Below are positions 1 to 64,000 of a DNA stretch of 64,000 nt, piece after piece; within the stretch, counting starts at the first letter, position 1; the number at the start of each line of letters is the position of its first letter. This DNA comes from Hysterangium stoloniferum (Eukaryota > Basidiomycota > Agaricomycetes > Hysterangiales > Hysterangiaceae), in the NCBI GenBank assembly GCA_015178975.1, contig WHVD01000026.1, forward strand, positions 620,001 to 684,000. The letters run 5' to 3'. Position numbers and translations under genes: made by a program. A model generated the notes under the pieces. The model saw only the letters and a program-made list of their open reading frames with translations, was not told the origin of the DNA and did no database searches.

Positions 1-1028
1 AGTCATGTTCTTGTACACTAGTCCTGTTTTAACCATTATCAATATCTAATACTCCACATCCAGATCATCTCATACAGCCTCTCAGAAGAGTTAACCTCTC
101 CCACTCTTTCCATGCTTGAAATCCCATCACTGGAGAAGCTACTGAGATAGATGTTGGTGACTTTGGAATGATTCATGTTGAATTGTAAATTATCAGGTTG
201 CCAATTTGTCTGAACTGCACCCTTGAGCTATGAGTATCATATCACAATGGGAGCCAATATTGTGTTATTGTCAACCATTGTGGGAAATACATGCTGTTAG
301 ATGATATCGTCAACATCAATGGTTGAGGTAATGTATCATTGCAATACTAGTAGGAAACTAAGTCAGTGGGAAGAGAATTGAAGCTGAATCATGTTGCTGC
401 TATGGCCAATTATCCAATGGTTTAGAAAACATTTGCATTTGTAGGTAATGAAAACCAAAAGCCACAAAGCCACAATCACGTAACTCAAATTACCAGTATA
501 GGTACATAGCATGGACCCTTCCCCCCCCACCCCCGGGTGGGCAAGAAAAATACACGACATATAGAAAACAAAAGAAAGTGAGTCAAAGCTTTATATAAAA
601 GGCTCTGCTAATCATTACATACCCCTAGTTCCGCTCATTTGTGGGGATTTAAGAACATTATATGAGTACAGTAGGTGAAGTGAAAACAATCTCGTCCGAT
701 TTGCCGTGAAGGTTCGGGATCTAATCAACCCGTCGCTAATGGGAGCAGCTCATGACCGATATCTGGAAGAAATATATTGAAGGTAACAACAAATGGCATA
801 ATGTGCCAAATAAATGTGGATGTAACAGTGGTAGAGTTTCACCATTTGACCACTTATAAACTATATTGTGAGACTACAATGTTCTTAATAGTCCGTGTCT
901 ACCCATTTGAAACATCGAAGCCCGAATATGATATCCTTCATGAAATGTATTAGATTCTCATCCCATTATGAAACGCTGCACTTTGCTCTGAAAGCTTCGC
1001 TAGGGCCGATACTCGGCTGAATCAAACG
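1..1028. other. No supportable gene; 3' flank of the HEAT-repeat gene
   Basis: I see no coding region here. The short open frames have no recognisable motif. From about 960 the sequence becomes a diverged copy of the 166-bp cassette whose reading frame closes at 1029-1031, so the left part is probably the 3' untranslated and downstream region of the minus-strand gene. A C-run around 521-535 is the only simple-sequence feature. Confidence 0.5.
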
Positions 1029-4000
1029 TCATCGGTTAGAGTCCTTCAAAAATGTAGGAATGTCGGGAATGACACCCGCAATGGCGGGTGAAAGTTCGGC
1101 TGTTGTCAAATGTCAGCTGGATTCCAATCTAATTATCACCCACTCCACCTTGCTCTGAAAGCTTCGCTAGTGCCGAAACTCCCGAGGATCGAACGTCCTC
1201 GTCAGAGTCCTTCAAAAGTGCAACAATGTCCTGAATGACACCTGCAATGGCCGTTCTAAATTCGCCTGTCGTCAAATGTCAGCTGGATTCCAATCTAATT
1301 ATCACCCACTCCACCTTGCTCTGAAAGCTTCGCTAGTGCCGAAACTCCCGAGGATCGAACGACCTCGTCAGAGTCCTTCAAAAGTGCAACAATGTCCAGA
1401 ATGACACCCGCAATGGCCGTTCTAAATTCGCCTGTCGTCAAATGTCAGCTGGATTCCAATCTAATTATCACCCACTCCACCTTGCTCTGAAAGCTTCGCT
1501 AGTGCCGAAACTCCCGAGGATCGAGCGTACCTGCCAGAGTCCTTCAAAAGTGCAACAATGTCCGGAATGACACCCGCAATGGCCGTTCTAAATTCGCCTG
1601 TCGTCAAATGTCAGCTGGATTCCAATCTAATTATCACCCACTCCACCTTGCTCTGAAAGCTTCGCTAGTGCCGAAACTCCCGAGGATCGAACGTCCTCGT
1701 CAGAGTCCTTCAAAAGTGCAACAATGTCCTGAATGACACCCGCAATGGCCGTTCTAAATTCGCCTGTCGTCAAATGTCAGCTGGATTCCAATCTAATTAT
1801 CACCCACTCCACCTTGCTCTGAAAGCTTCGCTAGTGCCGAAACTCCCGAGGATCGAACGTCCTCGTCAGAGTCCTTCAAAAGTGCAACAATGTCCTGAAT
1901 GACACCCGCAATGGCCGTTCTAAATTCGCCTGTCGTCAAATGTCAGCTGGATTCCAATCTAATTATCACCCACTCCACCTTGCTCTGAAAGCTTCGCTAG
2001 TGCCGAAACTCCCGAGGATCGAACGACCTCGTCAGAGTCCTTCAAAAGTGCAACAATGTCCAGAATGACACCCGCAATGGCCGTTCTAAATTCGACTGTC
2101 GTCAAATGTCAGCTGGATTCCAATCTAATTATCACCCACTCCACCTTGCTCTGAAAGCTTCGCTAGTGCCGAAACTCCCGAGGATCGAACGTCCTCGTCA
2201 GAGTCCTTCAAAAGTACAACAATCTCCGGAATGACACCCGCAATGGCCGTTCTAAATTCGCCTGTTGTCAAATGTCAGCTGGATTCCAATCTAATTATCA
2301 CCCACTCCACCTTGCTCTGAAAGCTTCGCTAGTGCCGAAACTCCCGAGGATCGAGCGTACCTGCCAGAGTCCTTCAAAAGTGCAACAATGTCCGGAATGA
2401 CACCCGCAATGGCCGTTCTAAATTCGCCTGTCGTCAAATGTCAGCTGGATTCCAATCTAATTATCACCCACTCCACCTTGCTCTGAAAGCTTCGCTAGTG
2501 CCGAAACTCCCGAGGATCGAACGTCCTCGTCAGAGTCCTTCAAAAGTACAACAATCTCCGGAATGACACCCGCAATGGCCGTTCTAAATTCGCCTGTCGT
2601 CAAATGTCAGCTGGATTCCAATCTAATTATCACCCACTCCACCTTGCTCTGAAAGCTTCGCTAGTGCCCAAACTCCCGAGGATCGAACGTACCTGCCAGA
2701 GTCCTTCAAAAGTGCAACAATCTCCGGAATGGCATGCGCAATGGCCGTTCGAAATTCGCCTGTCGTCAAATGTCAGCTGGATTCTGATCTAATTATCACC
2801 CACTCCACCTTGCTCTGAAAGCTTCGCTAGTGCCGAAACTCCCGAGGATCGAACGTCCTCGTCAGAGTCCTTCAAAAGTACAACAATCTCCGGAATGACA
2901 CCCGCAATGGCCGTTCTAAATTCGCCTGTTGTCAAATGTCAGCTGGATTCCAATCTAATTATCACCCACTCCACCTTGCTCTGAAAGCTTCGCTAGTGCC
3001 GAAACTCCCGAGGATCGAGCGTACCTGCCAGAGTCCTTCAAAAGTGCAACAATGTCCGGAATGACACCCGCAATGGCCGTTCTAAATTCGCCTGTCGTCA
3101 AATATCAGCTGGATTCTGATCTAATTATCACCCACTCCACCTTGCTCTGAAAGCTTCGCTAGTGCCCAAACTCCCGAGGATCGAACGTACCTGCCAGAGT
3201 CCTTCAAAAGTGCAACAATCTCCGGAATGGCATGCGCAATGGCCGTTCGAAATTCGCCTGTCGTCAAATGTCAGCTGGATTCTGATCTAATTATCACCCA
3301 CTCCACCTTGCTCTGAAAGCTTCGCTAGTGCCGAAACTCCCGAGGATCGAACGTCCTCGTCAGAGTCCTTCAAAAGTGCAACAATGTCCTGAATGACACC
3401 CGCAATGGCCGGTCTAAATTCGCCTGTCGTCAAATGTCAGCTGGATTCCAATCTAATTATCACCCACTCCACCTTGCTCTGAAAGCTTCGCTAGTGCCGA
3501 AACTCCCGAGAATCGAACGACCTCGTCAGAGCCCTTCAAAAGTGCAACAATGTCCGGAATGGCGCCTGCAATCGCCGTTCGAAATTCGCCTGTCGTCAAA
3601 TGTCAGCTGGATTCTGATCTAATTATCACCCACTCCACCTTGCTCTGAAAGCTTCGCTAGTGCCGAAACTCCCGAGGATCGAACGTCCTCGTCAGAGTCC
3701 TTCAAAAGTACAACAATCTCCGGAATGACACCCGCAATGGCCGTTCTAAATTCGCCTGTCGTCAAATGTCAGCTGGATTCCAATCTAATTATCACCCACT
3801 CCACCTTGCTCTGAAAGCTTCGCTAGTGCCGAAACTCCCGAGGATCGAACGTCCTCGTCAGAGTCCTTCAAAAGTACAACAATCTCCGGAATGACACCCG
3901 CAATGGCCGTTCTAAATTCGCCTGTCGTCAAATGTCAGCTGGATTCCAATCTAATTATCACCCACTCCACCTTGCTCTGAAAGCTTCGCTAGTGCCCAAA

Positions 4001-4111
4001 CTCCCGAGGATCGAACGTACCTGCCAGAGTCCTTCAAAAGTGCAACAATGTCCGGAATGGCGCCTGCAATCGCCGTTCGAAATTCGCCTGTCATCAAATG
4101 TCAGCTGGATT
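982..4111 (-). repeat. Tandem array of 166-bp exon-intron cassettes (18 full plus 1 degenerate)
   Basis: The string tgctctgaaa recurs at 984, 1151, 1317, 1483 and so on to 3973, with a constant 166-bp step after the first. On the minus strand each unit is a 117-bp HEAT-coding exon followed by a 49-bp intron. The intron begins GTGGAGTGGG, carries CAGCTGACAT as branch site and ends GACGACAG. Exons and introns are about equally conserved, so the whole cassette was duplicated. Unit variants alternate in a patterned way (see findings), which suggests unequal crossing-over of blocks of several units. Confidence 0.93.
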
Positions 4112-5893
4112 GCTATCCCATGATCACACCGCACCTTCAACATCAAGACTCACTCCTTTACCACCGGTCCCACCGTGTGCCGGTGGCTCGCTTGGTGACT
4201 CTTCATTGTCAAGTCGTGACCCCAACACCACGATAGTGCGTAGCCAACCTGATTGTGAAATATGGATAATCACGATGAGGATATAAAGATGCTCAACTCA
4301 CTTAGTGGCTGATAATGATGGTAGTTCAAGATGAAGTAACCTAGGAACATCATAACTGCCAGTACTGCAACAGTAGTTATCCACACGCCATTAGCTTGTG
4401 CGTCTATTGTAAGGCAGACGATGGAGATAAAGAAGCAGGAGATACCGACTATGGTAAAAACTGCCGCTACTGCTCCTACCATTAACCACCTTGACAGGCG
4501 TGCCCCAAGGTTATCCGCGGCAAAAAGAAACTTGGCTGGCTCCATTCCGAGGTCTTCCCAGGCTTTCATTGCGGCTGTCGCCTCGGCCGTGGTGTCAGCG
4601 GGTAACATTTTATTAGTTGTTTGGGTGGCGGAAGTATGGGTGGTGGCGGAAGCACGAGCGTCGGAAGCACGAGCGGCAGCGATGTCGGAGGCATCAACGG
4701 CGGCGGCATGAGCAGTGGCGGCAGTATTATGAGCGGTGGCGGCAGTATCATGAGCAATGGCGGCAGTATCATGAACGGTGACGGCAGTATCATGAGCGGT
4801 GGCGGCAGTATCATGAGCAGTGGCGGCAGTATCATATGCGGTGGCGGCAGTATCATATGCGACGGCGGCGGTATCATAAGCGACGGCGGCGGTATCATGA
4901 GCGGCGGCGGCATGTCGAGCGGCAGCGGCGGCGGCATTATGATCGGCGACGGCGGCGGCAGCATAAACGACGGAGACGATGGCATCATCATCATCATCAT
5001 CATCATCATGAGGGTTGGTATCACAAGGAGCGGCGGCATCATGAGCGTCAGCGGCCTGATTGGCTGCAGCATCATGAGCGTCGGCGGCGGTGGCATGATT
5101 GGCAGCAGCATCACGAGCGGCTTTGGCGGCATCACAAGCGGCTTTGGCGGCATCACGAGCGGAGGTGGCTGCGGAGTAATGTACCTCGGTGACTGGTTTG
5201 GCGGCAGCGGCTGTGGCCTTGCTTTTGGCAGTCTTAGCAGCGGCGTGTGACCTTTCTGTCGCGGTTGAGGAACGGAAAACTGTGACTGAGGCATGGGCGG
5301 CTGCGGCCGAGGCATGGGCATAGGCGCGCTTAGCTGAGGCATGGGCATAAGCGTGCTCAGGTGCAGCCTTTCGCGAAAACCGTTGTGTTTGCGGCGCCTT
5401 AACAGTGTAATGGTAATCTGCTTCTCTGTGCAGCCACTTTGCAATCGTAGTAGTAGGTTCTGGATTGTTGCGGGTATGGAGTACTTTTTTCAGTTGATCC
5501 CATGTACTTCGCATTAGCACCTCGTGATATAGAGTAGACTGTTGCTCTTTTTTTATTAGAGCTGTTGCAGCCGCCAGACTCAGGAAGCCGGCCGCCACAT
5601 TGAAAACTATCCCCGTAAAGAAGAGTGCATTGGTAACCACGAGCAACGTTGTAGGATTGCCCTGTAGAAGAAAAGAGTTACCCAGCGTGGTGGCTTGAAC
5701 ACCGGCAACAAATGTCGACTTTCAGGAGTAAAAAGAGTGTATCAGCTATGATGGAGAGAGGAAACTTCAGAGATTGCGAACTCACGAGGGTCGATTGGGA
5801 AAGAAACCGTTCTCTCAAAGCTTTCACGGTATCAGGCTTCAAAGGCTCGTCGCCCCATGAAAGAAATCTCCCCACCAATCTCATGATTGTCAT
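1029..5893 (-). CDS. Membrane protein with Ala-rich linker and about 18 tandem HEAT repeats (22 exons, about 1262 aa)
   Basis: Not recognised as a named family. I predict exons 5893-5786, 5718-4302 and 4248-4162, then 18 exons of 117 bp (4087-3971 down to 1265-1149, stepping 166 bp), then 1099-1029. All junctions are GT-AG and in phase, giving 3789 nt. The N-terminus holds a hydrophobic stretch at about residues 60-91. It is followed by an Ala/His/Asp/Thr-rich low-complexity region, two hydrophobic segments (about 447-474 and 481-500), a short linker containing EPPAHGGT, and 18 repeats of 39 residues. Each repeat contains IPDIVALLKDS and VSALAKLSEQ, which form the paired helices of a HEAT/ARM repeat. 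The start ATG has an in-frame TAA 12 nt upstream. The 19th repeat is degenerate and contains the stop. Role inferred only: a membrane-anchored protein-interaction scaffold. The donor at 4162 could instead be at 4165. Confidence 0.75.
4700..4905 (-). repeat. 21-bp coding minisatellite (Ala-rich heptads)
   Basis: Within exon 2 of the HEAT gene a 21-bp unit of the type ggcggcagtatcatgagc repeats about nine times. On the minus strand it encodes heptads such as AHDTAAT and AYDTAAV. A run of eight Asp codons lies just upstream in the protein (about 4986-5012). The unit length keeps the frame, so copy number can change without breaking the protein. The same DNA gives Gly/Ser-rich and His/Arg-rich frames on the other strand, which I treat as shadows. 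Confidence 0.8.
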
Positions 5894-6344
5894 CTTGACA
5901 GTTTAGCAAACTGCAAGGTTATTTGTAATTATGGGGTTGATGCAGATGTTCAGGGGAAGACAACTTGGAAGGAAAGGGGACGGTGCTTCCAATGTTTTAT
6001 TATAGGTACTATATTGGAACTTTGTTCAGTAATCTCCCTTTCATTTTGCGATATCCGTACCTGTCATACCTAAACTCAAAGTTAACAGAGTCCATATCTT
6101 CTTTCTATACAGTTGGCACGATCTTTTTGGAATTAAAAGAATCACGCAGCCTACAGACCTTTTAGGCCTGCTCAATTCTTTCTCGGCTCGCTTACCTCAC
6201 TTTTAAGGCGTTTTTTCAAGTCCGACTGTAAGCGAAGGTGTAAGCGCGCACGAAGTCTCGTGCAGTAACGAGAGTCACGTGGAACCGGAATTTGACAATA
6301 TATCTTGTTATCACTCTTTCATCACCTTGAACATCCTCTACACC
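5894..6344. promoter_or_regulatory. Divergent intergenic region between HEAT gene and propeller-like gene
   Basis: About 450 bp separate the two predicted start codons, which point away from each other, so the region probably holds both promoters. A short perfect hairpin (GCACGA-AGTC-TCGTGC) lies near 6248-6263. The propeller-gene start is preceded by CACC. No other element is clear. Assignment as a shared promoter is inference from layout. Confidence 0.4.
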
Positions 6345-7482
6345 ATGACCTTTCAGGCCAAACTTAAATATAAAACGCCTTTCGAAAAGAAAAAACTACT
6401 CGACAGGCTTTTCGACAGGTTTCTTGACACAAATTGGAAATGCCGCTCTGCGGCAATTTCTGAGGAAGTCCGTCAAGGTACGTTTTATGAAATTGTGAGT
6501 TTTTTTACTAGTTTTAACGAAATTAGGAGAAAAAACTCGCCACCTCCACATTCTAGTCGAATATGACACATCCAAAATTGTCTTTCGTTGCTTCACTTGG
6601 AGCCAGGACAATAATCTTACACCCAAGATCGAGGAGATCGCTGATACGAAACGCAATTATAATACAGACGAGTCGCCTCGGTTTGCCGTATCTCCCAAGC
6701 AATGTCACGCAGCCATCATGTACAAAGCAGAAGTGAGTCTGGTGACTACAGACAACAATCATTACTTCTGCAGACCCCAGGGGGGGCTCGGGCAACATTT
6801 GTTATGTGCATCCCCGAATATGGTCCATCTCCTAATTACCCCACGTGGCACAGCTCTTCCCACATTTCGCAATTGCGTCACCCCACAAAATTGCGAAGCT
6901 GGTGTGGCGCAGGCACAAGGAGTAAACCTTGGAGAGAACATCGAAAAGATGGCCATTTCGGGTGATCGGGGTTATGCTGTATGCGCTCTGGCTGATACCA
7001 AGGTCGAAGTTTTCAGAGCGTCTGGGAAACCCCAACCCGAGTTGTTGAAGAAAGATAACGAGACCTCTTCAGCCACAGCAGTGGAGGTCGCCAAAGACGT
7101 GGCAGTTGTGGTATACAAGTACAGGTTCTATGTCTATAGGATCGGAGACGACTCTAACACGCTCCTATACTCCCAACCGGTCTCAGGAACAGCGTCGGTT
7201 GCCGCCATCTCGAGCAATACACAGTATATCGCCGTTGCGTGCACCACTGGAGATAAGGAAAGCAAAATCACCCTGTGGAAGTTAGTCACAGAACCAGCCA
7301 ATGGATCACTCACGTTCCTGGGTCAGTTTGACAGGCCCAAAGTTCGTGCCATGCGGTTTCTCACTGAGAACGATCTTGTAGTGGTTGCAAAGTGCAGTTG
7401 TTACTATTACATGTTGGGGTTACGAGGTGACAATCGAGAGTCAGCAAACGAGCCACCGGCACACGGTGGGACTTGGAGGTGA
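6345..7482 (+). CDS. Beta-propeller-like (WD40-like) protein, 2 exons, 362 aa
   Basis: Exon 1 is 6345-6477 and exon 2 is 6527-7482, joined across a 49-bp GT-AG intron (GTACGT ... AAATTAG) that keeps the frame open throughout. The start has a strong context (CACCATGACC). The N-terminal 45 residues are basic and helical. The rest is a series of beta-strand-like blocks such as MAISGDRGYAVCALAD, KITLWKLV and AVEVAKDVAVVVYKYRFYVY, as in WD40 or related propellers, but without clear WD dipeptides. The last 20 or so residues (GDN..ES..EPPAHGGT) match the linker in front of the HEAT array of the divergent neighbour. Function unknown. The protein may be a truncated relative of a larger repeat protein. 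Confidence 0.65.
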
Positions 7483-7892
7483 TTGAACAATATAGCGAAT
7501 TTCTTTTTATCCTTTGTCGCTACACAATTCGCTTGTATGGTCGTCTCTAAATCGCGTTACCTATATCTTGTTCGCCGTTTTTTATAGAGGTTACATACCG
7601 CAGTATTTTGAGCCGGATAAATGGGAAAACAAAGATGGCCTTGTTGTGGTGTGTAAAAGATTTGGAAGACGTCCATTTTACAAAATGGATCCTTATCTAT
7701 AAACAAGACTGTGACCTGTGGGAGCAAGCCCCCCACCCCCACCACCCCACAACTTTACTCTGTATCAACAATTTTAAGTATTTATAAGAGTGTGTGATCT
7801 AACTCAAAGACTTATTTAAATTTTAAGATCAATGAACTGAAAAGATATATGTGAGTCACTATGTCAGCAGTCATATTTATCTTGGAATAGTA
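7483..7892. other. Intergenic; no gene seen
   Basis: AT-rich sequence after the propeller-like gene. A C-rich patch lies at 7728-7748. I see no coding or RNA gene. Confidence 0.5.
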
Positions 7893-8084
7893 CAGTGCCT
7901 CAAAAAACCTTCCAATATTTGGTACTTCAGACCTATGTACATCAGAATAAAAATGCAAAAGTATCAAAAATATTAGTGAATATGCTCTATCATATCTACA
8001 TTGGAAATACTATGTCATTACATAAGCTCCAAATATCAAAATACTACAAATATTTACATACAAATGACTCATTGGGTTTTTGTT
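7893..8084. mobile_element. Stranded terminal unit of a Tc1/mariner-type transposon
   Basis: Starting after a TA dinucleotide, this stretch begins CAGTGCCTCAAAAAAC and ends in an inverted relative of that start (tcattgggttttt). It closely follows the left terminal repeat of the Tc1-like element at 39961-41548, including the gtttcattacataagctcc-type core and the string atgctctatcatat. No transposase or partner end is nearby, so it is either a one-ended relic or a small non-autonomous unit. Confidence 0.7.
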
Positions 8085-8203
8085 AGGATCCCATCACCTC
8101 GGACCCCTGCAACCTATTTCAGACCCAACAACTCCTTGACGTCTCATTATCAGTGTCCCCGAACACGGTACTGCTGCTTACGGCACCCCTGATATATGTT
8201 CTA

Positions 8204-9803
8204 CAGTGACCCAAAAAGTGTCCGGATGTTTGGTGAAATTGGAAAGATGGGTTTGCAGCTCCAGAAATAAAATAGATAAAATTCTGAATAAATCAGAGGT
8301 AAGAGGCATACATCTGACCTACATGATGACATAAGCATGACATCATAGCTTTCCTTATCAGGGAAGTAGGAAATGAACAATGGACATGGTGCATCTGGAC
8401 ATTTTTTTTTGCTCTGTCAACTGATACATGAAACTCAACTAAGGTTCATATAACTGTGGGAATTTCTGGTCAGGTTCAACAATGTCATGTGACCACATGT
8501 TTAAATAACACATTTACATGAACCTTTGCCTCAATTCACCCCCCCACCACATGATGAAGAAGCACTCTACTGAAACAAGGCTCTCTGTCATTTCTCTTCT
8601 CCAGGAGGGTCACTCCTGCAGAACAATTGCTTCTAAACTTCATATTGGGCACTCTACAGTATCAGAAATTCGCTCCCAACTCCCTGGTCCACTTCCAACA
8701 CCTTCCAGAGGTTGTCCTCCCAAATTCTCCCCCAGGGATCATCACCACCTGGCTTGTTCTATCACCTCTGGACAAGTTGATAATGCCTCCCAAGCCAAGT
8801 CCCACCTCTCCCTCAATGTCTGCACACAGACAATTAGAAATGCATTGAAGAAAGAGAATTTGAAGGCTGTGGTGAAGGCCAAAAGACCTCTTCTTGCCTG
8901 TCGACACATCAAGGCTCAATATGAATTTGCTATCAAGTACCAGCATTGGACTGAGGAGGACTGGTTTAGGGTTATCTTCTCAGATGAGACCAAAATCAAT
9001 TGTTTGGGCTCTGATGGGAGATTGTGGGTATGGAAAAGACCAGGTTCTGCACTCACTCAGCAGCATATCAATGGAACTATCAATTTGGAGGGGGGAGTCT
9101 AATGATTTGGGGATGTATGACAGCACATGGTGTGGGGTACATGTGCAAGATAGATGGGAGGATGGATGGGGAGATGTACAAGGACATATTGGAGGACTAT
9201 ATCTTCAAAACAGTGGAGTATTATGGGATGGACAGGGAAAGGTTTGTCTTCCAGCAGGACAATGACCCTAAACACACTTGCAAGTTGGCCAAGGATTGGT
9301 TCAAGGACCATCAGGTGGAGGTTTTAGACTGGCCTGCACAGTCTCCAAACCTGAATCCAATAGAACACTTATGGTGGGAGTTGAAGAGAAGGCTTGTAAC
9401 ATACCCTGAGGCACCCAAGAGCATATTGGAGCTCTGGGAGAGAGTGGAGGTGGAATGGGAGGGTATTCCAAGGGAGAAATGCCTTTAATTGATCAAGAGC
9501 ATGCCTAGAAGGGTTGCTGCAGTACTAAAGGCCAAGGGGGGGGGGGGGTACACTAAATACTGAAACTGGTAAAAACTAGTAATTAATTACCAGAGCAAAA
9601 AAAGTGTCTGGATGCACCATGTCCATTATTAATTTCCTACTTTCCTGATAAGGAAAGCTATTATGTCATGCTTATGTCATCATGTAGGTCAGATGTATAC
9701 CTCTTACCTCTGATTTATTCAGAATTTTATCTATTTTATTTCTGGAGCTGTAAACCCATCTTTCCAATTTCACCAAACATCTGGACACTTTTTTGGGTCA
9801 CTA
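8204..9803 (+). mobile_element. Tc1/mariner element 1 with about 215-bp terminal inverted repeats
   Basis: The element starts CAGTGACCC at 8204 after TA and ends GGGTCACTA at 9803 before TA, giving the TA target duplication typical of the superfamily. The terminal inverted repeats run about 8204-8418 and 9590-9803 and match almost throughout (the blocks around gacataagcatgac and ttcaccaaacat are clear). One base differs at the very tip. The only gene is a broken transposase on the plus strand. Confidence 0.9.
8518..9563 (+). pseudogene. Tc1-type DDE transposase, frameshifted
   Basis: The N-terminal part carries a helix-turn-helix region (SVISLLQEGHSCRTIASKL) and the first catalytic Asp in IFSDETKI. 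The reading frame shifts near 9085-9100 in a run of six G and continues in the frame holding FQQDNDPKHT (second Asp) and LNPIEHLWWELKRR (Glu). A single TAA at 9486-9488 interrupts the end, after which the frame continues with MPRRVAAVLKAK, a 13-G run coding glycines, and a stop at 9561. The nearest ATG with good context is 8551. The gene is therefore broken by one frameshift and one stop. Confidence 0.88.
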
Positions 9804-9805
9804 TA

Positions 9806-10312
9806 TGTAGTTCCCATGCACCCCTCTGGTTTTCTGTTTCCATTCCCATCCCATCTCACTCCCTCATCACTATCCCCGCATCAATGCCCTACTCGTCATT
9901 TTAATCCTTTTGTATACTTCACTACCTCATAATAGTTTCCACTACCTCATTACTCACTGGTAGTCTCTGTTCTAGTACCATTCACTTCTCAAGTGGCCTT
10001 CCTATAATCCATTTCTCACTTAGGAGGATAACCAAAAAGTTTAAAAGTTATTTATCCACTCAATTATATATATTTATATTGTTTGCTGTAGAATTAATGT
10101 TTTATCAAATTCAGCTGATTAGGTGACACTCTGAAGAATGGGAAAATATTAATATTTACTGTATCCTGTATCTGACAAAAGTTAGTCAAACAACCATCTG
10201 TAGATTATCCTTTTGGAATAAATTCCCCAATGAGGATTGGTCAGTTAGATAGTTCTGGTTAACTTTCTGAACCAAATAAATTTAATTATATGAAATATGT
10301 ATATTTGAAAGT
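9806..10312. other. AT-rich, no gene seen
   Basis: Between the Tc1 element and the truncated 3' end of the gypsy relic. No reading frame or repeat is recognised. Part of it may be decayed element sequence, since the gypsy relic simply fades out near 10313. Confidence 0.4.
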
Positions 10313-10588
10313 TCACATGTATACTAGAGAATGCATTCTTATCCTAAAGATTAAATCATAATCCAATGATGCATTCTTATCCCAAAGATTAAGTGCGGAG
10401 AGGATATCTTGATGTAATTGCTCAATGTCCATAATCATGATACTTCGTATAATTGGATAGTAGAGGGAAGTCGCTTGAATAGATGCGGAAAGTTGCTGTG
10501 TTGTAAAAACTGGTTTTAAGTTATGCAGATTAACAACGGCGTAGTTACTTTCCCCCTCTTTAGGATAGACATCCCATTGTCGAGTCAT
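10313..10588 (-). pseudogene. Gypsy 1 pol: fragment between RNase H and integrase
   Basis: The frame includes TRQWDVYPKEGESNY and a long helical spacer, typical of the segment between RNase H and the integrase HHCC region in gypsy polyproteins of fungi. It is cut off before the zinc-binding region of integrase, so the element has lost its 3' third. Confidence 0.6.
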
Positions 10589-10688
10589 GGCATCTGGTTT
10601 TCCACCAAGACGTCCAGGTCAAAAACGGATAATCATGTTGAAAGTGGAAAGGAATTCAGACCAGCAGGCTTGCCGGCAGGTCAAAAGT

Positions 10689-11752
10689 TTAGTGGTAGAA
10701 AAATATTTGAGATTTTTGTGATGTCGTGGAACCTTCGAGGTAATGACACCAATATTTGAAAGCTTCAAAAATTGCCAAAAGTTCCTTATCATGAATGTCA
10801 TAGTTGAGCTCGGACACTGAAAGTGTCCAAGAAAGAAATGCAACCAGATGAACTTCACCATCAGAATCTTGAATGGAAAGAATCATGGCAATTGCATAAT
10901 CGGAAGCATCGGTTTCCACAATAATCAGAACATCAGGTTTCCAATGAGAAAGAATTGGGGTGGAAGTGAATGCACTTTTCAAAGTCTGGAAAGCAGAGCG
11001 GCATTTGTCATCAAAGACCCATGGTTGAGATTTACAGGTAAGACGAGTGAGCGGTATTGTAATATCTGAGTAATTCCGAATGAAACGATAGTAAAAGTTT
11101 GTGAAACCTAAAAATGACTGAATGTCTTTGACTTTCCGTGGTTCGGGCCAATCACGGACAACTTGAACCTTAGTTTCATCCATATGGAGACCCTCGGGTC
11201 CAATAATGAAACCTAAGTATTCAATAGAATCTATGTCAAAGTAGCACTTTTTACCATTGGCAAAAAGGCCATGTTTACAGAGTCTTTGGAAGACTTCACG
11301 GACTTGTTCATCGTGAAGAGCGGGATCCTCGGAAAATACCAAAATGTCATCCAAATGGACTATAACACATACATCAAGCATGTCGGAAAATATATCATTA
11401 ACAAAATCTTGAAAGGCGGAAGAGGCGTTGGTAAGACTGAACGGCATAACCAACCATTCAAAGGATCCATAACGAGTTCGAAAAGCAGTTTCCATTCGTC
11501 GCCCTCAGCAATTCAGACCAAATGATAGGCGTGTTTGAGGTCTATTTTGGTGTAGATCCGTGCTTTCCGTGGGGCATCAAGTAAGTCGGTAATGAGTGGA
11601 AGTGGGTACTTATCTTTCTGTGTGATGGAATTTAATCCTCTGAAATCGACACAGAGTCGAAGGGAACTATCCTTCTTTTTGACGAAAAGGATGGGTGCTC
11701 CATACAGAGACTTTGAGGGACAGATAAAACCTATTGACAGATGTTCATCCAA
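10689..11752 (-). pseudogene. Gypsy 1 pol: reverse transcriptase and RNase H
   Basis: Two frames cover the domain. 11752-11513 holds APILFVKKKDSSLRLCVDFR and KIDLKHAYH. 11495-10689 holds the catalytic motif HLDDILVFSED (normally YxDD) and the RNase H start VETDASDYAIAM. Substitution of Tyr by His before LDD and the break near 11500 mark it as inactive or nearly so. Confidence 0.88.
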
Positions 11753-12214
11753 GAACTCCCAAATAGATAAAAGTTCCGATTGGGATAACAGGTAAATAGG
11801 TCCTAATGGAGGGTTTGAACTGGACTCAATATCGATTTTTTAAGTCATATGGCCTATGTGGTGGAAGCCAGTCAGCTTTTTGCTTACTGAAAATATCCGT
11901 GAAATCATGGTATTTCTCGGGAACTGCTTCCAGGTCAGCTTTTAGCTCGGATAATTCTGGAGTTGCAAATGTCCAGATGCTTCATCAACTTTTAAGCTGA
12001 TTGAAAAACACTGCGATCCATCCAGTTTACTTGCCTTAACAAATGCCGAGGCATTGATTAGAGAGATTTTTGGAGGCTCGGAGGTTTCAGTAGAAGCTGG
12101 AGGTGCCGTTGAGGCTGAAAAGGCTCTGGCCAGAATAGACACTGCAGGAGGAATGGAAGTGTCGGGAATATGGAAATTACTACTACCCAATACCCAGTCA
12201 ATCAACGGATTATA

Positions 12215-12538
12215 TCAGGTGAGCCAGTTGTATCCAAGAACTACCGAACAGCTAGAATCCAACTGTGTTACGAAAGAAGTAACCATCTGGGATGTTCCAC
12301 ACAGGAACCGGATAGACATGTCGCAGGCTTGGGTAATTGCCATATTGCTAGTGCCGTCAAACAGACACAAAGAAATTGCGGGAACAGAATGGAGTTTCAG
12401 ATTATGTTTCGTGGCAAAGGTGGTATCTACAAAACAGTGGGTGGAGCTGGAATCTATCAGAGCTCGGAACACTAAATTTCCAAGAAAGTCAGGTATGAGT
12501 TTTACAAATAATGAGTCAGGATTAGAGAGAGCGGACAC
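12215..12538 (-). pseudogene. Gypsy 1 aspartic protease region
   Basis: The frame reads through ALIDSSSTHCFVD, which corresponds to the active-site loop ALIDSGSTxxF of retroviral-type aspartic proteases, with Gly replaced by Ser. The downstream sequence MVTSFVTQLDSSCSVVLGYN and WLT matches the usual VLGYDWL region. The altered loop suggests loss of activity. Confidence 0.75.
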
Positions 12539-12689
12539 ATTGAGACGGATAATCTCAGAAACATGGAGAGAGTCAACACAACCCTCTGTCCATGCAAATT
12601 CTGGAAGGTTGCTTACTCTTTTTTCGACTCCGTGGCAGGTTTTTCCTTGGATGTGGTAGTCATAGTGGAAGTTGCCGTGCGGGCCTTGG

Positions 12690-13110
12690 AAGAGGTAGAC
12701 TTAATGGTACAGTCAGAAACCTTGTGTCTGCCTTTCCCACAGAAAAGGCAGAGGTCATTGTCCATGCATTATTGTTTCTCCTTCAGGGTGAGTTTACCGT
12801 CGGTACCCAACAAATGGGAGATGTTGGGCTTATTGGAAGTTGACTGTTTTTCCTTGTTGGTCTTTTTTCCGATCCAAGTTTGATTTGCCAGTATTAGTGC
12901 CAGAGTTGCCAGTGTTATTGCCTGAGTTGTTGCTGGAAGACTTGCTAGTTGACGCCTTGTTGTTCTGAGAATGTTCCGTTGGATTCTCTCGAGAGACCTT
13001 GGCTTTTCGTTCCCAATAACAGGCATTGGATGTCAGAGCTTTAATCCGCATGAGTTGGAGAGTTTTTGGCTTTCCATCTTTGCAGATCTCATCTTTAAGG
13101 CATGACAAAA
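12690..13110 (-). pseudogene. Gypsy 1 gag C-terminal part with zinc knuckle
   Basis: The minus-strand sequence resumes gag after the solo LTR with an Asn/Ser/Thr-rich segment, then a CCHC knuckle, CLFCGKGRHKVSDC (C-x2-C-x4-H-x4-C), at about 12715-12756. A stop lies just before the knuckle (near 12765). The solo LTR insertion separates this from the gag N-terminal part. Confidence 0.75.
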
Positions 13111-13115
13111 GTCCC

Positions 13116-13842
13116 TGTTAACAACTGAAAACTGACTGATGTCGGTTGGCCGACAGGGACCGATCGGAAGGACTTGGCTTCAGCTTATGTGCTGCGCCCT
13201 CGCAAATGTCCATTGAGTGTCCTTAAATTTCGGGCAGGTGAAGACTAATCCTAATGAGTTCCTTTCGGCGAGGTACCAATCGGGACTGAAGGTTAAGTCG
13301 AGTGTCGTCGGTGACCGAGAGTGGACGAGCGCACGTGAAGGCGGATGAGGGGATTCTTAGTACAAGACTGCTAGAGGTGTAAGAGGGTATTCTGAGTCGA
13401 TATTCTGATTGCCTAGTAACTACAACTATAGTGGGTTCATATATAAGTATCAGGTGTCTATAAAATACTAACAGGGAGAAGGGTGGGAAATGGTATTAAC
13501 AATAAGCTTGACTAGGAACGGGAAGTTTATGATTAGTTCCGAGGCCGATGATAACCGAGAGTGGAATTACGGTAAAAGGAAATAGTTCGAGGGTTACAAC
13601 TATATATAGACATATGTGAAATGTAGGATAGAGCGGATCATCATAATAAAAGGGATGTATCAAAAGTTTAACCAGATAGTACAAGTATATTTTGATGTGG
13701 GTGTAAACGGAGTTTGATCACTGCGAAAGCATACATCAGCATCGGGGGCAATGGTTTCCAATGTGGTGACTTGAGCGATAACTTGAATCGTTGATAGGTG
13801 GCGATAACCTTGGGGCCGAACAGCTGCAACACAGTCATAACA
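13116..13842. repeat. Solo LTR 1 (727 bp), target duplication GTCCC
   Basis: It begins TGTTAACAAC and ends GTCATAACA, with identical 5-bp flanks GTCCC at 13111-13115 and 13843-13847. It interrupts the gag gene of gypsy 1, and removing it restores continuity of the flanking coding sequence. It belongs to the same family as the solo LTR at 52568-53287; the two share the GACTTGGCTTCAGCTTAT block and long stretches elsewhere. Confidence 0.93.
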
Positions 13843-13847
13843 GTCCC

Positions 13848-14564
13848 ATATAGAAATGGTGCTTGAGGACGGAATTGTCTCATCCACATCATGCAGCGAG
13901 GGTATTGAACTTGATGAGATAATCGGAAACTCATTGGTTGTCCTTTATCTTGAGCATCATTAATTCATTTTCCGCTTTGCCAGATTGATTGTAAGGTCCA
14001 AAATTAGTTTCCAGTTCTTCCACAAATGCATCCCAGTCGTCGAGCCATACAGGTGTCTTGTCGAATATTCCAGACAGTCCAGGTTCGAACCAATCCTGAG
14101 CAGTATCCTTGAGATAAGAGAGTGCAAAATTGACTTTTCGACTGTCAGTTTCAAATGCAGTGGGTCGATCATGGAAACTGAAATGGCATTGGAGAAGGAA
14201 ATTCTTCAATTTTTTCGGATCCTTGCCAGTAAATAGTTCGGGTTCTTTGACTCTGGTGCAGGATGATTCTTTGCTTTCCTCAGCAGATTTCAAATAGTCA
14301 GCAAATTTCACAATGGAATTGATAAACAACAGTTCGGTCAGTTCATCGGAATATTTCTTTGTCAATGTCGTCGGTTGTTCTTCTACTTTGTTGTCAGAAG
14401 TGTTGGGATGGTTGGGATCCTTAGTCCTTGGTAACTTCCTTGGTAACTTCTTCGACGGAAGTTGATGCTGTCGGCTGAATTGGGGTTTCGGGTTGGGTGG
14501 TATAAAGTTGCAACAGGGATTGAAGTTGAGATGGTCCTTCAGCAGCTTTGTGTTTGGGACCCAT
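13848..14564 (-). pseudogene. Gypsy 1 gag N-terminal part
   Basis: It starts ATGGGTCCCAAAC at 14564. A stop occurs early (near 14425). The body (14365-13931) contains PELFTGKDPKKLKNFLLQC, ALSYLKDTAQDWFEP and FVEELETNFGPYN, the standard signature of Ty3/gypsy gag. The frame is disrupted by stops and finally by the solo LTR. Confidence 0.85.
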
Positions 14565-14679
14565 GATGAGTGAGTCGCAGAGTTGAGATCTGATATACTG
14601 TTAGGGATTCACACCAACCATATTCCTGACATGGCCATATTTATCTCAACCACGCTCTACATCCCTTCATGATTGCAAC

Positions 14680-15321
14680 TGTGAAGGGTATGCATATATG
14701 CATAATTGGACAGTGGATTAATATGCACATTATAGTACTATATTATCTAGTTTCTATTTCTTTTCTTTAATTCCCTATATCCTTCGAGCATACCCGTATT
14801 TCTTAGTTCGAAGTCTTGTGTATACCTATGGGCGCTCTCAGCGCCAAACGATAGACACCTTTTACCCAGCAGACACCACCTCGTAAACGACCCAGATGTC
14901 GAATAGCGAGAGGTGTCAAGGGTAACGTCTCAACTACCTATAAAGGTAGTGTTTTCTCGCATACTAACAGACTTTGGACTCGAACCGCGAAGGTCGAGTT
15001 CCACTCTAAGGTCTTTGCGCTCATCGACATTATAGTCGACTTGCGCTACTATCTCTTTACTTTAGATATTCAGCCTCTCGTTGATTATCTGTTTTATGTC
15101 TAGCTACGAGTTGTACCGTAAAGGTCAACTCTTTCATTCTTTTGTTCTAGCCGTCAAGAGCAACTGTACAGTTGCTCTTGTGACGCGTAGCATGTCTCCT
15201 TGCTAGTACTGCCAGTCTAGTAATCTACAGTGTTTTACTGAATGGTCAATACTGGCTAATAGTAGTTGAATAAACACTATACTTTGTATATTGAACAGTC
15301 AGAATCTATCGACTCTTCACA
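14680..15321 (+). repeat. Chromovirus 5' LTR
   Basis: It runs from TGTGAAGGGTATGC to ACTCTTCACA, with 5'-TG and CA-3' ends. It contains the palindrome TGCATATATGCA near its start and the string ctatataaag-like cctataaaggt near 14937-14947 as a possible TATA region. It is paired with 25173-25814. Confidence 0.95.
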
Positions 15322-15340
15322 GTGGTGATCCGGGCCGGAC
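15322..15340 (+). promoter_or_regulatory. Candidate primer-binding site
   Basis: One base after the 5' LTR the sequence TGGTGATCCGGGCC begins with TGG, as expected for a site that pairs with a tRNA 3' CCA end. I have not matched it to a specific tRNA. Confidence 0.6.
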
Positions 15341-15398
15341 CGTTCTTTTCCTATGAAGAAAGATCTTATTATTGGACTACTAAAACCTGAACACGCGA

Positions 15399-18262
15399 AT
15401 GACTACGGGCAAGAACCAAACACCTAGGTCTTCATCAGCTCCGAGTAGCTCCATGCCTCATCAAAAATCTGCTAATTTGGAACCACCCCGTAACGTCACT
15501 TTGAGGAAGTCTTTGTCGACTCTCCAAGGATCAACTCCTCTGGAGGATCCTTCCGGAGTAGTAGCGGAATTGTCAACGAACATTCCACCCGACCCACCTG
15601 GAGAATGCTCATCACCCAGGCAGTTGAACGCCCCTGGAGCCAATGTTGAGCCTGGTCGAGCACCCTCGCCGGTTCTCAAGTTCCCTCTGAGACAGGTTAT
15701 TCTCAAGCAGTTCCTCGGAGGTCATATGATTTATGCTCAGCCCATCAACTTACAATGGGATATGTACTACACTGATCGAACCTCCGAGGATCTGGTTACT
15801 CCCTTTGTAGAGGAGTACAATACAGATTATCCCATTTTACCAGTGACTGTAGCAGTTTGGTTAGGTCGTTACCAGGCGATCTTATCGGCGTGAGATTTAT
15901 TCACGTGACCAGGGAACCTTGAGGACTTGACCCGATCGATTCCTGAATGGTCGAACGAGGTGACTACCGCTACGGAAGGAGGAAGAAGGATTCTCAAGCG
16001 GGAGGTGTTTTCTCTATTCCTTGAAGCACTTCGTACGCATGATGATGCATTGCAGATCCTGCATGTCCTGCTCGGCAGAGACCATGTCGTGCCTAAGGTC
16101 GACTACCAGTACATGTACATCCACATGTTGGAGGAGTCTCTCAATGGAGTCATGCCAAATCTGCCATTTGCGTACTTCACTTTAAGGGGTCGGCTGAAGC
16201 GAAATCAAAGAAGACTCAATAAGATGGTTTTAGAGGTACTCCTCCCCTATAATGACTCAATTCAGGTCCCCGATTCGCCTATCTCCACGACTAATTTGTT
16301 CATTCGCAACCTAAATGGGTCTCCAGATACTTGTTTCCTATGTTCTCTCAACCGTCCTGTGATAATGGAGGACTTTCCGCTGGACTTGAGGATGCAGGTG
16401 ATAGAACACCTTCAAGAAAAGAGGATTGAGGTCTGTGCTCCCTTTCATCAACCTCAGCCGCGTCGACTCCTGAACACGATGGAGATGGAGAGACAAATCG
16501 TGATGGAATCTGGTTCCACGCCTTTTCAGGGAGATCCTCGCTCTCGCGTCACATTTGAGGGAGTTTCCAACAGCCCTAACATCGGGAACGAGGTGACCAC
16601 TGTCAGAAACCGATCGGTCACCAGCAAGGGTCGACCGTCCTTCTCTACAGTGTTCACTGAGGGTATAGCTGGCCCAGTTGCTGGTCGAGGATCGCTGAAC
16701 CCAGACGGTCCCCGCCATTCTCTGCTGATCACTTCGAATCCCTTCTTGCCATCAGGAGGACCCCCTAGTGATTCATCCAGGAGTTCGAATACTTCAGACC
16801 GAGGAGGGAACTCGGGACGTGGGGAGCACCACAATAGAGTGCCTAATACCCCTTTTCGAACTCCGATGCGGTCTCAAGCTAGCGTGCTTATTGATGACTT
16901 ACCTAAGGACAAGAAGATTACTCTTAACACCAGTGACCTCAAGATCAAATGGTCTGACCTCCCCGAATACGATGGAGCCCAATCCAAGGCTCTGGATTAT
17001 ATCATGGACATCATGAGTCTAGCGGAGATATCAGACTCTTTGAGTGTGATGTTAGGAGTTGCTCTGCCAAGACGACTCACGGGAAATGCTAAGGTCTGGT
17101 GGAGCTAGACCGTGAGCATCGTACTGAATTCAGTCAATCTCACGGGTCATTTCTCTGGGGCATTGTGGAAGGATTGCTTGGAACTCACTGGCATGAATCC
17201 TTGGCCTTAGAATCGGAAGCCATGAAATTTCGACAAGCTGGTCACGATCGTGAGACACCCGTCCACTATATCCAGCGGAGAGTTAAACTCTATCATTTCC
17301 TGTACGGGTTCCACCAGGACAGAGGAGATGAGACGCGCAGACTCATTCTCACACTGCCTACAGAATGGCTCTATCTTCTTCAAGGACAGCCCATCGACGA
17401 TATCATGAGTTTGCAGACCTATGCTAATAACCTGCAAGAAGCTCTGATTAACGCTTGGGTCCAAACACACCGGGAACGCTACAGGTTTCAGAAACCGCAC
17501 ATAATGTTATCAGAGGGTCAGGAAGTGGATTTTAGAGTCACCGACGACTTCTCTTCACCTAACCATGTTCTTGTTAGTCTCACTAACGAGAGAGGCTCGA
17601 CGAGAAGGACCGTCCCTGACATCGCTAATCTAACGCAGGGAAAGCGTCACGGAAAAATGTTCTTTGAGAGGAGTAACAAGAAGAGCTCGGTCAAACCCAC
17701 CAAGGAATGTTGGATATGCGGAAGTCCGGAGCATTTCAAGATAGACTGCCCCCAAGCTGGCAAAATGTCTCATTATGTCTCTATCAACAAATGCTCCACA
17801 CAGGATATGTCGGAGGAAGCTGAGGAGCAAAGGTTATATGAAGTGGTTCATGGACTATCTATACAAGGACAAGTAAATAGCTCTGATGACGAATTGACTT
17901 TTGTTTCCATTTATGCGCCCCGAGTCGGAGACAAATTAGTAAGGGAGGAAAATCGAACAACTAGTGAAGCTCTTCCGCCTGAAGTTTATGTATCCATACT
18001 TGCCGCAGATTTCTTCGAAAAGGGAGACAGGTTGAGTGCTCATCGGCAGGACCTTGAAGGCCTGACTGAGAACTACCGTCAGACTGGAGATTCTCACGAA
18101 CAGATCAGCTCGAACTCGCTCTGTTCGCCTGGAGCTGATGTTAACACATTCCCGTTTGATCCCAGAAACCCCCCCGACTTACTACCGTACGAGGACTCGG
18201 ATTTGGAGGACAGCGACAATGATCTGGTATTGGATTCCCCTTTGAAGCATGTTCCTTGCTGA
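15399..18262 (+). pseudogene. Chromovirus gag with CCHC zinc knuckle
   Basis: Frame segments 15399-15893 and 15927-17108 lie in the same frame and are separated by two TGA codons (15891 and 15906). The frame then shifts near 17100-17190 into 17099-18262. The last part holds ETPVHYIQRRVKLYHFLYGF and the knuckle CWICGSPEHFKIDC (C-x2-C-x4-H-x4-C). The long N-terminal part, before the capsid-like region WSDLPEYDGAQSKALDYI, is unusual for gypsy gag. The TGA at 18260 is also in frame with the downstream sequence. Confidence 0.85.
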
Positions 18263-19413
18263 AGTGAGCGCAGGAATGTAAGCTTGTCCCTGCGCAAGGA
18301 AAGTAAGAGGCCTAGAATCCAATACCCTCGTCCCAGTCGTCTGATGAAGGAGGATACTACGATCCTTTATCAAAAATGGGATCCTCCCAGTGGTTACTCT
18401 AGCATAGGAGTTGTAGCGCTCCATGTTTTTGGTCATGTAGGAACTCCCGATTCACCCGAACGTGTTAAATTCGAATGGACACGGGAGCGGATCTTTCCCT
18501 TATATCGGAGGAATTCTACAAGGGGCTGCAGGGCATATATAAGTTGAAACAAGGACTCAAGTTGCGTCTAATCCAGCTCACGGGTAACGCTAAGGTTATC
18601 GGATATGTTAATATTCCTATTTACCTGGAGGACGACAGTGGAATGTTACTGAAGTTCGCGGCAGAAACTTATGTCGTTAGAGGAATGACGGTGCCAATTC
18701 TTTTAGGAGAAGACTTCCATAGTAATTACGAAATCGGTACTCTAAGAGATCAGCCATTGGGATCTAGACTTATTCTCCTGGGACGACAGGGTTTTATTCC
18801 AGCCAGTTCTTCTAAGGAACCTCAACCTTTGACCTTCACCATCAATAAGGCCCCTTTCGGGAAGCATGAGAAGGAGCAACCCAAGCTCACCTCTCTCCCC
18901 GATAAAGGCGTGTATACTGAAAGAGTCGCACGAGCCTTGGAGGATTGCACTATCGATCCAGAGTCAGCCAGACTAGTGCCTATTTTTGTTGAAGATCTAA
19001 AGGGCGAGGAATGGATTGTTGAAGGAATTGTATTGCAAAATGAGGACGGTTCCATATTAGCCACACCAATCACAGCAATTTCAAGGAATAGTGCGGCAGT
19101 ACCCTTAGCCAATCCATCGCTAACCCCTAAGACTATCCGACGAGGGGAGACAATAGGGATAATTCATGACCCCACTCGTTGGGCTCACAAGCCCAGGTCA
19201 CTTGAGGAGAAAGGTTTAATGGCAGCCGGCGTGACCAAGATCGCACACCTTATCAAAGTCTCTCTCAACTTGAGGAGGACCGTCAATTCACCTCAGAGAG
19301 GCCTAAGCCACCTGTTGAACCAGAGATTGCGGACGATTTCGAACTGCCTGGTCCTAAGACGGCTGCGGTGGCTGATAATGAGAAACTTGCCTCAGAGGAT
19401 CTTCACAAGCTAG
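18263..19413 (+). pseudogene. Chromovirus aspartic protease region
   Basis: After the TGA at 18260 the same frame continues (RIQYPRPSRLMKEDTTILY) to about 18470. A single-base frameshift then leads to the active-site MDTGADLSLISEEFYKGL at 18475, the D-T-G-A loop of retropepsins. The string VPILLGEDFHSNYEIG matches the second conserved protease block. The frame closes at 19413 and overlaps the reverse transcriptase frame by about 45 bp. Confidence 0.85.
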
Positions 19414-21140
19414 TCAACTTGGGACCAGATATACCAACGGAAGTCCTGCCACGTCTCAGATCAGTTTTGACTGAGAATGTTAAGGCTTTCAGAGTCGACG
19501 GATGGTTAGGGCAAGTGGAATGTAGAGTCCCTGTCCCCTTGAAAGAGGGAGCCCAGCCCATATCCATGCCTATGTTCCCTTCGTCCCCTGCCAATAGGAG
19601 AGTTATAGATGAGCAAATGGATACCTGGTTCGAACAGGGTGTCATTGAGCCATCTAAAAGCCCCTGGGGAGCACCAGCCTTTGTAGTATATCGCAATGGT
19701 AAACCGCGGGTGGTCATCAACTATCGGAAACTTAATCATCTCACTGTTCCAGACGAATTCCCTTTACCACGTCAATCGGAGATCATGCAGGTGCTGTCGG
19801 GATCAAATGTTCTTTCTTCTTTCGATGCGCTAGCTGGGTTTACTCAATTAGAAATGTTGGAGGACGATAAGCCCAAAACAGCCTTCAGATCCCATAGAGG
19901 GCTGTGGCAATTTAAGAGGATGCCATTCGGGCTCAGAAACGGCCCCTCCACATTTCAGCGCGTCATGCAAACAGTCTTAGCACCCTACTTGTGGATTTTT
20001 TGTCTAGTCTACATCGATGACATAGTCATATTCTCTAATAACTGGGATGATCATTTGCTTCACCTGAATCAGGTGCTTGGCGCTATCGCTTTGGCCGGTA
20101 TCACTCTCTCTCCCAAGAAATGTTTTATCGGATATAATTTGATCTTGTTGTTGGGTCATAAAGTATCCAGGTTGGGTTTTTCGACCCATCAAGAGAAAGT
20201 TTGCGCTATATTGGAACTGGCCCCACCCACTAAGGTCTCTGAACTACAATGGTTCCTTGGAATGGTCCTTTACTTTTCGGCATATATACCATTCTATTCA
20301 TGGATGGTGTCCCCTTTATTCTCGCTCCTAAAAAAGGGAACACCCTGGACGTGGACCGCTGAACATGTCCAAGTTTATGAGGATGTTAAAATCGCACTAG
20401 GATCAGCACCAGTGTGGGGACATCCAGTTAGTGGGATGCCCTATCGATTGTATACGGACGCTTCGGATTTTGCCTTAGGTTGTTGTCTCCAACAAGTCCA
20501 GAAGATGGCTTTAGGAGACTTGATGGACACTAAAATCTATGCCCAAGCCAAGTTAGCTTTTGACCGTGCGCAGGATGTGCCATCCTTTGTTCATCGGTAC
20601 AAAACCAAACAGCCTGAGATTGAGTGGTCGGATTCATGGGGACCCACTTTTGAGGTGACCGAAGTTACCGTTGAACGAGTCATTGCATATTGGAGTCGCA
20701 CGCTGAAAAGCGCTGAACGTAACTATTCTGCCACTGAACGGGAAGCGTTAGCAGCAAAGGAGGGACTAGTCCACTTCCAACCCTTCATTGAAGGTGAACA
20801 CGTTCTACTCATTACGGACCATGCAGCTCTGCAATGGGCTAGATTGTACGAGAACACTAATCGTCGACTAGCCGCATGGGGGGCGATATACGCTGCATTT
20901 CCAGGTCTCGAAATTTTACATCGAGCAGGAAGAGTTCACAGTAACGTGGACCCATTGTCCAGACTTCCTCGGGTACCAGCCTTTGTGAGCCCTATTAGAG
21001 ATGATTTACAAGCTATCACCTCGACCTCTATGGACAAAAGCACTGAGGAAAAACTATGGAAGGACAAACCTGCTAAGAAGGCGGTCTTCTCGATCATAAA
21101 CGATTCCATGGAACCTTTTGGAGTAACTCAGAAGGTTTGA
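19368..21140 (+). pseudogene. Chromovirus reverse transcriptase and RNase H
   Basis: A 590-residue open stretch. The fingers/palm blocks PWGAPAFVVYRNGKPRVVIN and MPFGLRNGPSTFQRVM precede the catalytic motif YIDDIVIF. RNase H follows with YTDASDFALGCCLQQ and ALQWARLYENTNRRLAAW. The frame ends at a TGA (21138) that is in frame with the integrase reading frame, so a single CGA-to-TGA change would explain the split. Catalytic residues are intact. Confidence 0.93.
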
Positions 21141-21167
21141 CAGTCAGAATGGGATTTTCATAACGCA

Positions 21168-22742
21168 GTGAGGGACGATCAGGAGGATGAGTCCGACTTT
21201 GCACTGTGTCATCCTCAGCTACTAATCAGTATCGAGGAGGGATATATAAAGAAATTTCTAGAGGGATACTCGAAGGACCCAGTCTTCAGAAACCTCTACG
21301 CTCTAGATACCCCTTCACCCAATGCGGTTGTTACTCCTTCTCACTACTTCGTGGGAGCAAACAGACTCCTGTACTTTCGTGACTCAGACTGGAAAAGTCG
21401 AGTTTGCGTGCCCAGAACCATGACTAACTCTATTTTAAGGTTGGTACATGATAATCCTTTTGAGGGAGCACACGCCGGAGGTCAGCGGTTGTTCAACCTA
21501 ATGAAAGACCGGTTCTTTTGGCCAAAAATGCTGCAAGATTGCGTGTCGTACGCACGTACCTGCGACATCTGCCAAAAGACCAAAATTGATCGCACCGCTC
21601 GTCAAGGAGCCCTCAGACCTGCCGACGTACCTTTTAGGCCTTTTGAAGTAGTTTCTATGGACCTGATCACTGGACTACCTGACTCGGGAAAGGATTTGTA
21701 TTCAGCAGTTTTCATCGCCATTGATAAATTAACGCGTTTCGCTATTACAATACCTACTTTCTCGAACCTTACAGCTGAAGGATTTGCACGAATGTTTGTC
21801 AAACAGGTGGCCAGCCCCTTCGGACTACCCTCTCGAATAATCTGCGATCGGGACAAGAGATGGACCTGCAGGTTCTGGCGGGAAGTCTGTAAGATTTATG
21901 GCACCACCCTTGTGGTATCTTCTGCCCATCATCCCCAGACAGATGGACAGATGGAGAATATGAATGCGACCATAGAACAAATGCTTCGAGTCTATTGTGC
22001 TTCTGCTAAGGAGAGCTGGTCCCAATGGATTGAGGTGGTAGTCCACGCGTACAACTCAACCGTTCACAGTTCAATGAACTACGCTCCGGCTTTCTTATTA
22101 ATGGGATACCTCCCAAGAGGGATGTCTCGAGTTCTAGGAGGTGACGAACCCCTAGTTCCTAGAGAACTATCAGACAGCCCTATGGCCAACCAATGGATTC
22201 TCGAACTAGAGAATCATCAACAGATGGAGCGGGATTCAATTGCTCGAGCCCAAGAGATTCAAGCACGAGCGTATAACAAGAAGCAAAGACCTGTAGAAGA
22301 CATCTCCGAGGGAGACTTTGTATTAGTGAACCCCCACTCCCTCGAACTGGTGGAAGTCAAGGGAACAGGGAAGAAACTAATACAAAGACGGATTGGACCA
22401 TTCAAGGTCCTTGAGAAATTGAACTCTCAAGTATTTAAGCTTAAGATTCCCCCGGAGTATCCGATGCATCCAGTCATTAATCGGGATCATCTGCGGAAAT
22501 ATCAACCCTCTCCTCCCAACCTAGGTCCAAGACCCCAACTTGAGAACCTAAGAGAGTTGAAATCAGATCATGAAGAATATGAAGTCGAAGCTATTGTTGG
22601 ACATAGAAAACAGCGAAATCGTCTGCTATTTAGGGTGCGCTGGAAAGGTTATGGACCCGAAGAGGATTCGTGGTTAAGCAGCACTAACCTCAGAAATGCT
22701 CCGGCACTTCTGAGGGCATACAAGGCACTGTTCAAAATTTAA
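21168..22742 (+). CDS. Chromovirus integrase with C-terminal chromodomain (524 aa, continues RT frame)
   Basis: The zinc-binding HHCC region ends in CVSYARTCDICQKTK. The catalytic core shows Asp in VVSMDLITGLP, Asp in IICDRDKRW and Glu in QTDGQMENMNATIEQML. The C-terminal module YEVEAIVGHRKQRNRLLFRV followed by RWKGYGPEEDSW is a chromodomain, which in chromoviruses directs integration to heterochromatin marks. The open part is intact, but it has lost its fusion to the upstream pol because of the TGA at 21138. Confidence 0.95.
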   Translation: MRDDQEDESDFALCHPQLLISIEEGYIKKFLEGYSKDPVFRNLYALDTPSPNAVVTPSHYFVGANRLLYFRDSDWKSRVCVPRTMTNSILRLVHDNPFEGAHAGGQRLFNLMKDRFFWPKMLQDCVSYARTCDICQKTKIDRTARQGALRPADVPFRPFEVVSMDLITGLPDSGKDLYSAVFIAIDKLTRFAITIPTFSNLTAEGFARMFVKQVASPFGLPSRIICDRDKRWTCRFWREVCKIYGTTLVVSSAHHPQTDGQMENMNATIEQMLRVYCASAKESWSQWIEVVVHAYNSTVHSSMNYAPAFLLMGYLPRGMSRVLGGDEPLVPRELSDSPMANQWILELENHQQMERDSIARAQEIQARAYNKKQRPVEDISEGDFVLVNPHSLELVEVKGTGKKLIQRRIGPFKVLEKLNSQVFKLKIPPEYPMHPVINRDHLRKYQPSPPNLGPRPQLENLRELKSDHEEYEVEAIVGHRKQRNRLLFRVRWKGYGPEEDSWLSSTNLRNAPALLRAYKALFKI

Positions 22743-23102
22743 TGGGATATATGCGCTCAAGGAATCATCTATTCTATCATTTATTCCATTTCTTTCGTAA
22801 CTTCCTTTCAGAAATATCTCAGTCATTCAGCGAGCCATCTTATTGGCTTTTATTCTCTTTCATTTTTCTATCCCTCCGATCGATTGGGACAACCACTAAT
22901 TGGTGGCAGATACATTTACCCAAAACCCAGCCACAATTAATGAATTTTATTTAACGACCAACCGAGTGGAGTTTCAATTCAATATATATATAAAAAAAGT
23001 ACACGTAAATTCACATAAATTTTCTTTATCTTTCATACCACGTCCTTCACCTATCTACAGCCCTTCCCTCTATCTTCAACTTCACCACTTTATCATGCTA
23101 TA

Positions 23103-25145
23103 ATGCTCCCTTTCCAACAAAACAAGCAAGTCCTCCCTAAGTTCAAAAAGGTCCCACGGGCCCCGACAGCCAGTACATCCACGACCGGCAGGGGATTCAT
23201 CACCCACATGCCTCGTACAGACAATGTCGAGAGCAATTGGAGTACCCAAGAATCAACCCCCCGGTCGACTTTCTCCTTTGGTGCTGAGCCGGGGGGAAAT
23301 ACCGGTATGGATTGGAGTAAGCCGTTAGGGCCCTCCGTCAGACCGTCATCAGAGGAAGTCGCTGCTACTATGTGGAGGCAGGAAACATTTATGGAAGAAC
23401 ACAATGCAAGGAGGCTCACCCACAAAAGAGAAAGGTGCGCTGAGTATAAAAGTCAGCAGGAGGCGAGGGGAGCAAGAGAAGGAGTCCCCTCCAAGTGACA
23501 GTGGCATGAGGACAGAGCACAATTCAGAAACAGAGCTTCCGCGCCGATCCTTCCCTCCCTGGGAGAGAAATGGGCCGACTTCGCGGAGACCGATGATAGT
23601 GAGGGTGGGATGCCTTGCATTAGGATGACGGGAACCAAGAGCTGGAAGGAGAAGGAGGGTACCATCTTTTATGACTGGGAACTACTTCGACGCATTAAGT
23701 TGCAACGAATAGTTCTTACCCGAGGGGACGGTCAAACGTTGCCCCAGCGAGAAAAGGGCTACCATAGGGGACCAATTGATTTTTCCTCAGATGAGGATGA
23801 GGAGGAAGACGAGAACAGGAATGGTGCGTACAGCATCCGATATCTGGGAGAGGATTGCCATGAAAGGTTCCTCCTCCTGTTGAAAGTTCACTTCGTAACC
23901 AGCGACCCCAACCAAAGACAAACACGGAAACCGTCATCCAAAGTATGGAGGGGTCACTGCCCTAGTCAACAGTCACAGGAACGCGAACCTTCCACAATTC
24001 CGGTCCCATGTCCTTCGCCAACGTCAAGGCCCCTTCCCATCCTTCACCCAGCACATACTCCCTCAGCCCCGATTCTAATGCCTCATCTACCTCCCTCCCC
24101 AAAAGCTGTACCAGTCCCAACCTCACTTAGGATGTCGAGGCCCCTTCCCATCCTTCACCCGGCACACACTCCCTCAGCCCAACGTGAACCTTCCCCGATT
24201 CTGGCGCCTCGTCTCTCTCCCTCCCCGAAAGCTGTACCGGTCCTGACCCCACTTCCACCGTCACCGGGTATCCCTCCCGACTCTCCGTATTCATATTGTG
24301 TGTCCTTAGGTAGCCCTATCCACGACCTTCTACAAGAGCGAATGGATGTCAATTTGAACCCTCCTACACCGGACGTCATCGTTCCCATGACAAGCGGAAA
24401 AGCGAAGGAGATGCAGAAGGCCACCACTCCTCTCCGAGAGTGATCCCCTATTCCCGTCCCCGACAGCCCGCTTCCCCCCACTGAGCCCGTATCCACAACT
24501 TTCTGGATGCGAGTAGCTGTCAACTACCCTTCCGAACAGTTTCCTGTCAGAAGGGTGCTATCACAGCTAGTACCAGTACTTCAGCAACCGGTCCTTCACG
24601 GGAGCCTTAAGGGTTGTCGCGGTCTGGCTCCATTGTCGGAGATAATGGAGGATTTCTATCTCTCCTTCGAGGATCTCGCAGAGGGGAAGAACTTTGCGTG
24701 AGCAGCTCAGGAGATTAAACTCTCTATGTTCCGGCACATCATAGTGGAGCTTCACCGTCTGCCCCCAGACTCAGCGAGTGTCCTCTCTATTGCTGGCTTC
24801 ATAGATTTACTCGAGGCCCTCGTCCTGACACCTCCCACAGAGACCACTACACAGCCACACGTTCCTGCCCCACTACCCGCATCTTCGTTTCCCCTCCCAA
24901 TGCTCCTCTTCTCGCGCAGATTTCTGCTCCACCGGTTAGTGTCCGCACAGTCATTCATTGCAGAGAGAAAGCCTACAGACGATGGGCCGACTCCTTGTAC
25001 AGGAATTCTAGTGATTTGGCTCAAGCGAGAATAGCCGAATCCTTCAGAGTAAAAAGGGAATGATGGGGAAACATCATTTTGGACCTTGGGGGATCCTCAC
25101 AGGAGGCTTGGGGCAGCATCCCAGATGCTCTTCGACACCTTGTAT
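23103..25145 (+). pseudogene. Long accessory ORF after pol, three TGA stops and one frameshift
   Basis: Frames 23103-23498, 23610-24443, 24507-24701 and 24726-25034 are all in one frame, separated only by TGA codons at 23496, 24441 and 24699. Near 24960 coding character moves to another frame (DALRHLV ends it near 25145). The predicted product would be about 680 residues. It contains an acidic patch (SSDEDEEEDEN), a Pro-rich part with a duplicated RPLPILHPAHTPSA block, and a helical C-terminal part. No transmembrane segment or envelope motif is seen, so it is not env-like in composition although it sits in that position. Family unknown. Confidence 0.6.
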
Positions 25146-25157
25146 AGCACATCCCTT

Positions 25158-25172
25158 CGAACTGGGGGGCAC
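25158..25172 (+). promoter_or_regulatory. Polypurine tract of the chromovirus
   Basis: The stretch aactggggggcac lies directly in front of the 3' LTR and has the G-rich purine run expected for plus-strand priming. Confidence 0.7.
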
Positions 25173-25814
25173 TGTGAAGGGTATGCATATATGCATAATT
25201 GGACAGTGGATTAATATGCACATTATAGTACTATATTATCTAGTTTCTATTTCTTTTCTTTAATTCCCTATATCCTTCGAGCATACCCGTATTTCTTAGT
25301 TCGAAATCTTGTGTATACCTATGGGCGCTCTCGGCGCCAAACGATAGACACCTTTTACCCAGCAGACACCACCTCGTAAACGACCCAGACGTCGAATAGT
25401 GAGAGGTGTCAAGGGTAACGTCTCAACTACCTATAAAGATAGTGTTTTCTCACATACTAACAGACTTTGGACTCAAACCGCGAAGGTCGAGTTCCACTCT
25501 AAGGTCTTTGCGCTCGTCGACATTATAGTCGACTCACGCTACTATCTCTCTACTTTAGATATTCAGCCTCTCGTTGATTATCTATTTTACATCTAGCTAC
25601 GAGTTGTACCGTAAAGGTCAACTCTTTCATTCTTTTGTTCTAGCCGTCAAGAGCAACTGTACAGTTGCTCTTGTGACGCGTAGCGTGTCTCCTTGCTAGT
25701 ACTGCCAGTCTAGTAATCTACAGTGTTGTACTGAACGGTCAATACCGGCTAATAGTAGTTGAATAAACACTATACTTCGTATATTGAACAGTCAGAATCT
25801 ATCAACTCTTCACA
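25173..25814 (+). repeat. Chromovirus 3' LTR
   Basis: It has the same length (642 bp) and ends as the 5' LTR. By eye about 20 differences separate the two, almost all C/T or G/A. It is followed at once by the target duplication GCAAC. Confidence 0.95.
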
Positions 25815-25819
25815 GCAAC

Positions 25820-26378
25820 ACAATGCCATATACATATAGTCACTCCCACTTTGGACCCACACAATGCATTTGTACTGGGAAGGTAAGATATTCCAGACTC
25901 ACTATACTCTACCTGTCATTGCTAACTCCCATTACACTACAATTAGATTACAACATAGCTCTATCCAACTAGGATAATCCCAGCACAAGAATCTCCACCG
26001 CTGTCATGATTTCAATCACTTGTTAGGCGTGCAGGTTTAATTTTACAGCCAAGTCAGTACACGATGTAAAGACACTCAAAATCTTCATCCATTCGTCGTC
26101 ATTTTCATCCTCGACATGCAGGTATGTATAAGTATACAATCAGAGTGCCAACATCACAAACACCCGACAAGCCCGACGACGAACATCAGAAGAGGTTAAA
26201 GTTGAATGAAATGAGTGTGTGAGGGTGAGATGAAATAATAGACATGGCAGATCGTAGGATAACGTGGTATAGAAAAGTGTACTGCGGAAGAGCGGCAAAA
26301 GAAACAGGAGGTATAACAGAAGAGGGTTAAAGCAATGGCGGAACCCACAGAGGGACGATGGTGGCGACCAAGTCTGCA
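25820..26378. other. Flank of the chromovirus and 3' region of the G-alpha gene
   Basis: No gene is seen. If gypsy 1 had its 5' LTR at 14600, the first part of this stretch could be the other half of that LTR, but I cannot verify this. The part near 26100-26378 is likely the 3' untranslated region of the minus-strand G-alpha gene. Confidence 0.4.
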
Positions 26379-27962
26379 CTACAGCAGACCACATTCCCGA
26401 AGATGTAGTTGCAGCAGGATATCTTGAATCGCGGAGAGGACGACTGTGAAGGAGAAGATCCAAGTCAGCAATCGTACGAGACGACGGACAAAAGAGAAAG
26501 TGGCCGTTTTGTGATGTTGCACCTCGGGCATACCGTGACGGTTGGAAGTTCCGCGTGACACGGACACGAATGGTTACTCACATTTGATCTGGTTGGTGTC
26601 GGTGGCACAAGTATAGTGGGCATAAATTTGCTTGGTGGCAGCACTCTGGTTGAGGCTAACGAAGCGGTGGAGGAGATAGTCGCATGCCGCATCGTAGTTG
26701 TCGCCGCTGTGAACGCGATAGTGTATATTAGGCCTGGAGAGCAACATGTGACTGGCAGGTCACACTCACCCCTGATAATCGGGGAAGTAGTTGCCCATTG
26801 GGGAATGAGGCAATTTTTCAGCAAACAAGTCGATCTTATTCAAGAAAAGGATAATACTGGTCTTGACGAACCACCTCGAGTTGCAGATGGAGTCGAACAG
26901 GGTCAGTGCTTCTTGCATTCGGTTCTAAGCGCCGATTAGCAGTAATAGAATATCGGCGCTCTTCACTTACGACACTCTCATCTTCATACAACATTTGATC
27001 GTACTCGCTCAAAGAGACTAAAAATACCAAAGCAGTGACGTTCTCAAAGCAATGGATCCATTTTTTCCGCTCCGACCGCTGCCCTCCGACATCGAACAAC
27101 TTGTAGGTAAGTTCGCCGACCTTTGCACAAGGCGAGTGAGCCGAGCACGTCAGAGGACATTGCGACATGGACGCCTACCTGGAACATGGTCTCGGTGATA
27201 CCTGTGGTCTTTACGCGGGATCGCAGGATGTCTTGGTCAGTGGGAAGATAGCCCGGGGTAGCCATTCGGTCGATAGCATTGAAGTAGTATGTAGCGGAGT
27301 CGTTCAACTAGTGGTGATGGTCAACACAGATGGCGCAAAGAAAATACTGAGCCTCTTCACCTGAAACTCGCGAGATCGACGGACAGCTTCGATGACTGTC
27401 GGGTCCCGCCAAAGACCGCGGATAGCGTCGGTGACGTCGCGTGGAAGCGACTCAGCTGATGAGGAATGTTAAATGTTATTAAAAACTTGGATGGAATGGG
27501 CGTACCCTCAAGCTGAGGTGGGAGACTAAGTATAACATTCCTACGTGCGTCATTTGAAGGATGCAATGACAAATCCAAACTGGGCATTGCTTCCAATATG
27601 GCACTATACGGACATGAGACGAATATAATGGAAAAAGACTCAGACCTCACCGCATGCTCTGAATAGTATTGCTAAATATAATCTCCTTGTAGGAATCCCT
27701 TTCCGACTCGTTATACCCGCCATGATGAATCAACTTCATCTGCTTCAAAACAGTCGACTTTCCTGACTCTCCAGCACCGAGAAGCAACATCTTGATCTCA
27801 TTCTTGGCCCTAATCCTATCTCTCCTCAACTGTGATTCGATCTCGTCATTGCCTGTGCGCATATTTGGTCAGCGGCGACTGCGGGCATGGTTTGAGCGAC
27901 TACTCACGAGCCCTTGCCTCCTCATCACCCCCATAATTCGAAGACGAGAAAGTGCAGCCCAT
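26379..27962 (-). CDS. Heterotrimeric G-protein alpha subunit, 9 exons, 357 aa
   Basis: Exons: 27962-27908, 27852-27651, 27603-27506, 27455-27361, 27307-27179, 27120-26971, 26924-26770, 26706-26582, 26443-26379. All introns are GT-AG and phases agree (1074 nt). The protein begins MGCTFSSS, giving Gly2 for myristoylation and Cys3 for palmitoylation. G1 is GAGESGKST (44-52). The switch I arginine is R181 in RVKTTGI. Switch II is DVGGQ with catalytic Q207. NKID (272-275) and TCATDT bind guanine. It ends ECGLL, so Cys is fourth from the end as in Gi-like subunits. Length is standard for fungal G-alpha. It signals from seven-helix receptors at the plasma membrane. It looks fully functional; the subgroup cannot be fixed without a tree. 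Confidence 0.96.
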
Positions 27963-29420
27963 GTCGAAAGTCAAAAGTTTGAAGAATGGGCTCGGAAGGG
28001 AAGGCGGGAAAGGTAGTGGTAAAAGGGAAGGTCAAACGCGCAAATGTTAAGCGCCGTAAGCGACTGTGTGATATTTGATATAGAACCCATAGGTGTCCAC
28101 GCGGGACCATGGTGAACGACACCCAGAAAGGGGAATTTTGGCCGTATCACATGTTGTATTAAGACTTGGAGGTTCGGCTGAGACAAGACTTCGAAAGTTA
28201 CATAGTCCGTAACCATTAACCTAAACTGCCCTTCCCTCGCCTTTAGTCCAGCCCAACTCCTGCTTCAACTCACTCCATCATGATTCATGTATCTCCGACA
28301 CTCCTTCTTTCTAATTTTAAGTCGCTGTGTCTACTCCAGACTTTCATTAAGCCCAAATATGTCTCGCCACTCCCACCTGAAGACCAGATCCCAGTCAGAA
28401 ATCCTGTGTCATATGTATCTGTCACCGTGTGCATTTACTTTCTGTAGACTTCGGGTAGATCTTTGTCATTCCATTTATGCCACTTGATCTTGATGGCCCG
28501 GGGTTTAACCTGGTTTAACCCATTTAGACTCCACGCGACATGACGCTGTCAACTCACCCTGATCTATCGAGAATTACTAATTCTCAATTTAACCATCTAA
28601 GCACTTCTAACTGTTCCCTGTTGCTGTCTTGATTTACCATGATGCAAGTTCCCATGATCAAGACCTTTGGCGACGCTGATCCACCCACATAGCCTCATAT
28701 CGACGGTGTGGGAACTTGCACCGGTTGGGGAGTCCCTTGTGTAAACCCGTATATGTATTGTGAGTGCCATCCACCCGCTAGCGAAGATCGACATCCCATC
28801 GCGAGGGATGGAGGCAGCAAAGGGAGGACCTCAGCTGTCGTCAGATACCAGTTTGTTATTCAAAGTCTCATTGGGCATTGTCTCCCTGGGCGCTGCACCG
28901 GTGTCAAGTGTTGGATCAACCTACACGGCAGCGATAGTATAAGAGAGAAAGAAATAGAAATATGTTGCCTCGCTGGTTTCACTTGTACAAAGTCAATCCT
29001 TATGATGGACTGCAGCAAGGGCTTTAATTATTAATTAATGCGCACCCGGCTTCAGTTTATAAAATACACTATTTGAGAAGCCATCATCCAGGGGGAGGCA
29101 GAAGGCTGATGGGCAAACATGCACTGCTCAAGGTGGTGGAAATAAATTATTGGATAAAAGGTTCAACTGAGGTCATAACAAATACCCCACTTCCTACAAA
29201 GGAAATATGGTTTCACTTTGTCACAAATTATGACACTTTGTGACATCATTATGATATAATACTATAAGCGCCACAAACGGCTACTGGACCCCGCTCATGG
29301 AAAATCGAAACTTCGTCGGCGTTAAGGGAGGCCGCCTCGGCCTCCTTAATTATTTGCTAGAATATCATTGAAACTACTGCTGCTATTTGGTGAATAAGCC
29401 GGACTTTCGATATTGGTAGA
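27963..29420. other. 5' flank of the G-alpha gene; no gene seen
   Basis: Normal CpG content, no coding motif. A GC-rich perfect hairpin (TTAAGGGAGGCCG / CGGCCTCCTTAA) lies at about 29322-29349. The open frames around 28700-29030 have no recognisable content. Confidence 0.5.
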
Positions 29421-29429
29421 AACCCCCTG

Positions 29430-29800
29430 CCTGTTGAATTTAGGCTTACGCGTCGCTCACTCGGAGCCGACCAGTTGCTATATAAGGTAATCGACCATAG
29501 TAGAAACACCCGTTACCTTACCTACAACGTGACTGAGGTGAGTTAAGATCCTAAGCTACTCACCTTACTGTAACTAATAGTTGTTTATTAGTTAAACTAC
29601 TATTAGGTACATAATATATCAGTCCGTTACCTTACCTACAACGTGACTGAGTTAAACTACTATTAGGTTCTTGAGTCTTTCATTTTAACACTGCCATTAT
29701 CTGGTTTGGTCTGTCTTGGTATCAAACGTTCATCTAATCGTCAGTATACTTCCTGCATACCTCACGTTGGCTGAAGAGAGCGTTGCTTATAGATGTTTGC
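29430..29800. repeat. Possible LTR relic with internal duplications
   Basis: The string cgttaccttacctacaacgt is present twice (about 29511 and 29631), and gttaaactactattagg also twice (about 29592 and 29652). The region has a TATA-like ctatataagg at 29478. Together with the lack of coding content this suggests a decayed promoter or LTR, but I see no clean ends or target duplication. Confidence 0.3.
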
Positions 29801-29810
29801 TTCGTAGGTG

Positions 29811-30790
29811 ACTAATCAGAGTCGGGAGACAGTTAAATACATCCCAGGATGGTTACCAGGTGCAAACTCTCAAAGACAAGCCAAGTTTGGTCGCAAAGTG
29901 TTTGTAGACACAGTCGAACTTCCTTTTAAAGCCGTCAAAGAGATGCTTGTTGGTTATAGTGCCCGATTTGAACTATCACTTTCTGATTTTGGTCCTCTTC
30001 AGGCTTCTGGTGAAGGTAGACCTTCAGTGCCACCATGCTGGACGGACTGGAAGTTGATTCTTATTCAGCTTCTAGCGAAGAAGAGGTCATTCGAAATGTG
30101 GCTGCCAATGCATATGTTGCAGGTGCAGATACCGTGCATATATTTCCCACAATTTCCATTAATTTATGTCGATGTGGAAATTTTAGACTCATTGCGTATT
30201 GGAAATATTCATTGTGGCCATGATCCCGAAGTTCAATGAACTGCTCAGAAGGCGCTTGATGAAATGGTCAGGTCAGATCGATTCCCTACATGTGAAGACT
30301 GCCAAAATCTTCCATATATCCCCGCATTATTGTGCAAGAAGTCCTTCGGTGGCATCTTGTTGCCCCACTCGCCTTTCCACACCGTTTGTCACAAGATGAC
30401 ATCATTGGGAATTACTTTCTTTGTCTTTGGAAATGCGGTATGATATTGTTTCGATCAATCGCACTTTACGTGATACCATTTCCAGGGAATTGCATCATTC
30501 AGAAACAGCTTATTGCCCCGAGCCAGATCAATTCCGTCCCCAGCGTTTTCTTATCAAAGCCATTAGGGATCCTGAAAATGCGTTTGGATTTGGTAAAAGG
30601 TAATCCTATTTCGACTTTGCGATGCTGTCATCGAAATGACGAAACATTTCAGAATATGTCCAGCCCGTGGTATGGCACAAAACGTCTTATTTGTCTTCAT
30701 TTCATCTATTTTACACTCTTTTACAATAACACGAAGGATTACCCTACTGAAGATGCATTTATTCCAGGGCTCATGTCGTGAGTATGCTTC
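29811..30790 (+). pseudogene. Cytochrome P450 pseudogene (CYP monooxygenase, middle and C-terminal parts)
   Basis: P450 landmarks occur in order but in different frames: KYIPGWLPGANSQRQAK, then EEEVIRNVAANAYVAGADTV (I-helix AGxDT), then EVLRWHLVAPLAFPHR (ExxR helix region), then PEPDQFRPQRFL (PERF region), then FGFGKR joined by an intron (30601-30656) to RICPARGMA, the haem-cysteine loop. The normal Gly after Cys-Pro is Ala here. The N-terminal 200 or so residues and the end after the haem loop are missing, and at least two frameshifts separate the blocks. It was once a membrane-bound haem oxidase of secondary or xenobiotic metabolism. Confidence 0.87.
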
Positions 30791-30799
30791 ATTTTTATT

Positions 30800-32034
30800 G
30801 ATGCGAAGGCATGATAAAATTAAATCACCAACACAGCATCCTACCTCGCTCCATTGCTCATGAGAGACTGATTAAAAAGGACATGGCTGGGCCGTAAGAG
30901 GCAGTGCTTCCCGTAAACGACCTTTGAAGACACATTTGTTGTCCAGTTATAATTTTGTGCTTTTGTGCTATGCAGTGAAAATAGACGGATACCCCCTTGT
31001 TTGGTATAGAGTAACACTCACTTAAATTGAATCACATCCAATTGGTGTTCGAGTTTATAGATAATCACAATTTTTCGGCCCTAAGGGTTGGACGCCAAAA
31101 GGTATGATCCTTATTTACATATATTCTAACGTCGTGAAATATATAATACGCTAAAGAACTAAATACTAAATATACGCATAGTCCACGTTCCGTTGCTGGT
31201 TAAATGCTCTTCTGTTAAAATCAAATATCGATCCCACTCATGGACCAAAATACTTTCCGTTTGACAGTAGTCAACTCGTCACAAACGCAGGACAGTAGAT
31301 AAACATCCGGCTTGTACCGGATTCCAACATCACCGTCTATCAGTGTATGCAGTGTATGCTATTAGCTGAAAAAGATCAGCCAGTTTGCCTTGCATAGCTT
31401 TCCAGTATATAAAGACATGTTTATATGTTAATTTATCAGTGGGCTGTAGAGATAAAAGGGACGGTGGACTGTATGTGATAAGGGAACTGTTAGGTAAGCA
31501 GCTGGACACCAACGATCCGATCAGATAATCTATCGATACGTGTCTTTGTTGATCTGAATCATTCATCTTTTGCTGCGGCAAAATCAACTAGTCCAAACTC
31601 GGGTGGATATATTTGCCTCACTTATAGTAAGCATGATATAGTCATTATTCCACGAAGTGTATATATCCTAGAGTAAAGGAAAACAGCGAATGACACCAAG
31701 CCCCCAAAAGAGGAAATCAGGAGAGAGAAAAACAATTAACAAAGCTGGGAGATCATATCGTAGGATGAGACGTTGGTGAATATTATGGTAAGTGAACGCA
31801 TACTTGAAATCCCGAATAGTGGGTGTGGGGATGTGATGCAGAAAGAGTAAAAACAAATACGGACCGCTTTTAGAAGAGAACATGACGTAATACAACCGAC
31901 AACAAAAGAAATGCTGCCGCCACACCGCTTTCAAGTCATATATCATAAGGCCATAGAGGTGCACTTAAAAACCATGTCGCAATCCATTGGGCACTCGAGG
32001 TCAATGTGCCCCGCATTTCTTTCACCACTTCACC
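30800..32034. other. Intergenic, no gene seen
   Basis: AT-rich. A hydrophobic open frame on the minus strand (31964-31668) has no family features and is treated as chance. The right part is probably the 3' flank of the minus-strand gene that ends at 32035. Confidence 0.45.
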
Positions 32035-33364
32035 CTAAGCACCATCCAACACCTCTTCCATGCCCCTTCCGAGGCCTTCCCGCTGCCACTCTGTTGCATG
32101 AGTCGAACTGCTAAGGGTGTTTCCATCCTCGAGTGGACATGCAACGAGACGCTGCGATACATCATTTGGACGTACAGCGTTTTTTGCGTGTGGCTCGGGT
32201 GCTGGGGGTGATCGGGAACGGGAGCGAGACAGTGTGGGATTCGGCGGCGACGAAGTGCGGGCATGCGACAAGGACTGTGCAGGGTGGATATAATGTGGTT
32301 GTGCTGATGGCTGCAGCTGTAATTGAGTTGGGGGCAGCGTTGAAGGAAGTGTTTCGGGCGTATAACCATCCAGTAACGAATACGGCTCTTGTGGCGCCGG
32401 CGGGCTTTGGGTCTGCTCAAGGTACTCTGATATGAACAGCGAGTTCCTGCCCGCTGTGGTGGTAGAGTAGATGCTAAGCGGTCTACTCGTCGTACCTGCA
32501 CTCGCGCTATTCGTGCCCATCGTCCCGCCAACAGCCCCACTGGTGTACGCATTTAAAGGAATTGCAGAAATAGGGGTGCTACTTAGTATATCAGTGTATG
32601 AGACGAAACTAAGCCGTCTTGAGGACGAGGTGTGTGGTTGAGGCGGGAGGCAAGAGGGGTCGATATGGGGTGATGTTTCGGAGAGGAGGTTGAGGCCCCG
32701 GGTTGGTTGTGTGTGAGGGTGGTCGGTGGGACTTAGGTGGGGAGAGGAAGGGTAGGATGATGGGGGACTACTTGTTGTTGGGGGGGCGGTGACTGGGCAA
32801 TCGCCGGGCAAAGGAGCACTGCCTCCAAACGGGCTGGAAACACTTGAAGGGGAGGCGAAGCCCCTCGGACTCGGACTACGACTCATTGCCATTGCCATGC
32901 CGACAGCGACGTTCGAGCTGACGATAGGAGCGAGAATAGATATATTGGCGGCTTCGGCGTCGTCTGAGTGGGCGAGGGCTGTTGCTGCTTCGGCGAGGAC
33001 ACTGGGGACCGATTGTTCTGTTTGATGGGAGCGAGGTGTACGGTGGGGGTTTGGGTGGTGCGTGTGCGTGTGAGACTGAGGATGGTGTGAGTTCACATTT
33101 AGGTAGGTTGAGGTGCTCGCAGTGATTGGTTCTATATCTCGTTCGAATATCGCAGACGAGGCTGAGCGACTGCACAAGTAGGAGGATGAGCAAGAGTTGA
33201 TATGAATGGGTAAAAGACACTGACATGGATGTGGGACTACTAGGAATCGACGTCGGTGAGCGTGAGCCTCTACCGGGGCTACTCGACGTTGGCAACAAAC
33301 TGGGTCTGGATAACATTCTTGGGATAGCGTTTGGGCTCGTTCCCTCAGGTATAAGAGTAGACAT
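32035..33364 (-). CDS. Conserved-looking Ser/Pro-rich protein, 2 exons, 424 aa
   Basis: Exon 1 is 33364-33225, starting MSTLIPEGTSPNAIPRM. A 55-bp intron with a GTCAGT donor and TGCAG acceptor leads to exon 2, 33169-32035, which then stays open to the stop. The phases fit (1275 nt). The product is low complexity, rich in Ser, Pro, Thr and His, with two compact blocks that look constrained: RRLSFVSYTDILSSTP near the middle and TEWQREGLGRGMEEVLDGA at the end. These resemble motifs of basidiomycete hypothetical proteins as I recall them, which I could not check. No transmembrane or enzyme motif. Function unknown. A longer single-exon reading from 33417 is possible but keeps a worse start. Confidence 0.65.
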
Positions 33365-34519
33365 CGTTCGTGGTAATGAAGAGAGATCAACAGGTGACTT
33401 TGGCTACGCACACCCACGGCAGCTCAGTTATGGGGTGGAAGAAAGAAGCCTTAGTGGGTGTCGGTGGGTTTTAACAAATCACGTGGACAGCAGCAATGTC
33501 ACCTCAATGGGGCTGATTGGGACCAAACCCCAAACAGCCACGTATGCAAGCTCAACACCCAAGTTCTTTCCCTGCAATGCTATCCCCAGCCAGCATCGTA
33601 ACTCCGTCCCCGTTCTCGATCCCGGATCCAGCCTTCATCATTAAACCAAACGAAGACGTCATTATATCCAAACAACCAGGATTTGAATTCCCGACCCATA
33701 CCTCTTGCGTTTATTGACTCATTTCTCCTCCCCATAAATGTGCCAAAAACGGCGATATTAAAACTAACCACATGCATGTTGTCATTGATGTGATATGAAG
33801 ACGGAATTCTTTTGCACCGTTTTATATCAAGTGAGCCAGAGAGGGAAATATACTGAATCCCGGCTCGGAAAACATGTAGGAATCATTCCCAACCACGTTG
33901 GATTAAGCCAGGAGCCCATGCGGGTCAGAGTGTACTTGTCCCTAAATATAGTCTCAGGGAGTTCGGGGGCGAGATACACGTTATTATTGGAGTAATCTTC
34001 TAGTATCCGCATCACGGGTGCTTATGGTTTGAAAGTTTCCCCCTCAGTTCAAGACTGAGTTTATTGTTATGGCTTCATATTACAACAAAAAATTATATTC
34101 CGAGATATATTTTTGCTATCTAAGCAAATGAAACCATAGCTATCTGGCTATAATCTTACAAAAGAACATTGATTCAAGTCAGACATTCTGCGGACTCACT
34201 GACTGCAAACACTCGTCACCAATACACCTCAATTATTTATTTTGCATATCGATTATCTGGGTCTCTTCGCTGTAGAATTACGTTGGCACATCATTGACAC
34301 AACCTGTGTGAATTACAAGAGGGCAAGCTCTATCTCAATATGTCCCCAAGTTTTACATATTGAGCCTTAAGAAGGCAGCAAGAATTTAAGTGCCCGCTTT
34401 CATCTTCATAATGAATTAGAAATACATGCGCTCGCACCTCACGTCGCTTTCCTACTGGACACCATGTATCCATCTAATCTCACAGCATCTCTACAGGACA
34501 AAGGATCAGATATCCAATC
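33365..34519. other. Intergenic, no gene seen
   Basis: Contains the likely promoter of the minus-strand gene starting at 33364 and then AT-rich sequence. No coding or RNA feature recognised. Confidence 0.45.
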
Positions 34520-35340
34520 CCAGACACTGACTCCGCGATCCTCAAGCAGCTTGGCCTTAGGCATGAATTGCAAAGGGAATTCACAAGATGTAACCATCAT
34601 GGCCATTTTGGGGTGGGTCGTGCTGTTCTTTTTATCAAAATATAATATTTATCTCACTCTTTGCGACTCCTTCACACTCGCAGCGACCGCTAATATTCCT
34701 CTTCTCGGAGGACCTGCAACGCTCGTTTGGTCCTGGGCTCTCGGTTCCCTCGAGTGCATGGCTATTGCAAGCTCCGTGGCAGGTAGGGCTTTACATTGAC
34801 TATTATCTGAAGGGGAATTTTCCTTCATGGAGATAGCCCTCGTCACCCGACTGCTGGAAGTGTCTACATATTGGCTGGTTTCGTATATCAGTAAATGCAG
34901 ATCAAGTGTAACATTTATTACCCCAGCATCAGGGTTATTCGCAGCGTATGTACAACTATCAATTATCATCTACAGACTTAGTCCATCAACCCCATCATGT
35001 TGATCTCCAGGTTACAGATGATACGCCACTGCAATGGGTCTTTTCGTTCTGTCAAAGGTTCAAATAATTGGTCTATTTGTCGGACTGAATATCCTTCTTG
35101 GTATCACGAGTACTTTTCCAACTCTGGTTCGACATCGTATTGCCAATACTTGTTTGCCTATCCTTATTATCTTATCTTATTTCTGTTCTTAGCCCTATGC
35201 GTATAAAGTGTATTCCGCGTGCCTTTGCCGTCATAATTGGCATACCAATTGGAGGAAGAGGTCATTTTGCCTCAGCAGAGTTTCCTGTATGGACAAAGGT
35301 AAGTGAGGACACCAGGGTCACGCGGCATAGGTCATGATGT
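34520..35340 (+). pseudogene. Amino-acid/GABA permease relic (APC family)
   Basis: One frame near 34530-34600 gives DSAILKQLGLRHELQREFTR, typical of the cytoplasmic start of fungal GABA-type permeases. A second frame gives IPLLGGPATLVWSWALGS (normally LGGPxxxxWxW). After a probable intron the string SPRHPTAGSVYILAG matches the usual AYPTAGGLY. Later blocks (FPTLVRHRIANT, GIPIGGRGHFASAEFP) are fragmentary. Several frames are needed and the central transmembrane part is largely gone, so this is a truncated, decayed copy. Confidence 0.6.
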
Positions 35341-35373
35341 GATCTTTTTCACGAATATTATTGATAATTCGGG

Positions 35374-35493
35374 ATGGATGAAATCAACCACGAGGCTGCG
35401 CTTTTGATGGAGGCCTTAGCTGAGCGTGAAGGGTATGATAGGCTTGATGACGATGCTGTAGAGATAACTTCGGACAATGAATTCATTGAGTAA
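35374..35493 (+). other. Short acidic open frame (39 aa)
   Basis: It reads MDEINHEAALLMEALAEREG and continues acidic to the stop at 35491. It could be the C-terminal tail of the decayed permease or a chance frame. No family recognised. Confidence 0.2.
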
Positions 35494-35754
35494 TACAAAC
35501 TGATGATTAAATGGAATTTACATTGAATTAATCATTATTCATAAGCCCTTAATTAAGCCACAGAGGGCGTAAGGGCGAACACTGGATCATTATGAAATTT
35601 ATTGTACATGTTCGAGTTTCAGGAAGCAATTAAACGTAAGAAGGAATATGGATATAGTCACGAAACCTCCAAGAAACATAGAATGGATAGAGATCCAGGT
35701 CTTCCCAACCAGATCCAGCGCACACGACCCACATCTACTAGGCCCTCATACCCC

Positions 35755-37761
35755 TTAATCCACGAAAATCGGCGTTGCCACAAATCGCGCCTTCGGAATA
35801 TACTTTCCATCCTCAAGCCCCTCACTTTCCATCCTGGTCTTGACACTCCGATGGACATAAAATGTTTCTGAACATTCCTTACGGATCTGGCGACCGCGAC
35901 CGAGGTTGACCCTGTGGGGTGGGGATGAGGATGAGGACAATGGCACGAAAAGAAAAGTGGGGCGAGGGGAGGACAAAAAAACGAATAACAAACTCACGTG
36001 ATCTCCTTTACCCACGAACAATCCGGCTGTTGTACCTTCTGCTTAACAGGCAGCAGCTCTAAAGCCCACCAAGCCCGTTTAATCTTCAGCTGATCGTATA
36101 TGGGGCATAAAGCGTCGGCGAGGTCTTCTTCTTCCTCGCTTAGGATTGTGCTGGGGTGGATGTTTGAGTAGCCGATGCAAGGGGTGAGTGGGGAGGAAGG
36201 GGGTTCGTGTGAAGGCAACGTAGATGTAGCGGGGAGGGCGGGAGGGCGGGGTAGAACGACGGGGTAGAGAGATGCAGGGTCGAGCCCCACAGTACGGAGA
36301 AGATTTCCGTGGAAACGAATGCCCGTGTTGGTGAGGAAACATTGGCGAATCATCCATCGGAGGGGAATACGAGCCAGGTTATGACGACTACTATTTTCGA
36401 CTGAGCCGCCGCCGACGTCTGCGAATTCGTGATGTATAGTTAGCTAATATGCCACGGACAGCGAACGTTTGGAGTGACATGCCGGTATGAACCCCTGCAA
36501 ACCAAACCTCCAAAACATCCGTTTCATTGCGGTCCTCATCCTGCTCCGTAAACTCTTCCTCAAAGGCTTTCATCTTCTTATGTTTACTATTCGTTTCTGG
36601 CGCGCTCGTCGATCCAGCCTTAGGCATCTCCCCAGGCTGCGTACCTAACAGCTTTTCCCTCTCATCCGGTAGATTGAATAAATTTTCTTTAAATTTCGAA
36701 CGATGTTCGTCGAGAGAGATTGCGTGTCGGAAGGTGCGGATTGCGGCGTTGGAGGTTGTGAATGGAAGGTGACGGGGGACAAGGCCGACGGAGCTTACTG
36801 TGTCCCTGTTATGGAGAAGAGAATTTGAATATGGAATTAAATGCCTTGATGGAACGGTGTGAGTGCGAATATGACATACCACACGCCGATAAATTCAATG
36901 TCAACATCCATGGAAAATGCTTTTTTGAACGCGGTGCTTTGTTTCCAACCTTTTTCGTCTGCTTTTGTGTACATTTTGTAAGCGAAAGGGAGTTGTTGTC
37001 TATTTCCTGCAGGGAGGAGGCCGACCTAGGGGCGTTGTTGGTCGGATACACAACATGTAGATCATAGTTTGTGGTTGAAAGTACGCACTTTGTGGATCAT
37101 CCCTGCTAGGGCCCGTGCTGTGTAAGCACCTCGTGAAAATCCGAATAGACATATCTTGTCTCCTGCAGTGTCTATGAAGGTTGGGTATATAAATGAATGA
37201 GGGAGAGCGATTTGAAGGCGCACAGTTTTGCATAAGGAACTCATATCCATCTGTGGACGCATGAACAACCATTGGTTTAATCCATATATTCCGACAGGAA
37301 AGGAAAACATACCCATAACGTGTGCATCCAGGTTCCACGCAATCATCATATCTAATGTTTTGGATATTTTTGCCATTAATGGTGTCGCGATCTCAGGAAC
37401 GGTATATGTTCCAATGCCAGCCTATATCCAGTTACCATGTGAGTGCTGTATTAGAGATATGGGTTCCGTTGTGACTGACCTGGTAGTAGACCATCTGTTC
37501 TTTCCGATCATCTTTCTTCAACATAGAAAAGAATTGGACAACATTCGAGTTCTAAGAAATGTCAGTTAAGCGAACATGTACAGTGTGAGAGGGGGGGCAG
37601 ACATCTGCATCGAATGAATCTCCAGTGCCATCAAAGCACAAGACTAAAGTTCTTGCCGGATGCGCAGGCGGGACGTAGTCACACAGGGGGTCGGACGGAG
37701 AGGGCAGTGTCGTAATCTTTGTCGCCGTGATGACAGTGGGGGTTTGAGAGAAGTTCGACAT
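35755..37761 (-). CDS. DUF2235 (alpha/beta-hydrolase-like) protein, 9 exons, 498 aa
   Basis: Exons: 37761-37603, 37551-37480, 37421-37313, 37250-37224, 37171-37089, 37025-36880, 36805-36483, 36418-35998, 35911-35755; the phases sum to 1497 nt. The start of the domain is RTLVLCFDGTGDSFD, followed by MLKKDDRKEQMVYYQAGIGT. The nucleophile elbow is GFSRGAYTARALAG (G-x-S-x-G). VWFAGVHT runs into DVGGGS, and RIPLRWMIRQCFLTNTGI follows. This is the DUF2235 fold, related to Tle1-type phospholipases. Exon 4 is only 27 bp. The intron after 36483 uses a GC donor, chosen because it alone rebuilds HTDVGGG. Fungal substrates are unknown; cytoplasmic lipase or esterase is the likely role. Confidence 0.88.
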
Positions 37762-39195
37762 GAAAAGAAGAGATATGGGTCGTGTCAGGGTCTGGAGGGG
37801 GAGGGATACTTATAGGACACCTCCAGATAATACCGCCTAAGGTCCAAAAGCGATGAATTGCAGCGGCTGGATCTAACAATAAGATCATGGTGATCATCTG
37901 ACAGGATCTACCTTCTTGCAGCTGTGCGCTGTATGTCGCATATCCGATGCGAACATGTGTGAATAAAGTGAAAGGTGACGGCAGTTAATTTCCCATTAAA
38001 AGGGCAAGCACGGACCATTCGGGGAGCCGATCTAGCCGACTGAATCGAACAGGGCACATCCGGACTGTCACGATTCCCCGGCAACCTGGAAAGCGAGCGG
38101 CACAACTACCATGCAAACGCCGAGATACAATGGTCATTAATAGGAAATGATTTGCGCACTGTCTCACTATAGATATTTGGTCATACAGATTCCATTGTAG
38201 GTTACTTGCCATTTGTGATCCGTTGCCTTCCTGTCTCCGTAAATTACTTTGAGGTTTTGTGGGGCAAGTAAGTAGAATCGGAGTAAATCTCCATCACGCC
38301 TTTGTTGCATAGTTTACATTGGGACTATTACATGTCATTTCAGAGTGGTGGGGAGCATAATCCCGCTTTCAGCGTTATTGATAAAAAATGAAGGATAGCT
38401 ATCGTCCGGCTCCCTTGACTCCATGCCTTATTGTAACAGAAAGGCTAGGAAAGAGCTGGCAGAATTTGAGATTACATCAGATGGATGTTAAGTATGTTAA
38501 ATAGTTATAAAAGAGTCGGTATCGCATCATTAGGGAATAGGGAAATAGCTAATGAGTCTGACTGGGAAGCCTAGTGAAACTATTTTAAGTAATGTTGTTG
38601 AGGTAGGATATTGCAGTAGTCAATATAGGCTAGATATAATGGCTTGGTGCTAGTTAGCATTGGTAGGTGCCTGCTAGCTCGACTCTATAGGCTAGGTAGC
38701 TCAGCTAGACAGGCTCAACCCAACTAATCATTATTTTGCAATAATACTTGATGTAACTCTTATGACAAATATTAACATTTAAAATAAAGCTTATCAAATT
38801 ATATCCTATGATTAATAATCAAAAATTACTACAAATGAAAACATCTGTCACTCCTATATTCTGTTTATTGGTATAAAACTTGCTGTTTCCACATTTCCAA
38901 TTCTGTAGCATTTGAACAGTGAACAGTGAATCACTGACTGAATCATCAATAGGAATGAGTGAACAAGTGACTCTAGAGTAGAACTAAGCATGGAATTCTA
39001 AGCCAAGAAAACATACTGAGTAATATTCCTATAATATGAGAGACTGGCAAAAAGTAATCATTTGTTACCTAGTATTGGTGATCTGTACACAACATCATTG
39101 ACAGCTGTGGCCCTTATATGTATCTCTCTCTGTCAATGTATTAGTAATTTTATGACCAGTCTATTTAGTATAACTACATACCTTCACCCCAGTTG
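37762..39195. other. Intergenic, no gene seen; CpG falls towards the right
   Basis: The first 400 bp are the likely promoter of the DUF2235 gene. From about 38450 the sequence becomes AT-rich and CpG-poor like the neighbouring repeats. No coding content. Confidence 0.5.
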
Positions 39196-39278
39196 TGTTA
39201 TGACCCATTCCCAGATACTCAATCTTCCATAATTATCCAACTTTCCACCCAAGTCTCCAATCCAACTTTCTGACTTGA

Positions 39279-39822
39279 TGTTAAGTGTCGTGTTGGGAAC
39301 TTATTCCGGAACTATCGAAAGGTCACCGGGAAGTTGGGAACTATCGGATAGGGTCAGGACGTTGGCTTCAGCTTATGTGCTGCACCTCTACGCAAACGCT
39401 CAAAGTCCTTAATTTCAGAAGTGAGACTTACAATGGAAGATACGGATATTCAGAGTTCCGAAGAGTTCCGAATATCGAGTGTACAGAAAGATGGGAGAAG
39501 GAATAAGAAACTAAGTCGATATCAGATCTAAGGTAAAGTACAAATTCGCAGAAACTAATATAAGTCTACTCGTTATTGTACTACAAACTAAGACCATAAT
39601 AAGACGGAAACGGAAGTGTTCTTAAAACGGAAATACAATAAGACATATTAGGGAGACAATATTCTGAAACGGGAATATAACAAACAAACGAGTGAATACT
39701 TGTCAACGGACAAATTACCAAATGTGGAACAAGGGAAGAATGCGGATAATATGGTAACTATGATGTTCCGTAGTCGGAGATTGGAAGTCGGATATTGAAA
39801 CATCCGGGAACGGGTCATAACA
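39279..39822 (+). repeat. Solo LTR 3 (544 bp), target duplication CTTGA
   Basis: It runs from TGTTAAGTGTCG to GGTCATAACA, flanked on both sides by CTTGA (39274-39278 and 39823-39827). It is inserted into the older inverted copy of the same LTR family and is less CpG-depleted than that copy. Confidence 0.92.
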
Positions 39823-40328
39823 CTTGACATCTGACCCAACTTCTGACTACAGAACATTTATAGTTCCTGTACTTCCAGACCACATCCTTGTTCTGTATTT
39901 GGTAACTTGACAGTCAACAAGTATTCACTTGTTTCCTTGTTGTATTCCTGTTTCGGAATACAGTGACTCAAAAAACCCTTCCAATGTTTGGTACTTCAGA
40001 TGTATATCCTTGATAGCTCAGAGGATAAAAATGCAGAAATATCAAAAATATTTGTAGGCATGCTCTATCATATATAGATTGTGGAAATACAATTTCATTA
40101 CATAAGCTCCAAATATGGAAATACTACAAATATATATATACAGGAGACTCATTGGAAGGGTTTTTTGGCCGGCAGCATTGATGACTATACATAAATGCTT
40201 ATAGTCATGTGACCTTGTTGATTGTTCACCTCCAACTGGGCCCTATCAACAAAATCACATGATGTCACATGACCACATTGTGCTGCAGTATAAATACATC
40301 GCCTTTAGCAACTAGCAATGTCCCAATT

Positions 40329-41309
40329 CCCAAAATGTGCACTTTGTCTCTTGCCAGCCAGAATCATATCCTCTCACTGCTTGATGCTGGCCATACAGCT
40401 AGCCACATTTTAGCTCCTACTAGTTATGGCATTGGCACAGTCTTTAGACTTTACTCCAAGCATTGTTGTCATCTCTCTAAGTCCATTGGTGGTCACCCCT
40501 CCAAGCTTTCCACTACCAATATTCACTATGCACAGCATCTCATCAGCTCTGGGAAGGCCGACACTGCTTTTGATGTGGCCAAAGCTCTTAAGAATGTCAC
40601 CAACCAGTCCATCTGTACCCCAACTGTGTGCAATAGTCTCAATATGGTTGGGGGTGCCTCAATAATCCTTCCAATGTTTGGTACTTCAGATTTACATCCC
40701 TGATAACTCAGAGAATAAAAATGCAAAAATATCAAATATATTTGTGAATATGCTCTATCATATCTATATTATGCAAATACAGTGCCATTACATAAGATCC
40801 AAACATGGAAATACTACAAATATTTATATATAGGAGACTCATTGGAAGGAACTTTTTGTGATGTTTGGAGAAGGATTTGTGATATTATGGGGCTACATGC
40901 TGTGGGAAGGACCTGGGTATTCTTTCAAGATAGATGAGAGAATGGATGGGTACCTTTCTCTCAAGATTATGGAGGAGAACCTTCAAGCCAACTATTATGG
41001 AAAATATGTGGGTAATGTCATCTTTCAGCAAGATCATGACCCTGAACACACCTGCAAGAAGGCCCAGACTTGGTTTCAAGATAATGATTTTAATGTCCTC
41101 CCATGGCCAGCACAGTTTCCAGACCTCAACCCCATTGAATACTTGTGGAATCATAAAAAGAGGGGGATAAGGGATATTGAAGTTGTGGGAGAGGGTAGAG
41201 GAGGAGTGGAACAAGATTGATGTAGAGGTGTGTCAGAATTTGATTGAGAGTATGCCTAGAAGGGTTGCAGGTGTGTTGAAGGCAAAGGATAGCCATACTA
41301 AGTACTGAA
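40329..41309 (+). pseudogene. Tc1-type transposase relic, middle replaced by a terminal-repeat copy
   Basis: The N-terminal part (KMCTLSLASQNHILSLLDAG onward, with a helix-turn-helix) is open to about 40655. After the inserted unit the C-terminal part resumes with FVILWGYMLWEGPGYSFKID, FQQDHDPEHTCKK (second catalytic Asp) and LNPIEYLWNHKKRG (Glu). The stretch that should hold the first catalytic Asp is absent. The end carries MPRRVAGVLKAK-type sequence and a stop near 41306. Clearly inactive. Confidence 0.85.
40660..40852. mobile_element. Internal copy of the Tc1-2 terminal unit (MITE-like)
   Basis: From aatccttccaatgtttggta to gactcattggaaggaac it follows the same sequence as the element's left terminal repeat, including aatgctctatcatat-type core, and ends in its inverted partner. 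It replaces about 90 residues of transposase coding sequence. Confidence 0.8.
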
Positions 41310-42195
41310 TATTAGTAGTTTTGTGGGTCAGAGTTGTTGGCCAAAAAACCCTTCCAATGAGTCTCCTGTATATATATATTTGTAGTATTTCCATATTTGG
41401 AGCTTATGTAATGACATTGTATTTCAACAATCTAGATATGATAGAGCATATTCACAGATACTTTCGAGATTTTTGCAATTTTCTCCTCTGAGCTATCAAG
41501 GATATACATCTGAAGTACCAAACATTGGAAGGGTTTTTTGAGTCACTGTACTCATCTAAATCCATCTTATTATGATCCTAGTTTGTAGTACAATAATGAA
41601 AAAACTTATATTAGTTTCTGCAAATTTGTACTTTACTTTAGATCTGATATCCACTTAGTTTCTTATTCCTTCCTTCTTTCTGTACACTCGATATTTCAGA
41701 ACTCTTCAGAACTCTTCAGAACTCTGAATATCTATAATCTCCCAGTATAAATCCCATCTCTGAAATTAAGGACATTCTGAGTGTTTGCATACAGGTGCAG
41801 CATATAAGTGGAAGCCAACATCCTGAACCTATCCCAAGGTTCCCAAGTTCCCAGACATTTCCTGATAGTTTCCAGAATAAGTTCCCAACATGGTACTTAA
41901 CAGGTTAAAGGAAGGTCCATTGAGGCTGAGGTTGCCTTTAGATTCCTGTGTTGTGATTGTCTCATCATCACTAGCCAAAGAAAGAACTGTTGATATATTC
42001 TGATGATAGAGATTGAGACCTTCCAGGTGGTAAAGCAGTAGTGAGGATTAGATAAAAAAATCACCCACTGGATGGTGGATACAGTATTGCTGCTCTGACT
42101 ATCAAGTGACTCGATCTACATACAGTACAGGTCAAATTACAACTGGAGAGTAGTGCAAAATTAGGAAAACCATGACCAAAACAACAGAGTCAAGC

Positions 42196-42411
42196 CTAGT
42201 ATTGGCATAAGTCTGAAGGCTCATGATATGTATCATTAATAGATTGACCTTGCAGCAAGTACAACCATTCTGTGGGCAGGGTCAGGATTAGATGATGCAT
42301 TTCTTCCTCACAAGTTTGATGGAAACTGTATAAGAAGTGATAGAACTTGATTCTCCCCTTGATATACTGAACTGGGGCTTTGCAGTCATAGTTAGACTGA
42401 CAGAATCTCAT
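42196..42411 (-). pseudogene. Chromovirus gag fragment, inverted half
   Basis: The frame reads VQYIKGRIKFYHFLYSFHQ and LPTEWLYLLQGQSINDTYHE, nearly the same as residues in the gag of the full chromovirus (VHYIQRRVKLYHFLYGFHQ). It stops at the point corresponding to YANNLQEAL, while the following gag sequence appears on the plus strand at 43549. CpG is strongly reduced. Confidence 0.85.
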
Positions 42412-42559
42412 TCCCTCCCATTCCTGCTAGATTATATACTGTATAGACATAATACCAACCACTGTTCCATCTGGTATACAGCTCTGAGTTCAGTGTATAT
42501 ATAATCTAATAGGAAAGGCATTTGAGGATATATCCTTCAGTACAGTGTAAGACTGGACC

Positions 42560-42760
42560 TACCAAAGGTCAGGTGTAGTGGTTAACACCTTTACTATACA
42601 TATAGAGAAGACCCTGGGTTCAATTCCCAGTCTGGCCATTCCCCTTTCTATCAGGTTATGGGCCCCACTTCTATAGGGTGTGGTTGCTGTTATGCAGAGT
42701 AATTGGTATTGGCATTACATGAGTATGTTATTCCCACCAGGCCCCAGATCCTATATCATC
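42560..42760 (+). repeat. tRNA-derived SINE-like sequence
   Basis: GGTCAGG at 42570 pairs with TCTGGCC at about 42633 as an acceptor stem. GTGTAGTGGTTAACAC is an A-box/D-arm and CTGGGTTCAATTCCCAG a perfect B-box/T-arm. The anticodon arm has an oversized loop and two bases seem missing before the D-arm, so it is not a functional tRNA. A 3' tail without coding content follows. A tRNA pseudogene is the alternative. Confidence 0.5.
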
Positions 42761-42779
42761 CCATTTTTCTCTGTCAAGG

Positions 42780-43325
42780 GTGAATAGTCACCTGGACTCC
42801 ATCCAGATATCCTGTACCCTCTATATGCTTGAAGATCTCATGTCCCAATCTGCCCCTGAGTCTATCTGCCATACATTTATTCATCTGCTTATTGTTTCTC
42901 CTGGATTTTTTCCTATTCCATTTCAATCCTTAATCCTAGTAAGGTCTACCCTGTATTGTTTCTTGTTCACCCTTTTCATCTTTTTGTTTTGCTGGATTAG
43001 TAGTATAATAATCACTTAGTCTATATAGTCTAGGATTTGTTGTACTTACAATTCAATCAGAATGTTAATTTATCACTGAATATATCAACCCTTGTCACTG
43101 TAACTACTTGTTTGTCTCAGCTTGTACCAGTGTATTATTGGAGCTCCCAGGACTCCTGACTTTGGCTCATTGGATATTCTTGGACCCTTGGGTTACCAAT
43201 ACCCATCCACCCAGGTTAGGAATTAATGATCATAGCACATAAGCTGAAGCCAGGTCTCACCTCTCCCCAGAACTCCCATAGGTTATCCCCTGGGATATCA
43301 GCCCATAAGTCCTGAGCTTAACTTT
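42780..43325. repeat. Decayed LTR relic, CpG-depleted
   Basis: It contains tctatatag (TATA-like), tgttgtacttacaattcaat (compare tgttgtacatacaatccagt in the LTR at 46592-47411) and the shared block cacataagctgaagccagg at 43235. The layout matches that LTR, but the sequence is far more decayed. The ends are uncertain. Confidence 0.5.
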
Positions 43326-43539
43326 ATACAAGGTTACTCTCTTGACTACTTGAACTTGCTGCTAAAGCTTAAGGATGTCCTACAGTTGTGTATCATTCTA
43401 TATTTTATATCATTATCTACCTATTATTTGAGATCAAATACTGCTGGTTACCTTGTCCTGATTCAAGGAAGTATATGGACGAAAGTAATATTATTTTCAG
43501 TGTCTGTGTTAATCATACTATGTCACTCATCAGTGTGGT

Positions 43540-45102
43540 TATACAATGGTGTGAAGTATATACAAGAAGCTCTAATTAATTCCTGTAATCAAACACATTG
43601 AGAACATCATTGATTCCAGAGGCCCAGAGTCATGTTGATAGTGTGAGATAGGTTAGATTCAGAAATTGAGAAACATTAACAAATCAAGGATGACCCCACT
43701 ACATCTAACCACATCCTCATCAGGGAGATTAATGATAAGAGCTCAGCAAATAAGACTGGTTTCAGGAAATTGAATTGCATGCAGGGCAAACATCACAGGA
43801 AGAATGTTCATTGAGAAAAGTGACAAAAGGAGCACTGTCAAGCCTCCCAAGGAGTGTTGGATCTGCAGGAACCAGGAGCATTTTAAGATAGATTGTCCTT
43901 ATGCAGAAAAAATGTTTCATTAGTTTCCATTAACAAATGTTCTGTGCAGAGTCCTGTTAGAATATGATAATGTGATTAGTCGTAATCTCATATCTCACCT
44001 TGTGACTGTATAGGTTCTGACTGGTTCACACATGTGATTGTTATATTTAGTTTAGTGTTCACTAGATCTGTAGCACATTTGTACACAGACCAGTGCACAG
44101 ACCATGTATTCTAGTATATAGTTAGTTCAGATGAGGAGTAGATCCCTCATCTGAAAGCCTAGTTATATCACTGATTTAGCATCTACTGGCTCTACTCTTA
44201 GTGGCTACACTCTAACAGTAGAGAGTCCTCATACTGTGATCACCAGGCTAGCGTATTATTTGAAAAAATCCTTTGGAGGAAACTGAGGAACAAAGGTTAT
44301 ATGAGGCAGTTCATAGATTGAGCATACATGGCCAAGTAAATAACTTTGAGGACAAATCTATTCTTATTCCAGTCTATACCTCTTGGGTGGAGGGTGGTCA
44401 AGCAAAGGAAGGGGAAGTGAACCTGAATGGAATTTACTTATCAGAGGTATATGTATCTACTGAATATCAGATAGTGACCTTGTTGAGGATGGGGGCTAGT
44501 CCAGTGCCCATCATCAGAACCTTGAAAATTTGGTTGATAACAATAATCTCATGCACTTGAAACTGTCCCTTATAGAATAAATAATCTATTTAGATGTACT
44601 CACTGACCACTATTGGCAAGTCAGTGAGAAATATGCCATAGAGGACCCCTCTCAATTGAACAAACTGAAAGTGTGAACCATCCCTTTTGGTCCCAGACAA
44701 TTGCCTAGTTACTATCCTATGAGGACTCTGATTCAGAGGAGGAGAATGAAGAATCCTCTCCAAATATTGCCCCTATGGAGACCTCTAACTGCCATACTTG
44801 GCAGAATGTTGACCTAGCATTGAGAAGGGAACAGAGACCCAAAATACAGTACCCCTGATCTAGTAGGTTAATGAAGGAGGATACAACCATTATCTATTGG
44901 AAGAGGGAACCACCCAGCAGTTATTATAACATAGGGATCTTAGCATTACATGTCTATGGATACATAGGAACCCCAGGCTCTTCTGAACATGTTAAAATAA
45001 TAATGGATGCAGGAGCTGCTCTCTCCTTAATCTCAGAGGAATTTTACAAGGGATTAAAGGATCAGCCCAAACTGAAACATGAAGAAACCTCATGGATTTT
45101 GG
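43540..45102 (+). pseudogene. Chromovirus gag-to-protease relic, plus-strand half
   Basis: It resumes gag at caagaagctctaatt, and passes the knuckle region (CWICRNQEHFKIDC when read across frames near 43855-43900). After an inserted 263-bp unit it continues with EETEEQRLYEAVHRLSIHGQ, then LMKEDTTIIYWKREPPS and the protease loop MDAGAALSLISEEFYKGL (normally MDTGAD). It ends abruptly at about 45102, where a CpG-rich element begins. Many stops; inactive. Confidence 0.85.
43955..44217. repeat. Small insertion with TGTTAGA...TCTAACA ends (solo LTR or MITE)
   Basis: The insertion interrupts the gag relic between sequences that are adjacent in the full chromovirus. Its ends form a perfect 7-bp inverted pair and it has TG...CA termini. 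No exact 5-bp target duplication is visible, perhaps through decay. Confidence 0.55.
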
Positions 45103-45443
45103 CCACGGAACTCGGTAATGCCACGGAAATTGTTACTGACTTTCATACAGCTTACCCGCTCAAACCTGGACCATTATCTTCTCTCTGACTGCACCCCGCG
45201 GACCCGTGTTACATTTGGACTCATTTTCATTATTCCCTGTCGCCCTATGTCTCTCTTTGCTTTTACAGGTTCTGACATGTCTTGTCAAGTCTTTAAGCGG
45301 ACTCTCCGTGGACTTTGGCTTTGACTTTTATTTTTTATGTTTTCACGCTTTACTTTTATGTTCAGATTATTATCAAGTTCTATTATTTCTATTATTTTAT
45401 TCATCTACTTCTATGGGGCTGTCCTTTTTCCCCGCCACCTCAG

Positions 45444-46381
45444 CTACTTCCTCAGGAAGCTCTGCGACCTCCGCGTCAACCCTGTCCTTATCTGATCCGG
45501 CATCCTTGGAACTCCCGACTTGCAGCTCCTCATAAACATAGCCGCCATACTCCGCCAGGAACTTCCAAAATTCCTTGCGGAGTCCGCACAGCTCCTTCGC
45601 ACCACTATGTGGACCTTGTTGCTCTTCCGGAGCAACTCGTTTTGGGCCTCGATGCCCTCGGTGATCCATCCAAGGACCTCGTCCAACCCGGACAACCCAT
45701 CCGTTCCGCTTATGTCTCGCGTCCCGGACCCCGTGGCCTGCTCGTGCACAAGCGAGCACCTCGCCTTGAGGTGCGCGCATTGGTAACATCCCAGCCCCCG
45801 GCCGGCCTTTCGGTTGCATTCCGTGTTCCGGTCATTGCAACTGGAACACTGCGGCTCGTTCCGCATCGGAAGACGGACTGGCACCACCTTCCTTGCCTTC
45901 TGTTGATATGGTCAGTTTCCGCGGGTATCCCACGGACATGAGGCCTACCTTTTGGGGGCTCTCTGGCTCCCCCTCGGACTCGGACTCCACCTCTGTCGCT
46001 TTGCGCTGAAAATCACAAGTCAGTAAAGTTCGACAAGTGAAATTTGGGACTTACCTTTCCCGCAACAATGGCGGCCCTCTCCGTGGCCAACCGGGCTTTC
46101 TCTGCAGCCACCCGGGCGTTCTCCGCGGCCACTCGCGCAGCCTCCTCCGCCTCACGTTCCCTCTCCTTCGTGGCCTCTTCCTCCGTGGCCAACGCTTCCT
46201 GGTACTCTCTGTCCAGGGCCTCCTCAGCCTCCCTCGCCTCTCTCTCTGCTGCTTCACGAAGCTGGCGCTGCTCTTCTCGCCGCGCCAACAATTGGGCCGC
46301 GCTCCAAGGCGCCCGATATGGAGTGCCCGTGGAGGGCCCTGCTATAGGCATTGGCTTGCGTGGTGTTGGTTTTGGTCCCAT
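45444..46381 (-). CDS. Zn2Cys6-type protein with coiled coil, antisense within an LTR element (3 exons, about 279 aa)
   Basis: Exons 46381-46055, 46005-45949 and 45899-45444 are joined by GT-AG introns in phase 0 and begin MGPKPTPRKPMPIAG. Residues about 35-105 are a charged, heptad-like coiled coil rich in Glu, Arg and Ala. An acidic stretch is followed by a basic KKARK. C146, C149, C156, C166, C169 and C176 then fit CX2CX6CX9CX2CX6C, the fungal binuclear zinc cluster. A helical segment follows. Near 45610 coding character shifts to the frame ending at 45397 (EFWKFLAEYGGYVYEEL, then an acidic end SPIEVDE), so a one-base frameshift probably changed the C-terminus. The gene lies just before an LTR, opposite to that LTR's presumed direction. 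Confidence 0.65.
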
Positions 46382-46574
46382 AGTGACGAAGAAGGGGGTA
46401 ATGAAGAAGAAGAAATTTCTATTTTTTCAAATTTTTATATAGGCTCGTCGCGTTTGAACCTTACCTTCCAGATCACATGACTCTTTGACACATACGTGTA
46501 ACCGACATGACTTTTGACACATGCGCGTAGCCGACAAGAACCTTATTTAGGTCTAGAGCCTCTTTGGGACTTCG

Positions 46575-46591
46575 GCATAAAGGGAGGATAC
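46575..46591 (+). promoter_or_regulatory. Candidate polypurine tract
   Basis: The sequence cataaagggaggatac stands directly before the TGTTACG start of the LTR and would mark this LTR as the 3' one of a plus-strand element. Confidence 0.5.
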
Positions 46592-47411
46592 TGTTACGAC
46601 CGGACAATCCCGCCGGACTCCGGGCACTAACCCGTACGCCCCCACGCGCTACAAGCACCAATCGTCTGTTTATAGGATTTCCCGCCCGGACTCCGTTATG
46701 TCAAGACTCGTTACGTTCGACCTCATTATGACACATATCAGTCACCGGACTTCCCCCGGACTCCGTCGCTGTCTATGTCCATCTTTGTCCCACGCATCAG
46801 TCACCGGTCCCCGCTTAGAATCCCGTCACCGCTCTAATCGAGCCCCATTCCCATTTTAGTCAAATGACCTGTCACGATTTAGGACTCCGCTCCCACTCCG
46901 TTTCCCATTATGGGTTATCCTTTGTCACGATTCGGACTCCGCTCCGTTCCGTTCCGTTCCTAACACCAATTTGGTGTTTACTATTCCCGTTTCATGTTTT
47001 GTTAGTTTTCGTTTCGTTATTACTGGATTTGGTATGTCATGCATTCCACGGTCTATATAAACTGGCAGATGTTGTACATACAATCCAGTCAGAAAATTAG
47101 CTTAGATTCCCCCCAGTAATCTAATAATATTTTCCGCTCTAAAACCTTACTCAATTCACATCGCTCGCACTAGTCGGAGCCCACGGGCTCCGGTGCATCT
47201 ATCTCTCTCAACCAACTCGACTCACGACCCACGACCCCCGACTTACGACATACGACCCACGAACCCCGCCCGGATTCCCTGGGATCCCCGTCCGTCCGTT
47301 TGAAATTGGACAACACGATCTAGCGAGGGCGCAGCCTATAAGCTGAAGCCAAGTCCTACCGGATATCCCGCGGGTTTCTCCGGAAACCCGGCCTGTGTGT
47401 GTATCCTAACA
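46592..47411 (+). repeat. LTR A (820 bp)
   Basis: It runs from TGTTACGACCGG to GTATCCTAACA. It has ctatataaac (TATA-like) at about 47052 and the block cagcctataagctgaagcc near 47335. The flanks (gatac / ccact) are not duplicated, so this is probably one LTR of a formerly larger element. CpG-rich and little decayed. A partial inverted relative lies at 52217-53365. Confidence 0.75.
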
Positions 47412-49410
47412 CCACTAATCCCAATTCTGGAAAGCATTGGCTCCCCCCTCCCAAGGTCTTTCTTCCTGACTAGGTCCAAACAGTATGGTAAGTGAGATTA
47501 GCGATTTCACATCCATTTTATCCTCGTGGCATGTCATTGCACACCCAAAATTCACCACAGCTCTGGTAAATGGCCAACTGAAAAGAACATGTCCTCCTGG
47601 TATTCTGTCGGCACATTCCATTAGGATTTTCCATTCGTCCAGGAAATATTCTTCGACCTGACTGGCTCTCAGTTCAATTCTAATCAGCTCCTACCCATTA
47701 ATTTTTACACACACCTCCTCCAGTACTGGTGCCAAAGATTTATCTATGATCAGTTTTAATTCAGACATTATAGCCTTGGCTGACAATGCCTCTCGACTGG
47801 GGTATGGCAGTCTTTGAGCAACTGATGCCTTATTTCCACATGTTTTTGTTTTTGTTTTCATCAGAAGCTCCCCTGGTATTCCAGCTGGAGCCCCGTCTCC
47901 CTACAGATTCATGAAGCCCTTGCCATATGAAGCTCTCAGGGAAGGCCGCTTACCCGTTCTCCGTATCTGCCATATACGCTCCAATGCACTGCTCCACGAC
48001 TGTAGTTTGCCACGTGACTGTTGAAGGGCTCCGAGTATCGCTTCGAAAAGCATAATGCCACATTCTCATACAGGTCCTTCTTTTTATTGGGCAAACCCTA
48101 AACCCTAAACCCTAACTATTTCTGCAGCAAGTACCATAATTTCCACACCTTGTGGGCTGACAATTTGCAAATGGTTCCTGAACTCACATCAGCAATTGTT
48201 CTAATAGCCACACACACTCTTCTTACCTTGCTATCATCTTCGAGCTGATCCAAACATATTCTTTATTATTTGACATCCCCATCTGGCTTCCTGGGCCTTT
48301 GTACTGTCTCCCTAATTAGAGATTGAATTAAACCACTACTGAAAAGGGAATCCACACCCATTCATTGAGCTCTGAGATATCCCTTATTCTAGTGGCATGG
48401 ATGCCAGAGCATGCTGATGCTCCATCTTTGATGCCCAGATTTTCTCAGAGTACTTCCCTTCCTTGTTTGTGATTGGACAGTGCACTATCTCACACTTGAA
48501 GCATCAACTTGACCCTGAATTCCCAGAACCTGAATCTCCTGAATTTGAACTTGTGGAAGCTAAATTCCTTGAAACTGAATTCCCCCAATTAGCTTTTCCA
48601 TGAACAATTCTAATATAGGAACAGGAATTAAAGACCCATGATCATACTCATCTCAGGTCCCTCTCTCCTCTCCATCTCCACCACTGGCCCTAGTCTAGAG
48701 GGCCACACATCTGATCGTTTGCGTAGGTGAAAGCAACCGTGATTCCAATTTCATCTCATAAACTCAAAATGAATTTTCTCGAACCAAGTTTCACTCACTT
48801 TGTTTTTACGCAACTCTTTAAAATATCATCACATTCAACTAGGTTATTCCAATCAATGCCACCCTCTCTGAAGATGTATATTTGAGTTTGAGGAGTTTGA
48901 GATGACATGTATTTGATTCCTTCCACAATCACATTTCTTGCATGGTGTTATGTATTTTTAGCTTTTTTCTGATTTTTAAACAATTTCCCCTAACAAATTG
49001 CGAAAACAAATATTCAAATGTAATTATATTGCGACGATTAAATTGTACAATATTCGCTTGATTTATCTTGAATTTATACAATCTATTTTGTATTTTTATC
49101 TAATAAATTGAGCAGGTTATTGAATTTCTACTTTTTATTCTTTTTTGATTAATATGTCGGCGACTCAGCGCTTATTCACAATGCGCGAGTAATCATGTGA
49201 CATTCACATGATATTTCAAACTCCGACGCCGACAAAACGCGATGCGAAATTATCGTGCATAATCAAGGTAATATATATATTTATATTATTATAATAAAAT
49301 ATTATATTTATAACTAACTAAAAATAATTATAATAATTATAATAATATAAAGCCGGCCACATGTGTTTATTATACGGCGCGTGGGAAACTCCTCACAACA
49401 AGTGACAGTT
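47412..49410. other. Decayed repeat sequence with ORF fragments
   Basis: On the minus strand fragments such as LEEVCVKINGLELIRIELRA and CADRIPGGHVLFSWPFTRAV (47621-47415) run towards the LTR edge. I do not recognise the family. A short telomere-like tract is at 48093. Two CpG-poor AT-rich blocks (48950-49150, 49262-49350) flank a CpG-richer piece. No intact gene. Confidence 0.4.
48093..48115 (+). repeat. Short interstitial AAACCCT repeat (about 3.3 units)
   Basis: Three 7-bp units aaaccct plus a partial one. The unit matches the plant-type telomere repeat rather than the 6-bp TTAGGG usual in fungi. Confidence 0.85.
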
Positions 49411-49529
49411 GTCACAAGGGTGTGCGACGGTCACAGAGGCACGCGACTGTCACAAAGGCACGCGACTGTCACAAAGGCGTGTGACTGTCACACAGGTGCG
49501 TGACTGTCACAATGTGTGACAGTCACAAG
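49411..49529. repeat. 19-bp tandem repeat (6 copies) bounded by palindromes
   Basis: GTCACA occurs at 49411, 49430, 49449, 49468, 49487 and 49506, exactly 19 bp apart, then at 49522. The unit is of the type gtcacaaaggcacgcgact. On the left sits GTGACAGTTGTCAC (49404-49417), on the right TGTGACAGTCACA (49514-49526), both palindromic. CpG is retained. It may be a protein-binding array at the end of a DNA transposon. Confidence 0.85.
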
Positions 49530-49589
49530 ACGCGAAGGATGTCATGTGCACGCACAGGCGCGAGAGCATTATATAATCATATATGCAAC

Positions 49590-50260
49590 TACAGCAAAAA
49601 CCAGAAATCTCTGGAATATTCCAGTGGCTGCCAAAGTAATAGTAGTTTATAGGTACTAATAATAGATAGAATATTGTAGAATATTCTATAAGATTCCAGT
49701 AAGTTCTATTATGCCAAGAATATTCTATAGTGTCTTAGAAGTAGTTAGAACCTTCCACTATGCTCTAGAAAATTCTAGAAAATTCTAAATGACATCATTC
49801 CTTCCAGAATGACATCATTCAATCTTCTAGAATCTTCTAAATGTCTCAGACCAAAATGTATATAAGGAGCTCAGCTCCAGCCTTGAGTAGAATAAAAAAA
49901 TCAATCTTTACTACATTTTATCAGCCACATCAGTGTGCCACTGCAGCAAGCAGTTTATTCCACCCTTGTTGGGCTGTTGGACAAATAAATACAAATACTT
50001 AGTCACCTCTAGTTGAGCTGCTGACCTAAGCTATCTCAGGATCCCTTTGTCACCTCTTGTTGAGCTTCTGACAATAATCCTACCCCCTGGTCACTCTTCT
50101 GACCAATCAGGATTCCCTGCCACCTCTTGTTGAGCTTCTGGTATTAATCCTTTATACTATAGTCATCTCTTAATTGAGTACCGATTATTAGTTTTCTTTA
50201 CATTGTTATTTGTGGTCTAAAACTTCAGTCACCTCTAGTTGAGTAATTTGACTGTTTATT
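49590..50260 (+). repeat. LTR-like promoter region (possibly Ty1/copia) with heat-shock-element-like sites
   Basis: Many gaatattc and ttctagaa motifs fill 49600-49850. tatataagg at 49859 is a TATA box candidate. Downstream, a block of the type cacctcttgttgagcttctga recurs about five to six times between 49998 and 50245. No clear TG...CA ends were found, so LTR identity is inferred from layout only. Confidence 0.45.
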
Positions 50261-51233
50261 ACATTGCAAATAATCCCGTTCCTTTGTTCATTTATTGGGA
50301 GTCAGTAAAGCATATTCACATAAACAAATACTGAGAATATCCTTGCAGAATCCTTAAGACTACATTAAGATCCTGATAAGTTAGTATCACAGTAGACCCT
50401 GTAGGTTAGTGTAAATAAAGCATATATTAGCCAAATAGTGTTTTATTCTATATCTAATCTTTTGACCTGTTTATAAATATTTTTACTGTTTGATAAATAG
50501 TATAAAATATATATAAACTAGCTAGAATTGAAGTTGAATCTAGATTCTGAATCAGTGAATTGTTATTCATATTTTAGTAGTGTTTTTACAGAAAAAGAAC
50601 AAGCTTGCACAAGCAGCTCTCAAAACCTTCTTTGCGAAGTAGGGTGCATATATTCAAGTAAACTCTTGACTTCAGGGGTTCTAAGTCTATTTAGGCTGCC
50701 ACTGATTAATATCAAATACTTAAATTATTTTACCTTGTAGTGAATTGAGTATTTGCACACTTTGATAGAGCATTGGACTCCTTTTTCAGAAAATAATATT
50801 AAAATAAGGCTAATACATCACACATGGCTAATGCTGGGTCTGCACAAAAAAATTAATTAGAATGGACCTGCTTTCATCTTATCTCTCACCATCATCCTCA
50901 TGCAGGCTTAAAAGCATATTCCCCAGTTCATAGAACAATCTAAAGACCATCTGCTTTTTGATAGTCTTCCACAGATCATTTTTCAACAACAAGTATGTAA
51001 TATGTATACTTCCTACATCCCAAATTAATCCTCATTTCATTGTTAAAAATTTCAACCTTACCAGCCTGAACCAAATATAGGAGAATCTCTGCCTCATTAC
51101 AGAGTGCCTTCACCAACTCCATTTTTACTCTGTATCGGTCACTCCATTCTTTATAGATATCCTGTTTAGTTTTTACGCCTTTGTGTAGACTAACATGAAC
51201 TCAGATAGGTGACAAAACAGAATGGGAGTGGCC
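50261..51233. other. AT-rich, CpG-poor sequence without gene
   Basis: No motif or long frame. It is probably the decayed internal part of a repeat. Confidence 0.4.
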
Positions 51234-52058
51234 TCACCCATAAAGTTGTAGACCCAGTCTAACCAAGCATCCCATCTTCCACAACTCAATTCCATCAGAC
51301 AAGTCTGTCAGGTCACTCAGCCTTTGTAAGAGTGGCCTCTGGTCATCTGATTTAGACTCTTGCAAAGCCTCCATGTGATTATTCGTATATTTTCCAAGGT
51401 CTTCTGTTGTACATTCCTCTGCATTGATTTTCAATCCGAGCATCACCCATGTAGCCCATTGCCTTGAAACTTCTTCCCTATACTGACTCCCATCCTTAGT
51501 CAGTTCTTGCCATACTTTAGAACCCAGAGAAAGTGAGGCTCCAATGGAGGTGGGTTGCCCCGGGCCAATGCCTCTATGAGTTACATCTTGTATTAGAGTC
51601 CTTTCATTGCTGGGTGGACTTTGTTGACTATTTGTCTTCCATTTCTTCTTCTTGGGTCCTTTGGATAGTTCATGGCCTATGCTATCGCACCCGAGGTTCA
51701 TTGGAGGAGAGGGAAGGGGACAATTCTCCTCTGCCAATGTTTTTTCGGGTTCCCAACTTCTCTTGCGAGAATCTTTTTCAATTCTGGGCAACATGCCAAC
51801 CACACCATAAAATGGATCTGTCTCCTGCTCTTTAGCCAATAAGTGCTCATCCATCACTGTGGGGACCACGGCCATTTGCTCCTCCTGAACATCCTCCTGG
51901 GCAACCAAATTAGCAGTCACTGTAGATCCACTGCTCTCATGTTGGAACCACCTTGACCAATCAGCACAATCAGAAGAGATGAGACTCCAATCTTGACTAC
52001 CAGAACCCTTCTTTGTCCTCTCCTTTTTGCCTGAACTGTCAAGGATCCTAATAGTCAC
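51234..52058 (-). CDS. Hypothetical 274-aa open frame, probably repeat-derived
   Basis: It is an uninterrupted minus-strand frame of 274 codons, starting MTIRILDSSGKKERTKKGSG. It contains a basic cluster (GPKKKKWK) and helical ends but no known domain, and the DNA is CpG-poor like neighbouring repeats. It lies between LTR-type sequences and ends in a region without gene signals. It could be a gag-like or ORF1-like product of an unrecognised element. Confidence 0.35.
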   Translation of the reverse strand: MTIRILDSSGKKERTKKGSGSQDWSLISSDCADWSRWFQHESSGSTVTANLVAQEDVQEEQMAVVPTVMDEHLLAKEQETDPFYGVVGMLPRIEKDSRKRSWEPEKTLAEENCPLPSPPMNLGCDSIGHELSKGPKKKKWKTNSQQSPPSNERTLIQDVTHRGIGPGQPTSIGASLSLGSKVWQELTKDGSQYREEVSRQWATWVMLGLKINAEECTTEDLGKYTNNHMEALQESKSDDQRPLLQRLSDLTDLSDGIELWKMGCLVRLGLQLYG

Positions 52059-52363
52059 AGAAAGTCATGAGAAATGCCTGAAGTAAAACTCACCTATTTA
52101 TATCCTTTAGGACATTGTCACACAGTGTCTGTGGCTCATAAAATAGTAGGAAGGACCCTGCTCTGCCTTTGGCAGTGAATGGTGTAAACTGGCCTGGATG
52201 AGGGTGATAGAGATGATGTTAGGGTATGTACATGGCGGGTCTCCAGATAAACCCACAGAATATCCGGTAGGACTTGGCTTCAGCTTATAGGCTGCACCCT
52301 CACAAGATCGTGTTGTCCAATTTCAGAAGGGCGGACGGGAATCCTGGGGAGTCCGGGCAGGGT

Positions 52364-52552
52364 TCGTGGGTCGAGGGGTCATGGATCAGAGGTTGTGGGT
52401 CAAGGGGTCATGGGTCAGAGGTTGTGGGTCGAGGGGTCATGGGTCAGAGGTTGTGGGTCGAGGGGTCATGGGTCAGAGGTTGTGGGTCGAGGGGTCATGG
52501 GTCAGAGGTCGTGGGTCGAGGGGTCATGGGTCAGAGGTCGTGGGTCAAGATA
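52364..52552 (+). repeat. 29-bp minisatellite inside LTR B (about 6 copies)
   Basis: The unit gtgggtcgaggggtcatggg followed by tcagaggtt repeats about six times. LTR A has only a poor version of this stretch, so the expansion is specific to LTR B. The resulting Gly/Ser/Arg frames are not genes. Confidence 0.88.
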
Positions 52553-52567
52553 GGTAAGATGCACCGG

Positions 52568-53287
52568 TGTTAAGAACTAGGAACTGACTAATGTCGGTGG
52601 CCGACAGGGACCGATCAGAAGGACTTGGCTTCAGCTTATGGGCTGCGCCCTCGCAAATATCCGTAGGATGTCCTTAAATTTCGGGCGGGCGAAGACTAGT
52701 CCTAGTGAGTACCTTTCGGCGTGATACCGATCGGAATCGAAGGACAAGTCGGGCGTCGGGCCAAGGGGTCGGGGCCGGGAGTGGGCGAGCGCACGCGAAG
52801 GCGGATGGGGGAAGTCTTAGTATGAGACTGATACAGGTGTATGAGGGTATTCTGAGTCGATATTCTGATTGCCTAGTAACTACAATTACAGCGGGTTCAT
52901 ATACAAGTAACAGGCGTCTGGAAAATACTAATGGGGAGAAGGGCGGAACACGGTATTAACAATAAGCTTGACTAGGAACGGGAAGTTTATGATTAGTTCG
53001 GAGGCCGATGATAACCGAGAGCGGGATTACGATAAAAGGAAATGGTTCGAGGACTACAAATATAGATAGACATATGTGAAACATAAGATTGAACGGATCA
53101 ACATAATAAAGGGGACGTATCAAAGTTTGACCAGACAATACGAGTTATTTGACGTGGGCGTAAATGGAGTTTGATCTTCGCGAAACATTCATCAGCTTTG
53201 GGGCCGATGGTTTCCGAGAGGATGACTTGAAACGTTGACAAGTGGCGATAACCTCGGGGCCGATAGGGTTGCGACACGGTCGTAACA
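52568..53287. repeat. Solo LTR 2 (720 bp), target duplication ACCGG
   Basis: It runs from TGTTAAGAACTAG to GGTCGTAACA, flanked by ACCGG at 52563-52567 and 53288-53292. It is the same family as solo LTR 1 at 13116-13842 and is nested in LTR B. Confidence 0.93.
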
Positions 53288-53365
53288 ACCGGAGCCCGTG
53301 GGCTCCGACTAGCATGAGCAGTGTGATTCAAGTAAGGGTTTAGAGTGGAAAATGTATTAACTTAG

Positions 53366-54870
53366 CGCTTCTCGAGGAACAACCGTGCTTGCTGCGAGAA
53401 GAACAAATTCGCACCCTCGACGATGTATTTGAAATGAGGTTTACCCTCATGGTCGACAAGGGCGCTTACATTCGATATGTTGACGGCCTCCGGTCTGTAT
53501 ACAACCATCAGCATACACTACTCAAGGGAGTTTGAGAAAAAACATACCGTCTACAAGTTACAAGTATATCCGCTTTGAGACGCAAATGCGCCGAATTCCG
53601 GAAGTCAGCCCCATCCGCAACAATCTCTCTGGCTGCATAGGACATTCCATCAGCACCCATCGCCAACCCGCTCCAAAAAGACAGCCACTCACAAGGCAAC
53701 TTGACATCCTGGTCCTCTATCTTCACAAGATATCCATCCTTGGCCAATTTACTCGTATCAAAGTGCCTCACCGGAACCATCAACTTCGCCAACCTCACCA
53801 ACTCCACCCTGTTTATACCTAATCGATCCGCCAACACCACTTCCATCAATAACCGCAATGGTCTTATCCGAGCTCAACAATATTTTATTCGAGCCCAAAT
53901 CGCCATCGGGATCACCAGTCTGCAGCTTTGTGACGTCTTTCTCGCGCAACCCCAGGTGTTTGTAAATCCCTAGGACGTACTGCCGGACGGAGAGGGATGT
54001 CATACCATAGGCGTTGTGTGGGACACCGCCGAGTTTGGAGGCACTTTTACCGGCCGTACCGGGGGGCCCAGTCCATCATCTCAGCGGTACCCTCTGTTGT
54101 CGATTGTATTGTTAGCATGGCTCCGGAAACAAGAGTCAAAGCAACACGAGACTGACCATCCGGTGCGAAGAACAACAACTCGGGCTTCGCATAGAGATCA
54201 ACAATGGGATTCTTGATTCGGGTGTTGTTTCCGGAATGAGGAGATCGATCATGGCCTGTTGGAGAACGATCAACGTTGGAGCTAAGCTAGATCAACAAGA
54301 CAAATGTCTGCGCACACCGACATACTTCTCGAAACAAAGCTGCAGATGCACCACCGAGTCTACGTCATTGCACCGTAAGCGCCAAAGCTTCGAAAAGAAG
54401 CGCGATAGAACGTACGAAGGTAGAATTGTTCCCTTAGACCCACCCTCAGGGATGTCTTTATTCTTCAGCGACTGCGTGGACGCCAATGCGTAGCTTTCGT
54501 CTGATCTATCCATACCCCGAAAGCATTAGCTCAAATCCCGACATCTTCTGGCATGTTACTTACAGCATACGCTGATTGATGGAATACATCCTAGAAAAGT
54601 ATGACGGTCAGGGTTCAGACACCTCAATGCACAACAACAGGAAACCTCACTCTCTCCCTTTCGAAATGACAATCCTAATACCTCCTCTTGCAACCCTTTG
54701 AGACGGATGTGGAAGCCACGGAATTCAGAACCTTCCAGCGTAACATTAGGACTGCATCATCCCGTCGATAGTGATGACGACGTACCTATAACGAAAAAGA
54801 TTCCAAAAGGCTTCTTTGGGTATTCAATATCGGGTAAGAAGTCTGGTGCGAGCCGGAACGAATGACAAAA
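53366..54870 (-). pseudogene. NAD-dependent glutamate dehydrogenase (large type) pseudogene, C-terminal part
   Basis: Blocks in order on the minus strand: FRLAPDFLPDIEYPKKPFGI, then GSEFRGFHIRLKG, then YALASTQSLKNKDIPEGGSK (the family's LKNKDIPEGGSKG), VDLYAKPELLFFAPD, then MTSLSVRQYVLGIYKHLGLR, then SSDKTIAVIDGSGV, YLVKIEDQDVKLP, and finally GKPHFKYIVEGANLFFSQQA. The last runs into RLFLEKR at 53366, where LTR B cuts it. Frames shift several times and the N-terminal half is missing. The enzyme oxidises glutamate to 2-oxoglutarate in mitochondria or cytosol; a functional copy must be elsewhere if the organism uses this route. Confidence 0.9.
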
Positions 54871-55037
54871 GAGGTTATCGTCGTTCACTTCTTCCGTCTG
54901 TAGTGATCTCCTCCCGTATCACCGCATAATGTTGCGAATTATTTATTTCCAGATTTCCATTGTTGCGGATCTTAGGCAATTCAGGCACTACATCATGATA
55001 ATCGCCAACTTGGATCACCGTAGTATATAGGGTTGCA

Positions 55038-55877
55038 CTACTCTGACGGTTCATAATCCTCATCGTCACCATTTTCACCATCTACGTAAGTGACTTCGCT
55101 ACTATCTCTGTCAATGTGACCTTGTAGATACCAGTCTGGCTGCGTAGCCATACACCATAAGGCCAAAGCCACTGTAGGCCGCCCATTTTCCGGAGTGAAC
55201 AGTCCGTGGTCAATGTACGAAACCGCAGTTGAAATGTAAAGCTCGCCAAAGTGTTTGGTGCGTTGCACGATGACGAGTTCCCGATCGGTCAAAATTCCCC
55301 CAAATCTGGTGTTGAAGATATCCATATAGTAATGTATTTGTGAGAGCACCTGCCGGTACTCTCTCTGTTCGATCTTGTCGGGCGAGGTTTTCCACTCTGA
55401 CATCCAATTCACTGAGAGTTTAACCTCCAATGGGAACCGCATTTTCTCATCGAATCCAGTGTCAGGGTTATATTCGACAAATGAGACATCAGGCTTCCCT
55501 CCCGCTGTGTTTCCCGGCCATGAGTTTCCGTCCTTGATAGTCATAGTAGGGTGTGTCGCCTCAATTGCACGGCGTACCAGCGGAACAACGTGACGGTTGA
55601 TAATGTCAGCCTGGAGTCCAGGCTCGTTTGAGATAATGCGTGGGGGAGATATTGAAATTGGATGGAGGGGAAATTCTTGGTGAAGGAAAGGTCCTCCTCG
55701 CTGCATCAATCCGCCGTAATTGAGAGTATAAAGTGTTGTTTTTTTGATCTGTGAGTACTTGAAGTGGTCGCTTGTTGTATTGGACGGGATCCTGTTCGGA
55801 TTGGTAAGATCAGCCCGTAATTGGATGGGGGAGAATCCTGTGGCTGTTAAATACTGGTACAAAATAACCATGTCCAA
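55038..55877 (-). CDS. PD-(D/E)XK-nuclease-like protein, 279 aa
   Basis: A single intact frame starting MDMVILYQYLTATGFSPIQL. Around residue 130 it has GKPDVSFVEY, and 20 residues later LEVKLSVNW, giving PD-(x20)-EVK. That is the spacing and strand pattern of PD-(D/E)XK nuclease-like domains. Downstream are RQVLSQIHYYMDIFNTRFGG and ELVIVQRTKHFGELYIS, typical of the helix and strands after that core, and an acidic C-terminus. Such domains occur in fungal restriction-nuclease-like effectors and often next to kinase-like domains. The kinase-like gene at 57150 points away from it. Nuclease activity is inference. Confidence 0.6.
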   Translation of the reverse strand: MDMVILYQYLTATGFSPIQLRADLTNPNRIPSNTTSDHFKYSQIKKTTLYTLNYGGLMQRGGPFLHQEFPLHPISISPPRIISNEPGLQADIINRHVVPLVRRAIEATHPTMTIKDGNSWPGNTAGGKPDVSFVEYNPDTGFDEKMRFPLEVKLSVNWMSEWKTSPDKIEQREYRQVLSQIHYYMDIFNTRFGGILTDRELVIVQRTKHFGELYISTAVSYIDHGLFTPENGRPTVALALWCMATQPDWYLQGHIDRDSSEVTYVDGENGDDEDYEPSE

Positions 55878-56180
55878 TGCTCGACGATAATGGGAACAGA
55901 GATCGATCGGCGCCCCCCACTATGACATTGCCAAAATGGTAGTGATTACAAATACGGTGGGATAATCGATAAGATTTGTCTCAAGTGTTCCATCCAAGCC
56001 ATTGCTCCGCTAAGCCAGATGCTTGACTAATTACGGGCACCATCAGGGGGTCATAGCACTTTTGAGATGATAGGCGATGGTTTCAGGGAGGTCGGGGAAG
56101 CAAGAAAATATGAAATTCTCAAAGAGCTTGGAAGGACATAGATAGATACATGTATATCATAGAGAACACGAAGAGTTGGG

Positions 56181-56550
56181 CTAGAAGCCTCCCCTCCTCT
56201 CATCTGCATCCCCCAGGAATGCGTTTCCTTCATTTTCATCTTCATCCGCACTTCTGGCTCGATCATCACGCATTAAACTGAGAGCCCGTCCGAACGCCAA
56301 CATCCCGCCTTCTTCATTATCTTCTTCTAGCTCGTGCTCGTGCTCCGAGTCATTAGCAACTTCGTTTGTAGGGTCTTCTATCTCAACTGAAGCCTTCTCT
56401 GTTGTATGCCTTTGCGCAATTGTTGCAGGTAGCCTTGTTGCCTTTTTTTGCCCTTGCACATTTCCGTTTATTGGAGTTACTCGGAGCCATCAACTCAGAC
56501 TGTTGAGAATCTGATTGTACTGGCCTGGGTGTTGAGACAGGGGTGAAATT
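56181..56550 (-). pseudogene. Acidic frame with possible frameshift
   Basis: The frame 56459-56181 has Glu/Asp-rich sequence (SEHEHELEEDNEEGG) and ends ADERRGGF. Upstream coding character (TPRPVQSDSQQSELMAPSNS) is in another frame, joined at an A7 run near 56448. It might be an exon of the PD-(D/E)XK-like gene or an independent broken gene. No family recognised. Confidence 0.3.
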
Positions 56551-57149
56551 GCGAGTCTATGAAAATATTAACAGCCACAAGCTGTTACAGGACCTATGAA
56601 CCACCTTTACAAGTACTGTATGGGGCTCGTTCTTCCGGAAAAAGAAGGAGAATTGGTAAGTACTCATGAAATTTACAAGTTGGAAGTAGAGTAGGAAGCA
56701 TCTCAGGGGACACCCACCTCCTCTGCTGACTGAGACAGGTGCCCTTTTAGCTGTGGAAGATCCTTGCCCATCACTCCTCCTTGAGCTTGGGTCCTATCCT
56801 GGAACGAGGTGAGTATGAACATACACTACGCTGTGGACAAGAAGTTACACAGGGCACAGATCCTCGAGCACGCGTTGTAGGGTGTCTATAGTATGTGAAA
56901 ACCACATATATAATTGCGTTAGTATTCTGTTAATGTTGTGACGACGCGAAGGACGAACAGTCAGACATCCAACATGTTGTTTGGTTGTTTGGTTCAGATA
57001 GTGTTTGTAGACGCGTTGTTTGGTTCACATTGTTTGGATTTGTAATAATTTCCTTTTTTGGCAAATGTCATGGTGGGGGGCGCCTGTGTTCGTTAGATTC
57101 GTCTCCACGGCACGTCGGCAATCGCGGCTTGATCCTCAAAGGTGGTCAC

Positions 57150-58116
57150 ATGATTATGGAAAATGCCGAACATCTTTTCATGGGGCACGAATGTGAACCT
57201 CGAATGCCAATCCTGCAACTGAAACGTCGACCTATTAGCCTTAAAGTCGAATGGAAAGGCAAACAATATACTGTTGTCCGTGTGCTGCAGCAGAGACCTA
57301 TCTCCATTGTCCTCCTGGTCGAATGGGCTAATGATACTTATCGCGTTATCAAACTTGTGAGTTAAAGAAAACCTATTCGTGCCATTGCAGCTCTCCCACT
57401 TAATCACATGTAGTATCCCAAGCGTGATGAACGACACCTGTATAAAAGAGGTTTTGAAGTTGAGAGAAAAGCATATCGTATCCTTCGGGATGCCCGCTGT
57501 AAAGTCGTACCCTGGTACCATGGTTCTTGTCATTCAACCAAGCTGGTTTATCCGCCTGACACCACCATCCTACCTGAGGATCGCTTGTGTGAAGGCCATC
57601 CGGCTATCATGCTAGAATATCTAGACGGCGATCTTGTCATTCCTGACAACAACAACTTCACATTACTTGTGGCTCAAAAAGCCCTCGAAGCCCTCCATGA
57701 TATCCACAAACTCGGTATCTGTCATGGTGATATCTATGATAACCGATTAATTCGTAACCTCATGTTTTTGAAGAATGGGAAAGTGGCGTGGTTCGACTTC
57801 GAACATAGCGAGATTAACGACGAACAGGATGCTCTTTCATTTGAACAAGGACTGGCGGAGGAACTCATGAGCGAAAATAGTTATTTATACAAGTGTGTAC
57901 TTAGTTGGGTTGAATCTTCTTTCTATCTCGTGTGAACGTTTTAAATTTAGGACAGCGAAGACGAAACAGGAGCAAAATGCAAGGCCCTTTAGCTTTGACC
58001 GTTGGGTGAGTGTCAACTTCTTTGGTTCCTGGACACGATTTGAATATCCTACAAGCTTGCATTGCCTTATGTTGTCGTCATATTTTTCACGATGCTCATT
58101 AGTGTCATACCAATAA
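57150..58116 (+). CDS. Atypical protein-kinase-like protein, 3 exons, about 283 aa
   Basis: Exons 57150-57356, 57414-57892 and 57951-58116 are joined by GT-AG introns in phase. The fold follows the kinase order: strand pair LKVEWKGKQYTVVRVL, Lys in YRVIK (K68), Glu-bearing helix GFEVERKAYRIL, hinge AIMLEYLDGDL, catalytic loop HGDIYDNRLIRN (H173, D175, N184) and metal-binding DFE in VAWFDFEHSE in place of DFG. Such RIO- or lipopolysaccharide-kinase-like proteins are common in basidiomycetes and in eukaryotic effectors. The start (MIMENAEHLF) is the first in-frame ATG after a plausible leader; an upstream ATG at 56985 would add a hydrophobic stretch. Exon 3 is uncertain. Confidence 0.65.
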
Positions 58117-60290
58117 GGCTGATGACTGCTTCGAATATCGTCCAAGACATGACTTATCCAGGCTAGTTACTTTCCAACTAATCCACACGTCACCCTTATT
58201 AATATAATATTTTCGCTCCAGCTGTCGTAACCTGTAGCATCATGGTCCTCACGGTCGTGTGGCTTGTTTCTCAAGTTATGAAGCGTATGCTAGGACTAGA
58301 TCCGACGATGAGACCATCGTTGATATCCGGAAGGAAAAGTGAGACTGCGAGGCCGGAAGCAATCGGACATGCTAGATAAGGGAGACGTGACGGTGAAGTT
58401 ACGAGCCCTGACCTTGGTGTGTATCACCGCTGTTGTAGGCATAGAAACTGTCTTGTGTGCTTTTAAGCACTGAGTCTATTATCGAAAGGCGGCAGTTTAA
58501 TGGCGTCCCGAAAGGGGCATAATTTTATGCTACGTTCAAATATACCCTAATTTGCTGGCATTCGGGTATCGTCATGAGTGAATATCCTATGATAGATGCT
58601 GGGCTTGGTTGACCGTACTGTGTCTATCTGCTGGTACATTGCAAGCTCTGTACGGTTCTTTGAAGCTGTATGGAAAACAGCGGGATCTGAACGGTTTTCT
58701 ACCCTTCGTGCGTTGGACAAGCAAGCAAATATTTATTTATGTTGCCAACGCTCTCTCGCATGGTCGGAAAGACCCGGGCCGTGTCCAAGCCGGCAGAAAC
58801 AAAGTACACTGAGGGGAGCCAACAAGAAAAAAGAGACAAAGAACGAGGTAATAGGAAGAGGTAAGAGTGGGTGCAAAAGAAATCCAACTCGAGGTCTTTC
58901 AAGACTATCGAGTGTGTTGTGGAGCTATGATATTTCTATTGTATTCCTCTTTGTCACTAGCACCCAATTTCTCACCTTTGACAAAGACTACGGACTTCAC
59001 GTTTCGTCCATTTCACACTTTATACGCTCTCTCGGTCTCTTCGGCCGACTCGACCAAATCATCGCGTGAATTCCCCTTGTCTGGATTTTAATCACCTTCT
59101 ATTCTATTCCATTCTATTTCTCATCCCAGAACTTTCCTGTACTCTTTTGAAAGGGTTAGCAATAGTATAATCGCTCCTGATTTAGGTACCTACGGCTTCT
59201 TCCAAATGTATTTAATCCCGAGCCTTGAACACTCGAAAACGAACACTTTTTTACCTTGCAATTAATCCCTCATGCTCATTCACTCGTAAGCAACGACTCG
59301 CTGTCTTACTCGTAGATCAACGATTCGTTCTACGAAACCCTAAACGATCCGCTCTCGACAAATCTTGTCTGTCTACTGTATTACTGGTTCTATTTCCATT
59401 CTCTTGGTACAGGATTTATACGAACCTTCGAAGGATAACCGCATCTTCAACATTGGTGGACGTCCTGGGAAATCCTCAAAGGAAGTGATCAATTCAGCTA
59501 ATCAAGGTGGCGAAGCTAATGATTGTATTTCCACAAGATCCTCTTCCTTCGTAGACTGTATTCCTCCCGCACCTCGATTTCCTTCGGGCAGGTACTCGGT
59601 CAAAGCTTCATCCCAGATATCTTGACCCTCAGTTACAGGCATTATATGGTCTCCTAGATTTTTTTTGACGGTTCTAATTGTTGAAATATGATATATTTGA
59701 ACGATAATCTCGCATTCTTTTTGTTAATAAATTCATAATTAGATAGAAATTCTAACCACTGTACAGTTGCTTAGTAATAACAACGCTTTTTGTTCGCTTC
59801 CACCGTGTATCGTCGTATACCTCCCTGCCAATATTCTTACACTAGTAGTGAACGGAGTTGAATAGTTCCTTACCACGAAATTTGACAAACAGAGACGAAA
59901 TCAATTTCAAATGACGGCCACATGCCTTTCGCCTGGTGAAGGAAGGGCTAGTCCTGAAGTCACCAATCGAACCTCACAATTTAAGTCGATCCAAGCCAGA
60001 AAACGTTTCCTAAGGACCTTGAGTATTGAAACTACCTCTCGCAAGGCTCTATTCTCTCCATCTCTCTTCATTCGGACACCTTTATTGCCATGGATATGCC
60101 CAAGTATCAGATACTCACTCTGGCATAAGTAACCCATCTGAAATTCGCTCAAGTCTCATTCAAAAACTCAGGAACTGATTTACGAGTGTCCTTTTGGCCA
60201 GGAGACTTTAAGGTATTTTATATAGCAAAGGATTCTGAGATTTTTAATTCTCAGATATTGCGAAGACATAGAAAACTTCCTAGCCTTCCT
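58117..60290. other. Normal-CpG sequence, no gene supported
   Basis: Possible terminal exon at 59413-59625: after TACAG the frame DLYEPSKDNRIFNIGGRPG continues, Ser/Pro-rich, to a stop at 59623. I cannot connect it to upstream exons. The other frames (such as 58596-59069) have no motif. Confidence 0.35.
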
Positions 60291-60299
60291 TTTTTTTTT

Positions 60300-60541
60300 T
60301 GGCCATTACAATTTCAAGGAAGGGTATCCTTACCACCCTACCACCCTACCACCACTAAACAAAACGACCCCCTAGTCACTCTCGATGTATCCCCTCCCCC
60401 CACAGCTTATTTCCCAACCACCAGTCTGAAATTGGATATGACAATCTTGTGGGGGCACAGCCTATAAGCTGAAGCCATATCCTACTAGCATCTGTGAGTT
60501 TCTCTGGAAACCATCTGATAAGCTCTGCATGCACCTTAACA
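60300..60541 (-). repeat. LTR fragment
   Basis: It ends in CCTTAACA at about 60541 (TGTTAAGG on the minus strand). It carries cagcctataagctgaagcc at 60459, the block shared by the other LTRs here, and gagtttctctggaaaccatc, matching gggtttctccggaaaccc of LTR A. Triplicated ccaccctac lies at about 60332. CpG is reduced. The other end is unclear. Confidence 0.55.
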
Positions 60542-60548
60542 CCCAGCC

Positions 60549-63500
60549 ATGATATACAGTATGTTATTGGGCCCTGATAACAAGCCACACATACAACTAT
60601 CTGCAAGCCATATAGAGGTCTGGGTTGGCAAGTTGGTGAGCAAAGTAAAACATTATCTCCATGTAATCTGTGTCACATGCAGTACATTTCAGTGTCAAGG
60701 AGAAATGAGCTACCATGACCCACCCATTGTTGTTCAGATATCCACCAACATGATAGGCAACCTCAGCCCATATTGCAGTCATGACAAAGACTGGGGAGTG
60801 ATGACATGGAGTCATGGGACATTGTCAACCATTGACATTGCCCCTGGGTATTACTGTGGAGTCAGTTTGGAAAGGGTTGCAATGAAAGTCCTGCACAGTG
60901 CAAAGAAAACTCTGCTGATGGCAAAGCTGACAATATATGGGCAAGTAATGAGTCAATTCTCTCAAGACAATGGTGCCTTTAGCAAGATTCTACACAAGTG
61001 TCTCACCCTTCCAAGATTGGGAAGACTAGTTCAAGAGAGTGTTGATTTAACAAGGTAGGGATACCTCAGTGTCACTTATATACTCAAAATACTTATGTCT
61101 GAGTTGTAGACCTACATACCTGCCTCAAATTCAGAGAAAAGTGAGCAGGATTTTAGATTATTTCTCTTCATTTATTTTGCAACAGAGTAGCAAAGGCCAT
61201 ACTTCCCAACTTATGGTATCTTTGGCTTCCACCTTCTATTCCTGACCCAGTGTCTATCAGCCAGTGAGACACACATCAACTGCAATTACATCATCACTTT
61301 ACAACATTTCAGTCAAGTCACCACTGCACACCAACTTGGATGAGGTTGCATCAACATTTATCATACACATTACCTGTTATCTAACAGGAGTTCATGATCC
61401 CTGCACCATTATCAGCCTTGTGTACATGTATTGTGGAAGTGATCTGCCACATGTGTCAACTACATATCTGCAGAGGAGCTGTCGGAAATGAGAGCTTACA
61501 TTGAATTATGGTTACAACCATGCCTCACAACCTCACATCATTTCATCTTTCCCACCACAAGCATAACAGACAATGTCACCAGGAACCATCTCTCCATTAT
61601 GACTGACCTATACAGATTTTTGTGTGGTACATCCACCAAGATACATCATTTCGAGATTTTGCTGCCATGGCATTGAGGGTTATATTGGAAGACACAAACA
61701 TGCATATGTATAGCATCATTGACACTTCATCTTGATTTGGATACATCAGATTTACTGTGTTGGAGTATTTGCTCTTTGCAAACCTTCTTTAATGACACCA
61801 TGCTTCTCACTGATCACATCAATGAGCTGAATGTCATTTCTTTGTTCATTGTGCCCATTGTAAGGTACATTCACAATATTTTACTTTATAGCACTGTCTT
61901 ATATCTGCCTATAAAGCTTTCCTACCAGTCTGATTCTGATGCAGCCTATTCCAAATTGGGACATCCTGGTGTCTGGCCAAGGAATAATCCAGTTGATTCT
62001 GAAGCTGATAGCTGAATCTTCAAAGCCTGAATCTGCATGTACCACAGTACACAGCCTCAACACCGTCTTCCTGCTCATTTCTCTCCTTCCACATTGTGAT
62101 ATAATGCATGGCTTGACCAATCACCAATCCATCAGTTACAAGCTTGAGCATTTATATTTTACTGCATGTTCTTTCCTTTGCATGGTCACCACACCTGTCA
62201 CTCATCTGTCACTGGGGTCTAATTAGATCTATATATCAGCATTGGAGGAACATAGTTACCCTGACAAAGGTCTTGCACAATCAATTGGATACACTTCCTA
62301 ATCATTTCTCTTCAATTATGCCAACACATCTCAACCAAACCAGGAAGAGCACAATCCTGTTGCCCTTTAATTAATTCACTTTGCAACCTGATTTGAAAAA
62401 ATGTATTAAGATACATATATATGTAGTTTGAGCCAATGTAAGAGCACATATACCCATGCTTTGCCATTGCCACAAACTCTGCAGCTTGTACTCATACATG
62501 TATTGAATACATTTTGGGGCACTAGCCTTGGCCAGACTAGCATCAGTTGTCACATTAAAACCTATGCTACAAAGTCAGCCAGGTGTTGCTTCCACACAAG
62601 CTAAAACATCTAGGAAGCTCACCAATCCTCTATCACCTGCAAAATCAAGTCAAGGAGAGTCTGGACATGAAGTGATTGGCAGAACTTCATGAAGAATTGC
62701 ATCAAGTACAGGACTTCAAAAGTTTGGTTTTCAGGCACTCAAAGGCAATCTGATCAGTGCATGACTGACCATGGGAAGACATTGTGGAACTCACTGCATG
62801 GGAGAAAGAAGACACAGAAAATTGGGGGAGTCTGGATGCATTTGTGAATGAGTATTTCAGCAACAATATGTACACCAGATTTCCAGATTTTGATGGTGCA
62901 AGGGCAATTGGAAGGTTTGGGCAGTTGCAACAGTGCAGTATCCAGGCTGGGTTGGTCAAACTCAGAAATAAAGTGAAATTATCATATTTAGTCCCCCTCC
63001 CTGCACTGATATCATTGACCTCACCAGTGACAAGCCATCTTGTTCATCCAATCCCAGTTCTTCATCATGGTTACCTCCATCTATAGACAGGCATTACAAG
63101 CTTTTGATTGCAACTGGCCATTCCTTTATACTACAAGAAATATATTACCAAGGACACTTCTCAAGAATGGGAGCTACTCTCTCTATTGAGATGTTTCAAT
63201 TAACTGTATTCCTCATTACTCCCTTAAAAGAAAAATAACCTAGTCCTGTCTGTATAGACCAAATGAGGTCACTCGATAACCTTACAGTCATTGTGGGTAT
63301 TCTTCAGCTCTTAATTATTAAATGATTCCACCTGAAATGACCACAAGCTACTTTTCTCTTGTCCAAGGTGAAAGCTTGTGACATGTAGAGAAGTGTCAGT
63401 GTCTTGATCATGGTGTGTCCATTGGGTTGGCCCAACTTCCTGTTCTCCCAAACAAATGACACGAGAATGACTGTGGGACTGCCTTCTTTGAGACATCCTA

Positions 63501-64000
63501 GTGGTATTCTATTAAAATTGTTCTCGATATATATGTGATGTGATTTCAACAACAGGTGGTCCTCAGAATATACTCAACACCAGTCTAGAGAACCTTGCAG
63601 CAATCAGTACAAGTAACTATCTTCACTTTTACATTTTGTCAAATTGTGTAATTTATACAACTCTCAAGTCCATATTGTGTTTAAAATGATTGTCATTTAA
63701 ACATGGGATGTCAGTCTAACCATGGGTGGTGCCCCCAACTGTATTCAATGCATGTATGGGATCAATGCATGTAACATGCAGAGCTCATAGCAACCATGAA
63801 AAGGGACTGTATGTATGTGCTCTTATATTTGATCAACCTATGGCAGCTGTCTTGTCATTTTTTCAATGGAAGACCATTAGTTCAAGGAATTCGCACACCA
63901 GGGGCTACTTAATAAATCCAATCAAAATGTATGAAAAGGGTGAAGTCCCCTGCCCACAGGTCATTGAGCAAGAAAGCTAACGGGAAGCTAAAGGGAACCA
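60549..64000. other. CpG-depleted repeat sequence with broken frames
   Basis: Between 61261 and 61860 I count about two CpG in 600 bp, while TG and CA are abundant. The longest frame (60549-61058, plus) and others at 61264, 61719 and 62784 have no recognisable domain. It is best read as the decayed internal part of an element that begins at the LTR fragment ending near 60541. Confidence 0.45.

Follow-up and report, generated by a model that had tools for sequence, protein, structure and literature searches.

The closest described precedent for genes built of tandem exon-plus-intron cassettes are the LRR genes of Tetrahymena, for which unequal crossing over has been proposed and whose introns in T. 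thermophila measure about 257 bp, with a secondary peak at 122 (PMC6564038). In the sections of that paper used here, its authors are unaware of any other eukaryote with such uniformity, and fixed-length exon arrays are described as possibly having a single origin, in Tetrahymena (PMC6564038). Partly comparable are the fungal NLRs with conserved WD, ANK or TPR repeats (PMC4986451) and alphaRep, a set of designed HEAT-like binders (PMC3754942). For a fungal family with one repeat per exon we found no description in the open-licence PMC literature, including work on DUF6535, as far as its accessible text goes.

The window, i.e. the whole stretch of 64,000 nucleotides from Hysterangium stoloniferum that was analysed, contains on its minus strand 18 units of exactly 166 bp at 1149-4087, which TRF reports as 18.9 copies of period 166 at 979-4111 with 94% match. 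An earlier interpretation of the letters without database searches (the sequence-only reading) had recognized in this 'satellite' 18 HEAT exons, each with its own 49-bp intron, and TRF, a check of the splice sites and the comparison of 20 loci all agree with it. Each unit consists of a 117-nt phase-1 exon, encoding a HEAT repeat of 39 residues, and a 49-nt GT-AG intron. The exons start at 4087, 3921 and so on down to 1265, always exactly 166 bp apart, and as had been claimed all 18 are preceded by AG, followed by GT, 117 nt long and free of stops. The array is thus tandem, with one exon length that is a multiple of three and equal phase on both sides. The introns following the HEAT exons are all 49 nt long and carry the CTGAC branch site that had been postulated for every unit in 17 cases, with CTGAT in the remaining one.

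The gene model (Table 1) keeps a single frame across 22 exons, with phase 1 at all array joints, and encodes 1271 aa in 3816 nt including the stop. The earlier total of 3789 nt is 27 nt lower, and the phase it was meant to demonstrate holds; the difference would be explained if the linker were spliced at 4162 and not at 4135. Both sites are in phase, and 4135 was preferred because its 47-nt intron resembles the introns of other loci. The joint between exons 1 and 2 in the protein (..STL joined to STFVAGVQ..) is the same in the NCBI model of the C527 paralog (P0140). Exon 2 encodes, as judged by eye, an Ala/His/Asp-rich low-complexity region between hydrophobic stretches near both ends, and the degenerate 19th unit reads DSNR followed by TGA, with the stop at 1029 and a length of 118 nt for the whole unit, not 117. 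Other ways of reading the units were rejected: a splice site 5 bases downstream (GTGGGT in the window) would give a 122-nt exon that breaks the frame, and a 5' site 9 bases downstream (exon of 126) preserves the frame of the window units and would break it in others of the family, for example in L019, where the 2-nt length difference between introns of 47 and 49 nt lies upstream of this site. Unspliced read-through was rejected too, as every 166-bp step rotates the frame and retained introns mostly lead to a stop. Transposon-derived ORFs were seen near the gene.

Table 1: Features of the predicted HEAT-array gene and its surroundings (window coordinates).
Feature	Position	Strand	Basis or remark
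Exon 1, 108 nt, ATG at 5893	5786..5893	-	Gene model; NCBI model of C527 paralog (P0140)
Exon 2, 1417 nt	4302..5718	-	Gene model; no Pfam match
Exon 3 (linker), 114 nt, phase 1	4135..4248	-	Gene model, paralog comparison
47-nt intron before HEAT exon 1, commoner family type (GTGCGGTGTGATC...GACAG)	4088..4134	-	Comparison with other loci
HEAT exon 1, 117 nt, 39 residues	3971..4087	-	Splice-site check, Pfam
HEAT exons 2-18, 117 nt each, 49-nt GT-AG intron before each	1149..3970	-	166-bp step, TRF
Last 49-nt intron, HEAT exon 18 to terminal exon	1100..1148	-	Splice-site check
Terminal exon, 71 nt, degenerate 19th unit	1029..1099	-	Gene model, family comparison
3' flank, 81-89% similar to ten other loci	821..930	-	Short matches in three more
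23-bp segment at chimera junction	4167..4189	-	Only two genome copies (<=3 mismatches)

A profile search with six spliced window units supports the proposed repeat type, as they match Pfam HEAT_2 (1.3e-26) and HEAT (8.4e-23), with 78.7 bits for PF02985 (cut-off 23.5) and 93.2 bits for PF13646 (cut-off 27.7), and relatives were found in the PDB by sequence. The 547-aa N-terminus of the window gene matches no Pfam family, so DUF6535 is not found upstream of this array. The arrangement of fungal NLRs, with NACHT or NB-ARC between effector and repeats, is also absent from the window gene, since neither domain is among the 24 families matching the six HEAT units, nor is either among the Pfam matches of the N-terminus of L019, the relatives having been scanned in part.

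The intron/exon junction of the array is present in the genome in 1152 copies within 3 mismatches (reversed control: 0), and 20 fetched loci, the window locus and 19 others, were compared. Exactly 117 nt were found for 429 of the 440 scored exons, a count that the profile search may have shifted towards intact exons and that leaves 44 of 484 profile matches unscored (38 not full-length, of which 29 are first or last units and 9 internal, and 6 full-length but without AG or GT/GC in place). Among the 389 introns 99 are not 49 nt long and 87 fall into another frame class, and per base the exons have 24 times fewer length variants than the introns (Fisher p 4e-24). Without splicing, such a constant exon length beside drifting introns would be difficult to account for. 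Of the 429 exons 9 have a stop in the coding frame, vs 388 and 409 in the other two frames, and for 349 of 378 introns retention would bring a stop, either within the intron itself or in the exon that follows. Eleven of the 20 loci (287 exons) show no broken exon; some loci are decaying, with 11 of the 16 broken exons located in L010, L017, L023 and L024. Third-party protein models of relatives contain the spliced-joint motif (31 matches in 7 proteins) and, in two of these seven, intron-derived peptides (5 matches); model P0002 translates one intron of L024 without a break and skips 46 nt at another. The consensus of 5' splice sites is GTRAGT, to which the commonest sites of the family (GTGCGG, GTGCAG and GTGGAG, 287 of 389 introns) are a poor match, which like the intron-derived peptides speaks against splicing. 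It is nevertheless strongly implied by exons that keep their length and frame beside introns that drift in both.

A DUF6535 match lies in the locus or at most 1 kb from it, upstream and on the same strand, in 15 of the 19 other loci, whose arrays show 15-32 units, some being incomplete because the fetched stretch ends within them. Unit numbers of paralogs differ in whole steps (27 in L019 vs 24 in L026, 25 in L015 vs 27 in L016), and the 20 loci bear out the idea that phase-compatible cassettes can be gained or lost without a frameshift. That all 18 window units are open is weak evidence when taken alone, because these copies are young and their exon variants fit the neutral expectation; judged by sequence comparison, strong evidence for the cassettes is provided by the other loci and not by the window. 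The introns had been described as being as conserved as the exons and are in fact more conserved, with a pi of 0.023 vs 0.056 for the exons in the window array and a lower divergence than the exons in 18 of 19 loci (introns of 44-58 nt). This length range was chosen because the restriction to 49-nt introns, which gives 17 of 18 loci, favours similar introns.

The frame is indeed open from the upstream membrane-protein exons through the array, as had been claimed, but their union is unusual within a family that mostly has DUF6535 at this place. By its DNA, the predicted window gene is a chimera of a putative membrane-protein gene and a truncated HEAT array. The N-terminal part of exon 2 has 5 further matches in the genome, the DNA similarity of the linker to the paralog L040 ends at 4186, and the 23-bp segment at the junction has its second copy inverted at 7450-7472 (+). 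With its 5' junction chimeric and its 3' end truncated, the family flank lying 53 bp beyond the last unit vs 494-523 bp in ten other loci, the array could also be non-coding and satellite-like, a truncated part of a HEAT gene that came to lie behind the membrane-protein gene and was amplified, so that the family is coding and the window copy is not. Neutral exon variants (p = 0.47), a decayed array remnant about 5 kb downstream (3 of 4 units broken), the transposon-derived ORFs close by and the fact that the protein database showed no protein from this copy within the searched length ranges would all fit. We take this possibility seriously and still find it somewhat improbable, as units and splice sites are intact in 18 of 18 cases, one frame runs across all 22 model exons, and the linker, open into the array in the window, resembles the short terminal exon that lies behind a phase-1 intron in the paralog L041. 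It is rather unlikely that membrane-protein gene and HEAT array are two separate genes: the protein of the C527 paralog does end before the linker (..RRRQH), and HEAT exons are absent from two fetched paralog regions of the membrane-protein gene, but the window has an uninterrupted frame across linker and array, which are separated by an intron of the family type.

We then considered selection on the repeats using 115 matched unit pairs (>=85% identity, stop-free 117-nt exons) from 7 disjoint gene pairs, drawn from 14 of the 19 other loci. The pN at codons 23, 24 and 28 is 3.4, 3.3 and 2.3 times the synonymous rate, and codons 23-24 show 163 nonsynonymous changes vs 49 expected, values that may be raised by gene conversion among the units. 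At these two codons the pair L017/L023, alone among the seven, lacks nonsynonymous changes. Codons 23, 24 and 28 align with three of the six randomised positions of alphaRep (18, 19 and 23), and codons 27, 31 and 35 are conserved or about neutral (0.35, 1.1 and 1.1 times the synonymous rate). The window array itself gave no signal of selection (18 nonsynonymous, 4 synonymous and 0 stop changes, p = 0.47), and its pN/pS of 1.81 was therefore not used as evidence.

In the mechanism that we propose, cassettes would undergo unequal crossover and gene conversion, so that repeats are added, removed and homogenised without a frameshift, selection would diversify their binding face, and the outcome would be a recognition solenoid that evolves quickly and is anchored by a membrane-type N-terminus. 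The array in the window would be a young, recent amplification from this family, predicted to be fused with a different putative membrane-protein gene. We tentatively suggest, as an idea with a reasonable chance and not as a firm expectation, that the DUF6535-HEAT genes form a natural alphaRep-like repertoire of recognition receptors for self/non-self or symbiont/parasite sensing, in which cassettes are exchangeable, three hypervariable residues per repeat set the binding, and other membrane-protein genes can take up pieces of arrays and so become new receptors, as in the window. Variation is expected at the surface positions of HEAT repeats and gene conversion can mimic selection, so this could also be an ordinary scaffold family without a recognition role, homogenised as a by-product of recombination and with hypervariable codons that are merely unconstrained surface sites. 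This appears doubtful to us, as the rates at codons 23, 24 and 28 go beyond relaxed constraint alone and these codons are among the alphaRep contact sites. Plain satellite DNA with an accidental open frame is suggested by the exact period and the near-identical copies and is nevertheless hardly conceivable given the HEAT profile match, the diverged genome-wide relatives with exons fixed at 117 nt and introns of variable length, and DUF6535 upstream in these relatives. The 166-bp 'satellite' probably represents coding cassettes from a large HEAT gene family of H. stoloniferum, with the window copy being a young array behind another kind of putative membrane-protein gene.

Since the window gene was not found in the protein database within the searched length ranges, it is also a warning that such genes can be lost to repeat masking and gene finders. 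The cassette is a clear genetic device in which the repeat number changes and the frame is kept, and the hypervariable sites in repeat after repeat allow a role in recognition to be tested.

DUF6535-HEAT proteins of other Agaricomycetes, such as P0107 from Mycena venus (807 aa), likewise have DUF6535 followed by repeats of about 40 residues of a similar EFR...LSEQ type that match the Pfam HEAT model, but these are few and diverged, unlike the arrays of H. stoloniferum. The NLR repeats of Podospora lie on uninterrupted exons. As described in the cited sections, fungal NLRs share with our family internally near-identical repeats, changing repeat numbers, modular N-termini and variable sites, those of the NLRs being on the concave face (PMC4986451). 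They differ by NACHT or NB-ARC, neither being among the Pfam matches of the window model pieces or of the L019 N-terminus, and our family has one intron per repeat. The N-terminus of the H. stoloniferum family, DUF6535 or an unnamed membrane-type domain, is also unlike that of fungal NLRs. In alphaRep, the randomised positions 18, 19 and 23 align with family codons 23, 24 and 28, and positions 22, 26 and 30 with codons 27, 31 and 35, which are not hypervariable in H. stoloniferum; moreover, alphaRep is designed with a 31-residue step, whereas the family is natural with a step of 39 residues (PMC3754942).

Most similar are the Tetrahymena LRR genes with tandem exon-plus-intron cassettes, a fixed exon length, one intron phase, very many units, species-specific expansion, detection by repeat finders and nearby transposons, according to the sections cited (PMC6564038). 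The differences, on the same basis, are a ciliate with LRR, phase 2 and 90-bp exons vs a fungus with HEAT, phase 1 and 117 bp, introns of about 257 bp in T. thermophila vs 49 in H. stoloniferum, and a mostly purifying Ka/Ks vs three codons that change faster than the synonymous rate (PMC6564038). The window gene, having neither the LRR motif nor phase 2 introns nor 90-bp exons, works alike and is not a member of this closest precedent, and its counterpart in a fungus, with HEAT repeats and a different phase and exon length, would mean an independent origin of the Tetrahymena-type device.

The modelled gene carrying the array has 3816 nt of exon sequence including the stop codon and would encode 1271 aa, with phase 1 at all array joints. 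As the sequence-only reading had proposed, 18 HEAT-exon units with 49-nt introns were found, each exactly 166 bp long and consisting of a 117-nt exon flanked by AG and GT and followed by the intron. Each exon encodes GEFRTAIAGVIPDIVALLKDSDEDVRSSGVSALAKLSEQ or a close variant, the introns end in GACAG or AACAG, and the CTGAC motif described for every unit is present in 17 of the 18 introns, the remaining one having CTGAT. A degenerate 19th unit runs into a TGA at 1029. The 3789 nt of the earlier reading fall 27 nt short of our model, a difference that would arise if the linker were spliced at 4162; we prefer 4135 because its 47-nt intron resembles those of other loci at both ends. Exon 2 carries an Asp-codon run (4983-5009) and a 21-bp coding minisatellite (4707-4912, minus strand; 9.8 copies, HDTAATA-like heptapeptide), a second length-variable coding repeat of this gene.

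Features of the HEAT-array gene and its surroundings (window positions)
Feature	Position	Strand	Basis
Exon 1	5893-5786	-	gene model
Exon 2	5718-4302	-	gene model
Exon 3 (linker)	4248-4135	-	gene model
18 HEAT exons, 117 nt each	within 4087-1149	-	gene model
Terminal exon	1099-1029	-	gene model
Transposase ORFs (HTH_Tnp_Tc3_2 and DDE_3)	8509-9488	+
Reverse transcriptase/RNase H ORF	10689-11504	-
Reverse transcriptase/RNase H ORF	19206-21140	+
29-bp tandem repeat, 6.4 copies, 96% match	52361-52546

Hysterangium stoloniferum is described as ectomycorrhizal and belonging to the Hysterangiales in the paper reporting its genome (PMC7550596). Searching this genome (111 Mb in 554 contigs, the window lying on C179) with the intron-end/exon-start pattern (up to 3 mismatches) gave 1152 matches, and the reversed pattern gave 0. 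Across 20 loci, the window's own and 19 more, 484 HEAT units were counted, most of them spaced 164-166 bp; each locus has 12 to 32, and in L022 and L025 the array reaches the end of the fetched stretch. A DUF6535 match lies upstream on the same strand, in or up to 1 kb from 15 of the 19 other loci (Pfam E-value 2.1e-34 in L019), and none is listed for L010, L017, L023 and L024; genome-wide there are 75 matches, some being fragments of the same gene. A conserved mid-array spacer, possibly a hinge exon, shows up as 17 gaps of 525-564 nt that separate scored units (e.g. L012-L028); in several loci it contains an open stretch resembling EFLPLVRAEIRAAVG.., treated as coding by NCBI models too.

Sequence comparison strongly implies that the joints between 117-nt exons and short introns are spliced and that the introns are real. 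Exon length is exactly 117 nt in 429 of 440 scored exons from the 20 loci, although the profile search may favour intact units and 44 of the 484 were unscored (29 at the start or end of an array, 9 partial units inside arrays and 6 lacking AG or GT/GC at the expected place). Seven of the 11 deviating exons differ by a non-multiple of 3. Among 389 introns shorter than 80 nt, 290 have 49 nt and 87 fall into another frame class, and per base length variants are 24 times rarer in exons than in introns (Fisher p 4e-24). The coding frame contains a stop in 9 of 429 exons, the other two frames in 388 and 409, and in 349 of 378 cases a retained intron would bring in a stop, either within itself or in the exon that follows. 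Eleven of the 20 loci (287 exons) have no broken exon; of the 16 broken ones, 11 belong to L010, L017, L023 and L024 and another is unit 19 of the window array. L017 and L023 are alleles or recent duplicates on different contigs (98.7% identical over 5.6 kb), both with broken exons, and L023 has an insertion of about 980 bp within one HEAT exon. The commonest 5' splice sites (n = 389), GTGCGG (205), GTGCAG (58) and GTGGAG (24), fit the usual consensus poorly. In third-party models of relatives the spliced-joint motif was matched 31 times in 7 proteins and intron-derived peptide 5 times; at L024, the one locus compared at the DNA level, model P0002 leaves out 46 nt at one joint and runs on through a further intron.

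Gain and loss of units without frameshift, predicted from the window alone, was borne out when arrays of close paralogs were aligned unit by unit: L019 has 27 units and L026 24, L015 has 25 and L016 27, and matched units flank the difference on both sides in both pairs. Unequal crossover may be the agent. In the window, neighbouring units 14 and 15 are identical, as are the distant units 2, 10 and 12, 3 and 8, and 7 and 11, a pattern that block duplication or conversion would give. The sequence-only reading took introns to be as conserved as exons; in 18 of 19 loci they are in fact less diverged than exons, and 18 of 19 is also the count for loci where they are less diverged than third codon positions. 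Part of this may be due to the splice signals that such short introns contain.

Residue entropy in the 402 exons outside the window reaches 2.93 bits at codon 23 and 2.97 bits at codon 24. In 115 position-matched unit pairs from 7 gene pairs the nonsynonymous rate exceeds the synonymous one 3.4-fold at codon 23, 3.3-fold at codon 24 and 2.3-fold at codon 28, with ratios of 0.19 and 0.34 at the conserved Phe 3 and Gln 39. Codons 23-24 show 163 nonsynonymous changes against 49 expected, counts whose independence is weakened by gene conversion among units, so that a Poisson probability for them should not be taken at face value; the L017/L023 pair has none there.

The window gene itself seems to be a HEAT array piece, cut at both ends and joined to another gene, as suggested by junction and flank comparisons. 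Its N-terminal part has five further genome matches, and a profile search found no HEAT exons in the two fetched paralog regions, L040 and L041. DNA similarity to L040 stops at 4186; L041 has, by eye, a GTGAGT..CAG intron of the same phase and, where the window gene has its linker exon, a short terminal exon. For the paralog on C527, the NCBI model terminates in ..NYRRRQH without HEAT, and its protein has no Pfam match. A 23-bp linker stretch has only two genome copies, the second inverted at 7450-7472. The last part (..EPPAHGGTWR) of a 327-aa ORF without Pfam match (6499-7482, plus strand) and the linker exon have a 34-bp stretch in common at 94% identity. Among fetched loci the window units are nearest to L020, L027 and L028 (88-92%), and flank 821-930, only 53 bp past the last unit here, resembles sequence that in ten of the other loci lies 494-523 bp past it. 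Of 22 exon variants in the window array 18 are nonsynonymous, matching the neutral prediction (p = 0.47). The window-gene protein was absent from the protein-database matches listed for a HEAT query (409-1302 aa, at most 7999 candidates) and was not found there with an N-terminal query (301-957 aa). Transposon-derived ORFs adjoin the gene (8509-21140). About 5 kb downstream (C179 about 615540-616135, minus strand, in L042, C179:611000-619000) lies a decayed array of four units, three of which carry stops or frameshifts; a neighbouring ORF resembles a copia-type integrase.

Codons 23, 24, 27, 28, 31 and 35 align with positions 18, 19, 22, 23, 26 and 30 of the designed HEAT-like alphaRep binders, when the bGFP-A motif G Y T A E Q is used to set the register. 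These positions are randomised according to Table 3 of PMC3754942, so the three fastest codons (23, 24 and 28) are three of the six, whereas the other three (27, 31 and 35) are not fast in the family. In one complex described there, the alphaRep partners contact each other via concave faces bearing the variable residues. Fungal NLRs have near-identical repeats with variable concave sites, as outlined in PMC4986451, but no nucleotide-binding domain was found by Pfam in those parts of the window model that were scanned. The authors who described the Tetrahymena LRR genes with 90-bp exons (PMC6564038) were unaware of any other eukaryote with such uniformity; the HEAT arrays work alike but are not members of that family. 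P0107 from Mycena venus is a DUF6535 protein carrying a few similar repeats.
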